Below are positions 1-64,000 of a DNA stretch of 64,000 bases, one piece after another; position 1 is the stretch's first letter, and every line of letters starts with the position of its first letter. The stretch lies in the NCBI RefSeq assembly GCF_021049305.1, contig NZ_CP088081.1, positions 682,001 through 746,000 on the forward strand, written 5' to 3'. The position numbers and the translations under genes are program-made. The notes under the pieces were generated by a model. The model worked only from the letters and a program-made list of their open reading frames with translations, had not been told where the DNA came from and ran no database searches. Source of the DNA: Ideonella dechloratans (GTDB lineage Bacteria; Pseudomonadota; Gammaproteobacteria; Burkholderiales; Burkholderiaceae_C).

Positions 1-2168
1 CCGGCGGCGATCAGCTCGGGCGAGATGCCGAAGGCCCAGGCCGTGGCCACGGCCGCCAGCAGGGCCTGCAGACGGGCCGGTCCGGCCGTTTGGCCCCGGC
101 GATGCAGGATCTGACCCAGCTCGATCGCCCCTTGCTCGCTGCTGCCGCTGCGCAGGCTGACCCGCTGCCCGGTCATCACCGCGGCGCGGCCGCCCTGGCT
201 CAGGTGGTCGGCCACGCAGGCGGGCAGGCCGTCGGCCCCCTCGCAGGCGTAGAACAGCACCTCGCCGTCGCACAGGCTGGCCATTTCGGCCACCCGTTCT
301 TCGTTGCCGTTGAGCACGCCCACGCCATCGGAGAGCACCACGTCGATCTGGGTGCGCAGCACGCGGTAGAGCTGGTCGGCTTCGGTGATGTCGTGGTGGG
401 CCAGGGCCTCGTGGCCGCCCAGGTCGGTCACCAGGCCGACCTGGCAACGGTCGTAGGGCAGGCCGTTGTCCAGGATCAGGGCTGCCGGGTTCTCGAACAC
501 GGCGGCCTGGGCCTCGCGGTTCATCAGCAGGCGGTGGCAGGCGTCCCAGTACTGCTTGCCGGCCTTCTCGGTGCGGCGGTGGCCCAGGAACAGGCCGTCG
601 GCGCAGGCCAGGGCGGTGGGCCGACCGCTCAGGTGCACCAGACGGGCCACCAGCCGGGCGATGAAGGTGCAGTCGGCGCTGCCGGCCACGCCGACGATGG
701 GGATGCGGCCGGGGTGGGGATCGTCCTCGTCCTCGGGGAAGAGGTGGGCGACGATCTGCTGGCCCACCGGACGGGGCGTGCCCTCGGCGGGCTTGAGGTG
801 CATCAGCAGGCCGGGGCCGGCATTGACCTCGACGATGGCGCCGCCCTGCTCGGCCAGCGGCCGGCCGACGTCCTCGCAGACCAGGTCCACGCCGGCGATG
901 TCCAGGCCCACGGCCCGGGCGGCCAGGCTGACCACATGGGCCACCTCGGGGTGGACTTCGTCGGTGCAGTCGATGGCCACGTTGCCGTTGCGCTGCACCA
1001 GCAGGCGCCGGCCGGCGGGCGGCACGTCGCCGGGCGCAAAGCCCTGGCGCTGCAGGTCCAGGCGGATGACCTCGTCCTCCTCCACGCTCAGGCGGTTGAG
1101 GGGGTGGTCCTCGGTGGTGCCGCGGCGCGGGTCGGAATTGATCTGGCTGTCGATCAGCTGCACCACGGTGCTCTTGCCGTCACCGGTGATCCAGGCGCTC
1201 TCGCCGCGGGCCGCGGCCACGACCTGGCCGCCCACCACCAGCAGGCGGTGTTCGTCGCCCGGGATGCAGCGCTCGACGATCACCTCGCTGCCATGGCTGT
1301 CGGCCAGGGTGAAGGCGGCCTCGATGTCGGCCTGCTGGCGCAGGTCCAGGGCCACGCCCCGGCCATGGTTGCCGTCGCTGGGCTTGACCACCACCGGCAG
1401 GCCGATGTCCTGGGCGGCCTCCCAGGCCTCGGCGGCGCTGGCCACGATCTGGCCCTCGGGCACCGGCACGCCGCAGGCCTGCAGCAGCATCTTGGTGAGG
1501 TCCTTGTCGCAGGCGATGTTCTCGGCGATCGCGCTGGTCAGGTCGGTCTCGGCCGTCCAGATGCGGCGCTGGCGGGCACCGTAGCCCAGCTGCACCAGGT
1601 TGCCGTCGTTCAGGCGGATGTGCGGGATGCCGCGCTCGGTGGCCGCCGCCACGATGCAGGCGGTGGAGGGGCCCAGGTAGCAGTCGTCGATGGCCTCGCG
1701 CACGGCGGCCACGGCGGCTTCCACGTCGAAGGGCTCGTCGTTGATGGCCGCCATCAGCAGGGCGTGGCCCTGGCTCAGCGCGGTGCGGCCGACCTGCTCG
1801 TCACGGGCGCGGAAGACCATGCGGTAGACCCCGCGCTGGGACACCGAGCGCGTCTGGCCGAAACCGGTGGGCATGCCCGCGCGGTTGAGCAGCTCGATCA
1901 CGCAGTGTTCCAGGATGTGCCCGGCCCAGGTGCCCTCGCGCAGGCGCTGGATGAAGCCGCCCCGCTCGCCCACGCCGCAGTGGTGCTCCTCCAGGGCCGG
2001 CAGCAGCTTGAGCAGGCGGTCGTTGAAGCCGGGCAGCAGATGGGACGGGTGATCTTCCAACTCGCCGAGGTCCAGCCAGACCTCCATGGCGGGACGGTAC
2101 GTCCAGATGTTGGGGCCGCGCAGGTAGGTCGTGCGCAACAGCTCGATGGCCTTTTTCTTGTCGCTCAT
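1..2168 (-). CDS. cphA: Cyanophycin synthetase paralogue (CphA'/CphA2-like), C-terminus cut by window edge
   Basis: Reading the minus strand from the ATG at 2168 gives an uninterrupted frame of 722 codons to the window edge. The first 130 residues match the cyanophycin synthetase N-domain (RTTYLRGPNIWTY, the VWLDLGELEDHPS stretch, HILEHCVIEL). An ATP-grasp domain follows, with KPSDGNHGRGV, so ATP-dependent amide ligation onto Asp/Arg polymer is the expected chemistry. The Mur-ligase-like third domain begins near residue 487, but where CphA has the P-loop GTNGKT this protein reads GVAGSADCT, so the second ATP site looks dead. Known CphA' proteins of betaproteobacteria and cyanobacterial CphA2 have degenerate Mur halves; CphA2 polymerises beta-Asp-Arg dipeptides. 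The true C-terminus lies outside. It diverges from an ABC gene annotated in other genomes as cyanophycin-associated. Identity as the CphA family is firm; the exact subtype is inferred. Confidence 0.93.
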   Translation of the reverse strand, partial: MSDKKKAIELLRTTYLRGPNIWTYRPAMEVWLDLGELEDHPSHLLPGFNDRLLKLLPALEEHHCGVGERGGFIQRLREGTWAGHILEHCVIELLNRAGMPTGFGQTRSVSQRGVYRMVFRARDEQVGRTALSQGHALLMAAINDEPFDVEAAVAAVREAIDDCYLGPSTACIVAAATERGIPHIRLNDGNLVQLGYGARQRRIWTAETDLTSAIAENIACDKDLTKMLLQACGVPVPEGQIVASAAEAWEAAQDIGLPVVVKPSDGNHGRGVALDLRQQADIEAAFTLADSHGSEVIVERCIPGDEHRLLVVGGQVVAAARGESAWITGDGKSTVVQLIDSQINSDPRRGTTEDHPLNRLSVEEDEVIRLDLQRQGFAPGDVPPAGRRLLVQRNGNVAIDCTDEVHPEVAHVVSLAARAVGLDIAGVDLVCEDVGRPLAEQGGAIVEVNAGPGLLMHLKPAEGTPRPVGQQIVAHLFPEDEDDPHPGRIPIVGVAGSADCTFIARLVARLVHLSGRPTALACADGLFLGHRRTEKAGKQYWDACHRLLMNREAQAAVFENPAALILDNGLPYDRCQVGLVTDLGGHEALAHHDITEADQLYRVLRTQIDVVLSDGVGVLNGNEERVAEMASLCDGEVLFYACEGADGLPACVADHLSQGGRAAVMTGQRVSLRSGSSEQGAIELGQILHRRGQTAGPARLQALLAAVATAWAFGISPELIAA

Positions 2169-2331
2169 GGGGTGGGAGGACGGAGGGAACGGACGGAAGG
2201 GAAATCGGCAGACTGTGGCTGCCAGATGACAATTGTGCGCCGGGTGGCGCGTTTGCAGCGTGGCGAGGGGCGGGAAGCGGAGCGGTTGGGCTTGGGGGGC
2301 GTGGCGGAATCGCCGAAAATCGGTTCACACC

Positions 2332-4641
2332 ATGCACCACGCCCATCCAGAACAAGAGCAGCCCGCCGGAACGCCGGCGCTGGCCATGCCCATGCTGAAC
2401 CCAGGGGAAAACGTCCTGGCCACTCTCACGGTTGACCTCACCGAGGACCAGCGCTTCGGCAGTGGCGAGCTGCGGCTGACGGACCGACGGCTGTGGGCGC
2501 GGGCCCATGGCGCCGCCGAATGGACGGCCCATCCCCTGGCGCCCGGTCTGCAGCTGCGCCACCGGGACCATGCCGGGGTGGGGACGCTGGAGCTGGTCTC
2601 GCCCACCGCCCGGCTGGCGCAGTGGCACTTCACCCTGGCGGTCAATGTGCAGGCCATCCGCTTCGCCCGCCGCTTCGAGCAGGTGATGGAGGCCCTGGTG
2701 ACCGGCCAGGCCGCCGAGGGCGAGGACCCGACCCGCTGCCCGTCCTGCCACGCGCCCCTGCCGCCCGACAGCGACGAGTGCCCGATCTGCACCCGCGAGC
2801 TCAACACACCGCCCTCGACCTGGGTGCTGCTGCGGCTGTGGCGCTTCGCCCGGCCCTACCAGGGCACGCTGCTGGCGGGTTTCCTGCTGATGCTGGCCTC
2901 CACCGGGGCGACGCTGGTGCCGCCCTACCTGACCATCCCGCTGATGGACGAGGTGCTGATCCCCTTCCAGAACGGGCAGCAGATCGAGCCGCACTATGTG
3001 CTGCTGCTGCTGTCGGGCCTGCTGGGGGCGGCGCTGCTGGCCTGGGGCCTGGGCTGGGCCAAGACCTACCTGCTGGCGCTGGTGTCCGAGCGCATCGCCG
3101 CGGACCTGCGCACCACCGCCTTCGAGCACCTGCTGGGCCTGTCGCTGGACTACTTCGGCGCCAAGCGCACCGGGGACCTGATGGCCCGCATCGGCTCGGA
3201 GACCGACCGCATCTCCGTCTTCCTGTCGCTGCACGCGCTGGACTTCATCACCGACGTGCTGATGATCGGCATGACCTCGGTGATCCTGTTCTCGATCAAT
3301 CCCTGGCTGGCCCTGGTCACGCTGGTGCCGCTGCCCTTCATCGCCTGGATGATCCACACCGTGCGCGACCGCCTGCGCACCGGCTTCGAGAAGATCGACC
3401 GCGTCTGGGGCGAGGTCACCAACGTGCTGGCCGACACCATTCCGGGTATCCGGGTGGTCAAGGCCTTCGCCCAGGAAAAGCGCGAGGCCACGCGCTTTCG
3501 CGAGGCCAACCAGGCCAACCTGGTCGTCAACGACAAGCTCAACAAGACCTGGAGCCTGTTCACCCCCACCGTGTCCCTGCTGACCGACATCGGGCTGCTG
3601 GTGGTCTGGGCCTTCGGCATCTGGCAGGTCAGCCAGGGCCAGATCACGGTGGGTGTGCTCTCGGCCTTCCTGGCCTACATCGGCCGCTTCTACGGCCGGC
3701 TGGATTCGATGAGCCGCATCGTCAGCGTGACCCAGAAGGCCGCGGCCGGCGCCAAGCGCATCTTCGACATCCTGGACCACGTCTCCAACGTGCCCGAGCC
3801 CACCCAGCCGGTGTCGGCCGAGGGCCTGCGCGGCGGGGTGACGATGCAGTCCATCGGCTTCCGCTACGGCACCCGCTCGGTCCTGCGCGGGCTGGACCTG
3901 ACCATCCGCCCGGGCGAGATGATCGGCCTGGTGGGCCACAGCGGCTCGGGCAAGAGCACCCTGGTCAACCTGATCTGCCGCTTCTACGACGTCACCGAAG
4001 GTGCGATCCTGGTCGACGGCATCGACATCCGGCGCTTCAAGGTGGCCGACTACCGCCGCCACATCGGCCTGGTGCTGCAGGAGCCCTTCCTCTTCTTCGG
4101 CACCGTGGCCGAGAACATCGCCTACGGCAAGCCCGACGCCACCCGCGACGAGATCATCGCCGCGGCCCGCGCCGCTCACGCCCACGACTTCATCCTGCGC
4201 CTGCCGCAGGGCTACGACTCGGTGGTGGGCGAGCGCGGTCAGGGCCTGTCCGGCGGCGAGCGTCAACGCATTTCCATCGCCCGCGCCCTGCTGATCGACC
4301 CGCGCCTGCTCATCCTCGACGAAGCCACCTCGGCGGTGGACACCGAGACCGAGAAGGAGATCCAGAAGGCCCTGGACAACCTGGTGCAGGGCCGCACGAC
4401 GATCGCCATCGCCCACCGCCTGTCCACCCTGCGCAAGGCCGACCGCCTGGTGGTGATGGACCGCGGCGAGGTGGTGGAGGTGGGCCCGCACGACGAACTG
4501 ATGGCCCGCCAGGGCCACTACTGGCGCCTGTACGAGGCCCAGGCCCGCCGGGCCGAAGCCGACGAGGACGAGTCGGACCACGACGCGGCCCTGCTGGCCA
4601 GCCATCTGCCCCAGCCTGCTGCCCATGGCGCGACCCTCTGA
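2332..4641 (+). CDS. Cyanophycin-associated ABC transporter (fused permease-ATPase)
   Basis: A 769-residue half-transporter. Residues 1-130 form an N-terminal region resembling a small PH-like/beta domain, followed by a zinc-ribbon with C136-x2-C139 and C150-x2-C153. An exporter-type six-helix membrane domain covers about 170-460. The ATPase has Walker A GHSGSGKST (535-543), signature LSGGERQR and Walker B LLILDEATSA (about 658-667). It therefore resembles a type IV ABC exporter with an extra cytosolic N-terminal module. The ATG at 2332 starts the homologous sequence; the frame stays open further upstream, but only through low-complexity codons. It is divergent from cphA and 15 bp upstream of the DUF1854 gene, the arrangement seen in cyanophycin loci of betaproteobacteria. 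Substrate is unknown; a link to cyanophycin or its dipeptide is inferred from context. Confidence 0.9.
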   Translation: MHHAHPEQEQPAGTPALAMPMLNPGENVLATLTVDLTEDQRFGSGELRLTDRRLWARAHGAAEWTAHPLAPGLQLRHRDHAGVGTLELVSPTARLAQWHFTLAVNVQAIRFARRFEQVMEALVTGQAAEGEDPTRCPSCHAPLPPDSDECPICTRELNTPPSTWVLLRLWRFARPYQGTLLAGFLLMLASTGATLVPPYLTIPLMDEVLIPFQNGQQIEPHYVLLLLSGLLGAALLAWGLGWAKTYLLALVSERIAADLRTTAFEHLLGLSLDYFGAKRTGDLMARIGSETDRISVFLSLHALDFITDVLMIGMTSVILFSINPWLALVTLVPLPFIAWMIHTVRDRLRTGFEKIDRVWGEVTNVLADTIPGIRVVKAFAQEKREATRFREANQANLVVNDKLNKTWSLFTPTVSLLTDIGLLVVWAFGIWQVSQGQITVGVLSAFLAYIGRFYGRLDSMSRIVSVTQKAAAGAKRIFDILDHVSNVPEPTQPVSAEGLRGGVTMQSIGFRYGTRSVLRGLDLTIRPGEMIGLVGHSGSGKSTLVNLICRFYDVTEGAILVDGIDIRRFKVADYRRHIGLVLQEPFLFFGTVAENIAYGKPDATRDEIIAAARAAHAHDFILRLPQGYDSVVGERGQGLSGGERQRISIARALLIDPRLLILDEATSAVDTETEKEIQKALDNLVQGRTTIAIAHRLSTLRKADRLVVMDRGEVVEVGPHDELMARQGHYWRLYEAQARRAEADEDESDHDAALLASHLPQPAAHGATL

Positions 4642-4656
4642 GCGGGGAAAGACGCG

Positions 4657-5145
4657 ATGACCCTGAACCCTTCCGAGATCCCCGAGTTTCAACTGCAGCG
4701 CAACGCCCTGGGCCGGCTGGTCTACACCGGTGCCGACGGCGTGGCCCACGAGGGCATCACCCCGGTGCGGGCCTTCCCGCTGTCGGCGCCCGACGAGGGC
4801 GTTTCCCTGGTGGCCACCACCGGGCAGGAACTGGCCTGGCTGCCCCGCCTGTCCCAGGTGCCGCAGGCCCAGCGGGCGCTGCTGGAGGAGGAACTGGCCG
4901 GCCGTGAGTTCATGCCGGTGGTCCAGCGCCTGCGCAGCGTCTCCACCTTCTCCACCCCCAGCACCTGGACGGTGGACACCGACCGGGGGCCCGCCACCCT
5001 GGTGCTCAAGGTGGAGGAGGACATCCGCCGCCTGCCTCAGCGCGGCCGTCTGCTGATCACCAGCGCCCACGGCATCGTCTTCCTGGTGCCCGATCTCAAC
5101 GCCCTGGACCGCCATTCCAAGCGCCTGCTGGAACGGTTCCTGTAA
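4657..5145 (+). CDS. Cyanophycin-associated DUF1854 family protein
   Basis: 162 residues, soluble, without signal peptide or membrane segment. The sequence (FQLQRNALGRLVYT near the start, DIRRLPQRGRLLITSAHGIVF and PDLNALDRHSKRLLERFL at the end) matches the DUF1854 family, which other genomes place beside cyanophycin synthetase and the ABC gene found directly upstream here. The 15-bp gap to the ABC stop codon suggests one transcript. No catalytic motif is evident and no biochemical role is known to me; an accessory or regulatory partner of the transporter is a reasonable guess from synteny only. Confidence 0.85.
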   Translation: MTLNPSEIPEFQLQRNALGRLVYTGADGVAHEGITPVRAFPLSAPDEGVSLVATTGQELAWLPRLSQVPQAQRALLEEELAGREFMPVVQRLRSVSTFSTPSTWTVDTDRGPATLVLKVEEDIRRLPQRGRLLITSAHGIVFLVPDLNALDRHSKRLLERFL

Positions 5146-5171
5146 CGGCACGGGGTTTTCCCTGTCATTCG

Positions 5172-5204
5172 CTGCCGACAATCTCGTCGGCAGGGGCTGC
5201 TTTT
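5172..5204 (+). terminator. Possible terminator after the DUF1854 gene
   Basis: A perfect 8-bp stem (CTGCCGAC at 5172-5179, GTCGGCAG at 5186-5193) with a 6-nt loop lies 27 bp past the stop and is followed by GGGGCTGCTTTT. The T-run is short and separated from the stem, so this is a weak intrinsic terminator at best. A TTGACA hexamer follows at 5207-5212 and could be the -35 of the chemoreceptor gene, but no good -10 is visible 17 bp later. Confidence 0.4.
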
Positions 5205-5391
5205 GCTTGACAAATGTCTGGTGCCAAGAAAAGTGAGGGCTTTCTGCTCCTTTCTTTTCTCCTTGGCGTGCCGATGTCACACAGCACACTGAGTGCGTTG
5301 CTCTGTCGTCATGCCTGTACCCGCTTGGGTATCTGGGTGTGTGCCTCGGTCCCGGTGTCTGTGCCAGGACATCCAGAAAAAGGAAGCAGTC

Positions 5392-7182
5392 ATGTTCCGA
5401 TCCCTGACATTCAAGAAGAAGATCCTCGCCTTGGGCGGCACCGCGGTGCTGGCCATGGTGCTGATGGCCGTGCTGGCCCTCAACCTGGTTTCGCGCTACA
5501 TCGAGGACGGCCGTCGCGCCGAACTGGTGGCGGTGGTGCGCGCGGCCCAGTCGCAGATCGATGGTTTCCGCGCCAAGGCCCAGGCCGGCAAGATGAGCGA
5601 GGCCGATGCCCAGGAGGCCGCCAAGGATGCGCTGCGCTCGATCCGCTACGGCGACAGTGGCAAGGACTATGTCTACATCTGGGATCTGGAGGGTCGCTCG
5701 GTGATGCATCCCTTCAAGCCGGAGTGGGCAGGGCAGTCCATGCTCGGCAAGATCCCCGATGGCGCAGGGGGCGATCTGATTGGCCGATTGGTCCAAGGGG
5801 TCAAGGACAGCAAGGACGGCACTGCCTTCGTGCTGGCCATGTTCCCCCGTCCCGGCCAGACCGTGGCGGTCGACAAGCTGCAGTACGTGTCCAAGATCGA
5901 GGGCTGGAACTGGCTGGTCGGCTCCGGCCTGTACATGGATGATCTGGCCGCCCAGGTGCGTTCGGCCGCCCTGCAGGCCGGAGCGCTGCTGCTGGTGCTG
6001 CTGGCGGTGGTGGGCGCGGTGGCCTACGGCGTGGGCCGCAGCGTGCTGAACCAGATCGGCGGCGACCCGGCCGATGCCCAGCGCGCCATGGACGAGGTGG
6101 CCCAGGGCAATCTGGCGGTGGCCCTGCCGCCGGCCGACAAGGGCAGCCTGATCGGAGCGCTGCACACCATGGTGGCTTCGCTGCGCGACACGGTGACCCA
6201 GGTGCACCAGTCGGTCGAGAGCATCTCGGTGGCCTCCCGCGAGATCGCCACCGGCAACGCCGACCTGAGCGCCCGCACCGAGCAGACCGCGTCCAACCTG
6301 CAGGAGACGGCCAGTTCGATGGAGCAGCTGACCGGCACCGTGCGCCAGAGCGCCGATGCGGCCCGCACCGCCAATCAGCTGGCGTCGTCCGCTGCCGGCG
6401 TGGCGGAAGAGGGCGGCCGGGTGGTCAACGATGTCGTGCACACCATGAACGACATCAACCACGCCAGCCAGAAGATCGCCGACATCATCGGCGTCATCGA
6501 CGGCATCGCCTTCCAGACCAACATCCTGGCCCTGAACGCGGCGGTGGAGGCCGCGCGGGCCGGCGAGCAGGGCCGCGGCTTTGCCGTCGTGGCCGGCGAG
6601 GTGCGCAGCCTGGCCCAGCGCAGCGCAGAGGCCGCCAAGGAGATCAAGACCCTGATCGGCGCCAGCGTCGAGAAGGTGGAAACCGGTGCGCGCCTGGTGG
6701 GCCAGGCCGGCAGCACCATGGGCGAGATCGTCTCCTCCGTGCGCCGGGTGACCGACGTGGTGGGCGAGATCACCGCGGCGGCGGCCGAGCAGAGCCAGGG
6801 CATCGGCGAGGTCAACCTGGCCGTCACCAACCTCGACCAGATGACGCAGCAGAACGCCGCGCTGGTGGAAGAGTCGGCCGCGGCGGCCGAGAGCCTGCGC
6901 GAGCAGGCCCACCGTCTGTCCGAGGTGGTCAGCCGCTTCCGCCTGGGCCACGAGGCCGCGCCGCGTCCGGCCGCCGCCGCCCCGGTGGCCCCGGCCAAGC
7001 CGCATCAGTTCGCGGCGCCGAGCCCCCAGAAGCCGGTGGCCAGCGCCGCCAAGCCGGGGGTCCGGGCGGCCGTCAAACCGGTGGTCAAGCCGGTCGCGCC
7101 CGCGGCGACGCCGGTCCGCCCGGTCGAAGCCCCGGTCATGGCCTCGGCCGCAGCCGAGGACGGCGACTGGACCTCGTTCTGA
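5392..7182 (+). CDS. Methyl-accepting chemotaxis protein with single Cache sensor domain
   Basis: 596 residues from the ATG at 5392. The frame is open to 5293, but [11 protein letters not shown] is the typical start. Order: TM1 (about 10-31); periplasmic single-Cache domain (about 35-180, with [11 protein letters not shown] and the final [14 protein letters not shown]); TM2 (about 190-212); HAMP ([19 protein letters not shown]); and the signalling helices with the highly conserved hairpin tip [20 protein letters not shown]. An Ala/Pro/Lys-rich flexible tail then ends in DWTSF. This fits the xWxxF C-terminal pentapeptide that tethers CheR/CheB in high-abundance receptors such as Tar and Tsr. 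Ligand unknown; related sCache receptors sense small organic acids. No other che genes are adjacent. Confidence 0.93.
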
Positions 7183-7283
7183 CACTCTGAGCGGGCAGGC
7201 GGGGCCAGACGGTCCCGTGCTCCCAGGTCCCGCCCCCGTGGGCCTGGGCTATGCTGGCTGCGGATCGCCCTGATGCCGCAGCC

Positions 7284-8186
7284 ATGACCGTTTCCGACCC
7301 CACCTCGTCCGCCCCGCAGGGCCGTCCGGCCGATGTTCTGACGGCCCGCCTGGGCCGCCCCGACGAGGGCTGGCGGCGTCGGCTCTACACCGTCATCTTC
7401 GAGGCCGACACCCGGGCCGGCCGGGCCTTCGACCTGACGCTGATCGGCCTGATCCTGCTGAGCATCGGCGTGGTGATGGCCGACAGCGTGGTGGAGATCC
7501 GGGCGCGCCACGGCACCCTGCTGACGGTGCTGGAGTGGACCCTGACCCTGCTCTTCACGGCCGAGTACCTGGCGCGCCTGCTGTGTGTGCGCCACCCGCT
7601 GCGCTATGCGCGCAGCTTCTACGGCGTGATCGACCTGCTGGCGGTGCTGCCCACCTACCTGGCGGTGCTGGTGCCGGGGCTGCACGCGCTGATCGACGTG
7701 CGGGTGCTGCGCCTGCTGCGCATCTTCCGGATCCTCAAGCTCGGGGCCTATGTGGCCGAGTACGGCGCCCTGGGGGCGGCCCTGTGGGCCACCCGGCGCA
7801 AGATCCTGGTCTTCCTGACCTTCGTGCTGATGGTGGCCGTGGTGCTGGGCACCCTGATGTACGTTGTCGAGGGGCCGGCCAACGGCTTCACCAGCATCCC
7901 GGTGTCGATCTACTGGGCCATCACCACGGTCACCACCGTGGGCTTCGGGGACATCACGCCCAAGACCGATCTGGGGCGGCTGATCTCATCGATGATGATG
8001 CTGTTGGGCTGGGGCACGCTGGCGGTGCCCACCGGCATCGTCAGCGCGGAATTCGCGGCGCGTCGCGGCCAGGAGCCGACCACGCGCCACTGCCCCGACT
8101 GCCTCAGCGAGGGCCACCTGCCTTCGGCCCGTTATTGCCGCGATTGCGGGGCCCGCCTGCCCCCTTGGCAGCGCGATCCGTCCTGA
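7284..8186 (+). CDS. Voltage-gated potassium channel (6-TM) with C-terminal zinc-ribbon
   Basis: 300 residues from ATG 7284; an in-frame ATG 33 bp upstream is possible. Six predicted membrane helices are present. S4 carries regularly spaced arginines (DVRVLRLLRIFRILKLGAY). The pore helix is followed by the K+ selectivity filter TTVGFGD, then S6. This is the Kv-type voltage-gated ion channel superfamily, inner membrane. The cytoplasmic tail ends in a C-x2-C ... C-x2-C pair (CPDC and CRDC, 13 residues between pairs), resembling a small zinc-ribbon, which is not part of the canonical channel and may be a redox or metal sensor. Its last 83 bp overlap the end of the convergent proQ-like gene, which is unusual. 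Confidence 0.9.
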   Translation: MTVSDPTSSAPQGRPADVLTARLGRPDEGWRRRLYTVIFEADTRAGRAFDLTLIGLILLSIGVVMADSVVEIRARHGTLLTVLEWTLTLLFTAEYLARLLCVRHPLRYARSFYGVIDLLAVLPTYLAVLVPGLHALIDVRVLRLLRIFRILKLGAYVAEYGALGAALWATRRKILVFLTFVLMVAVVLGTLMYVVEGPANGFTSIPVSIYWAITTVTTVGFGDITPKTDLGRLISSMMMLLGWGTLAVPTGIVSAEFAARRGQEPTTRHCPDCLSEGHLPSARYCRDCGARLPPWQRDPS

Positions 8187-8913
8187 ACGGCGGCCGGTCG
8201 CCGTCGCGGCGGCCTTCCCGCGGTCCCCGGCTGTCCGGGCGCGGGCCGCGGCCCTCGTGGCGCATCTCGCGCGGCGGGGCTTCGGCCGCTTCCTGGCGGG
8301 CCTGGGCCAGCGTGGCCTGCAGTTGCTCGGGCGTCAGGCCCTTGAGCGCGCAGAAGTTCGCCTCGGTCAGCGTGGTCTTCTCGAAGTCGCGCAGCAGGTG
8401 GGCGCGGTCGCGCCGGGCCTGGTCCTCCTCGGCACGCCGGGCCTGGGTGATGGCGCGGCGCCGGGCCAGCTCGTCCAGGGCGGCCTGGCGGTGCTCGTCA
8501 CTGACCGGGTCGGTGGGCTGGCCGTCCAGGTCCAGCCGGTGGCTGGCGCGGCTCAGGGCGATCAGGTAGCCGGTGCCACCGGTGTGGCGGCGCAGGAAGG
8601 CCGACAGCACGGCCTTGGTGAACACGCCGGGCGCCCGCGCCTGGATGTCGGCCTGCACGCGCAGCTTGAGCGGCTTGGGTGCGCCCGCGAACAGGGCCGG
8701 AAAGCGCTGCTTGAGCTGCTCGGCGCATTCGGCAGCACTCATCGCCGGCGCGGCGGCCACAGGGGCGGCCGGAGCCTCGGGTGCGGCCGCGACCGGGGTG
8801 TCCGCGACCGTGTCGCTGGGGGCCGGTGCAGCGGCAGAAGGGGCCAGGGCATCGGCCTCGGGCGGGGTCGGCTGGTCCGCCGCGGGCGGCGTGGGCATCG
8901 AGGTCATGGACAT
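8104..8913 (-). CDS. proQ: ProQ/FinO-family RNA chaperone
   Basis: 269 residues. Residues 1-55 are Ala/Pro-rich and probably disordered. The FinO/ProQ fold follows (about 58-160: LKQRFPALF, KPLKLRVQADI, LSAFLRRHTGGTGYLIAL, RHQAALDEL-type end). After it come a basic helical segment and an Arg/Gly-rich tail (repeated RGP/RDG), as in proteobacterial ProQ proteins that bind structured RNAs and sRNA-mRNA duplexes. The start at 8913 is chosen because it opens the conserved length; ATGs two and five codons later are alternatives. The 3' end overlaps the convergent potassium channel gene by 83 bp, so the two transcripts are complementary there. Confidence 0.85.
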   Translation of the reverse strand: MSMTSMPTPPAADQPTPPEADALAPSAAAPAPSDTVADTPVAAAPEAPAAPVAAAPAMSAAECAEQLKQRFPALFAGAPKPLKLRVQADIQARAPGVFTKAVLSAFLRRHTGGTGYLIALSRASHRLDLDGQPTDPVSDEHRQAALDELARRRAITQARRAEEDQARRDRAHLLRDFEKTTLTEANFCALKGLTPEQLQATLAQARQEAAEAPPREMRHEGRGPRPDSRGPREGRRDGDRPPFRTDRAAKGAGGPRNRGNNGPKAGGPR

Positions 8914-9001
8914 CGGGAAAAGAAGGACGAAGGCGTGATTGTGCCCATCCCGCCGGGCGCGGTCGAATGGGGGCCCTGCCGCCCGGCCCGGCGCCAGCGG
9001 T

Positions 9002-10195
9002 TCAGGGGGCCCGGACCTGGCCCAGGCGGGCCAACTTGGCTGCGTAGAGCGAGCGGTCCGCCGGGGTGTCGCCCAGCTCGGCGGCGCGCTGCAGATGGCG
9101 CCGTGCCTCGGGCAGGTCGCCCAGGGCCAGGTAGGCCTGGGCCAGCCAGGCCTGGGCTTCCAGGAAGTTCGGGTTGCGGTCGATCTCCTGCTGCATCTCG
9201 TCGCGGGTGCGGGGCCAGTTGCCGGCGCGTGCGGCCAGCAGGCCCTCCCGGTAGTGGGTGAAGGGGGCCAGGCTCTGCAGCCGGGCCAGCCGCGCCTGCA
9301 CCGGCTGGGCCGCCTCGGGCCGCCCCTGGGCCTGCAGCAGCGCCACCAGGTTGCCCATCACCCGGGTGTCGTCCGGGGCCAGGTCCAGGGCCAGGCGCCA
9401 GGTCTGCTCCGCTGCGGTCGGCAATCCGCGGCGCTGGTAGACCACGCCCAGGGTGTTGAGGCTGGCGCTGCGCCGGGGCTCGGTGCGCACCGCCGCCCGG
9501 GCCCAGGCATAGGCCTCGTCCAGCCGGCCTTCCACCAAGGCCTCGGCCGCCCGGTTGTTCTGGTACATCGCGACGAGGGTGGTCTCGCCCACCCGGCGGG
9601 TGCGGTAGCCGCGCGCCCGGTCGCTGGGCAGGAAGTCCACCACCCGGGCCTGGCTCTCATCGCCCAGCAGCACGCCGGCGCGCTGGCCCAGCACCAGGTT
9701 GACATGGCCGCTGGCCACGATGAAGTCGCCCGACAGGCCCCAGCTGTCCTCGCCCAGCACCTCCTGGAAGCTGACCGACAGGCCCAGGTCGCGCGCCAGC
9801 GTGGCCGAGAGGATGACCAGGGACAGGCAGTTGCCGGCCCGGTCGCGGAAGGATTCGGCCGCGGTGCGGGTGTGGGCGGCGTCGTAGTCGAGCTTCAGGT
9901 AGCGCTGGCTGCGCAGGGCCTGGTAGAGGCCCTCCTGCCGACCTTCCATGTGCAGCAGCACGCTCAGGTCGCTGCGCAGGAAGTGGCGCATCTCCGGGGT
10001 CAGGGCGAAGAGGTCGCGGGCGCTGGTGTCCACGGCCACCGGTGCGAAGGCGGCATCCTCCCAGGGAGGGGAGGGGGGCGGGGCGGCTGGCTGGGATGCG
10101 CAACCGGCCAGGCCGACGCTGCCGGCCAGCAGCATGGCCCGCGCCGCCGCGGTGAGCCGGACGCGACCGTCCGGGCAGGCAAAGGACAGCCTCAT
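9002..10195 (-). CDS. Lipoprotein with transglutaminase-like domain and TPR repeats
   Basis: 397 residues. The N-terminus is a lipoprotein signal: positive residues, hydrophobic stretch, lipobox L-A-G-C with the modified Cys near residue 32. Residues about 90-200 resemble a transglutaminase-like cysteine peptidase fold. The candidate triad is the Cys in GNCLSLVILS, the His in ASGHVNLVL and the Asp in ARVVDFLP. The rest (about 205-395) is a series of tetratricopeptide repeats (LNTLGVVYQRRG, AWLAQAYLALGDLPEARRHL). Probably anchored in the outer-membrane inner leaflet and involved in envelope protein assembly or processing; substrate not known. It stands alone between proQ and modE. Family assignment is by motif, not by search. 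Confidence 0.78.
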   Translation of the reverse strand: MRLSFACPDGRVRLTAAARAMLLAGSVGLAGCASQPAAPPPSPPWEDAAFAPVAVDTSARDLFALTPEMRHFLRSDLSVLLHMEGRQEGLYQALRSQRYLKLDYDAAHTRTAAESFRDRAGNCLSLVILSATLARDLGLSVSFQEVLGEDSWGLSGDFIVASGHVNLVLGQRAGVLLGDESQARVVDFLPSDRARGYRTRRVGETTLVAMYQNNRAAEALVEGRLDEAYAWARAAVRTEPRRSASLNTLGVVYQRRGLPTAAEQTWRLALDLAPDDTRVMGNLVALLQAQGRPEAAQPVQARLARLQSLAPFTHYREGLLAARAGNWPRTRDEMQQEIDRNPNFLEAQAWLAQAYLALGDLPEARRHLQRAAELGDTPADRSLYAAKLARLGQVRAP

Positions 10196-10284
10196 GGTGT
10201 GCTCCTGCCGCGCCCGCCCTGTGCGGGCCGGACCATCGTAGGCCCCGGCCGTCCGGTGCGCAATCGGGGCGCCGCCCCGAGGTG

Positions 10285-11112
10285 TCAGCCGAAGGTGACC
10301 AGCACCGCGCTGTCGGTGGCGAACTCGGCCCAGGCCGGTGTTCCCGGTCGCAGGGTCGTTGCCTCGGCGTTCGGCACCGTGGCCTCCAGCGTCAGGCCGC
10401 CGCCCAGCTGCAGGGTGCAGGCGGTGTGGGTGCGTCCGGGCTGCAAGGCCATGAGCGTGCCGGCCAACCGGTTGCGGCCGGCCTGGCGCCGGGGCGCCTT
10501 TGCACGCAGCTGCACCCAGGGGGCCTTGACCAGGGCATAGAGTTCGTCGCCGACCTTGAGCGCCATCGACTTGGCCGAGGCCGGGGTGATGGTGGCCACG
10601 AACACATCGCCCTGGCCCAGGTCCAGGGCCACGTCCACCAGGCCGCCCCGGTCCGTCAGGCCCTGCACACGACAGGCCAGCTGGTTGCGCGCGCTGGTGC
10701 GCATGCTCATGCGGCGGATCAGCGTGCGCAGGGCCGGTGCATCGCCTTCCGCGGGCACCCCGGGCAGGCGGTCGAGGATGTCCTGCTGCGAACTCTCCAT
10801 GGCGCGGTACAGGGCCACCAGCTGGCGCGCGTAGTCGGTCAGTCGGGTGCCACCGCCGCCCGCGCCGCCGGTGGCGCGCACCACCAGGGGCTCGGGCGCA
10901 TGCTGGTTCATGGTGTCCAGCGCATCCCAGGCGGCCTTGTAGGACAGGGGCACCTCGCGCGCGGCCCGGTTGAGGGAGCCGACCCGGTCGATGGCCTCCA
11001 GCAGGCGGATGCGGCTTTCGCTGAGCACCGCGCCCAGCGGCGTCTGCAGCGAGATGCTGCCCTTCAGGGGCGGCTTGGCCGCAGGGCGGGCGGAACGTCG
11101 GGAAGAGGCCAT
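10285..11112 (-). CDS. modE: Molybdenum-dependent transcriptional regulator ModE
   Basis: 275 residues from ATG 11112. An upstream TTG at 11133 extends the frame by seven codons but has no better ribosome site. The N-terminal winged helix (ESRIRLLEAIDRVGSLNRAAREVPLSYKAAWDALDTMN) is the ModE-type LysR-like HTH, and GGAGGGGTRLTDYARQLV follows. Two tandem Mop (molybdate-binding) domains occupy about 130-200 and 205-272 (SARNQLACRVQGL; GRNRLAGTLMAL). ModE binds molybdate and controls Mo uptake and Mo-enzyme genes. Its position at the edge of the nif island, diverging from a sigma-54-type promoter, fits coupling of nitrogenase production to Mo supply. No modABC transporter genes are next to it. 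Confidence 0.92.
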   Translation of the reverse strand: MASSRRSARPAAKPPLKGSISLQTPLGAVLSESRIRLLEAIDRVGSLNRAAREVPLSYKAAWDALDTMNQHAPEPLVVRATGGAGGGGTRLTDYARQLVALYRAMESSQQDILDRLPGVPAEGDAPALRTLIRRMSMRTSARNQLACRVQGLTDRGGLVDVALDLGQGDVFVATITPASAKSMALKVGDELYALVKAPWVQLRAKAPRRQAGRNRLAGTLMALQPGRTHTACTLQLGGGLTLEATVPNAEATTLRPGTPAWAEFATDSAVLVTFG

Positions 11113-11126
11113 GGGGATCGGGGATC

Positions 11127-11142
11127 TGTGCAAGCGTGCTCA
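11127..11142 (+). promoter_or_regulatory. Weak NifA-UAS-like site upstream of the HepT-like gene
   Basis: TGT-N10-TCA, one mismatch from the NifA upstream activator consensus TGT-N10-ACA. Its centre is about 65 bp upstream of the sigma-54 -24 element at 11199. It is suggestive only because of this spacing, which matches the nifB arrangement elsewhere in the window. Confidence 0.3.
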
Positions 11143-11197
11143 GGGTTGGTCCGGCTGGTGAGGTGCAGGGCCTGGGCGCAGTCTAGCGGGCCGGGCC

Positions 11198-11213
11198 TGG
11201 CATCAAACCTGCT
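11198..11213 (+). promoter_or_regulatory. Sigma-54 promoter of the HepT-like gene
   Basis: TGGCATCAAACCTGCT has the -24 GG (11199-11200) and -12 GC (11211-11212) separated by exactly 10 bp, matching the RpoN consensus TGGCAC-N5-TTGC at most positions. It lies 35 bp upstream of the ATG at 11248, which gives a leader of about 24 nt with a good GGAGG ribosome site. The spacing is the strongest evidence. Confidence 0.65.
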
Positions 11214-11247
11214 CAGCCCGTGCGACAGCACAAGACAGGAGGCACGC

Positions 11248-11601
11248 ATGATCACCGCCGCGATGTTGGGATCCATCGAAGAGGCCGGCGCGGCCGTGCT
11301 GACGCTGACCGAGGGGTTGGAAGAGGGCGAGCTGCTGGGCTCGCGCCTGACCCGGGGTGAGGTGACGCGTCAGCTGGGCGTGCTGGCCGCCATGCTGCGC
11401 GACCTGCCGGGCAGTGCCGCCCAGGCCATGCCCGAGATCGACTGGGCCGGCTGGCGCGGCATGGGCATCGCCCTGCGCAACGAGGGCCCGGCGCGCGATG
11501 AGGCCCTGTGGTTCGGCGTGCGCTCGCTGGTGCCGGCCACGCTGAGCTGGTTGCGGGTGTACCGCCAGTCCCAGCCCGAGCTGTTCCGCTTCGCGGCCTG
11601 A
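11248..11601 (+). CDS. Small HepT/DUF86-like protein, solo, in the nif island
   Basis: 117 residues; the start is fixed by AGGAGG seven bases before ATG 11248. The all-helical sequence aligns by eye with HepT/DUF86 proteins: the TRQLGVLAAMLRDL helix, then MPEIDWAGWRGMG, then LW..VRSLVPATLSWLRVY. That matches the family order PEIPW-xx-IxGMRN-xx-H-xY ... LPxL. The catalytic RNase motif R-x4-H-x-Y is not intact (ALRNEGPARDEALW here), and no MNT nucleotidyltransferase partner is adjacent, so it is unlikely to be a working HepT-MntA toxin-antitoxin. A sigma-54 promoter directly upstream ties it to nitrogen fixation. Role unknown. The gene itself is secure; the fold assignment is moderate. Confidence 0.65.
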   Translation: MITAAMLGSIEEAGAAVLTLTEGLEEGELLGSRLTRGEVTRQLGVLAAMLRDLPGSAAQAMPEIDWAGWRGMGIALRNEGPARDEALWFGVRSLVPATLSWLRVYRQSQPELFRFAA

Positions 11602-11606
11602 GTCCG

Positions 11607-11626
11607 GGCCGGTCGGCATACCGGCC
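11607..11626. terminator. Hairpin between convergent stops (possible bidirectional terminator)
   Basis: A perfect 7-bp stem, GGCCGGT/ACCGGCC, with a 6-nt loop exactly fills the gap between the stop of the HepT-like gene (11601) and the stop of the convergent TPR gene (11627). No T-run follows on either strand, so termination efficiency is uncertain. Confidence 0.4.
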
Positions 11627-12121
11627 TCATCCGGGGCGGCTGCCGTCCATGCTGGCCAGCAGGCTGGCGATCACCTCGCCGCCCACGCTGGCCTGCGGGT
11701 CCAGTCGGGTGATCTGGTCCAGCAGGGCACGGGCTTCGTCCGGGCGGGCGCTGCGCACCGCGATGAAGGCCAGGGCCTTGAGCGTGAACAGCCAGAAGCG
11801 CGGTGCCCCGGTGCCGGCAAAGTCGGCGCAGCCGGGCGTCACCGCCCGCCAGTCGGCGGACAGGCCGGCCTGCCGGGCGGCCTCGGCCAGTCCCAGCCGG
11901 GCGGCTTTCTCGGCCAGGGTGAACTCGCGCCGGCCGGCGTGGCACTTGTAGAGCAGGTAGTAGACCGACAGGGCCTGCGGGGCGCAGGCCTGGGCGGCCC
12001 ACAGCAACGGGGGGATCTCTTCGCGCGGGGCCTGCTGGGCCTGGGTCAGCAGGGGGCGCACGGTGGCGGGCGGCTCGCCACCGAACAACTCGTCGGCCGC
12101 CTCGCCTGTGAACAGGTTCAT
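11627..12121 (-). CDS. Nif-associated TPR-like helical protein (paralogue of 28829-29443)
   Basis: 164 residues from ATG 12121, preceded by AGGAGAACGTG. The frame stays open 37 codons further upstream, but the sigma-54 promoter lies inside that extension, so the shorter start is right. The protein is helical and TPR-like: LLWAAQACAPQALSVYYLLYKCHAG, LAEKAARLGLAEAARQAGL, FWLFTLKALAFIAVRSARPDEARALLDQITRLDP. The phrases FWLFTLKALAF and LDPQASVGGEVIASL match FYLFTLKGYAY and LDPDDRVGGALVEAV in the gene at 28829, so the two are paralogues. It diverges from iscS and shares its regulatory region. Exact function unknown; a scaffold or adaptor role in nitrogenase maturation is inference. Confidence 0.75.
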   Translation of the reverse strand: MNLFTGEAADELFGGEPPATVRPLLTQAQQAPREEIPPLLWAAQACAPQALSVYYLLYKCHAGRREFTLAEKAARLGLAEAARQAGLSADWRAVTPGCADFAGTGAPRFWLFTLKALAFIAVRSARPDEARALLDQITRLDPQASVGGEVIASLLASMDGSRPG

Positions 12122-12150
12122 CACGTTCTCCTGGGATGCCCTCCCACCAA

Positions 12151-12166
12151 GCAGATTGGGTGCCAT
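12151..12166 (-). promoter_or_regulatory. Sigma-54 promoter of the minus-strand TPR gene
   Basis: On the minus strand TGGCACCCAATCTGC has GG (12164-12163) and GC (12152-12151) exactly 10 bp apart and a perfect TGGCAC -24 block. It is 30 bp upstream of the ATG at 12121. It faces away from the iscS promoter at 12354, so the 200 bp between them is a divergent RpoN control region. Confidence 0.75.
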
Positions 12167-12210
12167 CGCGCGTGCCCAGAGGCGAGTCGGGGGCGTGGTA
12201 CGACATGCCG

Positions 12211-12226
12211 CGTCGAATAGCCGACA
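12211..12226. promoter_or_regulatory. Near-consensus NifA activator site between divergent promoters
   Basis: CGTCGAATAGCCGACA is one base short of the NifA UAS TGT-N10-ACA. Its right half CCGACA is the reverse complement of TGTCGG, and a second TGTCGG half-site is at 12296-12301. Both resemble the perfect sites at nifV and nifB, which also carry TGTCG. Located between the two divergent sigma-54 promoters, it could serve both. Confidence 0.4.
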
Positions 12227-12313
12227 AACCACACAGCCCCCGGCCGGCCGGGGCGGGAAGGGATGTGGCGGAAGGCCATGATGACCACGTGGTCTTGTCG
12301 GAAATCCGCATCA

Positions 12314-12326
12314 GATCAAGGACTTG
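12314..12326 (+). promoter_or_regulatory. Probable IHF site upstream of iscS
   Basis: GATCAAGGACTTG matches the IHF consensus WATCAANNNNTTR at every position except the first. It lies 28 bp before the iscS -24 element, the usual place for IHF to bend DNA between NifA and sigma-54 polymerase. Perfect IHF matches hold the same position at nifV and nifB, which supports it. Confidence 0.5.
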
Positions 12327-12353
12327 CGAGATTTCCGCGGAGAGGCTTCAGGT

Positions 12354-12369
12354 TGGCACGCGGGTTGCG
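12354..12369 (+). promoter_or_regulatory. Sigma-54 promoter of the isc operon
   Basis: TGGCACGCGGGTTGC: the -24 block TGGCACG is perfect, GG (12355-12356) and GC (12367-12368) are exactly 10 bp apart, and the -12 block is TTGC. It lies 36 bp upstream of the iscS ATG. It places an ISC-type Fe-S assembly operon under RpoN/NifA-type control. Confidence 0.8.
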
Positions 12370-12404
12370 ATTTGGGGCTTGAACAGCCCACGGGAGTCGC
12401 AACG

Positions 12405-13619
12405 ATGGAAACCGCCAAGCCGATCTATCTGGACTACGCAGCCACCACGCCGGTGGACCCGCGGGTGGTCCAGGCCATGGTCCCCTACCTGTACGAACAG
12501 TTCGGCAACCCGGCCTCGCGCAGCCACGCCTACGGCTGGGCCGCCGAAGAGGCGGTGGAGATCGCCCGGGAGCATGTGGCCGCGCTGATCGGCGCCGACC
12601 CGCGTGAGATCGTCTGGACCAGCGGCGCGACCGAGTCCGACAACCTCGCCATCAAGGGCGTGGCCCAGTTCCATAAGGCCAAGGGCAGGCACCTGATCAC
12701 GGTGCAGACCGAGCACAAGGCCGTGCTGGACACCATGCGAGAACTGGAGCGCGAGGGCTTCGAGGTCAGCTACCTGCCGGTGCAGTCCAATGGACTGCTG
12801 GACCTGGCGGTGCTGGAGGCGGCGATGCGTCCGGACACCCTCCTCGTCTCCGTGATGGCCGTCAACAACGAGATCGGCGTGGTGCAGGACATCGACGCCA
12901 TCGGCCGGCTCTGCCGCAGCAAGGGCGTGCTGTTCCATGTGGACGCGGCCCAGGCCACCGGCAAGATCCCGCTGGACATGCACAGCCAGTGCGTGGACCT
13001 GATGAGCCTGTCGGCCCACAAGAGCTACGGCCCCAAGGGCATCGGTGCGCTGTACGTGCGGCGCAAGCCCCGGGTGCGCATCGAGGCCCAGATGCACGGC
13101 GGCGGCCATGAGCGCGGCATGCGCTCGGGCACGCTGCCCACGCACCAGATCGTCGGCATGGGCGAGGCCTACCGCCTGGCCAAGGAGCACATGGCCAGCG
13201 AGAACGAGCGCATCCGGGCGCTGCGCGACCGGCTGATGGCCAAGCTGGCCGACATCCCCGAGGTCATCGTGAATGGCGACCTGACCCGGCGCATCCCGCA
13301 CAACCTGAACATGAGCTTCACCTTCGTCGAAGGCGAGTCGTTGCTGATGGGCATCAAGGGCGTGGCGGTGTCCTCGGGCTCGGCCTGCACCTCGGCCAGC
13401 CTGGAGCCGAGTTACGTGCTGCGCGCCCTGGGCCTGTCCGACGAGGTGGCGCACAGCTCGATCCGCTTCTCGATGGGGCGCTTCACCACCGAACAGGACA
13501 TCGACCGTGCCGCCGCCCAGGTGCGCGAGACGGTGGAGCGCCTGCGCGGCCTGAGCCCCCTGTGGGACATGCACCAGGCCGGCATCGACCTCAACTCGGT
13601 CCAGTGGGCCGAGCACTGA
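12405..13619 (+). CDS. iscS: IscS-type cysteine desulfurase in the nif island
   Basis: 404 residues, the length of E. coli IscS, and IscS-like from end to end: [66 protein letters not shown]. The PLP lysine is in [10 protein letters not shown] and the persulfide Cys in the loop [17 protein letters not shown]. It keeps the C-terminal LSPLW ... GIDLNS..W.H tail that binds IscU and Fdx in E. coli IscS. It removes sulfur from cysteine for Fe-S assembly on IscU. The frame is open to 12324, but the sigma-54 promoter at 12354 forces the start to 12405. It is first gene of iscS-iscU-erpA-like-iscA-hscA-fdx. Although it sits in a nif cluster it is IscS, not NifS, by sequence; a separate NifS-like gene is at 31371. 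Confidence 0.95.
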
Positions 13620-13649
13620 CCCGACCTTCACCTCTTTCAGGAGCACCCC

Positions 13650-14075
13650 ATGGCATACAGCGACAAAGTCATCGACCACTACGAGAACCCGCGCAATGTG
13701 GGCGGCTTCGAAACCGCCGATGAAGGCGTCGGCACCGGCATGGTCGGTGCGCCGGCCTGCGGTGACGTGATGAAGCTGCAGATCAAGGTCAACCCCGCCA
13801 CCGGCGTGATCGAGGATGCCCGCTTCAAGACCTACGGCTGCGGCTCGGCCATCGCCTCGAGCTCGCTGGTGACCGAATGGGTCAAGGGCAAGACGCTGGA
13901 CCAGGCGCTGGAGATCAAGAACACCCAGATCGCCGAGGAGCTGGCGCTGCCGCCGGTGAAGATCCACTGCTCCATCCTGGCCGAGGACGCCATCAAGGCG
14001 GCGGTCAACGACTACCGCAGCAAGAGCGGAACCGGCACGCTGGAACAACCCGCCTGCGCCCCGGCCAACGCCTGA
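13650..14075 (+). CDS. iscU: Fe-S cluster scaffold IscU
   Basis: 141 residues, an IscU core of about 128 plus a short Gly/Thr/Pro/Ala tail. The three cluster ligands are in GAPACGDVMK, TYGCGSAIASSS and KIHCSILAEDA. The LPPVK motif (100-104), recognised by the HscA chaperone, precedes the third Cys at 107, so transfer through the hscA product encoded downstream is expected. It lacks the central ferredoxin-like and C-terminal Nfu domains of full-length NifU, so it is IscU and not NifU. It follows iscS by 30 bp with an AGGAG ribosome site. Confidence 0.95.
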   Translation: MAYSDKVIDHYENPRNVGGFETADEGVGTGMVGAPACGDVMKLQIKVNPATGVIEDARFKTYGCGSAIASSSLVTEWVKGKTLDQALEIKNTQIAEELALPPVKIHCSILAEDAIKAAVNDYRSKSGTGTLEQPACAPANA

Positions 14076-14132
14076 GGCCCGCCGTCCCCGGCCTGTTCCC
14101 CCCGAACCACCCCACCCGACACGGAGATTCCC

Positions 14133-14552
14133 ATGGCCTGCCAATCCCAGCCCAACGGCGCCGCCAGCAGCTGCAGCAGCACCCCGGCCACGCCGCCGGT
14201 GATGCCCACCTTTGCCGACGGTCAGCCGCCCATCCACATCAGCGACGCCGTCGTCACCAAGGTCGGCGAGTTGCTGGCCGAGGAGAACGACCCCAACCTG
14301 CGCCTGCGCATCTTCGTCACCGGTGGCGGCTGCTCGGGCTTCCAGTACGGCTTCTCGTTTGACGACACTGCCAAGGAAGACGACCTGGAGGTCGAGCGCG
14401 GCGCGATCAAGGTGCTGGTCGATGCGATGAGCCTGCAGTACCTGGCCGGCGCCGAGATCGACTACGAAGACAGCCTGGCAGGCTCGCGCTTCGTGATCCG
14501 CAACCCGAACGCCACCAGCACCTGCGGCTGCGGCAGCTCGTTCTCGGTCTGA
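14133..14552 (+). CDS. A-type Fe-S carrier, ErpA-like with long N-terminus
   Basis: 139 residues. A Ser/Pro/Cys-containing extension of about 30 residues precedes a complete A-type domain ([18 protein letters not shown]). The three conserved cysteines are in [11 protein letters not shown] and the C-terminal [10 protein letters not shown] (C-x60ish-C-x-C). It groups by eye with ErpA-type carriers ([25 protein letters not shown]). A-type proteins take clusters from IscU and pass them to apo-targets. It is followed after 11 bp by a second A-type gene. Three A-type genes are in this window, suggesting high Fe-S carrier demand during nitrogen fixation. The extension, with two extra Cys, is unusual. 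Confidence 0.9.
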
Positions 14553-14563
14553 AGGAGACGGCC

Positions 14564-14887
14564 ATGACGCTCAGCGTGACGCCCAAGGCGGCCAAGCAGA
14601 TCCAGAAGGCGCTGACGCAGCGTGGCGGCGGCATCGGCCTGCGCGTGGCCGTCAAGACCAGCGGCTGCTCCGGCTATGCCTACGCGCTGGAGTTCGCCGA
14701 CGCGGCCAATCCCGAGGACCAGGTCTTCGAGACCGAGGGCGTGAAGGTGCTGGTCGATGCCCAGAGCCTGCCCCTGGTGGACGGCACCGAGCTGGACTGG
14801 GTGCGCGAGGGCCTCAACGAGGGCTTCAAGTTCCACAACCCCAACGCCACGGCCAACTGCGGCTGTGGCGAGTCCTTCGCAGTCTGA
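14564..14887 (+). CDS. iscA: A-type Fe-S carrier IscA
   Basis: 107 residues, the normal IscA length. [15 protein letters not shown] opens the domain; cysteines are in [10 protein letters not shown] and [10 protein letters not shown]. The phrases [23 protein letters not shown] are typical IscA. It should take iron or Fe-S clusters from IscU and deliver them to targets. A GGAG ribosome site lies in the 11-bp gap after the ErpA-like gene; a 79-bp intergenic repeat separates it from hscA. Confidence 0.93.
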
Positions 14888-14891
14888 CGGA

Positions 14892-14970
14892 CCACCCCGT
14901 ACCGCCTTCGGCGGCCCCCTCCAGGGGGCGCCACCAGCGGCCCGGCCAAGCCGGTTCCGCGGTGGCCGCT
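14892..14970. repeat. 79-bp intergenic repeat, copy 1 (copy 2 at 20334-20412)
   Basis: By eye, 77 of 79 bases are identical to the copy between fixA and fixB, same orientation, same position right after a stop codon. It contains a short hairpin (CCGCCTTCGGCGG), an almost palindromic CCCCCT...AGGGGG segment and a longer AGCGGCC/GGCCGCT pairing. No frame or promoter is evident. It looks like a REP-type dispersed intergenic element, possibly acting on operon mRNA. Confidence 0.8.
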
Positions 14971-15004
14971 GGACGGAGGCGCGAACCACCAGGAGTGCTT
15001 GACC

Positions 15005-16963
<1,959 letters not shown>

Positions 16964-17000
16964 CCGATCCTCTCTTCAGTTCCCAGTTCCGGAGCCAACC

Positions 17001-17390
17001 ATGACCGCCACCCCCGACGCCCTGGCCGCATCCCCGTCCAGCAAGCCGGCCAAGCCCCCTACCGCGGTGACGGTGCTGCCGCATCCGGAGCTTTGCCCGG
17101 TTGGCGTGTCCTTCGAGGCCCGCACCGGGCAGAAGCTGGTGGACGCGCTGCTGGAGCACGGCGTGGCGATCGAACACGCTTGCGAGAAGGTCTGTGCCTG
17201 CGCGACCTGCCATGTGCACATCCGCGAGGGCCTGGCCGGCCTGCCGGCGGCCGACGAGGACGAGGAAGACCAGCTCGACGACGCCTGGGGCCTGGACGCC
17301 CAGTCGCGCCTGTCCTGCTGCGTCAAGCTCAACGGCACACCGCTGGTGGTGGAACTGCCGAAATACTCGAAGAACCACGCGCGGGAGTGA
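17001..17390 (+). CDS. fdx: ISC-type [2Fe-2S] ferredoxin
   Basis: 129 residues from ATG 17001 (CGGAG ahead). After a 20-residue Ala/Ser/Pro-rich N-terminus comes an adrenodoxin/Fdx-type domain with cluster cysteines in ACEKVCACATCHVHI (C-x5-C-x2-C) and the last ligand in LSCCVKL. The acidic patch ADEDEEDQLDDAWGL is the classic IscS-binding face of Isc ferredoxins. It supplies electrons for cluster assembly on IscU. Last gene of the isc operon; a long inverted-repeat region follows. Confidence 0.93.
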   Translation: MTATPDALAASPSSKPAKPPTAVTVLPHPELCPVGVSFEARTGQKLVDALLEHGVAIEHACEKVCACATCHVHIREGLAGLPAADEDEEDQLDDAWGLDAQSRLSCCVKLNGTPLVVELPKYSKNHARE

Positions 17391-17441
17391 TCCAGCTCTT
17401 GTCGTGCTGCGCTGAGGTCTGACTGCTGAGGGCGCTGCCCG

Positions 17442-17677
17442 GCGGTGGGCGGCTGCCCGTGTCCGGGGGCGATCGGGTGGCCCTCGCCTTCGCTCGGACG
17501 TTCCTCGGGCTGGACGCGGCGGGCCGGCACCGTGGAACTCGCTGCGCGCGCCAGGCGCGCTCCGCTCAGACACCCACGGTGAGTCAGACGGGGAGGGCGC
17601 GCTGACGCGCCCCCCGGCCCGCCACCCCCATCCCTCGGCACCCTCCACGTCCCCGGACACGGGCAGCCGCCCACCGC
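17442..17677. mobile_element. MITE-like element with 27-bp perfect terminal inverted repeats
   Basis: Bases 17442-17468 are the exact reverse complement of 17651-17677, giving 27-bp terminal repeats around a 182-bp interior with further imperfect pairing (for example GGCGGGCCGG against CCGGCCCGCC). A 7-bp direct repeat GCTGCCC flanks or overlaps both ends (17434-17440 and 17676-17682), as a target duplication would. No coding frame for a transposase fits. It occupies most of the 472-bp gap between fdx and nifV. It could alternatively act as a very strong transcriptional stop for the isc operon. Family not recognised. Confidence 0.55.
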
Positions 17678-17722
17678 TGCCCACCGTCGTCGCCAGGCTC
17701 CCCGCCTGAGCCAGCCGTCAGC

Positions 17723-17738
17723 TGTCGGCAACGCGACA
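17723..17738. promoter_or_regulatory. NifA upstream activator sequence of nifV
   Basis: TGTCGGCAACGCGACA is a perfect TGT-N10-ACA. Its centre is about 88 bp upstream of the sigma-54 -24 element at 17818, within the usual range for NifA enhancers. Confidence 0.85.
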
Positions 17739-17787
17739 AAACCCACAGCCGCTTCGGTCATGGCAGGTCGGCCGAAAAACCCAATGA

Positions 17788-17800
17788 AATCAACCGATTG
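17788..17800 (+). promoter_or_regulatory. IHF site of the nifV promoter
   Basis: AATCAACCGATTG matches WATCAANNNNTTR at every fixed position. It lies between the NifA site and the sigma-54 promoter, where IHF bending is needed for enhancer contact. Confidence 0.75.
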
Positions 17801-17816
17801 GGCGCGGCATGAAGGG

Positions 17817-17832
17817 TGGCACACCGCTTGCG
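17817..17832 (+). promoter_or_regulatory. Sigma-54 promoter of the nifV-nifW-fix operon
   Basis: TGGCACACCGCTTGC has GG (17818-17819) and GC (17830-17831) 10 bp apart, perfect TGGCAC and TTGC. It is 31 bp upstream of the nifV ATG and overlaps an apparent upstream extension of the nifV frame, so it rules that extension out. Confidence 0.88.
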
Positions 17833-17862
17833 TTGAGGGGTCTATCCAACGAGGACGCCGAC

Positions 17863-19053
17863 ATGGACACCTTCGACCGGACCTGGCCTTTCACGATCAA
17901 CGACACCACGCTGCGCGACGGTGAGCAGACCGCTGGCGTGGCCTTCACCGACGAGGAGAAGCTGGCCATCGCCCAGGCGCTGGACGCCGCCGGCGTGCCG
18001 GAGATGGAGATCGGCATCCCCGCCATGGGCGCGCACGAGGTCGAGCTGATCCAGGCCATCGTCGGCCTGCGGTTGAAGGCCCGCACCATGGTCTGGGCCC
18101 GCATGTGCGAGGCCGACCTGCAGGGCGCGCTGCGCTGCGGGGCCGATCTGGTCCACCTGTCGATCCCGGTGTCGGATTTGCAGATCGAACGCAAGCTGGG
18201 CCGCGACCGGGCCTGGGTGCTGTCCAGCGTGATCCGCCATGTGCACCGGGCCACCGATGCCGGCGCGCTGGTCAGCGTCGGTTTTGAGGACGCCTCGCGG
18301 GCCGACGATGGCTTCCTGGCCAAGGTGGCCGCCGCCGCCCAGCACGCCGGCGCGGTGCGGGTGCGTTACGCCGACACCCTGGGCGTCCTCGACCCCTTCG
18401 AGACGGCCCACCGCATCGGCGCGCTGCGCCGCGAGGTGGACATCGCCATTGAGATGCATGCCCACAACGACCTGGGCCTGGCCACCGCCAACACGCTGGC
18501 CGCCTGGCGCGCCGGGGCCACCCATGTCAGCACCACCGTGAACGGGCTGGGCGAGCGCGCCGGCAACGCCGCATTGGAAGAAGTGGTGATGGCGATGCGC
18601 CACCTCTACGGGGTCGAGAGCGGTGTCAACGGTCTCGCGCTGGCCGGCATCTCCGATCTGGTGGCTCGCGCCTCCGGCCGGCCGGTGGCGCAGAACAAGA
18701 GCATCGTCGGCGAAGCCGTCTTCACCCACGAGTCGGGCATCCATGTGGACGGCCTGCTCAAGGACCCGCGCAACTACCAGGGCTTCGACCCGGCCGAGCT
18801 GGGCCGCCACCACACCCTGGTGCTGGGCAAGCACAGCGGCTCGCATGCGGTCATCGCCGCCTACGGCCAGCTGGGCCTGACGCTGGAGGCCACCGAGGTG
18901 CCCGCGCTGCTGGAGTGCATCCGCGCCCATGTGCTGGCCACCAAGCGTCCGCCCGAGAACGTCGATCTGCTGCGCTTTCGCGCCGAAGCTGCGCACGCCG
19001 CCGCCCCCCACCCCCTGCCGCCCCATCACCCCGCCACCCGCTTGGCCGCCTGA
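17863..19053 (+). CDS. nifV: Homocitrate synthase NifV
   Basis: 396 residues from ATG 17863. The frame extends to ATG 17809, but the sigma-54 promoter at 17817-17832 lies inside that extension. The protein has [17 protein letters not shown] (HMGL-like barrel, metal and substrate residues), [26 protein letters not shown] (metal His pair) and [17 protein letters not shown]. The homocitrate-synthase signature [11 protein letters not shown] with [10 protein letters not shown] follows. It condenses acetyl-CoA with 2-oxoglutarate to give homocitrate, the organic ligand of FeMo-co. First gene of an operon running through nifW and fixABCX. The His/Pro/Ala-rich C-terminal 20 residues look unconserved. 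Confidence 0.96.
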
Positions 19054-19071
19054 CGGACTGGAGACCCACCC

Positions 19072-19449
19072 ATGAGCGACTTCATCCAACAACTCAAGGC
19101 CCTGTCCAGTGCCAACGAGTTCCTCGACTTCTTCGGCGTCCCGTATGACGAGCGCGTCGTCAACGTGAACCGCCTGCACATCCTCAAGCGCTTTTACCAG
19201 TACCTGCACAAGGCCGAGGGCCTGGCCGGTCTGGACGAGCTGGCCATGTTCCAGCGCTACCGCGAGCTGCTGGCGCAGGCCTACCAGGACTTCGTGCAGT
19301 CCGACGCCGCCACCGAGAAGGTCTTCAAGGTCTTCCAGGACGCCGGCGGCCAGCAGCATGTGTCCCTCTCGAAGCTGCGCGACAGCCTGGCCGAGCGCCG
19401 GGAAGCCGTGCCCACCGCGACCCCTTCCGCCAACTTGCGCGCCGCCTGA
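19072..19449 (+). CDS. nifW: Nitrogenase-stabilizing/protective protein NifW
   Basis: 125 residues, the usual NifW size. Characteristic text: LSSANEFLDFFGVPYD, VVNVNRLHILKRFYQYL, YRELLAQAYQDFVQSDAATEKVFKVFQ. NifW associates with the MoFe protein and helps protect or mature it, especially under oxygen. It lies 18 bp after nifV and 27 bp before fixA, within one transcription unit. Confidence 0.95.
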   Translation: MSDFIQQLKALSSANEFLDFFGVPYDERVVNVNRLHILKRFYQYLHKAEGLAGLDELAMFQRYRELLAQAYQDFVQSDAATEKVFKVFQDAGGQQHVSLSKLRDSLAERREAVPTATPSANLRAA

Positions 19450-19476
19450 GCCGCGCCACCTCCACCGGAGACTTCC

Positions 19477-20325
19477 ATGCACATCGTCGTCTGCATCAAG
19501 CAGGTGCCGGATTCGGCGCAGATCCGCGTCCACCCGGTGACCAACACCATCATGCGCCAGGGTGTGCCGGCCATCGTGAACCCCTATGACCTGTTCGCGC
19601 TGGAAGAGGCCCTGCGCCTGAAGGACCAGTTCGGCGGCCGCGTGACGATGCTGTGCATGGGCCCGCCGCAGGCCGAGGAGGCGCTGCGCAAGTGCATCAG
19701 CTTCGGTGCCACCGACGCCGTCCTGGTGACCGACCGCGCCTTCGCCGGTGCCGACACGCTGGCCACCTCCTACGCCCTGACCTCGGCGATCAAGAAGATC
19801 CACGAAGAGCAGGCGGTGGACCTGGTCTTCACCGGCAAGCAGACCATTGACGGCGACACCGCCCAGGTCGGCCCCGGCATTGCCAAGCGCCTGGGCTGGA
19901 ACCTGCTGACCTACGTCAGCCGCATCGTCAAGGTGGATCTGGAGAACCGTCGCATCCAGGTGGAGCGCCGGGCCGAGGGCGGCGTGCAGCTGCTCGACAC
20001 CACGCTGCCCAGCCTGATCACCATGCTCGAAGGCACCAACGAGATGCGCTTCGCCACCATGGACGACATGCTGCGCGCCGCGCGCTTCCAGGTGCGCAAG
20101 TGGAACAAGGACGACGCCGGCATCGAGGACGTCACCAAGATCGGCCTGAAGGGCTCGCCCACCGTGGTGAGCAAGGTCTTTGGCCCGACGCCGCGCAGCG
20201 AGAAGGCCGACATGATGACCGTGGCCGACACCAGCCTGAACGACGTCACGCTCAACCTGCTCGACAAGATCTTCACCCAGCACCCGATGCTGGAGCAGGA
20301 GATCGTGGACCACCTCTCCGCCTGA
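19477..20325 (+). CDS. fixA: Electron-transfer flavoprotein beta subunit FixA
   Basis: 282 residues. MHIVVCIKQVPDSAQIR and NPYDLFALEEALRLKD are typical ETF-beta; FTGKQTIDGDTAQVGPGIAKRLGW is the AMP/FAD-binding loop and is the Fix-type sequence. FixABCX is a membrane-associated, flavin-bifurcating complex that oxidises NADH, reduces quinone and delivers low-potential electrons to ferredoxin or flavodoxin for nitrogenase. Complete set fixA-B-C-X present here in order. A 79-bp repeat separates it from fixB. Confidence 0.96.
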   Translation: MHIVVCIKQVPDSAQIRVHPVTNTIMRQGVPAIVNPYDLFALEEALRLKDQFGGRVTMLCMGPPQAEEALRKCISFGATDAVLVTDRAFAGADTLATSYALTSAIKKIHEEQAVDLVFTGKQTIDGDTAQVGPGIAKRLGWNLLTYVSRIVKVDLENRRIQVERRAEGGVQLLDTTLPSLITMLEGTNEMRFATMDDMLRAARFQVRKWNKDDAGIEDVTKIGLKGSPTVVSKVFGPTPRSEKADMMTVADTSLNDVTLNLLDKIFTQHPMLEQEIVDHLSA

Positions 20326-20333
20326 CGGATGGC

Positions 20334-20412
20334 CCACCCCGTACCGCCTTCGGCGGCCCCCTCAAGGGGGCGCCACCAGCGGCCCGGCCAAGCCGGTTCC
20401 GCGGCGGCCGCT
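20334..20412. repeat. 79-bp intergenic repeat, copy 2 (copy 1 at 14892-14970)
   Basis: Differs from copy 1 at two bases only (CTCAAGGGGG for CTCCAGGGGG, GCGGCGGCC for GCGGTGGCC), both outside the short hairpin. It lies between fixA and fixB, a position usually very short in fix operons, so it was inserted or amplified there. Possible role in differential stability of the fixA and fixB messages. Confidence 0.8.
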
Positions 20413-20449
20413 TGATTCGTCCCACTGCATTGCCCGCCCTGGAGGACAC

Positions 20450-21547
20450 ATGACCACGCCCACTCCCCCCCTGAAGCCGGCCGGCCGCGGCCGCAACCTG
20501 GAACTGCCCGAACACCTCAAGAGCTACAAGGGCGTCTGGGTCTTCATCGAACATGACCGAGGCCAGGTTCACTCCGTGAGCTGGGAGCTGATGGGCGAGG
20601 CCCGCAAGCTGGCCGACAAGCTGGGCGTGCAGGTGGCCGGCGTGGTCATGGGCGGCCCGGACGAGAAGCTCGACGACTTCGCCAAGGAAGCCTACGCCTA
20701 CGGCGCCGACAGCTGCTACGTGATGCGCGACCCGGTGCTCAAGGGCTACCGCAACGAGCCCTTCACCAAGGGCATGACCGACCTGGTCAACCAGTACCAG
20801 CCCGAGATCCTGCTGCTGGGCGCCACCACCATGGGCCGCGACCTGGCCGGCTCGGTGGCGACCACACTGGGCACCGGCCTGACGGCTGACTGCACCGAGC
20901 TGAACATCGACGGCACCACCCGCGCGCTGGCGGCCACGCGGCCGACCTTCGGCGGCAGCCTGCTGTGCACCATCATGACCCTGGCCTATCGGCCACAGAT
21001 GGCCACCATGCGCCCGCGCACCGCGCCCATGCCGCGCCGCGATGACAGCCGCACCGGCAGCATCACCGAGGCCACGCTGGGCATGGTGGAGACCGACATC
21101 GTCACCAAGCTGCTGGACTTCATTCCCGACGCCAACCGCAACACGGTCAACCTGGCCTATGCCGACGTGATCGTCTCGGGAGGCAAGGGCCTGAAGAACC
21201 CGGACAACTTCAAGCTGGTATGGGACCTGGCCCGCGTGCTGGGCGCCGAGGTGGGCGCCACCCGCCCGGTGGTGCAGGCCGGCTGGGTGGAGGCCGAGCG
21301 CCAGGTCGGCCAGACCGGCAAGACGGTGCGGCCCAAGCTCTACATCGCCGCGGGCATCTCCGGCGCCATCCAGCACCGGGTGGGCATGGAGAGCTCGGAT
21401 GTGATTGTGGCCATCAACACCGACGCCAACGCGCCCATCTTCGATTTCGCCCATTTCGGCATCGTCGGCAACGCCCTGCAGGTGCTGCCGGCCCTCACCA
21501 AGGCCTTCGAGGCCCGCCTGGCCAAGCAGATCCGCAAGGTGGCTTGA
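20450..21547 (+). CDS. fixB: Electron-transfer flavoprotein alpha subunit FixB
   Basis: 365 residues. N-terminal [29 protein letters not shown] and [28 protein letters not shown] are Fix-type ETF-alpha. The C-terminal FAD domain has [54 protein letters not shown] and [23 protein letters not shown]. It pairs with FixA and binds FAD in the bifurcating complex. An N-terminal 15-residue Pro-rich tail precedes the domain. The GGAGG ribosome site lies close to the ATG at 20450. Confidence 0.96.
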
Positions 21548-21571
21548 ACCTCATCCCTCAGGAGAACAGCG

Positions 21572-22885
21572 ATGTCCGCTACCAAAGAGAAGTTTGACGC
21601 CATCGTCGTCGGCGCCGGGGCCTCGGGCAATGCCGCCGCCTACACCATGGCCAAGGCCGGCCTGAAGGTGCTGCAGATCGAGCGCGGCGAGTACCCGGGC
21701 TCGAAGAACGTGCAGGGCGCGATCCTCTACAGCGATGCGCTGGAGAAGATCATCCCCGACTTCCGCGAGGACGCGCCGCTGGAGCGCCACATCATCGAGC
21801 AGCGCATCTGGGTGATGGATGACGACAGCTTCATCGGCACCCACTACCGCAGCGACGACTACAACAAGCCGCCCTACAACCGCTACACCATCATCCGCGC
21901 CCAGTTCGACAAGTGGTTCTCGAGCAAGGTGCGCGAGGCCGGTGCGCTGCTGGTCTGCGAAACCACGGTGGACGAGCTGCTGCTGGACAAGGACCGCGTG
22001 ATCGGCGTGCGCTGCGACCGCCTGGGCGGCGAGGTCTATGCCGACGTGGTGGTGCTGGCCGATGGCGTCAACAGCACCTTGGCGCGCAAGGCGGGCTTCC
22101 ACCCCGAGTTGCAGGCCAAGAACGTGGCCCTGGCCGTCAAGGAAATCCTCTTCCTGCCCGAGGAAGTCATCCAGCAGCGCTTCAACATCAAGGACGAAGA
22201 GGGCGTGGTGATCGAGCTGATGGGCAAGGTCACCGAGGGCATGGTCGGCACCGGCTTCCTCTACACCAACAAGGACTCGTTGACCATTGGCATCGGCTGC
22301 CTGCTGTCGGACTTCAAGGCCAACCCGAACCGCACCAGCCCCTACGCCCTGCTGGAAAAGCTCAAGGCCCACCCCAGCATCGCCCCGCTGATCGAAGGCG
22401 GCGAGATGAAGGAATACGCCGCCCACCTGATCCCCGAGGGCGGCTACAACGCGGTGCCCAAGATCTACGGCAACGGCTGGATCATCGTGGGTGACTCGGG
22501 CGGCTTCGTCAACGCGGTGCACCGCGAGGGCTCCAACCTGGCCATGACCAGCGGCCGTCTGGCCGGCGAGACCATCGTGGCGCTCAAGCAGGGCAACAAG
22601 GCGCCCACCGAGGCCAACCTCAAGCTCTACAAGACCAAGATGGACGAGTCCTTCGTGATGAAGGACCTGAAGAAGTACAAGGCGATGCCGGATGTGCTGC
22701 ACACCACGCCGCAGTTCTTCACCACCTACCCCGAGCTGATCAACCGCGCGGCCAAGACGATGTTCACCGTCGATGGCGTGGACAAGAAGACCAAGGAGCG
22801 CGAGATCCTCGGCAGCTTCAAGGGTGCCCGCCGCCTCACCGGCCTGGTGAGCGACGCCTTCAAGTTCTGGCGCGCCTTCCGCTGA
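21572..22885 (+). CDS. fixC: FixC, ETF:quinone oxidoreductase-like flavoprotein
   Basis: 437 residues. The N-terminal dinucleotide fold is [62 protein letters not shown] and [33 protein letters not shown] are the FAD-binding and ETF-QO-like segments. It is the flavoprotein of the Fix complex that passes the high-potential branch of electrons to quinone, with FixX. Between fixB (24 bp) and fixX (132-bp gap holding two perfect hairpins). Confidence 0.96.
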
Positions 22886-22899
22886 ACCTGTGGACCCCC

Positions 22900-22974
22900 G
22901 GTCTGCGGGTACCCCGCAGACCACCCCCCGAGGGGGTCTCCAAAGTGCTTGGGGCGGCCCGGCGCACTTTGGAG
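22900..22974 (+). repeat. Two perfect hairpins in the fixC-fixX gap
   Basis: Hairpin 1: GGTCTGCGGG (22900-22909) pairs with CCCGCAGACC (22913-22922), 3-nt loop. Hairpin 2: CTCCAAAGTGC (22938-22948) pairs with GCACTTTGGAG (22964-22974). The sequence GCTTGGGGCGGCCCGGCGC between and inside its arms is identical to the core of the 54-bp repeats at 28225 and 28316, although the outer stems differ in sequence. No T-run follows, so these are not ordinary intrinsic terminators; they may attenuate or protect the fix mRNA. Confidence 0.75.
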
Positions 22975-23017
22975 GCCTCGCCTTACCTGTCACTGCCGTC
23001 AACGACCGGAGAGCGCC

Positions 23018-23317
23018 ATGAGCACTGCTGCTGTCAACGTCGAGAACAAGCTGTTCCAGAACCGCTACAAGGTCGACCACGGTCGGCCGCACATCCAGAT
23101 CAAGGCCCCCGAGGTCTGCGCCAACGACTGCCAGTCCCAGGCCTGCACCTACGTCTGCCCGGCCTCCTGCTACAAGACCGAGGGCAACCGCACGGTGACG
23201 CTGATCACCGACGGCTGCCTGGAATGCGGCAGCTGCCGCGTCATCTGCACCGAGCACAGCAACGTCGCCTGGGAGTACCCGCGCGGCGGCCACGGCATCC
23301 TCTTCAAGTTCGGTTGA
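23018..23317 (+). CDS. fixX: FixX ferredoxin-like protein
   Basis: 99 residues from ATG 23018; the open frame upstream runs through the hairpin region and is not coding. Cluster ligands are in CANDCQSQACTYVCPASCYK and CLECGSCRVICTEH. The ending NVAWEYPRGGHGILFKFG is diagnostic of FixX. It is the Fe-S subunit of the FixABCX complex, docking on FixC for quinone reduction. Seven bases separate it from the following ferritin-like gene. Confidence 0.96.
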   Translation: MSTAAVNVENKLFQNRYKVDHGRPHIQIKAPEVCANDCQSQACTYVCPASCYKTEGNRTVTLITDGCLECGSCRVICTEHSNVAWEYPRGGHGILFKFG

Positions 23318-23324
23318 TCCATCC

Positions 23325-23780
23325 ATGCAGGACGTTGAAATCTTCCTCGCGCACGCCATCACCCTGGAGCGCGAGGCGGCCCGCCGCTACGAAGAGCTGG
23401 CGGCGGCCATGGGCACCGAGGGCAATGCCGAGTTGCGCCGCTTCTTCACCGAGATGGCCGGCTACTCGCGCAAGCACCTGGCCGAGGCCGTGGCCCGCGG
23501 CGGCTTCCGCGAGGTGCCCGAGCTGGCGCCGGGCGATTTCCAGTGGCCCGACGGCGTCTCGCCCGAGGTGGCCGACTGGGTGGGCGTCGACGCCTCGCTC
23601 GATGCCCGCGGCGCCCTGAAGCTGGCCCTGGACAGCGAATGCCGCTGCCATGCCTGGTACGCCGCCGTGGCCGCCACCACGCCCGATGCCGAGCTCAAGG
23701 CCCTGGCCCAGGAGTTCGCCGCCGAGGAGGGCGAGCACATGGCCGCCCTCGAAAAGCGCCTGCACGCGCTGCCGGCCTGA
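23325..23780 (+). CDS. Ferritin-like (rubrerythrin-type) di-iron protein
   Basis: 151 residues with the repeated helix pattern of a ferritin-like four-helix bundle. The first half carries ITLEREAARRYEELAAAM; the later half carries DSECRCHAWYAAVAATT and FAAEEGEHMAALEKRL, supplying E..H-type metal ligands. Such proteins occur beside fix/nif genes and may scavenge peroxide or hold iron, both useful for oxygen-labile nitrogenase. Start 7 bp after fixX, so co-transcribed. There is no rubredoxin domain, so it is not a full rubrerythrin. Function in detail unknown. Confidence 0.82.
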   Translation: MQDVEIFLAHAITLEREAARRYEELAAAMGTEGNAELRRFFTEMAGYSRKHLAEAVARGGFREVPELAPGDFQWPDGVSPEVADWVGVDASLDARGALKLALDSECRCHAWYAAVAATTPDAELKALAQEFAAEEGEHMAALEKRLHALPA

Positions 23781-23851
23781 ACACCCCCGACACGCGCCGT
23801 CCGCTGGCAGCTCAGCTGCCGGGCGGCCGCACGACTGGAAAGGAATTCACC

Positions 23852-24175
23852 ATGCCCCGTCCCACCCGCCATGTCTTCGTGTGCAGCCAGCAGCGTCCGC
23901 CGGGCCACCCACGCGGCAGTTGTGCCGCCAATGGGGCATCGCCCCTGCTGCAGGCCTTCTGGGGCGAACTGCAGAAGCGCCAGGCCTATGAGCAGGTGGC
24001 CATCACCTACTCCGGCTGCCTGGGGCCCTGCGACGGCGGCCCCAATGTGCTGGTCTATCCCGAAGCCGTGCTGTACCAGGGCGTGACACCCGCCGACGTG
24101 GGCGAGATCTTCGACAGCCACCTGGAAAAGGGCGAGCCGGTCCAACGTCTGCTGGCCTCTGCGGCCGCCTGGTGA
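23852..24175 (+). CDS. Thioredoxin-like [2Fe-2S] ferredoxin
   Basis: 107 residues from ATG 23852 with a GGAAAGGA ribosome site. RHVFVCSQQRPPGHPRGSC supplies two Cys ligands and ITYSGCLGPCDGGPNVLVYPEAVLYQGV two more. This is the thioredoxin-fold ferredoxin family (Aquifex Fd4, Azotobacter and Clostridium 2Fe-2S type) found in many nif regions. It probably carries electrons to nitrogenase or cofactor assembly. Last gene of the nifV operon; the FNR-like palindrome and nifA follow. Confidence 0.9.
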   Translation: MPRPTRHVFVCSQQRPPGHPRGSCAANGASPLLQAFWGELQKRQAYEQVAITYSGCLGPCDGGPNVLVYPEAVLYQGVTPADVGEIFDSHLEKGEPVQRLLASAAAW

Positions 24176-24196
24176 GGTCCGCCTACATGCGGCCGT

Positions 24197-24210
24197 TTGA
24201 CCTGGGTCAA
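24197..24210. promoter_or_regulatory. FNR/Anr-like palindrome upstream of nifA
   Basis: TTGACCTGGGTCAA is a perfect inverted repeat TTGAC-N4-GTCAA, close to the FNR/Anr consensus TTGAT-N4-ATCAA (one change per half). It is 47 bp upstream of the candidate sigma-54 -24 element and 179 bp before the nifA start. It suggests oxygen-responsive expression of nifA by an FNR-type regulator, not proved. Confidence 0.5.
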
Positions 24211-24255
24211 CCTTCTGGGCGGGGCATGGTTTCGCTGGGTGCTGATCCCAGGATT

Positions 24256-24271
24256 CGGCAGGAATCTTGCA
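24256..24271 (+). promoter_or_regulatory. Candidate sigma-54 promoter of nifA
   Basis: CGGCAGGAATCTTGCA keeps the exact GG-N10-GC spacing (24257-24258, 24269-24270) and a perfect TTGCA -12 block, but the -24 block is CGGCAG where TGGCAC is ideal. No TGT-N10-ACA site is seen upstream. It is 118 bp before the GTG start. If real, nifA would be activated by NtrC or itself. Confidence 0.4.
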
Positions 24272-24388
24272 GCTGATGTCTCAAGTCAAGCCCGGGTGGC
24301 GCGCCATGCGCCGACACGATGCATGGACTGGACGCCTTTGCGGTGGCATGCACCGCGAAGGCCCGCTGGGGATAGCTGGAGGTGCACC

Positions 24389-26164
<1,776 letters not shown>

Positions 26165-26186
26165 CGGCGTTGTGGCTTGATCCAAC

Positions 26187-26217
26187 ACAAGGCGGCCCCG
26201 GGCCGCCTTGTGCTTTT
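26187..26217 (+). terminator. Intrinsic terminator after nifA
   Basis: A perfect 11-bp GC-rich stem (26187-26197 with 26201-26211, loop CCG) followed by GCTTTT, 22 bp past the nifA stop. It separates nifA from the nifB control region. Confidence 0.8.
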
Positions 26218-26242
26218 CGGTAGGGCGCGACCTTGTCGCTTT

Positions 26243-26258
26243 TGTCGCGACCGACACA
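26243..26258. promoter_or_regulatory. NifA upstream activator sequence of nifB
   Basis: TGTCGCGACCGACACA is a perfect TGT-N10-ACA, centre about 65 bp upstream of the nifB -24 element. Same TGTCG half-site as the nifV enhancer. Confidence 0.85.
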
Positions 26259-26283
26259 GCCCGGCGGGCATGCGACAAAACCG

Positions 26284-26296
26284 CAAGTGATTGATT
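26284..26296 (-). promoter_or_regulatory. IHF site of the nifB promoter
   Basis: The minus strand reads AATCAATCACTTG, a perfect WATCAANNNNTTR, between the NifA site and the promoter. An A-rich tract (TTAAAAAGAAAAAA) follows, unusual in this GC-rich DNA and likely to bend it further. Confidence 0.75.
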
Positions 26297-26313
26297 AAAA
26301 AGAAAAAAGCACC

Positions 26314-26329
26314 TGGCACAGCTCTCGCA
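26314..26329 (+). promoter_or_regulatory. Sigma-54 promoter of the nifB operon
   Basis: TGGCACAGCTCTCGCA has a perfect TGGCAC -24 block and GC at the exact 10-bp spacing (GG 26315-26316, GC 26327-26328); the -12 block is TCGCA, one base from TTGCA. It lies 36 bp before the nifB start and probably drives everything to 38558. Confidence 0.82.
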
Positions 26330-26364
26330 ATGGTGGGTTCACCTGCCACCACACGAGGTGCCCC

Positions 26365-27945
26365 ATGTCCGCCAACACCACGTTCGTATCGATCGGCGAT
26401 CTGAAGAAAGGTCGCCAAGCCGTCAGCGAAGTCGTCGAGACCGGAGGGGGCTGCGGCACCACCGGTGGCTCCGGAAAGTCGAGCTGTGGCTCATCGGGTG
26501 GGCCCGACGACATGCCCGCCGAGATCTGGGACAAGGTCAAGAACCACCCCTGCTACTCGGAAGAGGCCCACCACCACTACGCCCGCATGCACGTGGCCGT
26601 GGCCCCGGCCTGCAACATCCAGTGCAACTACTGCAATCGCAAGTACGACTGCAGCAACGAATCGCGCCCCGGCGTGGTCAGCCAGAAGCTCACGCCCGAG
26701 CAGGCCGTCAAAAAGGTGCTGGCCGTGGCCAGCGAGATTCCGCAGATGACGGTGCTGGGCATCGCCGGCCCCGGCGATTCGCTGGCCAACCCGAAGAAGA
26801 CCTTCGACACCATGCGCATGCTCCACGAGCAGGCGCCCGACATCAAGCTGTGCCTGTCCACCAACGGCCTGGCGCTGCCGGACCAGGTCGACGAGATCTG
26901 CAAGTACAACATCGACCACGTCACGATCACCATCAACATGGTCGATCCGGAAGTGGGCGCCAAGATCTACCCCTGGATCTTCTGGGACCACCGGCGCGTC
27001 ACCGGCGTCGAGGCCGCCCGCATCCTGCACGAGCGCCAGATGCTCGGCCTGGAGATGCTGACCGCCCGCGGCGTGCTCACCAAGATCAACTCGGTGCTGA
27101 TCCCCGGCATCAACGACGAGCACCTGATCGAGGTGAACCGCGAGGTCAAGAAGCGCGGTGCCTTCCTGCACAACATCATGCCGCTGATCTCGGAAGCCGA
27201 GCACGGCACCGTGTTCGGCCTGACCGGCCAGCGCGGCCCGACCGCCCAGGAGCTCAAGGCCGTGCAGGACGCCTGCATGGGCGGCGCCAACCTGATGCGC
27301 CACTGCCGCCAATGCCGCGCCGACGCGGTGGGCCTGCTGGGCGAGGACCGCTCCGAGGAATTCACCCTCGACAAGATCGAGGAGATGGAAGTCGTCTACG
27401 ACCTGGACAAGCGCAAGGCCTACCAGGACCAGGTCGAGGCCGAGCGCCAGGCCCAGGTGGCGGCCAAGGCCGACGCGCTGGCCGCCGCGGCCAACGACGA
27501 TGGCGTGGACCCGGACATGAAGGTGCTGGTCGCCGTGGCCACCGAAGGCCATGGCAAGGTCAACCAGCACTTCGGCCACGCCACCGAATTCCAGATCTTC
27601 GAGGTCAGCCAGGCCCAGGCCCTGTTCGTCGGCCACCGCCGGGTGGACCTGTACTGCCAGGGCGGCTACGGCGAGGACGAGCAACTGCCCTCCATCGTCA
27701 AGGCCATCAACGACTGCCATGCGGTGCTGGTGGCCAAGATCGGCGCCTGCCCGCGTGACGAGCTGGCCGCCGCCGGCATCGAGCCGGTGGACGCCTACGC
27801 CCACGAGTTCATCGAGAAGGCCGCGCTGTCCTGGTTCAGCGGCTACCGCCAGCGCATCGCCAGCGGCGAACTCGTCCACCAACCGCGCGGTGACGCGCAG
27901 ATCCGGCAGGGTGCCTTCACCGGCACCGCCGAAGCAGCCGCCTGA
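26365..27945 (+). CDS. nifB: FeMo-cofactor core synthase NifB
   Basis: 526 residues. Radical-SAM cysteines C83-x3-C87-x2-C90 (CNIQCNYC) bind the SAM cluster; further conserved cysteines ([14 protein letters not shown]) ligate the K-clusters. The SPASM-free core runs to about residue 340. A charged linker (360-390) leads to a NifX/NafY-like dinitrogenase-cofactor domain ([27 protein letters not shown] ... [17 protein letters not shown]), so this is the full-length, two-domain NifB. It fuses two 4Fe-4S clusters with carbide insertion to give NifB-co. Ser/Gly/Cys-rich N-terminal segment (20-45) is usual in proteobacterial NifB. First gene of the long operon. Confidence 0.97.
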
Positions 27946-27998
27946 GCCTTGACGCCAGCGACGGCCCTTTCCCCAGCCCCCAGCCAAGGAGTCCCATC

Positions 27999-28193
27999 AT
28001 GGCCCTGAAGATCATCGCCTCCATGTGCACCGGCTGCTCCGCCTGCGAGCCCGAGTGCCCCAACGTCGCCATCCGTGAGAAGGGCGGCACCTTCATCATC
28101 GACCCGGCCAAGTGCACCGAATGCGAAGGCCAGTTCGACGCGCCCCAGTGCGTGTCGGTCTGCCCGGTGGACGGCTGCATCAAGCCGGCCTGA
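27999..28193 (+). CDS. fdxN: 2[4Fe-4S] ferredoxin FdxN
   Basis: 64 residues. Cluster motifs [12 protein letters not shown] and [18 protein letters not shown] show the 8-residue insertion typical of the nifB-linked, bacterial-type 2[4Fe-4S] ferredoxins (FdxN/FrxA). It supplies electrons, probably to NifB or to nitrogenase. Strong AAGGAG ribosome site. It follows nifB by 53 bp and is followed by a 215-bp gap full of repeats. Confidence 0.95.
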
Positions 28194-28204
28194 ATGGTGC
28201 ACCC

Positions 28205-28226
28205 GGCATCGCGCTTGCGCGATGCC
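28205..28226 (+). other. Perfect hairpin just after fdxN
   Basis: GGCATCGCGC and GCGCGATGCC form a 10-bp perfect stem with a TT loop, 12 bp after the fdxN stop. No T-run follows, so it is more likely a 3'-end stabiliser or processing site within the operon message than a full terminator. Confidence 0.55.
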
Positions 28227-28278
28227 ACCCGCCGGGCGGGTGCGTGGGCCGCTTGGGGCGGCCCGGCGCTGGCCCACG
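28225..28278. repeat. 54-bp repeat, copy A
   Basis: Identical to copy B at 28316-28369, same strand, 37 bp between copies. Each copy holds an internal CCCGCCGGGCGGG palindrome and a hairpin CGTGGGCC ... GGCCCACG around the core GCTTGGGGCGGCCCGGCGC, which also occurs in the fixC-fixX gap with a different stem. No coding frame. Confidence 0.85.
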
Positions 28279-28315
28279 GGAGATGGGGCACCCGGCCCCG
28301 GGCTGAACCCCGGGA

Positions 28316-28369
28316 CCACCCGCCGGGCGGGTGCGTGGGCCGCTTGGGGCGGCCCGGCGCTGGCCCACG
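28316..28369. repeat. 54-bp repeat, copy B
   Basis: Exact direct repeat of 28225-28278. The pair plus the hairpin at 28205 fill the 215-bp gap between fdxN and the hesB-like gene. They may be recent duplications of a REP-like element. Confidence 0.85.
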
Positions 28370-28408
28370 CCGTCCGCTTTCGACTGTCTTTTGAATGACG
28401 AGCTGAAC

Positions 28409-28789
28409 ATGATCCTGCCCAACGTCACTGTCACGCCCGCTGCGGCCAAGTTCATCCGCCGCATGGTGCGCTTCTCCGATCACCCCGCCGGCGGCATGCG
28501 CCTCCTGGTGACGCCGGGCGGCTGCTCCGGCTACAGCGCCGAGTTCTCGGTGCTGGCCGCACCGATGGACGGCGACGCCGAGCTGATGGTGGGCGATGTG
28601 CGGGTCTTCCTGCCGGCCGAAAGCCGCATGGTGCTCGACGGCGTCACGATGGACTTCAGCGAAAGCCCGACCCATTCCGGCCTGAGCTTCTTCAACCCGG
28701 CGGCGGCGCCCTGCGCCTGCTCCAGCTCGGGCGATGCGGCCAAGCCGGCGCAGGCCACGGTCTCGCTGGACTCGCTCAAGCGCCACTGA
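28409..28789 (+). CDS. Nif-associated A-type (HesB/IscA-like) Fe-S protein
   Basis: 126 residues from ATG 28409; an ATG 15 bp earlier ends at once and the longer open frame crosses the repeats. VTVTPAAAKFIRRMVRF, TPGGCSGYSAEFSV and the C-terminal PCACSSSG give the A-type C...C-x-C pattern. SPTHSGLSFFNPAAAPCACSSSG is typical of the HesB-like proteins encoded next to nifB/fdxN. It probably carries Fe-S clusters to NifB or other nif targets. Third A-type gene of the window, the most divergent. Confidence 0.9.
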   Translation: MILPNVTVTPAAAKFIRRMVRFSDHPAGGMRLLVTPGGCSGYSAEFSVLAAPMDGDAELMVGDVRVFLPAESRMVLDGVTMDFSESPTHSGLSFFNPAAAPCACSSSGDAAKPAQATVSLDSLKRH

Positions 28790-28828
28790 GGCGCCGTTCC
28801 GCGTCCTCCCGCACACCAGGCGTCCACC

Positions 28829-29443
28829 ATGAGCACCGCCACCACCGGCACCCTGGGCGTGGATTTCGATGATGCCGTGCTCGGCCAGGGCCTGCCGCCC
28901 TTGGCCGAGGCCGCACTGCGCGAGGCGGGAGATCACCGAGGCGACGCACCCCGGGCCATGGCCGCGCTGATGCGGGCCCAGACCCTGGCGCCGGAGCACC
29001 CGGCGGTGCTGATCGCGCTGTACCGGCACCATTTCTATGGTCACCGGCTGAGTCCGGCGCGCGACGTGGCTCGCCGGGCCCTGGTGGCCGGTGCCACCGC
29101 GCTGGGCCTGCCCGCCTGCTGGCGCGAGGTGCCGCTGCAGCCGCTGGCGGGCGCACGCGATGAGCCGGTGACACGTTTCTACCTGTTCACGCTCAAGGGC
29201 TATGCCTACCTGAGCCTGCGTCTGGGGGACGACACCGAAGCGCGCGACGCCCTGGCCTTGCTGCGCCACCTGGACCCGGACGACCGCGTGGGCGGGGCCC
29301 TGGTCGAGGCGGTGCGCCAGCGTGCGCTGGTGGGCGACGACCCGGACGAGGACGCGCCCAGTATCCCGCCGGCCTTTGGCGCGGCGGCCTGGGCCCGCCT
29401 GGCCCCCCGGCCACCGGGAGCGCGCCCTTCGGCCCCGGCCTGA
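28829..29443 (+). CDS. Nif-associated TPR-like protein (paralogue of 11627-12121)
   Basis: 204 residues, helical, TPR-like: AMAALMRAQTLAPEHPAVLIALYRHHFYGHRLSPARDVARRAL, FYLFTLKGYAYLSLRLGDDTEARDALALLRHLDPDDRVGGALVEAV. Conserved Trp/Cys in ACWREVPL. Clearly related to the sigma-54-driven gene at 11627. It lies between the hesB-like and LRV genes in the nifB operon, an arrangement I recognise from other diazotroph nifB regions. Its molecular role is unknown; a protein-protein adaptor in cofactor or Fe-S delivery is inference. Confidence 0.82.
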   Translation: MSTATTGTLGVDFDDAVLGQGLPPLAEAALREAGDHRGDAPRAMAALMRAQTLAPEHPAVLIALYRHHFYGHRLSPARDVARRALVAGATALGLPACWREVPLQPLAGARDEPVTRFYLFTLKGYAYLSLRLGDDTEARDALALLRHLDPDDRVGGALVEAVRQRALVGDDPDEDAPSIPPAFGAAAWARLAPRPPGARPSAPA

Positions 29444-29455
29444 AGCGAGATCGCC

Positions 29456-30295
29456 ATGAACGCCGCCGCCCTGCACCCTGTCCACCGCGCCCCCGCGGGT
29501 GACATCCCCCTGCGGGACTGGCAGGGCCAGCCGGTCGATTGCGGCCCCTGCCCGCACCGGGCGCTGCGCGACGCCGGCGGCTGCGAGCCTGGCCACAGCT
29601 GCATGCAGGACGCCTACGCCCGCCGCATTGACCGCTTCTTCCGCACCCACCGCGACCTGGCCGGCCAGCACCTGGACCATCCGTACTTCGAGGTTCGGGC
29701 CATCGCCGCGCGCTACGTCGACATCTTCCAGCTCGGCCCGCTGCGCCAGGACCCGGACGAGACGGTGCGCCTGCAGGTGGCCCTGCGCGTGCCGCAGCGT
29801 CTGCTCTCGCCGATGTGCGATGACCCGCACCGCGAGGTCCGCATCCGCGTGGCCCAGCGCATCGACACGCCCGAACTCAGCCGCCTGATCCACGACGCCG
29901 ACTACGAGGTCCGCACCGTGGTGGCCCGCCGCCTGCCCCTGGCCCTGCTGCCCCTGCTGGCCGGGGACAACGACGAGCAGGTGCGCCGCGTGGTGGCCGA
30001 GCGGCTGGAGATGCCGGCACTGTGGCGCCTGGCCCAGGACCCTTCCGACCGGGTGCGCCGCACGGTGGCCGAGCGGGCGCCGCTGCCCCTGCTGTCGGCC
30101 TTCCTGGCCGACCCCGACTGGGCGGTGCGTTGGACCGTGGCCCACCGCGCCGACACCCGCCAGCAGCGCGACTGGCTGCTGCGCCTGTCCGAAGACGCCG
30201 ACCCCGAGGTGCGCGCCCAGGCGCTGGAGCGCCTGGCCGAACCCACGCCCTTGTCCCTGCCCCCAGGAGAGCCCCATGGCGGACATCGCCCGTGA
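29456..30295 (+). CDS. LRV protein: [4Fe-4S] domain plus leucine-rich-repeat-variant helical repeats
   Basis: 279 residues. An N-terminal four-Cys cluster domain, DCGPCPHRALRDAGGCEPGHSCMQD, is followed by about eight repeats of 24 residues: the unit is like DPDETVRLQVALRVP-xx-LL, repeated as DPHREVRIRVAQRI, DADYEVRTVVARRLP, DNDEQVRRVVAERL, DPSDRVRRTVAERA, DPDWAVRWTVAHRA. This is the LRV architecture first described from the Azotobacter vinelandii nif region. It probably binds proteins in Fe-S delivery; function not established. Its last 20 bp overlap the start of nifZ, so the two are translationally coupled. Confidence 0.93.
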   Translation: MNAAALHPVHRAPAGDIPLRDWQGQPVDCGPCPHRALRDAGGCEPGHSCMQDAYARRIDRFFRTHRDLAGQHLDHPYFEVRAIAARYVDIFQLGPLRQDPDETVRLQVALRVPQRLLSPMCDDPHREVRIRVAQRIDTPELSRLIHDADYEVRTVVARRLPLALLPLLAGDNDEQVRRVVAERLEMPALWRLAQDPSDRVRRTVAERAPLPLLSAFLADPDWAVRWTVAHRADTRQQRDWLLRLSEDADPEVRAQALERLAEPTPLSLPPGEPHGGHRP

Positions 30296-30611
30296 CGACG
30301 ACATCATCGAGATCGCCCTGCCGCCCCGCTTCGAGATGGGGGAGCGGGTGATCAGCCGCACCATCATCCGCAACGACGGCACCTACACCGGCAAGGACAT
30401 CGGCGAGCTGCTGGTGAACAAGGGCGACATCGGCTACGTGCGCTCGATCGGCACCTTCCTGCAGCAGTTCTACATCTACGCGGTGGAGTTCACCGGCTCG
30501 GGCCACCAGGTGGGCATGCGGGCCAAGGAGCTCTGCACCCTGGACCACCTGCCCGAGGAGGTGCTGGCGCAGCTGGGCGAAAGGGCCCGGCAGCTGGCCG
30601 ATCTCCGCTGA
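30276..30611 (+). CDS. nifZ: NifZ, P-cluster assembly protein
   Basis: 111 residues. FEMGERVISRTIIRNDGTYTGKDIGELLVNKGDIGYVRSIGTFLQQFYIYAVEF is diagnostic NifZ. NifZ acts as a chaperone in forming the second P-cluster of the MoFe protein. The start overlaps the LRV gene by 20 bp; AGGAGAGCCCC precedes the ATG. A second, shorter NifZ-domain gene follows after 37 bp. Confidence 0.95.
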   Translation: MADIARDDDIIEIALPPRFEMGERVISRTIIRNDGTYTGKDIGELLVNKGDIGYVRSIGTFLQQFYIYAVEFTGSGHQVGMRAKELCTLDHLPEEVLAQLGERARQLADLR

Positions 30612-30648
30612 CCCTGTCTTCCCCCTTCACGCCCTCAGGAGTCTCACC

Positions 30649-30936
30649 ATGATGGAACCCGCCCAACCCAAGTACGACTGGGGCCAACGCGTGCGCGCGG
30701 TGATCGACCTGGTCAACGACGGCAGCTTCCCCGAGGCCGCCGAGGGCGAGCTGCTGGTGCCCGCCGGGGGCATTGGCGAGATCGTCAACGTCGGCATGCA
30801 CACCGAGGCCAATGTGCCGGTCTACCTGGTCGAGTTCGGCCCGCGCCGGGTGCTGGGCGTGCTGGAAGACGAGATCGAGCTGGACGTGCCCGGCGCCCCG
30901 CACAGCGCCCCGGCACCGGCGGACGAGGTGGCGTGA
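30649..30936 (+). CDS. Second NifZ-domain protein
   Basis: 95 residues. KYDWGQRVRAVIDLVNDGSFPE, LLVPAGGIGEIVNVGMHTEANVPVYLVEF is the NifZ beta-domain again, matching the order GxRV ... GDIGxVxxIG ... Y.VEF in the neighbouring nifZ. Tandem nifZ genes suggest division of labour or a heteromeric chaperone. It ends TGATG, so its stop overlaps the start of the next gene by one base and translation is coupled. Confidence 0.88.
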   Translation: MMEPAQPKYDWGQRVRAVIDLVNDGSFPEAAEGELLVPAGGIGEIVNVGMHTEANVPVYLVEFGPRRVLGVLEDEIELDVPGAPHSAPAPADEVA

Positions 30937-31352
30937 TGGCCAGCGCCTCCTGCTCCGGCCGCCCGCCAGGCTCATCCGACGAGCCCGCGCGGCCCGCCGA
31001 CAGCGGCAGCCTGGTCGGTGGCCAGGTCTTCGTGCTGGACCGGGTGCGCATCGAGGTCGCGCTGGAGCAGCGCAGCCGCTACAAGTACGTCCACCCCCGC
31101 GTGCTGCGCGAGGGCCTGGGCTGGAAGGTGGTCAGCCCCAACTGCTCGCGCAACATCGACCGCGAAGGCGGCGAGATCGACATCGCCTGGCTGGTGCCCA
31201 CGCAGACGCCCGACAGCGGCGTGCCCGGAGCCTGGCTGCTGCATGCCCGCGACCACGTCCACGGCTGCTGGGTGCTCAAGCAACGCGCGCCCACCCTGGC
31301 CGCCGCGCTGGACACCCTGCTGCGCGACGAAGCGCGCGACTACTGGGTCTGA
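30936..31352 (+). CDS. Conserved nif-operon protein, DUF3024-like
   Basis: 138 residues from ATG 30936, which overlaps the previous stop. After a Gly/Ser/Pro-rich head of about 28 residues, it reads YVHPRVLREGLGWKVVSPNCSRNIDREGGEIDIAWL and ARDHVHGCWVL, ending DEARDYWV. The pattern (R-Y-VxPR-LREG-W-VVSPN-SRNID-GGxIDIA-L ... DH-xxxW) resembles DUF3024-type small proteins as I recall them; this is by memory, unverified. Function unknown. One transcript with nifZ genes and nifS. Confidence 0.7.
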   Translation: MASASCSGRPPGSSDEPARPADSGSLVGGQVFVLDRVRIEVALEQRSRYKYVHPRVLREGLGWKVVSPNCSRNIDREGGEIDIAWLVPTQTPDSGVPGAWLLHARDHVHGCWVLKQRAPTLAAALDTLLRDEARDYWV

Positions 31353-31370
31353 GAACGGGGAGGGCCCACC

Positions 31371-32543
31371 ATGATCGACCTGGACCACAACGCCACCACC
31401 CGTCCGCTGCCGGCCGTGGTGCAGGCCCTGGTGCGGGCCATGGAGACCGGCTGGGCCAATCCCTCCTCGGTGCACGCCGCCGGCCAGGACGCCCGCCGGG
31501 CGCAGGCCGAGGCCCGGGCCCGCGTGGCGGCCCTGCTGGGCTGCCAGCCGGCCGAGCTGGTGTTCACCAGCGGTGCCACCGAAGCCAACCACCAGGCGGT
31601 GCTGGGGGCGCTGGCCCGCGGCCGTGCGCTGGGCCGCACCCGCCTGCTGCTCTCGGCCGTCGAGCATGCGGGCCTGCTGGGCCTGGCCGAGCGCCTGCGG
31701 CGCGAGGGCACGCCGGTCGACCTCATCCCGGTGGATGGCCAGGGCCGGCTGGACCTGGACGCCGCCGCCCGGCTGATCGGGCCGGACCTGGCCCTGCTCA
31801 GCGTGATGGCGGCCAACAACGAGACCGGCGTCTGCATGCCCCTGGCCGAGCTCGCGGCCCTGGCCCGCGCGCACGAGGTGCCCTTCCATGTGGATGCGAC
31901 CCAGGCAGTGGGCAAGTCCACGCTGCGCTTCGCCTCCAGCGGCGCCGACCTGTGGTCCTGCGCGGCCCACAAGCTGCACGGCCCGCAGGGCGTGGGGGCC
32001 CTGGTCGTGCGCAAGGGCCTGGCCTGGCCGGCGCTGATCGAGGGCAAGCAGGAGCGCAAGCGTCGGGGCGGCACCGAGAACGGGCCGGGCATCGCCGGCT
32101 TCGCCGCGGCGGCGGACGCGATTTCCGCCACCTTGAACGAGGACCTGGGCCGCATGAGCGCCCTGCGCCAGACGCTGGAACAGGGCCTGCTGGCCTTGCA
32201 CCCCGCCGTCGTGCTGCTGGGGCAGGGCGCGCCGCGCATCGCCAACACCGTCTGCGTGCGCTTCGGCGAACGCGACGCCGAACAGGTGCTGGGCAAGCTC
32301 GAGCGCGCCGGCGTGCGGGCCAGCAGCGGCGCGGCCTGTGGCGCCGGCAGCACCCAGCCCTCGCACGTGATGCTGGCCATGGGCCTCACGCCGGTGCAGG
32401 CCAAGGCCGAAATCCGCTTCTCGCTGGGGCGCGACACCACGGCCGATGACATCGCCCAGGCTCTGGCCGCCGTGCGGGCCCAGGTGCTGCCGCTGCTGCT
32501 CGAGGACCACCCGATCTCCCCTGTGTTGGCCACCCCGGCCTGA
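31371..32543 (+). CDS. nifS: NifS-like cysteine desulfurase
   Basis: 390 residues. IDLDHNATTRPL, SGATEANHQAVLGA, LLSAVEHAG, VMAANNETGVCMPL and FHVDATQAVGKS lead to the PLP lysine in CAAHKLHGPQG. The persulfide Cys is in SSGAACGAGSTQPSHVMLAMGL, a shortened NifS-type loop unlike the [16 protein letters not shown] of IscS. It belongs to group I desulfurases of the NifS branch, distinct from iscS at 12405, and lacks the IscS C-terminal tail. No full-length nifU is adjacent. It should supply sulfur for nitrogenase clusters. Start 18 bp after the DUF gene with GGGGAGG. Confidence 0.9.
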   Translation: MIDLDHNATTRPLPAVVQALVRAMETGWANPSSVHAAGQDARRAQAEARARVAALLGCQPAELVFTSGATEANHQAVLGALARGRALGRTRLLLSAVEHAGLLGLAERLRREGTPVDLIPVDGQGRLDLDAAARLIGPDLALLSVMAANNETGVCMPLAELAALARAHEVPFHVDATQAVGKSTLRFASSGADLWSCAAHKLHGPQGVGALVVRKGLAWPALIEGKQERKRRGGTENGPGIAGFAAAADAISATLNEDLGRMSALRQTLEQGLLALHPAVVLLGQGAPRIANTVCVRFGERDAEQVLGKLERAGVRASSGAACGAGSTQPSHVMLAMGLTPVQAKAEIRFSLGRDTTADDIAQALAAVRAQVLPLLLEDHPISPVLATPA

Positions 32544-32575
32544 CAGAACCTTTTGACCCATCCCCAGGAGTTCCC

Positions 32576-32788
32576 ATGAAAGTCATGATCCGCCGAAGCG
32601 CCGCTGGCATCCTGTCCGCCTACGTGGCCAAGAAGGACCTGGAGGAGCCCATCGTCTCGCACGAGAAGCCCGACCTCTGGGGCGGCACCGTGACCCTGGC
32701 CAACGACTGGGTGCTGGCCCTGCCGGAGATGCCCGAGGGCACCAGCCTGCCGATCACCGTCGAGGCCCGTCGCCTCTCCGGCGACTGA
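32576..32788 (+). CDS. nifT: NifT/FixU family protein
   Basis: 70 residues, the usual size. MKVMIRRSAAGILSAYVAKKDLEEPIVSHEKPDLWGG, TVTLANDWVLALPE are diagnostic of NifT/FixU. It is usually next to nifHDK, but here sits in the nifB operon. Its deletion has little effect in studied species, so its role is unclear. AGGAG ribosome site five bases from the ATG. Confidence 0.93.
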   Translation: MKVMIRRSAAGILSAYVAKKDLEEPIVSHEKPDLWGGTVTLANDWVLALPEMPEGTSLPITVEARRLSGD

Positions 32789-32802
32789 GCGGGGAGCCCG
32801 CC

Positions 32803-33084
32803 ATGAACGCCACCGCCGACGTGAGCACCCGCGCCGCCTCGCTGTCCGAGGCCATCGCCCTGGCCGACAGCGCCAACACCGTGCGTGAGGCGGCCCTGCT
32901 GCTGCGCGAGCGCTTCGCCCCGCTGCGGGTGATCGTGGTCGACGCCTTCGACATGCGCGGCGAGACGCCGGCCGCCGTGGGCCAGCGCCGCCTGCTGTGG
33001 GGCGCCGTCAGCGACGGCCACTGCTGGCAGGTCAGCGCCGATCTCTCGGCCCTGTCGGGCTTCTATCTGGCCGACCAGGCCTGA
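32803..33084 (+). CDS. Small conserved nif-operon protein, function unknown
   Basis: 93 residues, soluble. The core is EAIALADSANTVREAALLLRERFAPLRVIVVDAFDMRGETPAAVGQRR, LLWGAVSDGHCWQVSADLSALSGFYLAD. One helical half and one beta half; a single Cys. I do not recognise a named family with confidence; small proteins of this kind occur in betaproteobacterial nif operons. It lies 14 bp after nifT with GGGGAG ahead, and 25 bp before the DegT-like gene, so co-expressed. Confidence 0.75.
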   Translation: MNATADVSTRAASLSEAIALADSANTVREAALLLRERFAPLRVIVVDAFDMRGETPAAVGQRRLLWGAVSDGHCWQVSADLSALSGFYLADQA

Positions 33085-33109
33085 CCCCCACCCCTCGAAA
33101 GCCGCCGCC

Positions 33110-34396
33110 ATGAACTCGCCCGCCACCCTGGACCCCGAAGCCCACGTCACCCCGGTGCCCGGTGGCAATGCCGAGGGCAGCGACCCCTTCGCCGCCATCG
33201 GCGCGGATGGTCTGGTGGCCGACGAGCGGCCCGAGAGCGATGACCTGCTGGGCGACGACTGGATCGTGCTGTCCGATCCCGACCTGTCCGAGCTGGAGCT
33301 CAAGCTGGTGGAGACGGCCATGTCCGGCTCGCGCCTGACCGCCGGCCCCATGGTCGAGCGCTTCGAGCGGAGTTTCGCCCGCTGGCTGGGGCGGGCCCAT
33401 GCCGTCTCGGTGGCCAGCGGCACCCTGGGCACCTGGCTGGCGCTGCGGGCCCTGGGCATCGGCCCGGGCGACGAGGTCATCGCCTCGCCCCACGGCTGGC
33501 ACCAGGTGGCGCAGGCGGTGAGCCTGGCCGGCGCCACGCTGGTGTTCTCCGACATCCACTACTGGACCGGCTGCCTGGACCCGGTGCGGGCCGAGGCCCG
33601 CATCACCCCGCGCACCAAGGCCATCCTGGCCGGCAATGTCAACGGCCACCCGGCCGCCTGGGGCCCGCTGCGCGCGCTGGCCGACCGCCACGGCATCGCC
33701 CTGATCGAGGATTCCACCGAGGCCCTGGGCTCGCGCTACCAGGGCCGCAAGGTCGGCAGCTTCGGCGACATCGCGGTGTTCGACTTCTCCCAGCCCAGCG
33801 CACTGGCCTGCGGCGACGGGGCCATGGTCGTCACCGACGACGAACGCCTGGCCATCGAGCTGCGCTACCTGCGCCAGCGCTCCATCAAGGACCGCAACTC
33901 GCTGTCGGTGGGCGCGCGGGTGCCGCTGCAGGCCGGCATCAGCGAGCTGACCGCCGCGATGGGCGTGGGCCAGCTGGCCCGCATCGACGAGCTGCTGGCG
34001 CGCCGCAAGGTGGTCGAGGCCTTCTACCGCGACCTGATGAACAGCTTCGAGGGCATCAAGCCGCCCTACATCGCCGACGACGTGGACGAGGTGCACTGGA
34101 TGGTCTGGCAGGTGCACCTGGGCACCCGCTTCACCGCCAGCGCGCGCAAGCAGATCGTCGACGACCTGAACCGCGAGCACATCGAGGCGGCGCCCTTCTG
34201 CAAGCCGCTGCACCAGCAGTTCTTCTACCAGCAGCAAGGCTGGAAGCGGGGCGACCTGCCGCTGGCCGAGCGCATCGGCGACCGCGCCCTGGCGCTGCCC
34301 TTCCATGCTCTGCTCGACGAGGACGCGGTGCGCTTCATCGTCGGCGCCCTGAAGGACATCGCCACCAACATCGGTGCCGGCGTGCCCATCTACTGA
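33110..34396 (+). CDS. DegT/DnrJ/EryC1-fold protein lacking the PLP lysine
   Basis: 428 residues with a whole DegT/StrS aminotransferase fold: ELKLVETAMSGSRLTAGPMVERFERSFARWLGRAHAVSVASGTLGTWLALRALGIGPGDEVIASPHGW, NVNGHPAAWGPLRALADRHGIALIEDSTEALGSRYQGRKVG. The active-site segment is F224-D-F-S-Q-P-S230-A-L-A-C-G-D-G-A. In family members this is F-S-F-xx-x-K-x-L-xx-G-E-G-G with K forming the PLP Schiff base, so here Lys is Ser230 and the Glu is Asp. It cannot be an ordinary aminotransferase; ColD-type dehydratases with His at that place show such changes are possible. An unconserved acidic N-terminus of about 50 residues precedes. Shares an operon with nifT and SIR2-like genes. Confidence 0.88.
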   Translation: MNSPATLDPEAHVTPVPGGNAEGSDPFAAIGADGLVADERPESDDLLGDDWIVLSDPDLSELELKLVETAMSGSRLTAGPMVERFERSFARWLGRAHAVSVASGTLGTWLALRALGIGPGDEVIASPHGWHQVAQAVSLAGATLVFSDIHYWTGCLDPVRAEARITPRTKAILAGNVNGHPAAWGPLRALADRHGIALIEDSTEALGSRYQGRKVGSFGDIAVFDFSQPSALACGDGAMVVTDDERLAIELRYLRQRSIKDRNSLSVGARVPLQAGISELTAAMGVGQLARIDELLARRKVVEAFYRDLMNSFEGIKPPYIADDVDEVHWMVWQVHLGTRFTASARKQIVDDLNREHIEAAPFCKPLHQQFFYQQQGWKRGDLPLAERIGDRALALPFHALLDEDAVRFIVGALKDIATNIGAGVPIY

Positions 34397-34421
34397 TCTG
34401 AACCCCCACCGGGAGACGCCC

Positions 34422-35267
34422 ATGACCTTCACCACCCTGGACCACCTGCCCGACGACGTCGCCGCGGGTCTGATCGCTGGATCGCTCTCGCCCTACCTGG
34501 GCCCCGGCATGCTCAGCCTGTGCGCCGACCTGCCGGTGCCCGGCGACCCGCTGGCCCTGGCGACCGTGCTGACCACCCGCAACAGCGTGCCCGGCAAGAT
34601 CAAGAACCGCCTGACCCAGGCCGCGCAGTTCATCGAGAACTTCAAGCACCGCAAGACCCTGGTCAGCGGCATGGACCTGGCCTATGCGGCCCTGCCGGCG
34701 CCCAGCGCCTTGCACCGCTGGGTCGCCAGCCTGAAGACCCCGCTGATCGTCGACGCCTGGTACGACGACACGATGCGCGGTGCCCTGGGCGCGCGCGCCG
34801 ATTGGGCCGAGGTGCAGGGCCTGTCGCAGAGCGAACACTTCGGCACCTGGTTCGGTTGGTACGGCGCCGATGGCCAGCCGCTGACCGAGGAGCCGGTGGA
34901 CGTGGCCACCGTGTTCTACAAGCCCTGGGGCGGCCACCTGCCGGCCAGCAACTACCTGGTGTCCGACTCGGACCACGTCGAGGTGCTGACCGAGATCGAC
35001 ATCCAGACGCCCATCCCGCCGGTGGTGCAGGCGCGCCGCGCCAAGCTGGGCTTCGTGTTCCTGGGCTGCCGCTTCAACGACCAGCTGCCGCGCACCTTCG
35101 CCCGCCAGATCATGAAGCGCTCCGGCGGCCCGCACTACGCCATCCTGCCCGATGCGCCCACCCGCATGGAGGCCCGCTTCCTGGAGGAGCAGGGCATCAC
35201 CCGCATCGCGCTGCCGCTGGCCGAGGTGGCCGCGCAGCTCACCCGGGGCGTGGCCCTTGCGGCCTGA
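34422..35267 (+). CDS. SIR2-like protein in the nif operon
   Basis: 281 residues from ATG 34422. LIAGSLSPYLGPGMLSLC begins the domain where SIR2 proteins have the NAD-binding GAGxS loop. VLTTRN, FIENFKHRKTLVSGMDLAYAALPAPSALHRWVASLKTPLIVDAWYDD and FVFLGCRFNDQLPRTFARQIMK resemble the SIR2_2 branch of prokaryotic SIR2-like NADases and binders. The classic His and GAG of deacetylases are not obvious, so it may bind a nucleotide without sirtuin activity. Members of this family appear beside nif genes in some proteobacteria as I recall. Role unknown. 25 bp after the DegT-like gene. Confidence 0.7.
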   Translation: MTFTTLDHLPDDVAAGLIAGSLSPYLGPGMLSLCADLPVPGDPLALATVLTTRNSVPGKIKNRLTQAAQFIENFKHRKTLVSGMDLAYAALPAPSALHRWVASLKTPLIVDAWYDDTMRGALGARADWAEVQGLSQSEHFGTWFGWYGADGQPLTEEPVDVATVFYKPWGGHLPASNYLVSDSDHVEVLTEIDIQTPIPPVVQARRAKLGFVFLGCRFNDQLPRTFARQIMKRSGGPHYAILPDAPTRMEARFLEEQGITRIALPLAEVAAQLTRGVALAA

Positions 35268-35306
35268 GCCCTCTTTCACCCCCAAGACCCCCAAGAGGAG
35301 AAGACC

Positions 35307-35615
35307 ATGAGCACCCTGACCATCCTGCCTTCCGGTGCCACCCTGGACGTGAGCGAAGGCGCCAACCTGCTGCAGACCCTGCTGGCCGCCGGCGAGAAGC
35401 TGGTGAGCAAGTGCGGCGGCAAGGCCAGCTGCGGCGCCTGCCATGTGTTCATCAAGGAAGGGCGAAAGGGCGTTTCCAAGATGACCCCCGAGGAGAACGC
35501 CAAGCTCGACAGCCTGGTGGGCGTGAGCAGCAAGTCCCGCCTGGCCTGCCAGGTCAACATCCTGGGCACCGAGCCGGTGACCGTGGAGCTGCTGGGCGCG
35601 CTCTCGGGCTTCTGA
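35307..35615 (+). CDS. Plant/bacterial-type [2Fe-2S] ferredoxin
   Basis: 102 residues. Cluster ligands are in SKCGGKASCGACHVFI (C-x5-C-x2-C) and SRLACQVNI. The KMTPEENAKLDSL insertion and short length place it with the Isc/FdVI-type ferredoxins. Between the SIR2-like and FAD-oxidase genes, it is a candidate electron carrier for the oxidase or for nitrogenase-linked cofactor assembly. Strong AGAGGAG ribosome site before ATG 35307. Distinct from the fdx at 17001. Confidence 0.93.
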   Translation: MSTLTILPSGATLDVSEGANLLQTLLAAGEKLVSKCGGKASCGACHVFIKEGRKGVSKMTPEENAKLDSLVGVSSKSRLACQVNILGTEPVTVELLGALSGF

Positions 35616-35649
35616 CCCCTTCTCCACCACCCTGTCCCCAGGAGGCCCC

Positions 35650-36873
35650 ATGGACAAGATGCTGGACGTGGCCATCGTCGGTGGCGGCGTGTGCGGGCTG
35701 GCGCTGGCGCACAGCCTGCAGGCCCGCCGCCTGGATTGGGCGCTGTTCGAGGGCCGTGATCGCCTGGGCGGCCGGGTGCTGACGGCCACCGGCGTCCAGG
35801 GCCAGCCCTTGGACCTGGGGCCCACCTGGTACTGGCCTGACCACCAGCCCTCGATGGCCCGGCTGGTGGCCGATCTGGGCCTGGAGACGGTGGCCCAGGC
35901 CGACGATGGCCGGGTGCTGTTGCTGGACCAGGCCGCCGAGCCCCCGGCCACGGTGGCCGTGGCCAGCGCTACGGCGCAGGACGGCGACGCCACCCTGCCG
36001 GCCCCGCCCGGGCAGGGCAGCCTGCACGGCGGCGCGCGTCGCCTGGCCGGTGGCATGGCCGCCCTGGTGGCGGCCCTGGCCCGACCGCTGCCGTTGACCC
36101 GGTTGCACCTGGGCCAGACCCTGCTGGCCGTGACCGACGCGGGCGACCATGTGCGCCTGTCGCTGCGCCTGGGCGGGCAGGAACACACGGTGCGGGCCCG
36201 CCGCGTCGTGCTGGCCCTGCCACCGCGCGTGGCCCAGGCCGGCCTGCGCTTCGAGCCGGCCCTGCCCGCCGCGGTGGACGAGGCCCTGCAGGCGCAAGCC
36301 ACCTGGATGGCCACCGCCGCCAAGGCCGCCGTGGCCTACCCCGACGCCTTCTGGCGGGCCGATGGCCACAGCGGCAATGCCTGGGTCACCCATGCCCAGG
36401 CGGTGCTGGCCGAGGTCTTCGACGCCAGCGGGCCGACCGGCGCCGCGCTGGCCGGCTTCAGCGCGTTGCCGGCGTCGCAGCGCCCGGCCTTCGCGCGCAG
36501 CATGCCGCTGCTGGTGGAAAGTCAGATGGCCATGCTCTTCGGCGAGGCCGCGCGCGACGGCGAGCTGCACTGGCAGGACTGGGCCGAGGAGGCCTTCACC
36601 TGCAGCCCGCTGGACCGCGCCAGCGAGGGCCAGGCCGCCCACCCCGGACCGGGCGCCGCCACCGACACGCTGCAGCTGCCGCAGTGGGACGGCCGGCTGA
36701 TGTTTGGCGGGGCCGAGACGGCCCAGCGCGGCACCGGCTACCTGGAAGGCGCGCTGGGCGCGGCGGCCCGGCTGCGCCACCTGCTGCCGCAAGCACCGCA
36801 ACCGGCCCACTCGCCCGAGGTCGTCAACGCCCATTTGCCGCGCCAGGCGGCTGCCGTCACGGGGGCCGCATGA
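35650..36873 (+). CDS. FAD-dependent amine-oxidase-like protein
   Basis: 407 residues. The N-terminal FAD motif is VAIVGGGVCGLALAHSLQARRLDWALFEGRDRLGGRV, then LDLGPTWYWPDHQPSMARLV (substrate-side Trp). HGGARRLAGGMAALVAAL and RRVVLALPPRVAQAGLRFEP are typical of flavin-containing monoamine oxidases, and the C-terminal FAD-closing segment is GRLMFGGAETAQRGTGYLEGALGAA. No export signal, so cytoplasmic. Substrate unknown. Its stop overlaps the start of the AAA+ gene by four bases (ATGA), so the two are likely translationally coupled. Confidence 0.85.
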   Translation: MDKMLDVAIVGGGVCGLALAHSLQARRLDWALFEGRDRLGGRVLTATGVQGQPLDLGPTWYWPDHQPSMARLVADLGLETVAQADDGRVLLLDQAAEPPATVAVASATAQDGDATLPAPPGQGSLHGGARRLAGGMAALVAALARPLPLTRLHLGQTLLAVTDAGDHVRLSLRLGGQEHTVRARRVVLALPPRVAQAGLRFEPALPAAVDEALQAQATWMATAAKAAVAYPDAFWRADGHSGNAWVTHAQAVLAEVFDASGPTGAALAGFSALPASQRPAFARSMPLLVESQMAMLFGEAARDGELHWQDWAEEAFTCSPLDRASEGQAAHPGPGAATDTLQLPQWDGRLMFGGAETAQRGTGYLEGALGAAARLRHLLPQAPQPAHSPEVVNAHLPRQAAAVTGAA

Positions 36874-38558
36874 AGCTCGCGCTGGAACGGGCCCAGGTGC
36901 AGGCCCTGAGCGAAGCTTTCCCGCGACTGGCCATGCTGCAGGACCAGCTGCGCTACACCCACCGGCTGGAACTGCCCTGGCAGCAGCTGCAGCTGGGCGA
37001 ACTGACCTTCCTGGGCAACCTGTACCAGGCCCAGGGCGCCGAAGCGCGCCACCGCCAGCTCCAGGGCCTGCTGGCCGCCTTGCAGGACGAGGGCCCGCGC
37101 TTTGGCGAGGACGACGAGCTGGAGCAGCTGCTGCCGGCCCTGGCGCACTACCTGATCCAGGGCGCCCAGCGCGGCTGGCTGTTCGCCACCTCGCCCGGCG
37201 GCCGGGCGGCGGCCTGGGTGGTCACCCGGCTGGACTATGTCTCGGGCTCCAACGAGGAGATGGGCAAGGTGCTCATCGAGCTCAAGGCCCTGCTGCGCGC
37301 CGGCATCGTCAGCACCACGGTGCGCATCGTCGAGGCCGATCTGCCCGGCCATACGGTGGCCGAGATCCTGGCGGCCAAGGGCCTGCTCAAGGAGACGCCC
37401 GCGCTGCTGGCGGCCTACGACGCCATGGCCGAGCGCTACATCGACTGGCGCGGCCGCTATGGCGCGCAGTTCTGCGGCCAGGGCATCGGCTTCGTGGCCG
37501 AGGACCCCAGCGCCACCCACCGCGACACCGACTGGACCCGCAAGGACCAGGTGGTGCTGTCGGCCTCGGGCCAGCCCGCGCGCCTGGTCAATGACGAGGG
37601 CATCCTGCCGCCGCGCAGCGCCACGCTGGACAGCACCGGCGACATCCTGGGGCCCTATCTGCGCAAGGCCGCCAAGAGCAACCGCTACGCCGCCGAGGAC
37701 GAGGTGCAGGCCGAGCGTGCGGCCCAGCCCGAAGGCCTGTTCACCCAGCTGCCGGTGCAGGGCTTTCTGTTCCTGTTCCACCTGGAACTGCACCAGCATC
37801 TGTGGGTGCATGTGGACGACTTGACGCCCTGCGTCTACCAGCCCGAGCTGAAGACCCGGCTGGTGCTGCCGCCCGAGCAGACCGACCTGATCGACATCCT
37901 GACCGCCGAGATGGATGTGCTGATGGACGACATCGTGGCCGGCAAGAGCGGCGGCACCACGGTGCTGTGCGCCGGCCCCCCCGGCGTGGGCAAGACGCTG
38001 ACCGCCGAGGTCTATGCCGAGATCATCGGCCGGCCGCTCTACCGCGTGCATTCGGGCCAGCTGGGCCTGAACGTGGCGACCATGGAGACCGCGCTGAAGG
38101 AGGCGCTCACGCGCGCCCAGCGCTGGGGCGCGGTGATGCTGATCGACGAGGCCGATGTCTACATCAAGCGCCGCGACGACAACCTGGCCATGAACGCGGT
38201 GGTCGGCGTCTTCCTGCGGGTGCTGGAGTACTTCAACGGCCTGCTGTTCCTGACCACCAACCGCATCGACGACATCGACGAGGCCATCGTCAGCCGCTGC
38301 ATCGCGCTGATCCGCTACCAGGCGCCCGACGAGGCGGCGCGGGCCCGCATCTGGCGCGTGATGGCCGGCCAGTTCGGCCTGGCGCTGGACGCGGCGCAGA
38401 TCGACTGGCTGGCCCGCCACTACGCCCAGGCCAGCGGGCGGGACATCAAGGGCCTGGCCAAGCTGGTGACCACCTACTGCCACCACAAGCAGGTGGCGCC
38501 CTCACGCGAGGTGTTCGAGCGCTGCGCCGTCTTCCGCGGCTTCGAGCCGGGCGCCTGA
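36870..38558 (+). CDS. AAA+ ATPase with a large unknown N-terminal region
   Basis: 562 residues from ATG 36870. Residues 1-360 match nothing I know: helix-rich, with LRYTHRLELPWQQLQLGELTFLGNLYQ, then WLFATSPGGRAAAWVV and LFTQLPVQGFLFLFHLELHQHLWVHVDDL. AAA+ domain: Walker A GPPGVGKT (369-376), Walker B VMLIDE (422-427), FLTTNRIDDIDEAIVSRC as sensor 1 and Arg-finger region, then a C-terminal helical lid. It resembles classical-clade AAA proteins acting on protein partners, not ClpX. As last gene of the nifB operon, coupled to the FAD oxidase, it may remodel a nif protein; this is inference. Only 11 bp separate it from the convergent pilY1. Confidence 0.85.
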   Translation: MKLALERAQVQALSEAFPRLAMLQDQLRYTHRLELPWQQLQLGELTFLGNLYQAQGAEARHRQLQGLLAALQDEGPRFGEDDELEQLLPALAHYLIQGAQRGWLFATSPGGRAAAWVVTRLDYVSGSNEEMGKVLIELKALLRAGIVSTTVRIVEADLPGHTVAEILAAKGLLKETPALLAAYDAMAERYIDWRGRYGAQFCGQGIGFVAEDPSATHRDTDWTRKDQVVLSASGQPARLVNDEGILPPRSATLDSTGDILGPYLRKAAKSNRYAAEDEVQAERAAQPEGLFTQLPVQGFLFLFHLELHQHLWVHVDDLTPCVYQPELKTRLVLPPEQTDLIDILTAEMDVLMDDIVAGKSGGTTVLCAGPPGVGKTLTAEVYAEIIGRPLYRVHSGQLGLNVATMETALKEALTRAQRWGAVMLIDEADVYIKRRDDNLAMNAVVGVFLRVLEYFNGLLFLTTNRIDDIDEAIVSRCIALIRYQAPDEAARARIWRVMAGQFGLALDAAQIDWLARHYAQASGRDIKGLAKLVTTYCHHKQVAPSREVFERCAVFRGFEPGA

Positions 38559-38569
38559 GGCCCGGACGC

Positions 38570-41500
38570 TCACAGCCCCTCGAACAGCTCGCGCCACCAC
38601 AGGCGCCGGGTGCCGCCGCCGCTGCCCGCGGTGGGGATTTGCGCCGTGGTCGTGCTGCCGTCCGACAGGCTGATCACGCCGATGATCTTGCCCGAGGTGG
38701 TCTTGACCAGCGAGGCGGCGCTGCCCAGCGCGGTGTCGGTCAGCATCACGCCGGCATTGCTGGCGCCGCTCACCGTGCCGCCGGTCTTGTAGTCCAGGTA
38801 GTTGAGATAGCTGGCCCCCCCGGTGGCGCAGGCGCTGGTGGTGGTGGGCACGTTGGAGACGACCACCAAGGTGCCGCTGACCAGGGTGGGGTCGGTGGTG
38901 ATGCGCTCGGCGGTCTCGGGCAGGTCGACGAACCAGCCGTTCATGGTGCTCAGGTCCACGGTGAGGCTGTTGCTGGCCACGGTGCGCACCCCGCTGCTGT
39001 CCACCAGGGTCTGCTGGACGAAGCAGTTCGTCAGGCCCGTGGCACTGCAGGCGCTGGCCCGCGGGTTGGCATACAGCGCGGTGCTGGGCGAGCTGCCGGT
39101 CAGCGGGTCCTTGAAGGCGTAGAGGCTTTCCTGCTGGGTGGTGGAGACGTCGGTCACGCCCAGGTACTCGCCGGTGCCCACGTAGACCATGTGCTTGCCG
39201 CTGGCGTAGCCCAACTCCGGCGCGGCGGTCACCGGCTGGCGGTTGCCGCTGGTGTCGGCCAGGGTGGCCAGCAGCTGCACCTTGGCCGTGCCGCCGCTGG
39301 CGGTCAGCGCGCTGATGTCGAAGCGCCAGACATTGCCATAGAGGTCGCCGCCATAGACCTGCTTGGCGGTGTTGTTGGTGGCGGTGTCCACCCAGGCCGC
39401 CAGCCGGGCCAGACCGCTGGGGCAGGGGGCGGTGCTGCAGCCGGCCACCGTGGCGCTGCTGCTGCCCATGCCGTTGTCGATCTTGCTGATCACGGCCCCG
39501 GTCTTTGCGTTCAGCACCCAGATGACGCCGTGGCCGCTGCCGGGCGAAACGTTGTTGTAGCCCGAGCTGACGATGACCGCCCAGGTGCCGTCGGACAGCT
39601 TGGTCACGATGGGCGCGCCGTAGCTGTAGCCCAGGTCCGCATCGCTGATGTAGCCGGTGCCGGCGCTGGTGTCGCTGGTGAACTCCCACAGCACGGCAGG
39701 CGAAGCCGGGTTGGTCACGTCCAGGGCGTAATAGCCGCGGCCACCCTGGCCCAGGCCGCCCACCAGGATGGTGTGCCAGGTGCTGTCGTAGTAGACGTCG
39801 GCGCGGGTGGTGCTGCCGTCCACGAAGTTCACGTGGTTGGAGGCGTACTTCTTGTCGGCCAGCTTGTAGAGCTTGGGCAGCAGGATGGAGGGCACGTAGG
39901 CCCAGCTCTCCGCGCCGGTGCTGGCATTGAAGGCGTGCAGCATGCCGTCGTTGGCGCCCACGTAGACCATGGCCGTGCGGCCGGACTGGGCCGTCTTGTA
40001 GCCGCTGTAGCCCGCGTCGGTGTAGCTGAAGCCGGGCTTGGCCACATAGACCGACTGGTTGTTGACGATGTCGCCCAGCACATGGGTGCGGGGGACGTAG
40101 TAGGCGGTGCTGGTCGAGCCTTCGTTGCTGCGGTCGCCGCGCAGGAAGTTCACCAGGTTCACGCCGCCCACGCCGGTGGTGGTGCCCGCCGTGCTGCTGT
40201 CCACCTGGGAGGCGGTGGGCAGGCAGGTGGAGCCCGAGGAGCACATCTGCGACAGGCTGCCGATGGCGGCCACCTTGAAATAGGCCTGCTGACTGCTGTT
40301 CAAGGTGTCGTAGGTGAAGGCGATGCGCGCGCCGGTGCTGGGGTTGTAGGTGTAGATGTTGCGCGATGCCCAGGCGGTGTTGTCCAGCAGCGGCGGGGTG
40401 GTCTGGGTGGTGCTGGAGCCGGCGCAGTCGTTGCCGGCGCCGGATTGCGACCAGTCGGGGGTGCTGCTCAGGGCGCCGGTGGCCGCATCGATGTCGTAGC
40501 GCACCAGTTCGCCAAACCACTTGGCCGAGCAGAAGGAGGTGGCGAAGACGTAGTTGCTGTCGGTGCTGGTCAGGTTGGGGGTGCTGGCGGTGGCCGAGGC
40601 CGAGTTGCTGGTGGCGGCCGACACCGCGTTGACGAAGTTGGTCAGGCCGGTCTTGAGTTCGGACGGGTTGGTGGCGCTGTAGTAGGCGCCGCGCCCGTTG
40701 ATGGCCGCGTGCCACAGATCGTCCACCGCCGTCTGGGTGTTGTTGACGGGCTTGGGCCAGTTGCAGGCGCCCGAGCTCTGCCAGGGACACACGCCGCTGC
40801 TCAACGTGCTGCTGCTGGTGACGGTGCCATTGGCCACGTCGTGGTAGTCGCCGCTGGTGGCCGAGGCGTAGTTGGGGTCGAACAGCATGTAGCCCGAGGC
40901 GCCCAGGCCCAGGGTGTAGGTGTACATGCGCTGCTGGCCGTTGGCGAAGCTGTTGCTGGAGACGTCGGTGCCGGTGCTGCGGTTGGTGGTGTTGCCGAAG
41001 GCGGATGAGCGGATGTCGGTGGCGTAGAAGTACTCGGCGACGTCGGCCAGCGTGTTGGACTGGCCGTTGCCGTCGTAGTAGGGACGCGACTCGCTGCCAT
41101 CGGTGTTGCCGATGGCCGTGCCGTCGATCTTGACGGGCGAGGCCGTCTCGTTCCAGTAGCCGTCGGTGGACAGCAGGGTGTAGTTGCGCTGGCAGGCGTA
41201 CTGCATCGGGTCGCTCGCGCTCACCCCGTTGATGCTGCTCTTCTTGCCTGCGAAGTAGAGCCCGGCCGTGTCCAGGGCGGTGCGCAGCGGCGTGGTGTTG
41301 TTGGGCTTGGCCGCGAAGAGCTTGGCGTAGAACTTGGACTTCTGGCCGCCGCTGGTGGTGGTGATGTCGGCGATGTCCAGGAAGTCGCTGCCGGTGTTGT
41401 TGTTGATGCTCATGTAGCCCAGCCGGTAGCTGGTGCCCAGGTCGATCATGGCCAGGCTGGCCGAGGTCTTCATCATCTGCACGCGCGTGTGGTAGTAGGC

Positions 41501-42307
41501 ATACCAGTTGGCGTAGTTCGTCCGCTCCTCGGCCAGGGTGCAGGTGGTGCCGGCGCAGTCGGTGCGGGTGGTGGCCCGGGTGCTGGTGCCCGGATAGGGG
41601 TAGCTGGTGGTGGACGAGGAGATCGTCACCGTCTGGATCGAGCCCGGCACGCTGCCGCTGGTGAGCGCGGCGGTGGGGTAGCGCGGGTAGGTGTAGGTCG
41701 ACCCGCCGGTGGGCGCGGTCTCGATGTAGCGGGCCTGGCAGGTGGTCAGAGCGCTGGTGGTGCACCAGCGCAGATAGGCCGGATAGGGGTAGCTGGTGCT
41801 GGCCGCGCTCTGGGTGGCGCAGGTCTTCAGGTTGGGGGCGGTGCAGTACTCGCCGGGGATGGAGACGTAGTAGGTCAGCGAGCCCGACAGGTCGGTGGTG
41901 CCGGTGGACTCGACGCCGAAGCCGTCCACGGGCACCTTGGTCCAGGACGAGGTGTTGGCCGCGGTCATGCTGGGATAGCTGGTGCCGTCGTACTTCAGCG
42001 GCGGGGTGTAGGTCACCGCCGGGTCGTAGTAGATGCCGTTGAACTTGGGGTTCTTGTAGAGCTTGGACGTGCCGCTGTAGTTGCCGGCCCAGTCGGGCAG
42101 GTAGGGGTAGCTCATGCTGCCCGAGTCGTCCAGGATGAACAGGATGTTGGGCTTGACCAGGGTGGCGGTGGAGGTCTCCAGCGGCGAGCTGGCGAGGTCG
42201 GTGCTGGCCGCCCAGGGGCGCAGCGGCGTGCACAGCACGGCGGCGGCCAGCAGCAGGCCGCGCAGCAGGTGGCCCGGGTGCGGGAGGGGGGAGCGGGTGG
42301 GGTTCAT
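38570..42307 (-). CDS. pilY1: PilY1, type IV pilus tip adhesin / minor pilin-associated protein
   Basis: 1245 residues from ATG 42307. Signal peptide to about residue 34 (LLRGLLLAAAVLCTPLRPWAAS). Von Willebrand A-like segment from about 48, with the MIDAS DxSxS in NILFILDDSGSMS. A long Ser/Thr/Tyr-rich middle leads to the PilC-type beta-propeller (MVYVGANDGMLHAFNASTGAESWAYVPS; YDSTWHTILVGGLGQGGRGYYALDVTNP; VYGGDLYGNVWRFDIS). It sits at the pilus tip or on the surface and promotes pilus extension, adhesion and mechanosensing. Longer open frames upstream overlap pilX and are not coding. Last gene of pilE-fimT-pilV-pilW-pilX-pilY1. Confidence 0.93.
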   Translation of the reverse strand: MNPTRSPLPHPGHLLRGLLLAAAVLCTPLRPWAASTDLASSPLETSTATLVKPNILFILDDSGSMSYPYLPDWAGNYSGTSKLYKNPKFNGIYYDPAVTYTPPLKYDGTSYPSMTAANTSSWTKVPVDGFGVESTGTTDLSGSLTYYVSIPGEYCTAPNLKTCATQSAASTSYPYPAYLRWCTTSALTTCQARYIETAPTGGSTYTYPRYPTAALTSGSVPGSIQTVTISSSTTSYPYPGTSTRATTRTDCAGTTCTLAEERTNYANWYAYYHTRVQMMKTSASLAMIDLGTSYRLGYMSINNNTGSDFLDIADITTTSGGQKSKFYAKLFAAKPNNTTPLRTALDTAGLYFAGKKSSINGVSASDPMQYACQRNYTLLSTDGYWNETASPVKIDGTAIGNTDGSESRPYYDGNGQSNTLADVAEYFYATDIRSSAFGNTTNRSTGTDVSSNSFANGQQRMYTYTLGLGASGYMLFDPNYASATSGDYHDVANGTVTSSSTLSSGVCPWQSSGACNWPKPVNNTQTAVDDLWHAAINGRGAYYSATNPSELKTGLTNFVNAVSAATSNSASATASTPNLTSTDSNYVFATSFCSAKWFGELVRYDIDAATGALSSTPDWSQSGAGNDCAGSSTTQTTPPLLDNTAWASRNIYTYNPSTGARIAFTYDTLNSSQQAYFKVAAIGSLSQMCSSGSTCLPTASQVDSSTAGTTTGVGGVNLVNFLRGDRSNEGSTSTAYYVPRTHVLGDIVNNQSVYVAKPGFSYTDAGYSGYKTAQSGRTAMVYVGANDGMLHAFNASTGAESWAYVPSILLPKLYKLADKKYASNHVNFVDGSTTRADVYYDSTWHTILVGGLGQGGRGYYALDVTNPASPAVLWEFTSDTSAGTGYISDADLGYSYGAPIVTKLSDGTWAVIVSSGYNNVSPGSGHGVIWVLNAKTGAVISKIDNGMGSSSATVAGCSTAPCPSGLARLAAWVDTATNNTAKQVYGGDLYGNVWRFDISALTASGGTAKVQLLATLADTSGNRQPVTAAPELGYASGKHMVYVGTGEYLGVTDVSTTQQESLYAFKDPLTGSSPSTALYANPRASACSATGLTNCFVQQTLVDSSGVRTVASNSLTVDLSTMNGWFVDLPETAERITTDPTLVSGTLVVVSNVPTTTSACATGGASYLNYLDYKTGGTVSGASNAGVMLTDTALGSAASLVKTTSGKIIGVISLSDGSTTTAQIPTAGSGGGTRRLWWRELFEGL

Positions 42308-42324
42308 GCGGCAGCCCTCTGTGG

Positions 42325-42909
42325 TCACAGCGCCACCATGGCCTGGGTGTAGCTCACGGTGTTGCGGGGTCCCTCGGTGCGGACGGTGATGCGGTAATAG
42401 ACCTGGCTGGTGCAGCCGGGCGTGTTGCTGTTGACGTTGTGGCTCTGGCCGCACTCGGCGGTGGACGGGTCGGCCGCGCAGGTGCCGGTGGCGGCCTCGC
42501 CGGTGCTGCTGCACAGGCGCTCGATGGCGTAGGCCACCCGATTGCCGGCCGCGTCGGCGTCCAGGCTCACCTTGCTGCCGGCGATGGCGCTCCACAGCGT
42601 GGCCGGGCTCTGGCTGCCTGTCATGTCGGCGGTGGTGGCGTGGTAGCCGCTGGCCGCCACGTCGTTGTAGAGCGTGCCGGGCGAACTGCTGCTGGTGCTC
42701 TTGAGCCAGGCGATGGCTTTCTCCACCCCCTGGTCGCCGGAAGCCACGGCCGACTGCCGGAAGGTGAGGTTGCCCACCAGCCAGGTGCCGCTCCCGGTGC
42801 TGTAGAGCATGGCCGCGGTGGACAGGGCCATCACCACCAGCACCACCAGGGCCACGATCAGCACCATGCCTTGTTGGGCGCGGACGGCAGGGAGGCGGCG
42901 GCTCAGCAT
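42325..42909 (-). CDS. pilX: PilX minor pilin
   Basis: 194 residues from ATG 42909. The N-terminal RAQQGMVLIVALVVLVVMALSTAAMLY is the PilX-type leader and hydrophobic helix (cleavage after Gly, then Met in place of Phe; no Glu5 is evident, as in GspK-like minor pilins). VGNLTFRQSAVASGDQGVEKAIAWL and a C-terminal CTSQVYYRITVRTEGPRNTVSYTQAMV are PilX family. Its start overlaps the end of pilW by 7 bp. Minor pilins prime pilus assembly and help present PilY1. Confidence 0.88.
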   Translation of the reverse strand: MLSRRLPAVRAQQGMVLIVALVVLVVMALSTAAMLYSTGSGTWLVGNLTFRQSAVASGDQGVEKAIAWLKSTSSSSPGTLYNDVAASGYHATTADMTGSQSPATLWSAIAGSKVSLDADAAGNRVAYAIERLCSSTGEAATGTCAADPSTAECGQSHNVNSNTPGCTSQVYYRITVRTEGPRNTVSYTQAMVAL

Positions 42910-44015
42910 GACGAGGCTCCCAGCCACAGCATGTTGCGCAGCGGGATGGCCGCCTGCATCACGCGGTAGCGGTAGTCCTGCCAGTCGCTCAGGCCGCTCA
43001 GGTCGATGGCCGCGTCGGCATCGCCGTCCCAGGCCGGGGCGGCTGCCGTGGCGGGCACGCCGTCCACCTCGCGCTGCCGTGTCGTGCCGCGGCCCACCAC
43101 GGCCATGCGCAGGGCCGTCACATGGGCCCACTGGCAGTAGAGGTAGCTGGCCGTGGCGCTGCTGCTGCCCGCGGGGGTGCTCTGGTCGTAGCCGGACAGC
43201 ACCCGGGTGTCCAGGTCCGTGCCGGCGGTGGCGTGGCCGTACTCGGCCCGCAGGCTGACGATCTGGCTGGCCACCGGCACCCAGACGCTGGTGTCGTCGG
43301 TGCCCGTGCTGCAGTCGTGGGCCAGGTAGTCGCACATGGTCAGGTTGCCATGACGCACCGCATAGGCATGGATGCTGAAGCCCGCGCCCAGGTTGTAGGC
43401 GGCCGAGCTGTCGCTGCTGGTGCCGCTGCCCACCGCGCTCAGGCTGGCGGTGTTGCCGCTCAGGTTGCTCACCTTCTGCAGATTGAGCGTGCATTCGGTG
43501 CCGGTCAGGGCCGTGGGGCTGATCGGGCCCAGCACCAGGGCGTCACCGGCCGTGAAGGCGCCGGCGGTGGTCACGGTCACGCTGCCCGTGCCGCTGGCGC
43601 TGACCGCATCGCCCTCGGGCGAGCCGCCGTAGTCGCCGCTCATCACCAGCAGGGTGTCGGTGTGGGCGTCGCCGGCCGGCACCCGGTCGGTGTCGTTGAC
43701 CACGACCGGCGCGACGACGAAGGTCTGGCTGGTGGTGCCGATGCTCAGGGTGCAGCCCAGCAGGTTCAGCGAGTTCAGGCTCTGCCCGGCCTGGCGGATG
43801 TCGCGCGAGAGCAGGTCCAGCGCCATCGCGGCGTTGACCTGGGCCTCGCCGCTGGCGTTGCCGATGCGCTGGGCCGTGTCCGACTGGCTGAAGACCTTGA
43901 GCACCGCGATGACCGCGAACATGCCCAGCAGGATGCCCAGCATGACCTCGACCAGGCTGAAGCCGCGCACGCGCCGCTGGCGCAGGGCAGGGGGAGATGA
44001 GAGGGGGGACGGCAT
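42903..44015 (-). CDS. pilW: PilW minor pilin
   Basis: 370 residues. RVRGFSLVEVMLGILLGMFAVIAVLKVFSQSD carries a prepilin-peptidase site (G/FSLVE) with Glu at +5 and the hydrophobic helix. LLSRDIRQAGQ is typical PilW; the globular part is Ser/Thr-rich with scattered Cys. It belongs to the minor-pilin complex that initiates type IV pili. It lies 20 bp after pilV and overlaps pilX by 7 bp. Confidence 0.9.
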   Translation of the reverse strand: MPSPLSSPPALRQRRVRGFSLVEVMLGILLGMFAVIAVLKVFSQSDTAQRIGNASGEAQVNAAMALDLLSRDIRQAGQSLNSLNLLGCTLSIGTTSQTFVVAPVVVNDTDRVPAGDAHTDTLLVMSGDYGGSPEGDAVSASGTGSVTVTTAGAFTAGDALVLGPISPTALTGTECTLNLQKVSNLSGNTASLSAVGSGTSSDSSAAYNLGAGFSIHAYAVRHGNLTMCDYLAHDCSTGTDDTSVWVPVASQIVSLRAEYGHATAGTDLDTRVLSGYDQSTPAGSSSATASYLYCQWAHVTALRMAVVGRGTTRQREVDGVPATAAAPAWDGDADAAIDLSGLSDWQDYRYRVMQAAIPLRNMLWLGASSC

Positions 44016-44035
44016 GGCTCACACGGGGCGGGGGC

Positions 44036-44506
44036 TCAGTAGGGCACCTGGGTCACGGCGGTGTAGTGGTGTTCGAGCGGGCTGCCGCCGGCGCTGTCGC
44101 CCGGAGCCTGCCAGACCAGCGTGCCGCTGACCTGGTAGGACAGGGTGGTGCCGGCGCTGTCGGTCTGTGGCGTGACCGTGCAGGCCAGCTTGGCGCTGTC
44201 CACGCCGGGCAGGCCGGCGCTCTCCACCTTGGTCTTCCAGTCGTCGCAGACGGCGGTGTCCCAGCCGGCGGTGCTGTGCGACACCAGCTGCACCTGGGTG
44301 ATCAGCTCGTTGGCCAGGTCGGCGGCCATCGCGCGGTCCCGGTTCAGGCCGGAGGACTGCAGCGCGCCGCGCTGGGCGGCCACCAGGCCCAGGATGCCCA
44401 GCGAGAACAGCAGCAGCGACACCAGCACCTCGATCAGGGCCACGCCGGCATGGGCGCGGCCGGCCGGCACACGGGCGGGGCGGCGGGGGCGGGCGGGAAC
44501 GGGCAT
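44036..44506 (-). CDS. pilV: PilV minor pilin
   Basis: 156 residues from ATG 44506; 22 extra upstream codons are open but lack family sequence. HAGVALIEVLVSLLLFSLGILGLVAAQRGALQSSGLNRDRAMAADLANELI is classic PilV (prepilin site at G/VALIE). Member of the minor-pilin priming complex with FimT, PilW, PilX and PilE. Confidence 0.9.
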   Translation of the reverse strand: MPVPARPRRPARVPAGRAHAGVALIEVLVSLLLFSLGILGLVAAQRGALQSSGLNRDRAMAADLANELITQVQLVSHSTAGWDTAVCDDWKTKVESAGLPGVDSAKLACTVTPQTDSAGTTLSYQVSGTLVWQAPGDSAGGSPLEHHYTAVTQVPY

Positions 44507-44520
44507 GGCCGCGGGCTCCT

Positions 44521-45192
44521 TCAGGCGGGGCAGTACAGGGGCGAGCTGCTGTCGGTCTGCAGCGGATCGCACAGCTTGACCAGGCCGGCCGGGTAGATCT
44601 CCAGCCGCAGGCAGCGCACGCTGCCGCCGCCACTGCTGTCCAGGCAGGCCAGGTGGCTGTCGGCCAGGTCGATGCGCACCATGGCGCTGGCGGTGCTGCG
44701 GCCCAGGGCGTTGAAGCTCACGCCGGACTGGGTGGCGTTCAGGGTCACGGTGTTGTTGCTGGCCACCGGCGACCTGGCCAGCAGGAAGGGCTTGAAGCTG
44801 TCGTCCACCACCGGCGCGGCGCCCGAGCTGTCCAGGATGTCCTGCCGGCCCACCAGGTCGGCATCGCAGGCACCGGCGGCCGACACGGTGGCCCCCGTCG
44901 AATCCTGCAGCAGGTGCACCACCCAGTCCGGTCCGGTCGTGCTGGCGGCGCAGCTGCCGTCCAGGCTGGTGGTCAGCTGCAGCTCCACCGGGGTGTTGCG
45001 ACGGGCGGCTTCGGTGCGGGCCACCTCGATGGACTGCATCAGTGCCTCGGCGCGGCTGCGCAGCCGCACGTTGTGCAGCCAGGCCGAGAAGGACGGCACG
45101 GCCATCATCAGCGCGAAGCCGAAGATGGTCAGCGCCACCATCAGCTCGATCAGCGAGAAGCCGCGCATGCCGCGCGCTGACCCGGTGCCCAT
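44521..45192 (-). CDS. fimT: FimT/GspH-type minor pilin
   Basis: 223 residues. GMRGFSLIELMVALTIFGFALMMAVPSFSAWLHNVRLRSRAEALMQSIEVARTEAARRNTPVEL is the FimT/FimU and GspH signature, followed by a beta-rich globular domain with scattered Cys. The ATG shares one base with the pilE stop (TGATG), giving coupled translation. A second ATG eight codons in (MRGFSLIEL) would also give a proper leader. FimT-like pilins can bind DNA in competent species; here only the fold is seen. Confidence 0.87.
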   Translation of the reverse strand: MGTGSARGMRGFSLIELMVALTIFGFALMMAVPSFSAWLHNVRLRSRAEALMQSIEVARTEAARRNTPVELQLTTSLDGSCAASTTGPDWVVHLLQDSTGATVSAAGACDADLVGRQDILDSSGAAPVVDDSFKPFLLARSPVASNNTVTLNATQSGVSFNALGRSTASAMVRIDLADSHLACLDSSGGGSVRCLRLEIYPAGLVKLCDPLQTDSSSPLYCPA

Positions 45193-45641
45193 CAGCACGC
45201 TCCGCCGGTGTTGGTGATCCAGCAGCTGTCGCTGGCGGTCCAGCCGCTGGGCACGCTGGGGGTCTTCTTGTTGCCGTCCTGGTCGATCGTGTAGGTGAAG
45301 CCGGCCATGCTGTCGGCGCCCGATGCGGTCAGCGTGTAGGCCGTGGCCGAGGTGGCGCTGCAGCTGAAGCTGAAGTAGGCGCTGGTCGGGGCGGCCACTC
45401 CGCAGCCGGTGCCGGCTGCGTTCTGGTAGGTCTGGCTGTCCTGGAACCACTGCTCCATCTTGGTCTGCCAGGCCGCCAGGTTGGCGGTGGCCTCCGGGAT
45501 GCGCGAGCGGGTGATGTAGCGCGAATAGGCCGGCAGGGCCACGGCCGCCAGGATGGCGACGATGGCGACGGTGACCATCAGTTCGATCAGCGTGAAGCCC
45601 TGCGCACGGCGTGCAGGGCGGCAGGGGCGGTGGGTGGCCAT
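45192..45641 (-). CDS. pilE: PilE-type pilin
   Basis: 149 residues from ATG 45641. RRAQGFTLIELMVTVAIVAILAAVALPAYSRYITRSRIPEATANLAAWQTKMEQWFQDSQTYQN is the PilE signature; the C-terminus has the disulfide-loop pattern with Cys pair (SCWITNTGGAC). First gene of the minor-pilin operon. The frame is open a further 70 codons upstream, but without pilin features. Type IV pilus subunit, probably minor because the major pilin is usually encoded elsewhere. Confidence 0.9.
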   Translation of the reverse strand: MATHRPCRPARRAQGFTLIELMVTVAIVAILAAVALPAYSRYITRSRIPEATANLAAWQTKMEQWFQDSQTYQNAAGTGCGVAAPTSAYFSFSCSATSATAYTLTASGADSMAGFTYTIDQDGNKKTPSVPSGWTASDSCWITNTGGAC

Positions 45642-45796
45642 GGCGTGAATCGGCGAACACGGAGCTGCCATGCTGCCCAGGCCTGTGTTTCGGGCGATGT
45701 CGCCATGCTTCGCTGTGTGAAGAAGCTTTTCCGCGCCGGGCGTTTCCGGACGAACGGTGCCTGCAGGGCGCCGGACGGCGACCTCGCCATCTTCCC

Positions 45797-45802
45797 TAGA
45801 AT
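45797..45802 (+). promoter_or_regulatory. Possible -10 element before the DUF3297 gene
   Basis: TAGAAT in the context CCCTAGAATTTCG, 58 bp before the ATG. It resembles TATAAT and stands out in GC-rich DNA, but no -35 hexamer is clear at 16-18 bp upstream. Confidence 0.3.
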
Positions 45803-45859
45803 TTCGTCCTTGGCCGCTCCACCCGGGGCGGCGCCTTGCCACGTACCGCGACACCCGCC

Positions 45860-46108
45860 ATGACCGAAGCCACCACCCGCCCCGGACTGCCCGACCACCT
45901 GTCCACCGACCCCAAGAGCCCCTTCTACAACGCCCAGGTGTTCGAGCACGACATCGGCATCCGCTTCAACGGCAACGAGCGCCGCGACGTGGCCGAGTAC
46001 TGCGTCAGCGAGGGCTGGATCAAGGTGCCCGTGGGCAACAAGGTGGACCGCAAGGGGCAGCCCCTGCTCATCAAGCTCAAGGGCCCGGTCGAGGCCTACT
46101 ACCTCTGA
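45860..46108 (+). CDS. DUF3297 family protein
   Basis: 82 residues, the normal family size. LPDHLSTDPKSPFYNAQVFEHDIGIRFNGNERRDVAEYCVSEGWIKV and GNKVDRKGQPLLIKLKGPVEAYY are the DUF3297 sequence. ATG 45860 chosen over an upstream frame start eight codons earlier on the basis of family length. Cytosolic, function unknown; usually a single-gene unit. A short hairpin follows. Confidence 0.9.
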   Translation: MTEATTRPGLPDHLSTDPKSPFYNAQVFEHDIGIRFNGNERRDVAEYCVSEGWIKVPVGNKVDRKGQPLLIKLKGPVEAYYL

Positions 46109-46111
46109 AAT

Positions 46112-46128
46112 CCCCCGCTTTTCGGGGG
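46112..46128 (+). terminator. Hairpin after the DUF3297 gene
   Basis: CCCCCG, loop CTTTT, CGGGGG: a perfect 6-bp stem starting 3 bp after the stop. No T-run downstream, so only a plausible terminator. Confidence 0.4.
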
Positions 46129-46180
46129 CGACAGCACCCCTGTGCCTGCCTACACTGGCGCGACCCGGGCCCTGTCGCAC

Positions 46181-47512
46181 ATGACCGAAACGCCTCCTCC
46201 CCTCGCAGCGTCGCTGGCGCCGGCCTTTGACCTGCTGCTCGACGTCGTCTGCATGGTCGACGCGCAGGGCCAGTTCGTGCACGTCAGTGCTGCGGCGCGG
46301 CAGGTCTTCGGCTACGCGCCGGAGGAACTGGTCGGCCGCCGCATGATCGACCTGGTGCTGCCCGAGGACCGGGAGCGCACCCTGCAGGCGGCCCAGCGGG
46401 TGATGGCCGGCCAGACCCACCTGAATTTCGAGAACCGCTACCTGCGCAAGGATGGCCAGGTGGTGCACCTGCTGTGGTCGGCCCGCTGGCTGCCGGAGGC
46501 CGGTTTGCGGGTGGCGGTGGCGCGCGACATCTCCGAGCGCAAGCGCGCCGAACAGGTCCAGGCGGCCACCTACGCCATCTCCGAGGCGGTCCACCGCGTG
46601 CAGGACCTGGGCATGCTGTGCCAGGAGGTTCACCAGAGCATTGCCACCCTGATGCCCGGCCACAACCTGGCCGTGGCCCTGCACGACGACGAAGGCCGTG
46701 CCCTGTCCTTTCCCTACTGGGCCGACCGGCGCGGCCCGGTCAGCCCCGAGCGCCGGGCCAATCTGGCGGCCTTCTGTCACCAGGTGATCCAGCGGGGCGA
46801 GGTGCACATGGTGCGCCGCGGGGTGGACCCGGAGGCCGAGGCCTGGGTCGACCCCGAGCTGCAATGCCGCGTGGGGGTGCCGCTGTCCACGCCCAGCGGG
46901 GTCATCGGGGCCCTGGTGCTCAAGAGCTACGGCGACGAGACCGGCTGCAGCGAGCAGGACCTGGCCCTGCTGCAGTACATCTGCACCCAGCTGGCCACCG
47001 CCATCGAGCGGCTGCAGCTCTACGGGCGGCTGCGCCACCTGTCCCACCACGATGCGCTGACGGGGCTGCCCAACCGGGCGCTGCTGCGCGACCGGCTGAG
47101 TCTGGCCATGGCCCGGGCGCGGCGCGGCGAGAGCTTTCTCTCCGTGCTCTACCTGGACCTGGACCGCTTCAAGGAAGTCAACGACACCCATGGCCACCTG
47201 GTGGGTGACCACCTGCTGCAGGCCTTCGGCGGGCGGCTCAAGGCCCAGCTGCGGGCCAGCGACACGGTGGCCCGGGTGGGCGGAGACGAGTTCGTCGTGC
47301 TGCTGGAATCCCCCCGCGGCCTGGAGGGCAACCGGGCTGCGGCCGAGAAGATCCGCCAGGCCTTCGCGGCCCCCTTCGAAGTGGATGGCCGGGTGCTGGC
47401 CATCCAGCCCAGCCTGGGCCTGGCCGACTTCCCCGCCGATGGCGAGGAGGAGGGGCAACTGCTGAGCGCGGCCGATCAGGCCATGTACACGGCCAAGGGC
47501 GCCCGGCCCTGA
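46181..47512 (+). CDS. Diguanylate cyclase with PAS and GAF sensor domains
   Basis: 443 residues from ATG 46181 (a GTG start 13 codons earlier is possible). PAS: FDLLLDVVCMVDAQGQFVHVSAAARQVFGYAPEELVGR. PAC-like segment ending DISERKRAEQ. GAF: about 145-280. GGDEF: LSHHDALTGLPNRALLRDRL, LDLDRFKEVNDTHGH, VARVGGDEFVVLLE, so the active site is intact. An RxxD inhibitory site (RASD) lies five residues before GGDEF, allowing c-di-GMP feedback. No EAL domain. It is cytosolic and probably raises c-di-GMP in response to a PAS or GAF ligand. A neighbour of the pilus operon, but transcribed separately. Confidence 0.93.
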   Translation: MTETPPPLAASLAPAFDLLLDVVCMVDAQGQFVHVSAAARQVFGYAPEELVGRRMIDLVLPEDRERTLQAAQRVMAGQTHLNFENRYLRKDGQVVHLLWSARWLPEAGLRVAVARDISERKRAEQVQAATYAISEAVHRVQDLGMLCQEVHQSIATLMPGHNLAVALHDDEGRALSFPYWADRRGPVSPERRANLAAFCHQVIQRGEVHMVRRGVDPEAEAWVDPELQCRVGVPLSTPSGVIGALVLKSYGDETGCSEQDLALLQYICTQLATAIERLQLYGRLRHLSHHDALTGLPNRALLRDRLSLAMARARRGESFLSVLYLDLDRFKEVNDTHGHLVGDHLLQAFGGRLKAQLRASDTVARVGGDEFVVLLESPRGLEGNRAAAEKIRQAFAAPFEVDGRVLAIQPSLGLADFPADGEEEGQLLSAADQAMYTAKGARP

Positions 47513-47543
47513 GCCGGCGCGGCCCCCCGGCCGGACAGCGACT

Positions 47544-49724
47544 TCAGGGCTGCGTGCCCGCCAGGCCGAACTGCCACAGCAAGAAGGCCATCAGGTCCGC
47601 CTGCTTGGTGTAGGCCTGCTGGGCCGTGCTGCCGATGCCGTGGCCGGCCTGCTCGTCCAGGCGCAGCAGCACCGGCTTGCCGCTGCTCGTGCTGGCCTGC
47701 AGCTTGGCGGCGGTCTTGGCGCTCTCCCAGGTGTCCACCCGCGGGTCGTTCATGCCGTGGATCAGCAGCACCGCCGGGTAGGCCACGCCCTTCTCGATGT
47801 GCTGGTAGGTGCTCATCGCCAGCAGGGCCTTGAAGTCCTCCGGGTCCTGCACCGTGCCGAACTCGGAGATGTTGGTCACGCCGTTGGCCGAGTTCTCTGC
47901 GCGCAGCGTGTCCAGACTGCCCACGTCGAAGATGGCGGCGGCGAACAGCTCCGGCGCCTCGGTCACCGCGCGGCCCACGAAGATGCCGCCGGCGCTGGTG
48001 CCCCAGATGCCCAGATGCTTGGGGTTGGTGTAGCCCTGGGCGATCAGGTACTTGGCCGCGGCGATACCGTCCTTCCAGGTGTTGGGCTTGGTGGCCTTGA
48101 AGCCGGCGCGGTGCCAGGGGTCGCCGAAGGCGCCGCTGCCGCGCACATTGGCGATGGCGATCACGCCGCCGCGCTCGAACCAGGCGAAGTTGCGCGGCAG
48201 GAAGCGGGCCTCCTCGCTCAGACCGTAGGCGCCGTAGCCGATCAGCAGCGTCGGGGCCTGGCCGTCCTTCTTCAGGTCCTTGCGGTGCAGGATGGCCAGC
48301 GGCACCATCACGCCGTCGTGGCTGGGCACCATCACCTCCTCGGCCACGATCTCCGGCACACCGGTCGGGGCTTGCTGGTTGCGCAGGCCGGTGTCGCGGA
48401 TGCCGCCCTTGGCGTCCACCTGCAGCAGGCGCTGCGGCGCCGTCCAGGACGAGGTGCCCACCAGCGTGTCGCCGCCCAGGTGGGCCGGGTTGCCGTTGAT
48501 CAGCGTGCTGCCGGGCACCGAGGGGGCGATGTCATGCCGGCCCTGGGCGTCGTAGCGCACCGCGCGCAGCGTGAAGCTGCTGCGCTCCTCGGTCAGCACC
48601 GCGTCCTTCTCCAGCTCGAAGCCTTCCAGCACGCCGGAGGCGGGCTCGGGCACCAGGGTGCGCGTCTGGGCCAGGGCCTGGTTGTCCAGCGGAATGGCCA
48701 GCAGCTTGCCGCGCGGCGCGCCCTGGTAGGTGCGGGCCACCAGCTCGTTGCCGCGCAGGGCGACGTCGGTGATCTTGTCCTCCGGCCCGGCGATGCGCTG
48801 CCAGTCGATGGTCGGGGCCGACAGGGCGGCCAGCGGTGCGGCGAACAGCTTGCCCTCGGGCGAGGTGGTGTCGGTGGTGCGGGCCACCATGTAGCCGCTG
48901 TCCGGGCTGAAGATCACCTGGCCCACGTCCAGGCGGTCCAGCTTCAGCGCGCGGTTGACGGTCGGGCCGAACAGCGGCCGGGCCTGGCTGGCCTTCTGGC
49001 CCACCGTCTGCAGGAAGACCGTGCTGTCCAGGTAGGTCTCGGTGTCCGGCGTGCCGGGCGGCAGCGCGCGCAGCTGGTTGTAGGCGAAGCGCTGGTTGTC
49101 CGGCATCCAGCTCACGCCCTCTTCCACCACGCGGGGGATGGGCTCGCCCACGGTGCGGCCGGTGGTGGTGTCCAGCACGTAGAGGGTGGCGTTCTCCGAG
49201 CCGCCCACCGAGATGCCGTAGGCCAGGTAGTGGCCGTCCCAGGAGGGCATGAAGTAGTTGATGGCGTGGGGCGTGCCGCCGGCGGCGCGGGCCAGGGCCT
49301 CCGGGTCCACCAGCACCTGCTCGGCACCGGCCAGGCCGCTGCGCATCACCAGCTTGAACTGGTTCTCGCCCGCCTTGCGGCGCAGGTAGTAGTAGCGCTC
49401 GCCGGGCATGCGCAGCACCTCGCCCACCGCGTCGCCGGTGGTCTGGGCCAACTGCTCGATGCGCTGCAGCAGCGGCTGGCGCAGCGGGATGGCGTCCAGC
49501 GTCTTGGCGGCGTAGGCCGCCTGGGCCCGCATCCAGGCCAGGGTCTCGGGCGTGCGGGTCTCGAGGTTGCGGTAGGGGTCCACCAGCGTCACGCCGTGCA
49601 GGGTTTCGGTCACGGGATGGCTGGGGGCGGGCGGCGGCGTCTGGGCCCGGGCGGGGGCGATCAGGCCACAGGCCAGGGCGCCGGCCGCGATCAGCGGGCG
49701 CAGCGCAAACAGGTGCAGGGGCAT
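47544..49724 (-). CDS. Exported prolyl oligopeptidase family peptidase (S9)
   Basis: 726 residues from ATG 49724. Signal peptide of about 27 (LRPLIAAGALACGLIAPARAQ). The beta-propeller half opens with HPVTETLHGVTLVDPYRNLETRTPETLAWM. The catalytic half has LLIGYGAYG, GSGAFGDPWHRAG, the nucleophile Ser in GTSAGG, the Asp in LLIHGMNDPRVD and the His in EQAGHGIGS. It cleaves short proline-containing peptides in the periplasm. Longer open frames upstream are unsupported. Stands alone, convergent with the diguanylate cyclase gene 32 bp away. Confidence 0.93.
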   Translation of the reverse strand: MPLHLFALRPLIAAGALACGLIAPARAQTPPPAPSHPVTETLHGVTLVDPYRNLETRTPETLAWMRAQAAYAAKTLDAIPLRQPLLQRIEQLAQTTGDAVGEVLRMPGERYYYLRRKAGENQFKLVMRSGLAGAEQVLVDPEALARAAGGTPHAINYFMPSWDGHYLAYGISVGGSENATLYVLDTTTGRTVGEPIPRVVEEGVSWMPDNQRFAYNQLRALPPGTPDTETYLDSTVFLQTVGQKASQARPLFGPTVNRALKLDRLDVGQVIFSPDSGYMVARTTDTTSPEGKLFAAPLAALSAPTIDWQRIAGPEDKITDVALRGNELVARTYQGAPRGKLLAIPLDNQALAQTRTLVPEPASGVLEGFELEKDAVLTEERSSFTLRAVRYDAQGRHDIAPSVPGSTLINGNPAHLGGDTLVGTSSWTAPQRLLQVDAKGGIRDTGLRNQQAPTGVPEIVAEEVMVPSHDGVMVPLAILHRKDLKKDGQAPTLLIGYGAYGLSEEARFLPRNFAWFERGGVIAIANVRGSGAFGDPWHRAGFKATKPNTWKDGIAAAKYLIAQGYTNPKHLGIWGTSAGGIFVGRAVTEAPELFAAAIFDVGSLDTLRAENSANGVTNISEFGTVQDPEDFKALLAMSTYQHIEKGVAYPAVLLIHGMNDPRVDTWESAKTAAKLQASTSSGKPVLLRLDEQAGHGIGSTAQQAYTKQADLMAFLLWQFGLAGTQP

Positions 49725-49906
49725 GGGGGTCTTCCGCAAGCGGAGCAGCAACTGGGAAGCGGCGGATGTTACGACCGAGGCGGGCGTCCCTGTGGCGTGC
49801 AGGGGCGGCACAGCTTGGGGGGTGGGTGTGTCCCCCATCCAGGGGGCGCCGCGGCAGCGGCGCGGGCGCATGCTGCGTGGGCCTGCATCCGGGCCAGGGA
49901 GACCCC

Positions 49907-50815
49907 ATGGACAGCACCGACACGCGCCCCACCACCGCCGACGCGGCGCCCTCCGAGTCCACCCTGGGGCCGGGCGCGCGGGGCCCGGGCTGGCCCCGGA
50001 CCGGTCGGGTGATGCGCGAGCGCCTGGAGGCTGCGCTGGTGGCCGGGGGCGCGGCCATCGAGGCGGCCACCCGGCAGGCCGCGCCACCCGCCCCGGCGGT
50101 GCTGGCCAGCGCCCGTGCCCGCCTGGCCGATGCCCGCGTGGCCGGGCGGCAGGGCCGCTTCTACCTGGCCTGGGACCTGGTGCAGCAGGCCGAGCGCCTG
50201 CTCAGCCCCTGGCTGCCCGAGGCGCAGCAGCAGCAACGCTTTCGCTGCCTGCAGGTCGAGGCGCTGGACAAGCTGGGCGGCTGGCGGCGCCAGGCCGCCG
50301 AGGCGGTGGCCCAGGCCGGCTTCAGCGCCGAAGGCCTGGTGACGCTGCTGGAGCTGGTGCACCAGGACAGCCAGAACCGCCAGCACAAGCTGGCGCTGCT
50401 GCAGGCCCAGTGCGCCACGGTGCTGGGCCTGCTGGCCGTGGCCCTGGGGCTGATCCTGGCCGAAGCGGCCCGAGGTGGCTACGGCTGGGTCTGGAACGAA
50501 GGCCTGTTCGGCAGCGAGGACCTGCCCCGGGTGCTCTGGAGCTGTCTGCTGGTGGGCCTGTTCGGCAGCCTGGTGAGCATGTGCTTTCGCCTGGCCGACA
50601 CGCCCCAGGACCACAAGATCCCCCAGCTGCGCAGCAGCTTCGTGGTGCTGACGCTGCGCGCCGTGGTGGGGGCCTCGGCGGCGGTGCCGCTGGTCTTTCT
50701 GGTGCACAGCGGCCTGGTGCAGCTGGGGCCGGCCAAGGTGCTGGTGGGGGCCAGCTTCCTGGCCGGCTTCTCCGAGCGCTGGTTCGTCGCCATGCTGGAC
50801 AAGGCGGCCCGCTGA
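49907..50815 (+). CDS. Membrane protein of unknown function
   Basis: 302 residues from ATG 49907 (AGGGAG ahead). A soluble helical N-terminal half with SARARLADARVAGRQGRFYLAWDLVQQAERLL is followed by membrane helices (ATVLGLLAVALGLILAEAA; VLWSCLLVGLFGSLVSMCF; AVVGASAAVPLVFLVHSGLV; VLVGASFLAGFSERWFVAML). The final GASFLAGFSERWFVAMLDKA resembles a segment common to small bacterial membrane proteins, but I cannot name the family. The soluble part could bind another protein. No partner genes; convergent with the MFS gene. Confidence 0.75.
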   Translation: MDSTDTRPTTADAAPSESTLGPGARGPGWPRTGRVMRERLEAALVAGGAAIEAATRQAAPPAPAVLASARARLADARVAGRQGRFYLAWDLVQQAERLLSPWLPEAQQQQRFRCLQVEALDKLGGWRRQAAEAVAQAGFSAEGLVTLLELVHQDSQNRQHKLALLQAQCATVLGLLAVALGLILAEAARGGYGWVWNEGLFGSEDLPRVLWSCLLVGLFGSLVSMCFRLADTPQDHKIPQLRSSFVVLTLRAVVGASAAVPLVFLVHSGLVQLGPAKVLVGASFLAGFSERWFVAMLDKAAR

Positions 50816-50831
50816 GCGGGGCCGCAGGGTC

Positions 50832-52052
50832 TCAGTGCCGGCCCACCGGGGTGGCCATGCGCACCCCCCAGGCGGCGGCAGCCGCCAGCGTGGCCAGGGC
50901 CACCACCGCCAGCCAGCCGCCGTGGGCCAGGGCCTGGCTGCCCAGGGCCGAGCCGGCGGCCATGCCGATGAACATGGCGGTCAGCAGCACCGCGTTCAGG
51001 CGGCTGCGGGCGGCCGGCTCCAGGCTGTAGATCAGCGTCTGGTGGGCCACCAGCGTGGCCTGCACGCCGAAGTCGAAGCCGATGGTGGCCAGCACCAGCA
51101 GCGGCAGCCAGGCCGGGGTCGGCAGCCACAGCTCCAGCGCCATGGCGGCGAAGGACAGGGCGGTCAGGCCGGTGCCCAGGCGGGTCACCCAGCCGGGGCT
51201 GCGGCGGTCGGCCAGCCGGCCGGCCAGCGGCGCGGCCAGGGCGCCGGCCGCACCGGCCAGGCCGAAGGCACCGGCCGTGGCGCTGCCCATCTGGTAGCGC
51301 TGGAACAGCATCACCGCCAGCGTGGACCAGAAGGCGCTGAAGCCCACCGACAGCAGGCCCTGGGCCCAGGCCGCGCGGCGCAGCGCGGGGTGGCGCTGCC
51401 ACAGCTGGGCCAGCGAGCGCATCAGCGCGCCATAGCCCAGCGTGGTGGTGGGCGCCAGGTGGGGCAGGCCGCGCCAGCTGGCCACGCCGATGGCCGCCAC
51501 GCCCACCGCCGCCAGGCCGTAGACGGCGCGCCAGCCGAACTGCTGGGCCACCAGGCCGCTGGCCACCCGCGACAGCAGGATGCCCAGCAGCAGGCCCGTC
51601 ATCACCGTGCCGACGGTGCGGCCGCGCAGGGCCTCCGGCGCCAGCGCGGCCGCGGCCGGCACGATGTCCTGGGCCATGGTGGCCGTCACCCCCACCACCA
51701 GGCTGGCGGCCAGCAGCAGGCCCACGCCCGGGGCCAGGCCGCAGGCCAGCAGGGCCAGGGCCAGGCCGGCGGCCTTCAGGGTGATCAGGTTGCGGCGGTC
51801 GTGCCGGTCGCCCAGCGGCGCCAGCAGCAGGATGCCCAGCGCGTAGCCCAGCTGGGTCAGCGTGGGCACCAGGCCGATGGTGCCGGTGCTGGCATGCAGG
51901 CTTTCGCCGAGCTGGCCCAGCAGCGGCTGGCTGTAGTAGATGGACGCGACGGCCAGGCTGGTGCCGGTGGCCATCAGCAGCACCAGCGAGGCGGGCAGGG
52001 GGGCGCTGTCCGGATGGGACGGCGGGCTCAGGGGAACGGAGGGACTGGACAT
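50832..52052 (-). CDS. MFS transporter (multidrug/arabinose-efflux type)
   Basis: 406 residues from ATG 52052; 28 open upstream codons lack family text. Twelve predicted helices: ATGTSLAVASIYYSQPLLGQL (helix 1, YSQPLL typical of the YfcJ/AraJ-like branch), LLLAPLGDRHDRRNLI (loop 2-3 motif A), GRTVGTVMTGLLLGILLSRV, and the C-half LAGRLADRRSPGWVTRLG. Exports small molecules or drugs by proton antiport; substrate unknown. It diverges from a LysR gene with 134 bp between starts, the usual regulator-target arrangement. Confidence 0.9.
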   Translation of the reverse strand: MSSPSVPLSPPSHPDSAPLPASLVLLMATGTSLAVASIYYSQPLLGQLGESLHASTGTIGLVPTLTQLGYALGILLLAPLGDRHDRRNLITLKAAGLALALLACGLAPGVGLLLAASLVVGVTATMAQDIVPAAAALAPEALRGRTVGTVMTGLLLGILLSRVASGLVAQQFGWRAVYGLAAVGVAAIGVASWRGLPHLAPTTTLGYGALMRSLAQLWQRHPALRRAAWAQGLLSVGFSAFWSTLAVMLFQRYQMGSATAGAFGLAGAAGALAAPLAGRLADRRSPGWVTRLGTGLTALSFAAMALELWLPTPAWLPLLVLATIGFDFGVQATLVAHQTLIYSLEPAARSRLNAVLLTAMFIGMAAGSALGSQALAHGGWLAVVALATLAAAAAWGVRMATPVGRH

Positions 52053-52186
52053 GGGGATCTCCGGGACGAAGGGGTGGAAGCGGTGACAGGGGCGCAGCCG
52101 GGGGGGGGCGCGATGGGTTGAATTCTCTCGGTGCATGAAAAATCCCGGTAGTGGGCTGAATCGCAGATTTGCTATACGCTGAGCGT

Positions 52187-53137
52187 ATGAAACAAGCCCC
52201 CGCCGGTGCCGACCGCCTGGACCTGCTGCAGACCTTCGTGCGCATCGTCGAGGCCGGCAGCCTCTCGGCCGCGGCCCAGCAGCTGGGCACCACCCAGCCC
52301 ACCGTCAGCCGGCGCCTGCAGCAGCTCGAGCGTCTGCTGGGCCTGCGCCTGTTGCAGCGCTCCACCCACGCCATGAAGCTCACCGGCGATGGCGAGCGCT
52401 GCTTCGAACATGCCAAGGGTCTGCTGGAGCGCTGGGACGCGACCCTGGCCGACCTGCGTGGCATGCAGGACGCGCCACGCGGCCACCTGCGGTTGCTGGT
52501 GCCCTCGGTCTTCGGTCAGCAGCAGCTGGTGCCGCCGCTGGTGGGCTTTCTGCAGCAGCATCCGGCCGTCACGGTGGAATGGCTGCTGCACGACCGCCTG
52601 CCGGACTTCATCGCCGAGGGCATCGACTGCGCGGTGCGCATCGGCCAGGTGGAAGACCCGGGCCTGGTGGCCATCCGTCTGGCGGAGCTGCCGCGCATCG
52701 TGGTGGCCGCGCCCGGGCTGTGGGGCGAGGGCCCGCTGCCGCGAACCCCGGCCGAGCTGGCCCGACTGCCCTGGGTGGCGCTCAACACCTTCTACCGCGA
52801 CGAGGTGGAGCTGATGCCCGAGGGCCGGGGCCGGTCCGCGCGCTTCCCCATCCGCCCGCGCCTGTCCACCGATCACCTCTACGCCCTGTGCAACGCGGTG
52901 CGCGGCGGGCTGGGGGTGGGCATCGCCTCCACCTGGGCGGTGGCCGAGGACCTGGCCGCCGGCCGTCTGGTGCAGCTGGCGCCGGACTGGACGGCGCCGG
53001 CCCTGCCGATCTCGCTGGTGCATCCGCCCGGGCGCTTCCCGCCGGCCCGGCTGCGAGCCTTCATCGCGCTGATGCGCGACTACCTGCCCCAGGTGCCCGG
53101 TGTGCGCCCGCCCAGCCGGCCGCCGCTGTCGGTCTGA
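52187..53137 (+). CDS. LysR-family transcriptional regulator
   Basis: 316 residues from ATG 52187. HTH: LLQTFVRIVEAGSLSAAAQQLGTTQPTVSRRLQQLERLLGLRLLQRST; then the effector-binding domain to the end (GHLRLLVPSVFGQQQLVPPLVGFLQQHPAVTVEW; GIDCAVRIGQVEDPGLVAIRL). This is the AaeR/DhaK-like CrgA group that often represses divergent efflux genes. A TATACG hexamer at 52173-52178 nine bases before the ATG could be its -10. Probably controls the divergent MFS gene. Stops 3 bp before the end of the tctE-like gene on the other strand. Confidence 0.9.
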   Translation: MKQAPAGADRLDLLQTFVRIVEAGSLSAAAQQLGTTQPTVSRRLQQLERLLGLRLLQRSTHAMKLTGDGERCFEHAKGLLERWDATLADLRGMQDAPRGHLRLLVPSVFGQQQLVPPLVGFLQQHPAVTVEWLLHDRLPDFIAEGIDCAVRIGQVEDPGLVAIRLAELPRIVVAAPGLWGEGPLPRTPAELARLPWVALNTFYRDEVELMPEGRGRSARFPIRPRLSTDHLYALCNAVRGGLGVGIASTWAVAEDLAAGRLVQLAPDWTAPALPISLVHPPGRFPPARLRAFIALMRDYLPQVPGVRPPSRPPLSV

Positions 53138-53140
53138 AGT

Positions 53141-54594
<1,454 letters not shown>

Positions 54595-54598
<4 letters not shown>

Positions 54599-55269
54599 TC
54601 CTCCTCGCGCGGGCGCAGCAGGTAGCCCACGCCGCGCAGCGTGATGATGGCCGCCCGGTGCCCTTCCAGCCGGCGCCGCAGCCGGTGCACGTAGAGGTCC
54701 ACCGCGTCGGTGCCGGCCTCGTCCTCCTGGGCGAAGATGCTGTCGTGCAGGGCCTGCTTGCTGACGGTGCGGCCCAGCTGCAGCACCAGGGCCTCCAGCA
54801 GCGAGCGTTCGCGTGGCGGCAGGGTCAGGGCCTGGCCGGCCAGCGTGAACTGGCGGGTCGGCAGGTCGTAGGCCAGGTCGCCGCAGACGATGTCGTTGGC
54901 CTTGCCCGGCACCAGGCGCCGGATCAGGGCCTTGATGCGGGCCACCAGCTCGGGCACCTCGATGGGCTTGACCAGGTAGTCGTCGGCGCCGATCTCCAGG
55001 CACACCACCTTCTGGTCCAGCGCGGCCGAGGCGGTCAGCACGATGACCGGCAGCGCGCTCTGGCGCTCGCGCAGCCGGCGCAGCACGCCCTTGCCCGACA
55101 GGCCCGGCAGGTTCAGGTCCAGGATGGCCAGATCGTAGTGGTGGGCCTGCAGCAGCTGGTCGGCAGCCTGGCCGTCGGCCACCGTGTCGACGATGAAGTC
55201 CTGCTGGCGCAGCAGGCTGGCCAGCCAGTGCGAGAGCTCGGTGTTGTCTTCGATCAGCAGCAGCTTCAT
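54595..55269 (-). CDS. tctD: OmpR-family response regulator, TctD-type
   Basis: 224 residues from ATG 55269; the frame starts four codons earlier. Receiver: MKLLLIEDN (acidic pocket), LAILDLNLPGLSG with the phospho-Asp, VIVLTAS, GADDYLVKPIEVPELVARI. Winged helix: LTLPPRERSLLEALVLQLGRTVSKQALHDSIFAQEDEAGTDAVDLYVHRLRRRLEG..AIITLRGVGYLL. Partner of the adjacent TctE-type kinase. It diverges from the ABC importer at 55465 across a 195-bp gap in which I see no clear promoter. Confidence 0.92.
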
Positions 55270-55464
55270 GACCGCGCGCACGGTAGCAGGGGGCCTCCAT
55301 GATGCACCGGCGCGGGCCCAAGTCCTTGGGTCTGTTGGGGGTTACGGGTTTCCCACTAGGGTTCGGCGCGCGCCATGAAACCCGGCCGAAGGACGGTGCT
55401 GCCTACAGTGGTCCCCAGGCTCCCGGCACAGGGCGCCATCCGACACATCCTCTGGAGACATTTC

Positions 55465-56478
55465 ATGGCCCTTCGTCCTGTCCGTTCCCTGCTGTCCGCC
55501 GCCGCTGTCGCGGCCTGCGCGCTCGCGCCGCTGGCCGGCGCCCAGGCCGCCGAGCCCATCACCATCATGGTGGGCGGCATCAACAAGATCATCTACCTGC
55601 CGGCCAAGCTGGCCGAGTCGCTGGGCTACTTCAAGGACGAGGGCCTGACGGTGGAGCTGCAGTCGCAACCCGCCGGCGTGGACGCCGAGAACCAGCTCAT
55701 CGCCGGCGCGGTGCAGGCCGTGGTGGGCTTCTACGACCACACCATCGACCTGCAGAGCAAGGGCAAGGAGCTCGAGGCCATCGCCGTCTTCTGCAAGGTG
55801 CCCGGCGAGGTCGAGCTGGTCTCCACCAAGGCCGCGCCCAGCTTCAAGACCATGGCCGACGCCAAGGGCAAGACCCTGGGCGTGACCGGCCTGGGCTCCT
55901 CCACCGACTTCCTGACCCGCTACCTGGCCGACCGCCAGGGCGTGGCCTCCAAGGACTACACCCTGCTGCCGGTGGGCGCGGGCAACACCTTCATCGCCGC
56001 CATCAAGCAGGACCGCATCCAGGCCGGCATGACCACCGAGCCCACCGTTTCCGAACTGCTCAAGACCGGCGAGGCCAAGGTGCTGGTGGACCTGCGCACC
56101 GAAGAGGGCAGCAAGGCCGCGCTGGGCGGCCTCTACCCCGCGGCCAGCCTGTACGTGCAGAACGCCTGGGCCGACAGCCACAAGGCCGAGGCCACCAAGC
56201 TGGCCCACGCCTTCGCCCGCACCATGGCCTGGATCCACACCCACAGCGCCGAGGACATCGCCGAGAAGATGCCCAAGGACTACTACGGTGCCGACAAGGC
56301 CCTGTACGTGAGCGCGCTGAAGGCCTCGCTGCCGATGTACACCACCGACGGCCGCATGCCCGCCGGCGGCCCGGAGACGGTGCTGAAGGTGCTGGCCAGC
56401 TACAAGCCGCTGGTCAAGAGCAAGAACATCGACCTGTCCAAGACCTACACCAACGCCTTCCTGGACGCCGCCAAATGA
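55465..56478 (+). CDS. ABC importer substrate-binding protein (nitrate/sulfonate/taurine-type)
   Basis: 337 residues from ATG 55465 (TGGAGA ahead). Sec signal of about 28 residues ends AGAQA. The mature protein begins EPITIMVGGINKIIYLPAKLAESLGYFKDEGLTVELQSQ, an NMT1/SsuA-like periplasmic-binding fold with VGFYDHTIDLQSKGKELEAIAVF, GSSTDFLTRYLADRQGV and GMTTEPTVSELL. Candidate substrates are aliphatic sulfonates, taurine, nitrate or thiamine precursors; none can be chosen from sequence. Coupled by ATGA to the ATPase gene. Confidence 0.9.
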   Translation: MALRPVRSLLSAAAVAACALAPLAGAQAAEPITIMVGGINKIIYLPAKLAESLGYFKDEGLTVELQSQPAGVDAENQLIAGAVQAVVGFYDHTIDLQSKGKELEAIAVFCKVPGEVELVSTKAAPSFKTMADAKGKTLGVTGLGSSTDFLTRYLADRQGVASKDYTLLPVGAGNTFIAAIKQDRIQAGMTTEPTVSELLKTGEAKVLVDLRTEEGSKAALGGLYPAASLYVQNAWADSHKAEATKLAHAFARTMAWIHTHSAEDIAEKMPKDYYGADKALYVSALKASLPMYTTDGRMPAGGPETVLKVLASYKPLVKSKNIDLSKTYTNAFLDAAK

Positions 56479-57302
56479 GCACCGCCACCCTGGACCGCAC
56501 GGCCTCCCCGGCCGTCGCCGCCGGCAGCGCCCCGGCCATCGAGTTCCGCGGCGTCTCGCTGCGCTACATCTCGGCCGACGGCCATGCCACCGTGGCCCTG
56601 CGCGACTTCTCGATGGCGGTGGCCCGTGGCGAGTTCATCGCCATCGTCGGGCCCACCGGCTGCGGCAAATCCACCACGCTGAACATGATCACCGGCCTGC
56701 TCAAGCCCACCGTGGGCGAGGTGCGCATCATGGGCCAGGCGGTGGGCGGCATCGACCCGCGCATCGGCTTCGTCTTCCAGGCCGACGCGGTCTTTCCCTG
56801 GCGCAATGTGCTGGACAACGTGGCCGCCGGCCCGCTGTTCCGCGGCGCGTCCAAGGACGAGGCCTACGCCCGCGCCCGGGACTGGATCGGCCGTGTGGGC
56901 CTGGGCAAGTTCGGTGGGCATTACCCGCACCAGCTCTCGGGCGGCATGCGCAAGCGCGTGGCGCTGGCGCAGACCTTCGTCAACCAGCCCGAGATCCTGC
57001 TGATGGACGAGCCCTTCTCGGCCCTGGACATGCAGACCCGCACCCTGATGCAGGACGAACTGCTGCAGCTCTGGTCGGCCAGCGGCAGCTCGGTGGTCTT
57101 CGTCACCCACGACCTGGAGGAGGCCATCGCCCTGGCCGACCGCGTCTTCGTGCTCTCGGCCCGCCCGGCCACGCTCAAGCGCGTCCACACGATCGACCTG
57201 CCGCGCCCGCGGGTCATGTCGCAGGTCCGCTACGACCCGCATTTCGTCGAACTGTCCAAGCGCATCTGGGACGACCTGCGCGAAGAGGTGGTGATCCAAT
57301 GA
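56475..57302 (+). CDS. ABC importer ATPase (SsuB/TauB-type)
   Basis: 275 residues from ATG 56475, four-base overlap with the previous stop. Walker A GPTGCGKST, Q-loop FVFQADAVFPWRNV, signature LSGGMRKRVALAQTF, Walker B LLMDEPFSALD, switch His VTHDLEEA. The Q-loop plus FPWRNV is characteristic of nitrate/sulfonate/taurine importers. It energises uptake with the permease that overlaps it by four bases downstream. Confidence 0.93.
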   Translation: MSTATLDRTASPAVAAGSAPAIEFRGVSLRYISADGHATVALRDFSMAVARGEFIAIVGPTGCGKSTTLNMITGLLKPTVGEVRIMGQAVGGIDPRIGFVFQADAVFPWRNVLDNVAAGPLFRGASKDEAYARARDWIGRVGLGKFGGHYPHQLSGGMRKRVALAQTFVNQPEILLMDEPFSALDMQTRTLMQDELLQLWSASGSSVVFVTHDLEEAIALADRVFVLSARPATLKRVHTIDLPRPRVMSQVRYDPHFVELSKRIWDDLREEVVIQ

Positions 57303-58168
57303 ATGCCGCAACCCCCCTGACGGCCGCCCTGCCCGCGGCCCTGAGCGACGAGGCCCTGGCCCGTGAATCCGAGGTCGCGCAGGCCCGCATCCGCCAGCGC
57401 CGCTGGCTCATCATCGGCCTGCGCGTGGCGGTGCTGGTGGTGGCACTGGGCGGCTGGGAAATGGCCGCCCGCCTGAAGTGGATCGACCCCTTCTTCTACT
57501 CCATGCCCACGATGATCTGGGACCAGATCGTCGAGTGGGTGCGCGACGGCACCTCGCAGGGCTCGCTGTGGCGCCAGGTGGCCGTCACGCTGGAAGAGAC
57601 GGTGCTGGGCTTCCTGATCGGCTCGGTGGCCGGCGTGTTCTGCGGCATCCTGCTGGGCCGCAACAAGCTGCTGTCGGACATCTTCAGCCTCTACATCCAG
57701 ATCGCCAACTCCATCCCCCGCGTGGTGCTGGGTTCGGTCTTCGTCATCGCCCTGGGCCTGGGCATGGCCTCCAAGGTGGCGCTGGCGGTGGTGATGGTCT
57801 TCTTCGTCGTCTTCGGCAACGCCTTCCAGGGCGTGCGCGAAGCCGACAAGTACCTGATCGCCAACGCGCAGATCCTCGGGGCCTCGCCGCGCCAGCTGAC
57901 CACCGCGGTGGTCATCCCCTCGGCCATGTCCTGGATCCTGGCCAGCCTGCACACCAGCTTCGGCTTCGCCCTGGTGGGCGCGGTGGTGGGCGAGTTCCTG
58001 GGCGCCAAGGAAGGCATCGGCCTCTTGATCTCCACCGCCCAGGGCGCCTTCAACGCCAGCGGCGTGTTCGCCGCGATGATCGTGCTGGCGGTGGTCGCCC
58101 TCTTGGCCGACTTCCTGCTCACCTCGCTGGAAAAGCGCCTGCTCAAGTGGCGGCCGGCGGCGTTCTGA
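57299..58168 (+). CDS. ABC importer permease (SsuC/TauC-type)
   Basis: 289 residues. Six predicted helices, with the EAA-type coupling loop EADKYLIANAQILGASPRQLTTAVVIPSAMSWILASLH. WEMAARLKWIDPFFYSMPTMIWDQI near the start and LLADFLLTSLEKRLLKWRP at the end are typical of the SsuC/TauC branch. Starts with a 4-base overlap (ATGA) with the ATPase. A strong terminator 26 bp past the stop ends the operon. Confidence 0.93.
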   Translation: MNAATPLTAALPAALSDEALARESEVAQARIRQRRWLIIGLRVAVLVVALGGWEMAARLKWIDPFFYSMPTMIWDQIVEWVRDGTSQGSLWRQVAVTLEETVLGFLIGSVAGVFCGILLGRNKLLSDIFSLYIQIANSIPRVVLGSVFVIALGLGMASKVALAVVMVFFVVFGNAFQGVREADKYLIANAQILGASPRQLTTAVVIPSAMSWILASLHTSFGFALVGAVVGEFLGAKEGIGLLISTAQGAFNASGVFAAMIVLAVVALLADFLLTSLEKRLLKWRPAAF

Positions 58169-58193
58169 GGTCGCGCTGGCATCCACCGTCCAC

Positions 58194-58216
58194 GGGGCCC
58201 TTCGGGGCCCCTTTTT
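58194..58216 (+). terminator. Intrinsic terminator of the ABC importer operon
   Basis: GGGGCCC, loop TTCG, GGGCCCC: 7-bp perfect GC stem closed by a stable tetraloop, directly followed by TTTTT. The strongest terminator in the window. Confidence 0.9.
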
Positions 58217-58246
58217 CATGGGGCTTCGGCGGAGGGCGTAAAGCGC

Positions 58247-58277
58247 TTGACCTGGAGTGCGCTCCAGCTTCCAGAAT
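58247..58277 (+). promoter_or_regulatory. MerR-type promoter with 19-bp spacer
   Basis: TTGACC (58247-58252) and CAGAAT (58272-58277) are 19 bp apart, the stretched spacer of MerR-regulated promoters, and the spacer holds the palindrome CTGGAG-TGCG-CTCCAG (58252-58267). Transcription would start about 58284, so the merR message is nearly or fully leaderless from the ATG at 58285. Self-regulation is expected. Confidence 0.75.
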
Positions 58278-58284
58278 GCCGGCC

Positions 58285-58701
58285 ATGGACTCGTTTCTCA
58301 CCATCGCGCAGGTGGTCGCCCGCACCGGCCTGAGTGCCGACACCCTGCGCTACTACGAGCGCATCGGCCTGCTGGCGCCGGTGGCCCGCGCCGCCGGCGG
58401 CCAGCGCCGCTACCGCGCGGCCGACCTGGACTGGCTGGCCTTTGTGCAGCGCCTGCGCGCCACCGGCATGCCCATCCGCGACATGCTGCACTTCGCCGCC
58501 CTGCGCAGCCAGGGCGACGCCACCGCCGCGGCACGGCGCGAGCTGCTGCAGGCCCATCTGGCCGGCGTGCAGGCCCACATCCGTGAATTGCAGCAGGCCG
58601 CCCGGGCGCTGCAGACCAAGATCGCCCATTACGACACCCTGTGCCCACCCCCGGAAGGAGAACCCCATGCCGCCAACAAACGCCCCCGCCGTGCCCGCTG
58701 A
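58285..58701 (+). CDS. MerR-family transcriptional regulator
   Basis: 138 residues from ATG 58285; an ATG three codons earlier lies inside the -10 element. The HTH is FLTIAQVVARTGLSADTLRYYERIGLLAPVARAAGGQRRYRAADLDWLAFVQRLRATGMPI, then a dimerisation helix RRELLQAHLAGVQAHIRELQQAARALQTKIAHYDTLC. One Cys near the C-terminus. It belongs to the small YfmP/AdhR-like regulators often paired with oxidoreductases or carboxymuconolactone decarboxylase proteins. Overlaps the next gene by 35 bp. Confidence 0.9.
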   Translation: MDSFLTIAQVVARTGLSADTLRYYERIGLLAPVARAAGGQRRYRAADLDWLAFVQRLRATGMPIRDMLHFAALRSQGDATAAARRELLQAHLAGVQAHIRELQQAARALQTKIAHYDTLCPPPEGEPHAANKRPRRAR

Positions 58702-59107
58702 GGACAGCCGCTATGCACGCGGCCTGGCCCGCCTGAAGGAGATCGACGGTGCGGCCGGCGAGGCCGTGGTGGCCAGCCTGGCCGACATCGCGCCGGATTT
58801 CGCCCGCCACCTGATCGAGTTCCCCTTCGGCGACATCTACAGCCGCCCGGGGCTGGACCTGCGGGCCCGCGAGATCGGCACGGTGGCGGCGCTGACCGCG
58901 ATGGGCACGGCCGCGCCGCAGCTGGCGGTGCACATCCGCGCGGCGCTCAACGTGGGCGTGCGGCGCGAGGAGCTCGTCGAGCTCATCATGCAGATGGCCG
59001 TCTACGCCGGCTTCCCGGCGGCGCTCAACGGCTTGGCGGTGGCCCGCCAGGTCTTTGCCCAGGCCGAGGCGCAGACCCCGGCGCATGGCGAAGCCGCGCC
59101 GGCCTGA
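58667..59107 (+). CDS. Carboxymuconolactone decarboxylase (CMD/AhpD-like) family protein
   Basis: 146 residues from ATG 58667 (GGAAGGAG ahead). LAPDFARHLIEFPFGDIYSRPGLDLRAREIGTVAALTAMGTAAPQLAVHIRAALNVGVRREELVELIMQMAVYAGFPAALNGLAVARQVF matches the CMD-like fold, PcaC branch. The AhpD C-x2-C disulfide is absent, so not a peroxidase partner. Probably controlled by the preceding MerR regulator through the shared transcript. Substrate unknown. Confidence 0.88.
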   Translation: MPPTNAPAVPAEDSRYARGLARLKEIDGAAGEAVVASLADIAPDFARHLIEFPFGDIYSRPGLDLRAREIGTVAALTAMGTAAPQLAVHIRAALNVGVRREELVELIMQMAVYAGFPAALNGLAVARQVFAQAEAQTPAHGEAAPA

Positions 59108-59131
59108 GCGGCAGGCGGCTTCAGGCCGCCG

Positions 59132-60904
59132 TCAGGCCACCTTGGGGGCGGCCACCTCGCGCTTGACAAGGCCCAGGCCCAGCGCCGTGACCCCCGTGCC
59201 GGCCGCGATGGCGGCGGCGTACAGCAGCACATGGTTGACCGCGTTGGGAATGGCCAGCACGAAGACGCCGCCGTGCGGGGCCTGCAGGCCGATGTGCCAG
59301 AACATGCTCAGGCCGCCGGCCACCGCCGAGCCCAGCACGCAGACCGGGATGACGCGCAGCGGGTCCCGTGCCACGTAGGGGATGGCGCCTTCCGAGATGA
59401 AGGCCAGGCCCAGCACCGCGGTGGCCTTGGCGGCCTCGCGCTCCTCGGCCAGGAAGCGGCTGCGGAACAGCCAGCAGGCCAGGGCGATGCCCAGCGGCGG
59501 CGTCATGCCGCCGGCCATGGCTGCAGCCATCGGTTCGGTCACGCCCGAGCCGATCAGCGTGGTCGAGAAGACATAGGCCGCCTTGTTGACCGGGCCGCCC
59601 ATGTCCACCGCCATCATGCCGCCCAGCACCAGGCCCAGCAGCACCGCGCTGCCGGTCTGCAGGCCCTTGAGCCAGGCGGTCAGTGCCGCCATCACCGCGG
59701 CCATGGGCTCGCCGATGACCATCAGCATCAGCACCCCGGTGATGGCCGCGCCCAGCAGGGGCAGCAGCAGCACCGGCTTCAGGCCCTCCAGCCCCTTGGG
59801 CAGGCGCAGGTGGCGGTTGAGCGCCTGCACGCTGTAGCCGCCGATGAAGCCCGCGGCGATGGCCCCCAGGAAGCCCGCACCCACCGTGCCGGCCAGCAGG
59901 CCGCCGATCATGCCCGGGGCGATGCCCGGCCGGTCGGCGATGGAGTAGGCGATGTAGCCGCCCAGGGCCGGCAGCATCAGCGCGAAGCCGGCCTTGGCGC
60001 CGACCTGGAACAGCACCCAGCCCAGCGTGCCCTTGTGGGCGTCGTCGTACACGTAGATGCCGCCCAGCGCGAAGGCCAGGGCGATCAGCAGGCCGCCCGC
60101 CACCACGAAGGGCAGCATGAAGGACACGCCGGTCATCAGGTGCTTGTAGGCGCCGCTGCGGGCGGCGGCCGGGGCTGCGGCCGGGCTGGACGAGGCGGTG
60201 GCGGCCGCCCCCGCGCCGGACCACGGCGTGGCCTCGCGCGCGGCCTGGGCGAAGACCGCGCCCGCGTCGTGAATGGCGGCCTTGGTGCTGGTGACGTACA
60301 GGCGCTTGCCGGCGAAGCGCTCACGCTGCACCTGGGTGTCGGCCGCGATGATGACCAGATCGGCCTCGGCGATGGCCTGGGGGCTCAGCGCGTTCTGCGC
60401 GCCCACCGAGCCCTGGGTCTCCACCTGGATGCGGTGGCCCAGGGCCTTGGCGCCCTGTTCCAGCGCCTCGGCGGCCATGAAGGTGTGGGCCACGCCGGTG
60501 GGGCAGGAGGTGATGGCCACGATGCGCAGCGGCGCGCTGGGCGCGGCGGCCACCGGGGCGGCGGTCGCTGCCGCGGGGGCGGCCCCGGGGGGCAGGGCGC
60601 CGGCCAGCTGCAGGGCACGGCGTACCGCGCCTTCGGCATCGGCCAGCACCTCGGTGGGGTCGATGCGCAGCACCGGGGCGCGCGTGGCGGCGGGGCTGTC
60701 CAGGTCCAGGTCCGAGGCCAGGATGCAGGCCTGGGCCTGGGCCAGCTCGGTCTCGCTCCAGCCGCCCTGGTCGCCCAGCGGGGTCTGGACCCACAGGGCC
60801 AGGCGGTGGCCCAGGCGTTCGGCCGCGGCCCGCAGGGCCTCGCCGGTGATGAAGCTGTGGGCCGGGCCTGCCTGGCTGGCCGCGATGGCAATGAGTTGGG
60901 CCAT
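59132..60904 (-). CDS. fruA: Fructose-specific PTS permease EIIBC (FruA)
   Basis: 590 residues. A degenerate EIIB' domain (1-105) precedes an active EIIB domain with the phosphorylated Cys in VAITSCPTGVAHTFMAAEAL. An Ala-rich linker leads to EIIC (about 245-585) with YKHLMTGVSFMLPFVVAGGLLIALAFALGG, GVTEPMAAAMAGGMTPPLGIALA and GLAFISEGAIPY. It imports fructose and phosphorylates it to fructose-1-phosphate, the substrate of FruK encoded just upstream. Inner membrane. Third gene of fruB-fruK-fruA on the minus strand. Confidence 0.95.
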   Translation of the reverse strand: MAQLIAIAASQAGPAHSFITGEALRAAAERLGHRLALWVQTPLGDQGGWSETELAQAQACILASDLDLDSPAATRAPVLRIDPTEVLADAEGAVRRALQLAGALPPGAAPAAATAAPVAAAPSAPLRIVAITSCPTGVAHTFMAAEALEQGAKALGHRIQVETQGSVGAQNALSPQAIAEADLVIIAADTQVQRERFAGKRLYVTSTKAAIHDAGAVFAQAAREATPWSGAGAAATASSSPAAAPAAARSGAYKHLMTGVSFMLPFVVAGGLLIALAFALGGIYVYDDAHKGTLGWVLFQVGAKAGFALMLPALGGYIAYSIADRPGIAPGMIGGLLAGTVGAGFLGAIAAGFIGGYSVQALNRHLRLPKGLEGLKPVLLLPLLGAAITGVLMLMVIGEPMAAVMAALTAWLKGLQTGSAVLLGLVLGGMMAVDMGGPVNKAAYVFSTTLIGSGVTEPMAAAMAGGMTPPLGIALACWLFRSRFLAEEREAAKATAVLGLAFISEGAIPYVARDPLRVIPVCVLGSAVAGGLSMFWHIGLQAPHGGVFVLAIPNAVNHVLLYAAAIAAGTGVTALGLGLVKREVAAPKVA

Positions 60905-60934
60905 GCGTGTCTCCGTGATGTTCTGTGGGGCGGT

Positions 60935-61921
60935 TCAGATCGGCGTGGCGCGGATGCGCGCGGCCAGTTCGGTGACCTCCTGCCGCGGGGGCAGGCCGGG
61001 GGCGATGCGCTGGATGCGGGCGGCCGCGCAGGCCATGCCGAAGACGCCGGCGCCCGGCAGGGTCTGGCCGTCCATCAGCGCGGCCAGGGTGCCGGCCACC
61101 AGGGCATCGCCCGCACCCACCGTGGTGGCCACGGTCACCGCAGGGGCGGCGGCCTGCCAGCGGCCCTGGCCGTCGGCCATCACCGCGCCCTGGCCGCCCA
61201 GCGAGACGACGATCTGCCGCACGCCATGGGCCCGGCACAGGGCCTGGGCGGCATCGGCCACCGCCAGGGTGTCGGGCAGGGGGCGGGCCACCAGCTCCTC
61301 CAGCTCGGCCCGGTTGGGCTTGATGAAGGCCACTGGCACCACCGGGCCGCGGGTGGGGTCGGACAGCCGGGCCAGCAGCGTGCCCAGCACCGCGCCGCCG
61401 GTGTCGATGACGATCTGCGCGCCGCGGGCGGCCAGGCGCCGGGCCAGGCGTTCCCACAGGCCGGCGTCGGTGCCGGGGGGCAGGCTGCCGGCCAGCTCGC
61501 ACCAGTCGCCGGGGGCGACGGCGGCGTCCAGGCGCTCGCCCAGTTGCTGTTCGGCGGCCTGCAGGGCCTCGGGGGCCAGGGCCAGGCCGGGCAGGTTGAT
61601 GTCGGTGCTGTCGCCGCGCTCGGCCACCGCCAGCTTGATGTTGGTGCGGGTGGCGCCGGGCAGGCGCAGCATGCCGTCGGCGATGCCGCGCTCGGCAAAG
61701 GCGGCGCGGAAGACGGCGTCGTTGTCGGTGCCCAGCCAGCCGCTGGCGGTCACCGGCCGGCCCAGGGCGGCCAGCACCGCGGCCACGCCGATGCCCTTGC
61801 CGCCGGCCTCGGTCTGCTCGCCCAGGGCGCGGTGCACCTCGCCGGGCAGCAGGCGGTCCAGCCGCACCGTCTGGTCGATGGCCGGGTTCAGGGTGATGGT
61901 GAAGAGGCGGGGGGCGTTCAT
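60935..61921 (-). CDS. fruK: 1-phosphofructokinase FruK
   Basis: 328 residues. PfkB fold: FTITLNPAIDQTVRL, GGKGIGVAAVLAALG, VTASGWLGTD, then the signature TVGAGDALVAGTLAAL with the catalytic Asp near the C-terminus. It phosphorylates fructose-1-phosphate from FruA to fructose-1,6-bisphosphate. Its start overlaps the fruB stop by four bases, and fruA follows after 30 bp. Confidence 0.95.
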   Translation of the reverse strand: MNAPRLFTITLNPAIDQTVRLDRLLPGEVHRALGEQTEAGGKGIGVAAVLAALGRPVTASGWLGTDNDAVFRAAFAERGIADGMLRLPGATRTNIKLAVAERGDSTDINLPGLALAPEALQAAEQQLGERLDAAVAPGDWCELAGSLPPGTDAGLWERLARRLAARGAQIVIDTGGAVLGTLLARLSDPTRGPVVPVAFIKPNRAELEELVARPLPDTLAVADAAQALCRAHGVRQIVVSLGGQGAVMADGQGRWQAAAPAVTVATTVGAGDALVAGTLAALMDGQTLPGAGVFGMACAAARIQRIAPGLPPRQEVTELAARIRATPI

Positions 61922-64000
61922 GGCTGGGCCCCCTCGGCCGCGTCCTCACCGCGCAGCGCAGTGCCCAGGGCGCGCACCTCGTCGGCGCTGTCCACGTCCA
62001 GCGCGCGCCGGGCCAGGGCCTGCAGCTCGGCCAGGCTGTGGCGGCGCAGCAGGGCCTTGATGGGCCCCAGGTCGCCCACGCTCATCGACAGCTCGTGCAC
62101 GCCCAGGCCCACCAGCAGGGCTGCGCCCAGCGGCTCGCCGGCCAGGCCGCCGCACACGCCCACCCAGCGGCCATGGCGGCGCGCACCGGCCACGGTGCGC
62201 TCCACCAGGCGCAGCACGGCCGGGTGCAGGCTGTCGGCCATGCCGGCCAGCTCGGGGTGCTGGCGGTCCACCGCCAGCGCGTACTGGGTCAGGTCGTTGG
62301 TGCCGATGGAGAAGAAGTCCACATGCGCGGCCAGCCGGTCGGCCAGCAGGGCGGCCGAGGGCACCTCGATCATGATGCCCACCGCCACCTCTGGGGCGTC
62401 CAGCTCCTCGCGCACCTGGGCCATGCGCTGGCGCAGGGCGTGCACCTCCTCGACGGTGCTGATCATCGGGAACATGACCTGCAGCGGGCCGTGGCGGGCC
62501 GCGCGGTAGAGCGCGCGCAGCTGGGGCATCAGCAGGTCGTCGCGGCGCAGGGCCAGACGGGCGCCGCGCACGCCCAGGAAGGGGTTGTCCTCCACCGGCA
62601 GCTGCAGGTGGGGCACCTGCTTGTCGCCGCCGATGTCCAGGGTGCGCACCACCAGCGGCCGGCCGCCCAGGGCCTCCACCATGGCGCGCAGGGCCTGGTA
62701 CTGGGCCTCCTCGTCGGGCACGGTGTCGCGCTCCAGGAAGAGGAACTCGGTGCGCATCAGGCCCACGCCCTCGGCCCCGGCCTCCAGTGCGCGCTCGATC
62801 TGGTCGGCACGGTTGACGTTGGCGGCGATCTCCACCGTGTGGCCATCGGTGGTGGTGGCCGGCAGCAGCCGGGTGCGGGCCTCCTCGGCCTGGCGCCGCG
62901 CCAGCAGCGCGATCTTGTCGCGCGCCTCGATCAGGGCGGTGGCGCTGGGGGCCACATAGAGCCGGCCGCGGTAGCCGTCCAGGATGGCGGGGGTGCCGGC
63001 CTCGGCGGCCAGCAGGTCCGGCCCGGTGGCCACCACGGCCGGCAGGCCCAGCGCGCGCGCCAGGATGGCGGTGTGGGCGGTGGGGCCGCCGCGGGCGGTG
63101 CAGAAGCCGCGCACGCGGCTGGGGTCGATCTGGGCGGTGACCGAGGGCGAGAGGTCGTCGGCCAGCAGGATGGCGTCGGCCGGCCAGGCGGCTTCCAGCG
63201 TGGCCGCGGGCAGGCCCAGCAGCTGGCGCAGCACCCGCTCGCCGGCGTCCTGCAGGTCGGCCGCGCGGGCGGCCAGCGTGGCGTCGGGCAGGGCGCGCTG
63301 GGCGGCCACCCGCTCGCCCAGGGCATGGCGCCAGGCCCAGGCCGCGCCGTGACCCTGCACGATGCCGCGGCTGACGGCCTGCAGCAGGGCGGCGTCGCGC
63401 AGCAGCCCGGCATGGGCGTGGAAGATGCCGGCCTGTTCGGTGCGGCCGGCCGCGCGGGCCTGGGCCGACAGGGTCTCCAGCTCGGCCAGGGCGGCCTGCA
63501 GGGCCCGCTCCAGCGCCTCGGCCTCCAGCGGGGCGCTGCGGTAGCGGTCCTCCACCTCCAGCGCGGCGCCTTCGGCCTGCACCAGGGTGCCGATCACCAG
63601 CCCCGGGCTGGCGGCGATGCCGGTGAAGGTCTGGCGGGCGGTGGGCTGCCAGTCGCCCAGCGCGCTGCCCAGGCCTTGGGCCTGGCTCTGGCGCGAGGCG
63701 GCCAGCTGGGCCTGGCGGGCCTCCTCGTCGCCCAGGCGCACGATGACGGCGCGCAGCGCACGCAGGGCCTCCTCGGCGTCCGGGCCCTGGGCCGACAGGC
63801 GCAGCGTGGCGCCGCGGCCGGCGCCCAGGCTGAGCAGGGCGGCCACGTTCTTGCCGTCCACCACGGTGCTGCCGCAGCGCACATGCACCCGGGCGGCAAA
63901 GCGCTGGGCGGTCTGGGCCCACTGGCCGGCCGGGCGGGCGTGCAGGCCGTTGGGGTAGTTCAGCGCCACCTCGCGGCCCAGCGGGAAGTCCTCCAGCGCC
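61918..64000 (-). CDS. fruB: FruB, HPr-EI fusion of the fructose PTS (5' end outside window)
   Basis: The frame is open past the window edge; at the edge it reads ALEDFPLGREVALNYPNGLHARPA, so the HPr domain (His in GLHARPA) lies about 20 residues in and an EIIA-Fru domain probably precedes it outside. A complete enzyme I follows: phospho-His in GGPTAHTAILAR, LMRTEFLFLERD, GIMIEVPSAALLADRLA, FFSIGTNDLTQYALAVDRQ and the catalytic Cys in VGVCGGLAGEP. This is the fused phosphotransfer protein of fructose PTS in betaproteobacteria, taking phosphate from PEP to FruA. The apparent GTG start near 63969 is internal, not the real start. Confidence 0.93.
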   Translation of the reverse strand, partial: ALEDFPLGREVALNYPNGLHARPAGQWAQTAQRFAARVHVRCGSTVVDGKNVAALLSLGAGRGATLRLSAQGPDAEEALRALRAVIVRLGDEEARQAQLAASRQSQAQGLGSALGDWQPTARQTFTGIAASPGLVIGTLVQAEGAALEVEDRYRSAPLEAEALERALQAALAELETLSAQARAAGRTEQAGIFHAHAGLLRDAALLQAVSRGIVQGHGAAWAWRHALGERVAAQRALPDATLAARAADLQDAGERVLRQLLGLPAATLEAAWPADAILLADDLSPSVTAQIDPSRVRGFCTARGGPTAHTAILARALGLPAVVATGPDLLAAEAGTPAILDGYRGRLYVAPSATALIEARDKIALLARRQAEEARTRLLPATTTDGHTVEIAANVNRADQIERALEAGAEGVGLMRTEFLFLERDTVPDEEAQYQALRAMVEALGGRPLVVRTLDIGGDKQVPHLQLPVEDNPFLGVRGARLALRRDDLLMPQLRALYRAARHGPLQVMFPMISTVEEVHALRQRMAQVREELDAPEVAVGIMIEVPSAALLADRLAAHVDFFSIGTNDLTQYALAVDRQHPELAGMADSLHPAVLRLVERTVAGARRHGRWVGVCGGLAGEPLGAALLVGLGVHELSMSVGDLGPIKALLRRHSLAELQALARRALDVDSADEVRALGTALRGEDAAEGAQP

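What the first reader, a model, noticed from the sequence alone, without database searches (positions are those of the whole stretch)
33110..38558. Candidate new nif accessory module: DegT-fold pseudo-enzyme, SIR2-like, ferredoxin, FAD oxidase, AAA+ ATPase
Five tightly spaced genes (gaps 25, 39, 34, then a 4-bp overlap) end the nifB operon. None has a textbook nif role, yet they contain nucleotide-binding (SIR2-like), redox (2Fe-2S, FAD) and protein-remodelling (AAA+ with a novel 360-residue N-terminus) functions. The visible promoter is the sigma-54/NifA one at 26314. This looks like an undescribed unit acting on a nitrogenase component or cofactor, perhaps a protective or repair device. Co-expression is inferred from layout.
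Basis: partly seen in the sequence, partly recalled or inferred. Interest (0 to 1): 0.85.

Follow-up and report, generated by a model that had tools for sequence, protein, structure and literature searches.

The report
Nitrogenase-linked AAA+ ATPase and pseudo-enzyme genes
The five genes at the end of this nitrogen-fixation operon are real and mostly found in nitrogen-fixing bacteria; two look like enzymes that kept their shape but lost their active site, and one is a well-preserved ATP-driven protein-remodelling machine whose role in nitrogen fixation I could not find described.

Summary
In detail: five genes at 33110-38558, with the stated gaps, close a 16-gene nifB run whose best sigma-54-like site is at 26314. 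The genes are nif-linked: nifD is in 45 of 50 tested AAA+ genomes against 41 of 396 background genomes; SIR2 is in 20 of 41 nifD genomes and 2 of 355 others. But they are not one fixed unit. DegT-SIR2-ferredoxin belong to an old nifB operon; the AAA+ belongs to a separate set; the FAD oxidase travels with either. All five stood together in 6 of 80 AAA+ loci. Two are conserved pseudo-enzymes: DegT lacks the PLP lysine in 18 of 18 orthologues; SIR2 keeps a ThsA-like fold but no sequence examined has both catalytic Asn and His. FAD and AAA+ keep their catalytic motifs. The AAA+ has a p97-type motor behind about 320 residues without Pfam match, and in some species a sigma-54-like site of its own. 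I propose a nif-dedicated protein-remodelling ATPase. The SIR2 gene was already known as NifA-regulated and dispensable in Mesorhizobium nodules; I found no paper on the AAA+ link.

The parts
26243..26258 (+). NifA-type upstream box TGT-N10-ACA
   Evidence: count in window not above chance, position before the nifB promoter is the argument
26314..26329 (+). sigma-54 -24/-12-like site TGGCAC-N5-TCGCA (one mismatch)
26365..27945 (+). nifB
   Evidence: 58-88% identical matches in SIR2-bearing nif loci, (label by eye)
27999..28193 (+). fdxN-like 4Fe-4S ferredoxin
28409..28789 (+). IscA/HesB-like protein
   Evidence: Fe-S_biosyn
28829..29443 (+). TPR-like protein (Pfam TPR matches below cut-off) of the conserved nifB operon
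29456..30295 (+). LRV-FeS4 protein
30276..30611 (+). nifZ (first)
30649..30936 (+). nifZ (second)
30933..31352 (+). DUF3024 protein
31371..32543 (+). NifS-like cysteine desulfurase (365 bits to the NifS model, under its cut-off of 531)
32576..32788 (+). nifT/fixU
32803..33084 (+). 93-aa protein, no Pfam family, present before DegT in some related operons
33110..34396 (+). DegT-fold pseudo-aminotransferase (PLP lysine replaced by Ser)
34422..35267 (+). SIR2-fold pseudo-NADase
35307..35615 (+). 2Fe-2S ferredoxin of Fer2 type
35650..36873 (+). short monoamine-oxidase-like FAD enzyme, active-site Lys kept
36870..38558 (+). AAA+ ATPase: unassigned N-terminal part (about residues 1-320) and p97/PAN/FtsH-type motor (about 320-560)

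Best explanation
The block is the junction of two nif-accessory layers, probably transcribed from the nifB sigma-54/NifA promoter. Layer 1 (DegT-SIR2-2Fe-2S ferredoxin) is the end of an old nifB operon; its two folded but apparently dead enzymes most likely act as binding or adaptor proteins (ligand or partner sensors) near Fe-S/FeMo-cofactor assembly, not as a transaminase or NADase. Layer 2 is a nif-dedicated AAA+ that binds a nitrogenase-related client through its N-terminal part and remodels it with ATP, with no protease domain in its chain. The FAD oxidase is a nif-linked redox gene that travels with either layer and is translationally coupled to the AAA+ here. Shown: nif linkage, conserved motor motifs, loss of catalytic residues, promoter pattern, AAA motor fold. 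Inferred: ring formation, client identity, remodelling, the adaptor role, the FAD partnership, and co-expression.
Against: The AAA+ is absent from 36 of 41 sampled nifD genomes, so nitrogenase does not need it in general. Only 34 of 80 AAA+ loci hold a core nif gene in the DNA held. 5 of 50 AAA+ genomes had no nifD match (all MAGs by title), and 2 of the 45 matches are under the cut-off. The M. loti SIR2 mutant was Fix+. G006 and G010 AAA+ genes lie among non-nif genes. FAD and SIR2 matches lie within 2 kb in 9 of the 36 FAD genomes (coordinates), and in 3 of these 9 (genomes of L075, L076, L097) the AAA+ stretch held shows no FAD, so the FAD-AAA+ partnership is not fixed. No client or interaction evidence exists. 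The N-terminal fold was not tested alone.
Confidence: 0.45

Rival explanations
1. One dedicated five-protein machine: DegT, SIR2, ferredoxin, FAD oxidase and AAA+ act together on one nitrogenase component.
For: Tight spacing here; the same five together in 6 of 80 AAA+ loci, Burkholderiales by record title (taxonomy recalled); in 49 of 50 AAA+ genomes a SIR2 gene exists somewhere; FAD and SIR2 lie within 2 kb in 9 of 36 FAD genomes.
Against: 20 SIR2 neighbourhoods of other genomes hold no FAD or AAA+ gene; 2 nifD genomes have AAA+ without a SIR2 match; in some related loci SelO-like and 4Fe-4S/CCG genes stand between FAD and AAA+.
Confidence: 0.12
2. Redox or oxygen-protection set: the FAD oxidase and ferredoxin consume oxygen or rereduce Fe-S proteins, and the AAA+ extracts oxidatively damaged nitrogenase proteins.
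For: Recurrent redox-type neighbours of AAA+ (FAD, 4Fe-4S/CCG, glutathione-transferase-like, luciferase-like, nitroreductase-like by Pfam of one representative each, Rieske-like by eye); a bacterial globin stands near nifH in this genome. Named AAA+ hosts include methanotrophs, Bradyrhizobium and Acidithiobacillus (their aerobic habit is recalled).
Against: No oxygen data; no survey of hosts by oxygen habit was made; the M. loti SIR2 mutant had no symbiotic phenotype.
Confidence: 0.25
3. DegT and SIR2 proteins are enzymes of altered chemistry rather than dead ones, for example a lysine-free PMP-dependent DegT dehydratase.
For: The fold and the EDS[TS]EA segment, recalled as cofactor-binding in the family, are kept; lysine-free DegT dehydratases with His are recalled from the literature. 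The SIR2 His is kept in 9 of 27.
Against: The DegT Lys position is Ser, Ala, Leu, Gly or Gln, not one fixed residue; the SIR2 His position varies.
Confidence: 0.1
4. Anti-phage genes that strayed into a nif operon (SIR2-type NADase plus AAA+).
For: Nearest structures of the SIR2 model are ThsA, KomC and DSR2; weak PADLOC hits of the AAA+ motor to IetA and TRIP13.
Against: SIR2 has no PADLOC hit at E<=0.01 and lacks the NADase residue pair; the IteA equivalog scores 41 bits against a cut-off of 510; genome linkage is to nifD.
Confidence: 0.03

Closest known systems
NifA-regulated sirtuin-like gene msi351 of Mesorhizobium loti (PMC3538637)
   Same: Ends a nifB-fdxN-nifZ-fixU operon under a NifA promoter; sirtuin-like protein next to fixU/nifT
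   Different: No DegT, FAD or AAA+ gene in that operon as listed there; whether msi351 shares the lost residues was not tested here
ThsA / KomC / DSR2 SIR2-domain NADases
   Different: Catalytic Asn replaced by Trp and His not conserved
Perosamine synthetase and other DegT aminotransferases (3bn1, 3dr4)
   Same: Fold family PF01041; E about 3e-54
   Different: Schiff-base Lys absent; invariant C-terminal N-x-GAG-x-x-IY tail
p97 D1 / PAN / FtsH AAA motors
   Same: Motor fold and ATPase motifs
   Different: No protease domain matched in the chain, N-terminal 319 residues without Pfam match
Monoamine/putrescine oxidases
   Same: FAD-binding motif and active-site Lys
   Different: 407 aa against about 450-530; about 80 fewer residues between the two matched stretches
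Rubisco activase-like AAA+ remodellers (recalled)
   Same: Idea of an AAA+ dedicated to one metabolic enzyme
   Different: No shared N-domain tested; client unknown here

Membership tests
DegT_DnrJ_EryC1 (fold family) | Pfam PF01041 match over the whole domain | tested here: met
   298 bits, residues 59-414
Active DegT aminotransferase | Schiff-base lysine | tested here: not met
   Absent in 18 of 18 nif orthologues, window included; position aligned with K of 3bn1
SIR2_2 / ThsA-like fold | SIR2 fold | tested here: met
Active SIR2 NADase or deacylase | Catalytic Asn and His both present | tested here: not met
   None of 32 sequences with letters at both positions has both (positions set by the ThsA alignment; 3 fragments of the 36 rows and 1 partial row left out)
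2Fe-2S ferredoxin (Fer2) | Fer2 match and four cluster Cys | tested here: met
   39 bits; four Cys in the window and in 20 of 21 aligned (read; L043 lacks one)
ISC ferredoxin (fdx_isc equivalog) | Score over 132 bits | tested here: not met
   60 bits
Flavin amine oxidase | FAD GxGxxG motif and active-site Lys | tested here: met
   20 of 20; Amino_oxidase 126 bits
Flavin amine oxidase | Oxidase activity, FAD bound | not testable with these tools
   needs protein
Classical AAA ATPase | Walker A, Walker B, sensor 1, arginine-finger region | tested here: met
   38 of 38
Classical AAA ATPase | Hexameric ring, ATP-driven remodelling | not testable with these tools
   needs protein
Known N-terminal domain of an AAA+ family | Fold match of residues 1-320 | tested here: inconclusive
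   Structure rows mostly span 319-559; no Pfam match
IetA/IteA anti-phage ATPase | Score over the equivalog cut-off of 510 bits | tested here: not met
   41 bits, motor region only
NifA-RpoN regulon | -24/-12 site and NifA box before the operon | tested here: met
   26314 and 26243, one mismatch, counts not above chance in the window
NifA-RpoN regulon | NifA-dependent expression of the block | not testable with these tools
   needs RNA or protein data from this organism

The most novel reading that the evidence does not exclude
A nitrogenase-dedicated AAA+ remodelase, the nitrogen-fixation counterpart of a Rubisco activase, with its own client-recognition domain and sigma-54 control, coupled to interchangeable redox partners and, in Burkholderiales, to two pseudo-enzymes that act as ligand-sensing adaptors for cofactor assembly.
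Probability: 0.25. Interest if true: 0.85.

Novelty: new variant of a known kind. Interest (0 to 1): 0.62.

Why it matters
If right, part of nitrogenase assembly or maintenance in many proteobacteria relies on an ATP-driven remodeller that nif gene lists, and engineering efforts built on them, may leave out. A 673-genome catalogue of 93 nitrogen-fixation genes has neither AAA nor SIR2 in its main text (term search in the text; supplements not seen). It also gives clean tests: one gene deletion and one pull-down.

Tried and rejected
Single five-gene unit: rejected on neighbourhoods. Defence genes: rejected. FAD oxidase as a common gene of the phylum: 18 of 396 genomes match at E<=1e-25, but only this genome and G363 reach E<1e-60; the other 16, of which 14 lack a nifD match, are a more distant subfamily (that search scored only 4 candidates a genome). 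Non-nif AAA+ relatives: G373, G195 and G191 match weakly (E 6e-10 to 1e-8), have no nifD match, and in G195 and G191 a hydrolase-like gene (label by eye) stands beside it; L066 and L067 (G195, G191) stand on a long branch away from the nif group in a quick tree rooted on them. G068 has strong AAA+ (interrupted by stops) and SIR2 matches but no nifD match; G194 has SIR2 beside nifB, nifZ and nifT but no nifD match. Greedy longest-ORF calling failed at 70% GC and was replaced by codon-position GC scoring and tblastn. A regular-expression count of the SIR2 Asn position over P0121-P0240 was unreliable and is not used. Paper searches listed no paper that I recognised as being on this AAA+; I opened only seven papers, by term search, and subscription journals are mostly not held.
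Full report
What is there. They follow, on the same strand, nifB, fdxN, an IscA-like gene, a TPR-like gene, LRV-FeS4, two nifZ genes, DUF3024, a nifS-like gene, nifT and a 93-aa gene, sixteen genes in all. The next gene is PilY1 on the opposite strand. A sigma-54-like site with one mismatch lies at 26314 and a TGT-N10-ACA box at 26243; as counts these patterns are not above chance in the window, and a second such box lies inside the SIR2 gene. On the plus strand the 26314 site is the only one of its quality at 26000-39000, and no sigma-70-like site was found there. A good terminator-like stem follows nifA at 26186, before the operon; a weak one lies at 33045, just before DegT. The genome's nifD lies about 52 kb beyond the window end.

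Are the genes nif-linked? In a sample of 396 genomes of the phylum, nifD passes its cut-off in 41. The SIR2-like protein matches in 22, of which 20 have nifD; a profile search of the 41 again gave 20. The AAA+ N-terminal part matches strongly in 6, of which 5 have nifD; 3 more matches are weak and have no nifD match; a profile of it gave 5 of the 41. The nif-type DegT profile gave 9 genomes at E<=1e-179, all with nifD, then a drop to 1e-72; none of 38 nifD-negative genomes that I chose had it. The nine are themselves rows of that profile, so the point is only that no others were found among the 79. A scan of genome contigs for the AAA+ gave 225 relatives, 80 kept, among them Ideonella, Azohydromonas, Sphaerotilus, Roseateles, Methylococcus, Methylobacter, Methylocella, Beijerinckia, Bradyrhizobium, Thiobacillus, Sulfuriferula and Acidithiobacillus. 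Of 50 of these 80 genomes, 45 have nifD at E<=1e-100 and 43 over the cut-off (one of the other two is a fragment, one may be a related protein); the five without (loci L079, L085, L101, L116, L131) are MAGs by title. SIR2 matches in 49 of the 50, the FAD oxidase in 36 (weakest E 2e-67).

One unit or two? Around SIR2 in 20 other genomes (11-20 kb each), 19 stretches hold nif genes; DegT is in 8, the ferredoxin in 6, and neither FAD nor AAA+ in any. In G363 the AAA+ is 47 kb from SIR2 and the FAD gene far off. The order nifB-fdxN-IscA-TPR-LRV-nifZ-nifZ-DUF3024-nifS-nifT-93aa-DegT-SIR2-ferredoxin recurs whole in L040 and L041 and with variations elsewhere, for example Methylocaldum L082 and Bradyrhizobium L132. 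Around the AAA+ in 80 loci, 34 hold a core nif gene in the DNA held, FAD is in 19, and all five are together in 6 (L072, L074, L077, L079, L121, L122). From the coordinates, FAD and SIR2 lie within 2 kb in 9 of the 36 FAD genomes, 3 of which have no FAD in their AAA+ stretch. So FAD travels with either side. Other recurrent AAA+ neighbours are an unassigned 196-aa protein (23 loci), a 126-aa protein (21), a glutathione-transferase-like protein (20), SelO-like (14) and 4Fe-4S/CCG (11) proteins (labels from one representative each). The AAA+ start is overlapped by 4 nt by FAD in L072, L074, L081 and L109 as in the window, by the 126-aa gene in 9 loci, and by the 4Fe-4S/CCG gene in 2 (78 loci tested). 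In the 350 nt before the AAA+ of 77 loci (L073, L107 and L123 left out) there are 16 sigma-54-like sites, against about 2 expected from the rest of the same DNA; some of these loci are near relatives, so the P value is overstated. So the AAA+ seems to have its own RpoN-type promoter in some lineages and to ride in other operons in others. I conclude that two nif-accessory layers meet here.

Literature. M. loti msi351, 'prokaryotic sirtuin-like', ends the NifA-promoted nifB-fdxN-nifZ-fixU operon; its insertion mutant was fully effective (PMC3538637, passages). Z. mobilis ZMO1821 is a SIR2-like gene of the nif cluster (PMC8594446, passages). R. capsulatus Rcc03262, SIR2 family, was not found in a nifA1-nifA2 mutant (PMC6925177, table passage). 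A Rhodovulum nif operon lists a SIR2-like protein after nifT (PMC9412634, figure legend). I found no paper on the AAA+ or the nif-type FAD oxidase in nif clusters (search listings 31, 32, 72, 75-77, 103, 104); the catalogue paper PMC12903952 has no AAA or SIR2 in its main text (term search, passages). The Azoarcus Tn-Seq paper (PMC9769520, passages) and the bog-lake paper (PMC7341956, passages) gave nothing on these genes in the passages seen.

Mechanism. Shown: linkage, promoter pattern, conserved motor, lost catalytic residues. Inferred: the AAA+ forms a ring and remodels a nitrogenase-related client chosen by its N-terminal part; a coupled redox gene serves the same client; DegT and SIR2 act as binding or adaptor proteins. 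The AAA+ cannot be essential to nitrogenase in general, since 36 of 41 nifD genomes lack it. A conditional role, such as recovery after oxygen or ammonium shock, fits the patchy spread, but is untested.

Noticed in passing
L071:5462-6052 (this genome, C1:795461-796051, minus strand): An unassigned 196-aa protein (no Pfam) stands between a DRAT gene and a bacterial globin near nifH; its family is in 23 of 80 AAA+ loci, in two of them directly before the AAA+.
   Followed up: partly
window 28225-28278 and 28316-28369: A perfect 54-nt direct repeat lies in the 215-nt spacer between fdxN and the IscA-like gene.
   Followed up: no
window 34971-35018 (SIR2 residues 184-199): A nearly unchanging EVLTEIDIQTPIP segment of the SIR2 protein is predicted with very low confidence over residues 184-195, like a binding loop.
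   Followed up: no
window 12324-23317: An isc-type cluster (cysteine desulfurase, IscU-like, Fe-S_biosyn, HSP70; labels partly by eye) leads into nifV, nifW and fixABCX; a similar isc-nifV-nifW order stands before the AAA+ in Methylococcus-type loci such as L088.
   Followed up: partly
L064 (G068): An interrupted AAA+ gene beside a gene similar to part of nifB (nifX-like by eye), in a genome with a SIR2 match but no nifD match, perhaps a loss of nitrogen fixation or an incomplete assembly.
   Followed up: no
window 23325-23780: Rubrerythrin/ferritin-like gene between fixX and nifA, with relatives in other nif loci.
   Followed up: no
L077, L079, L090-L092, L095, L126, L137: SelO-like and, in some, 4Fe-4S/CCG proteins recur near the nif AAA+; I did not look for papers on them.
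   Followed up: no
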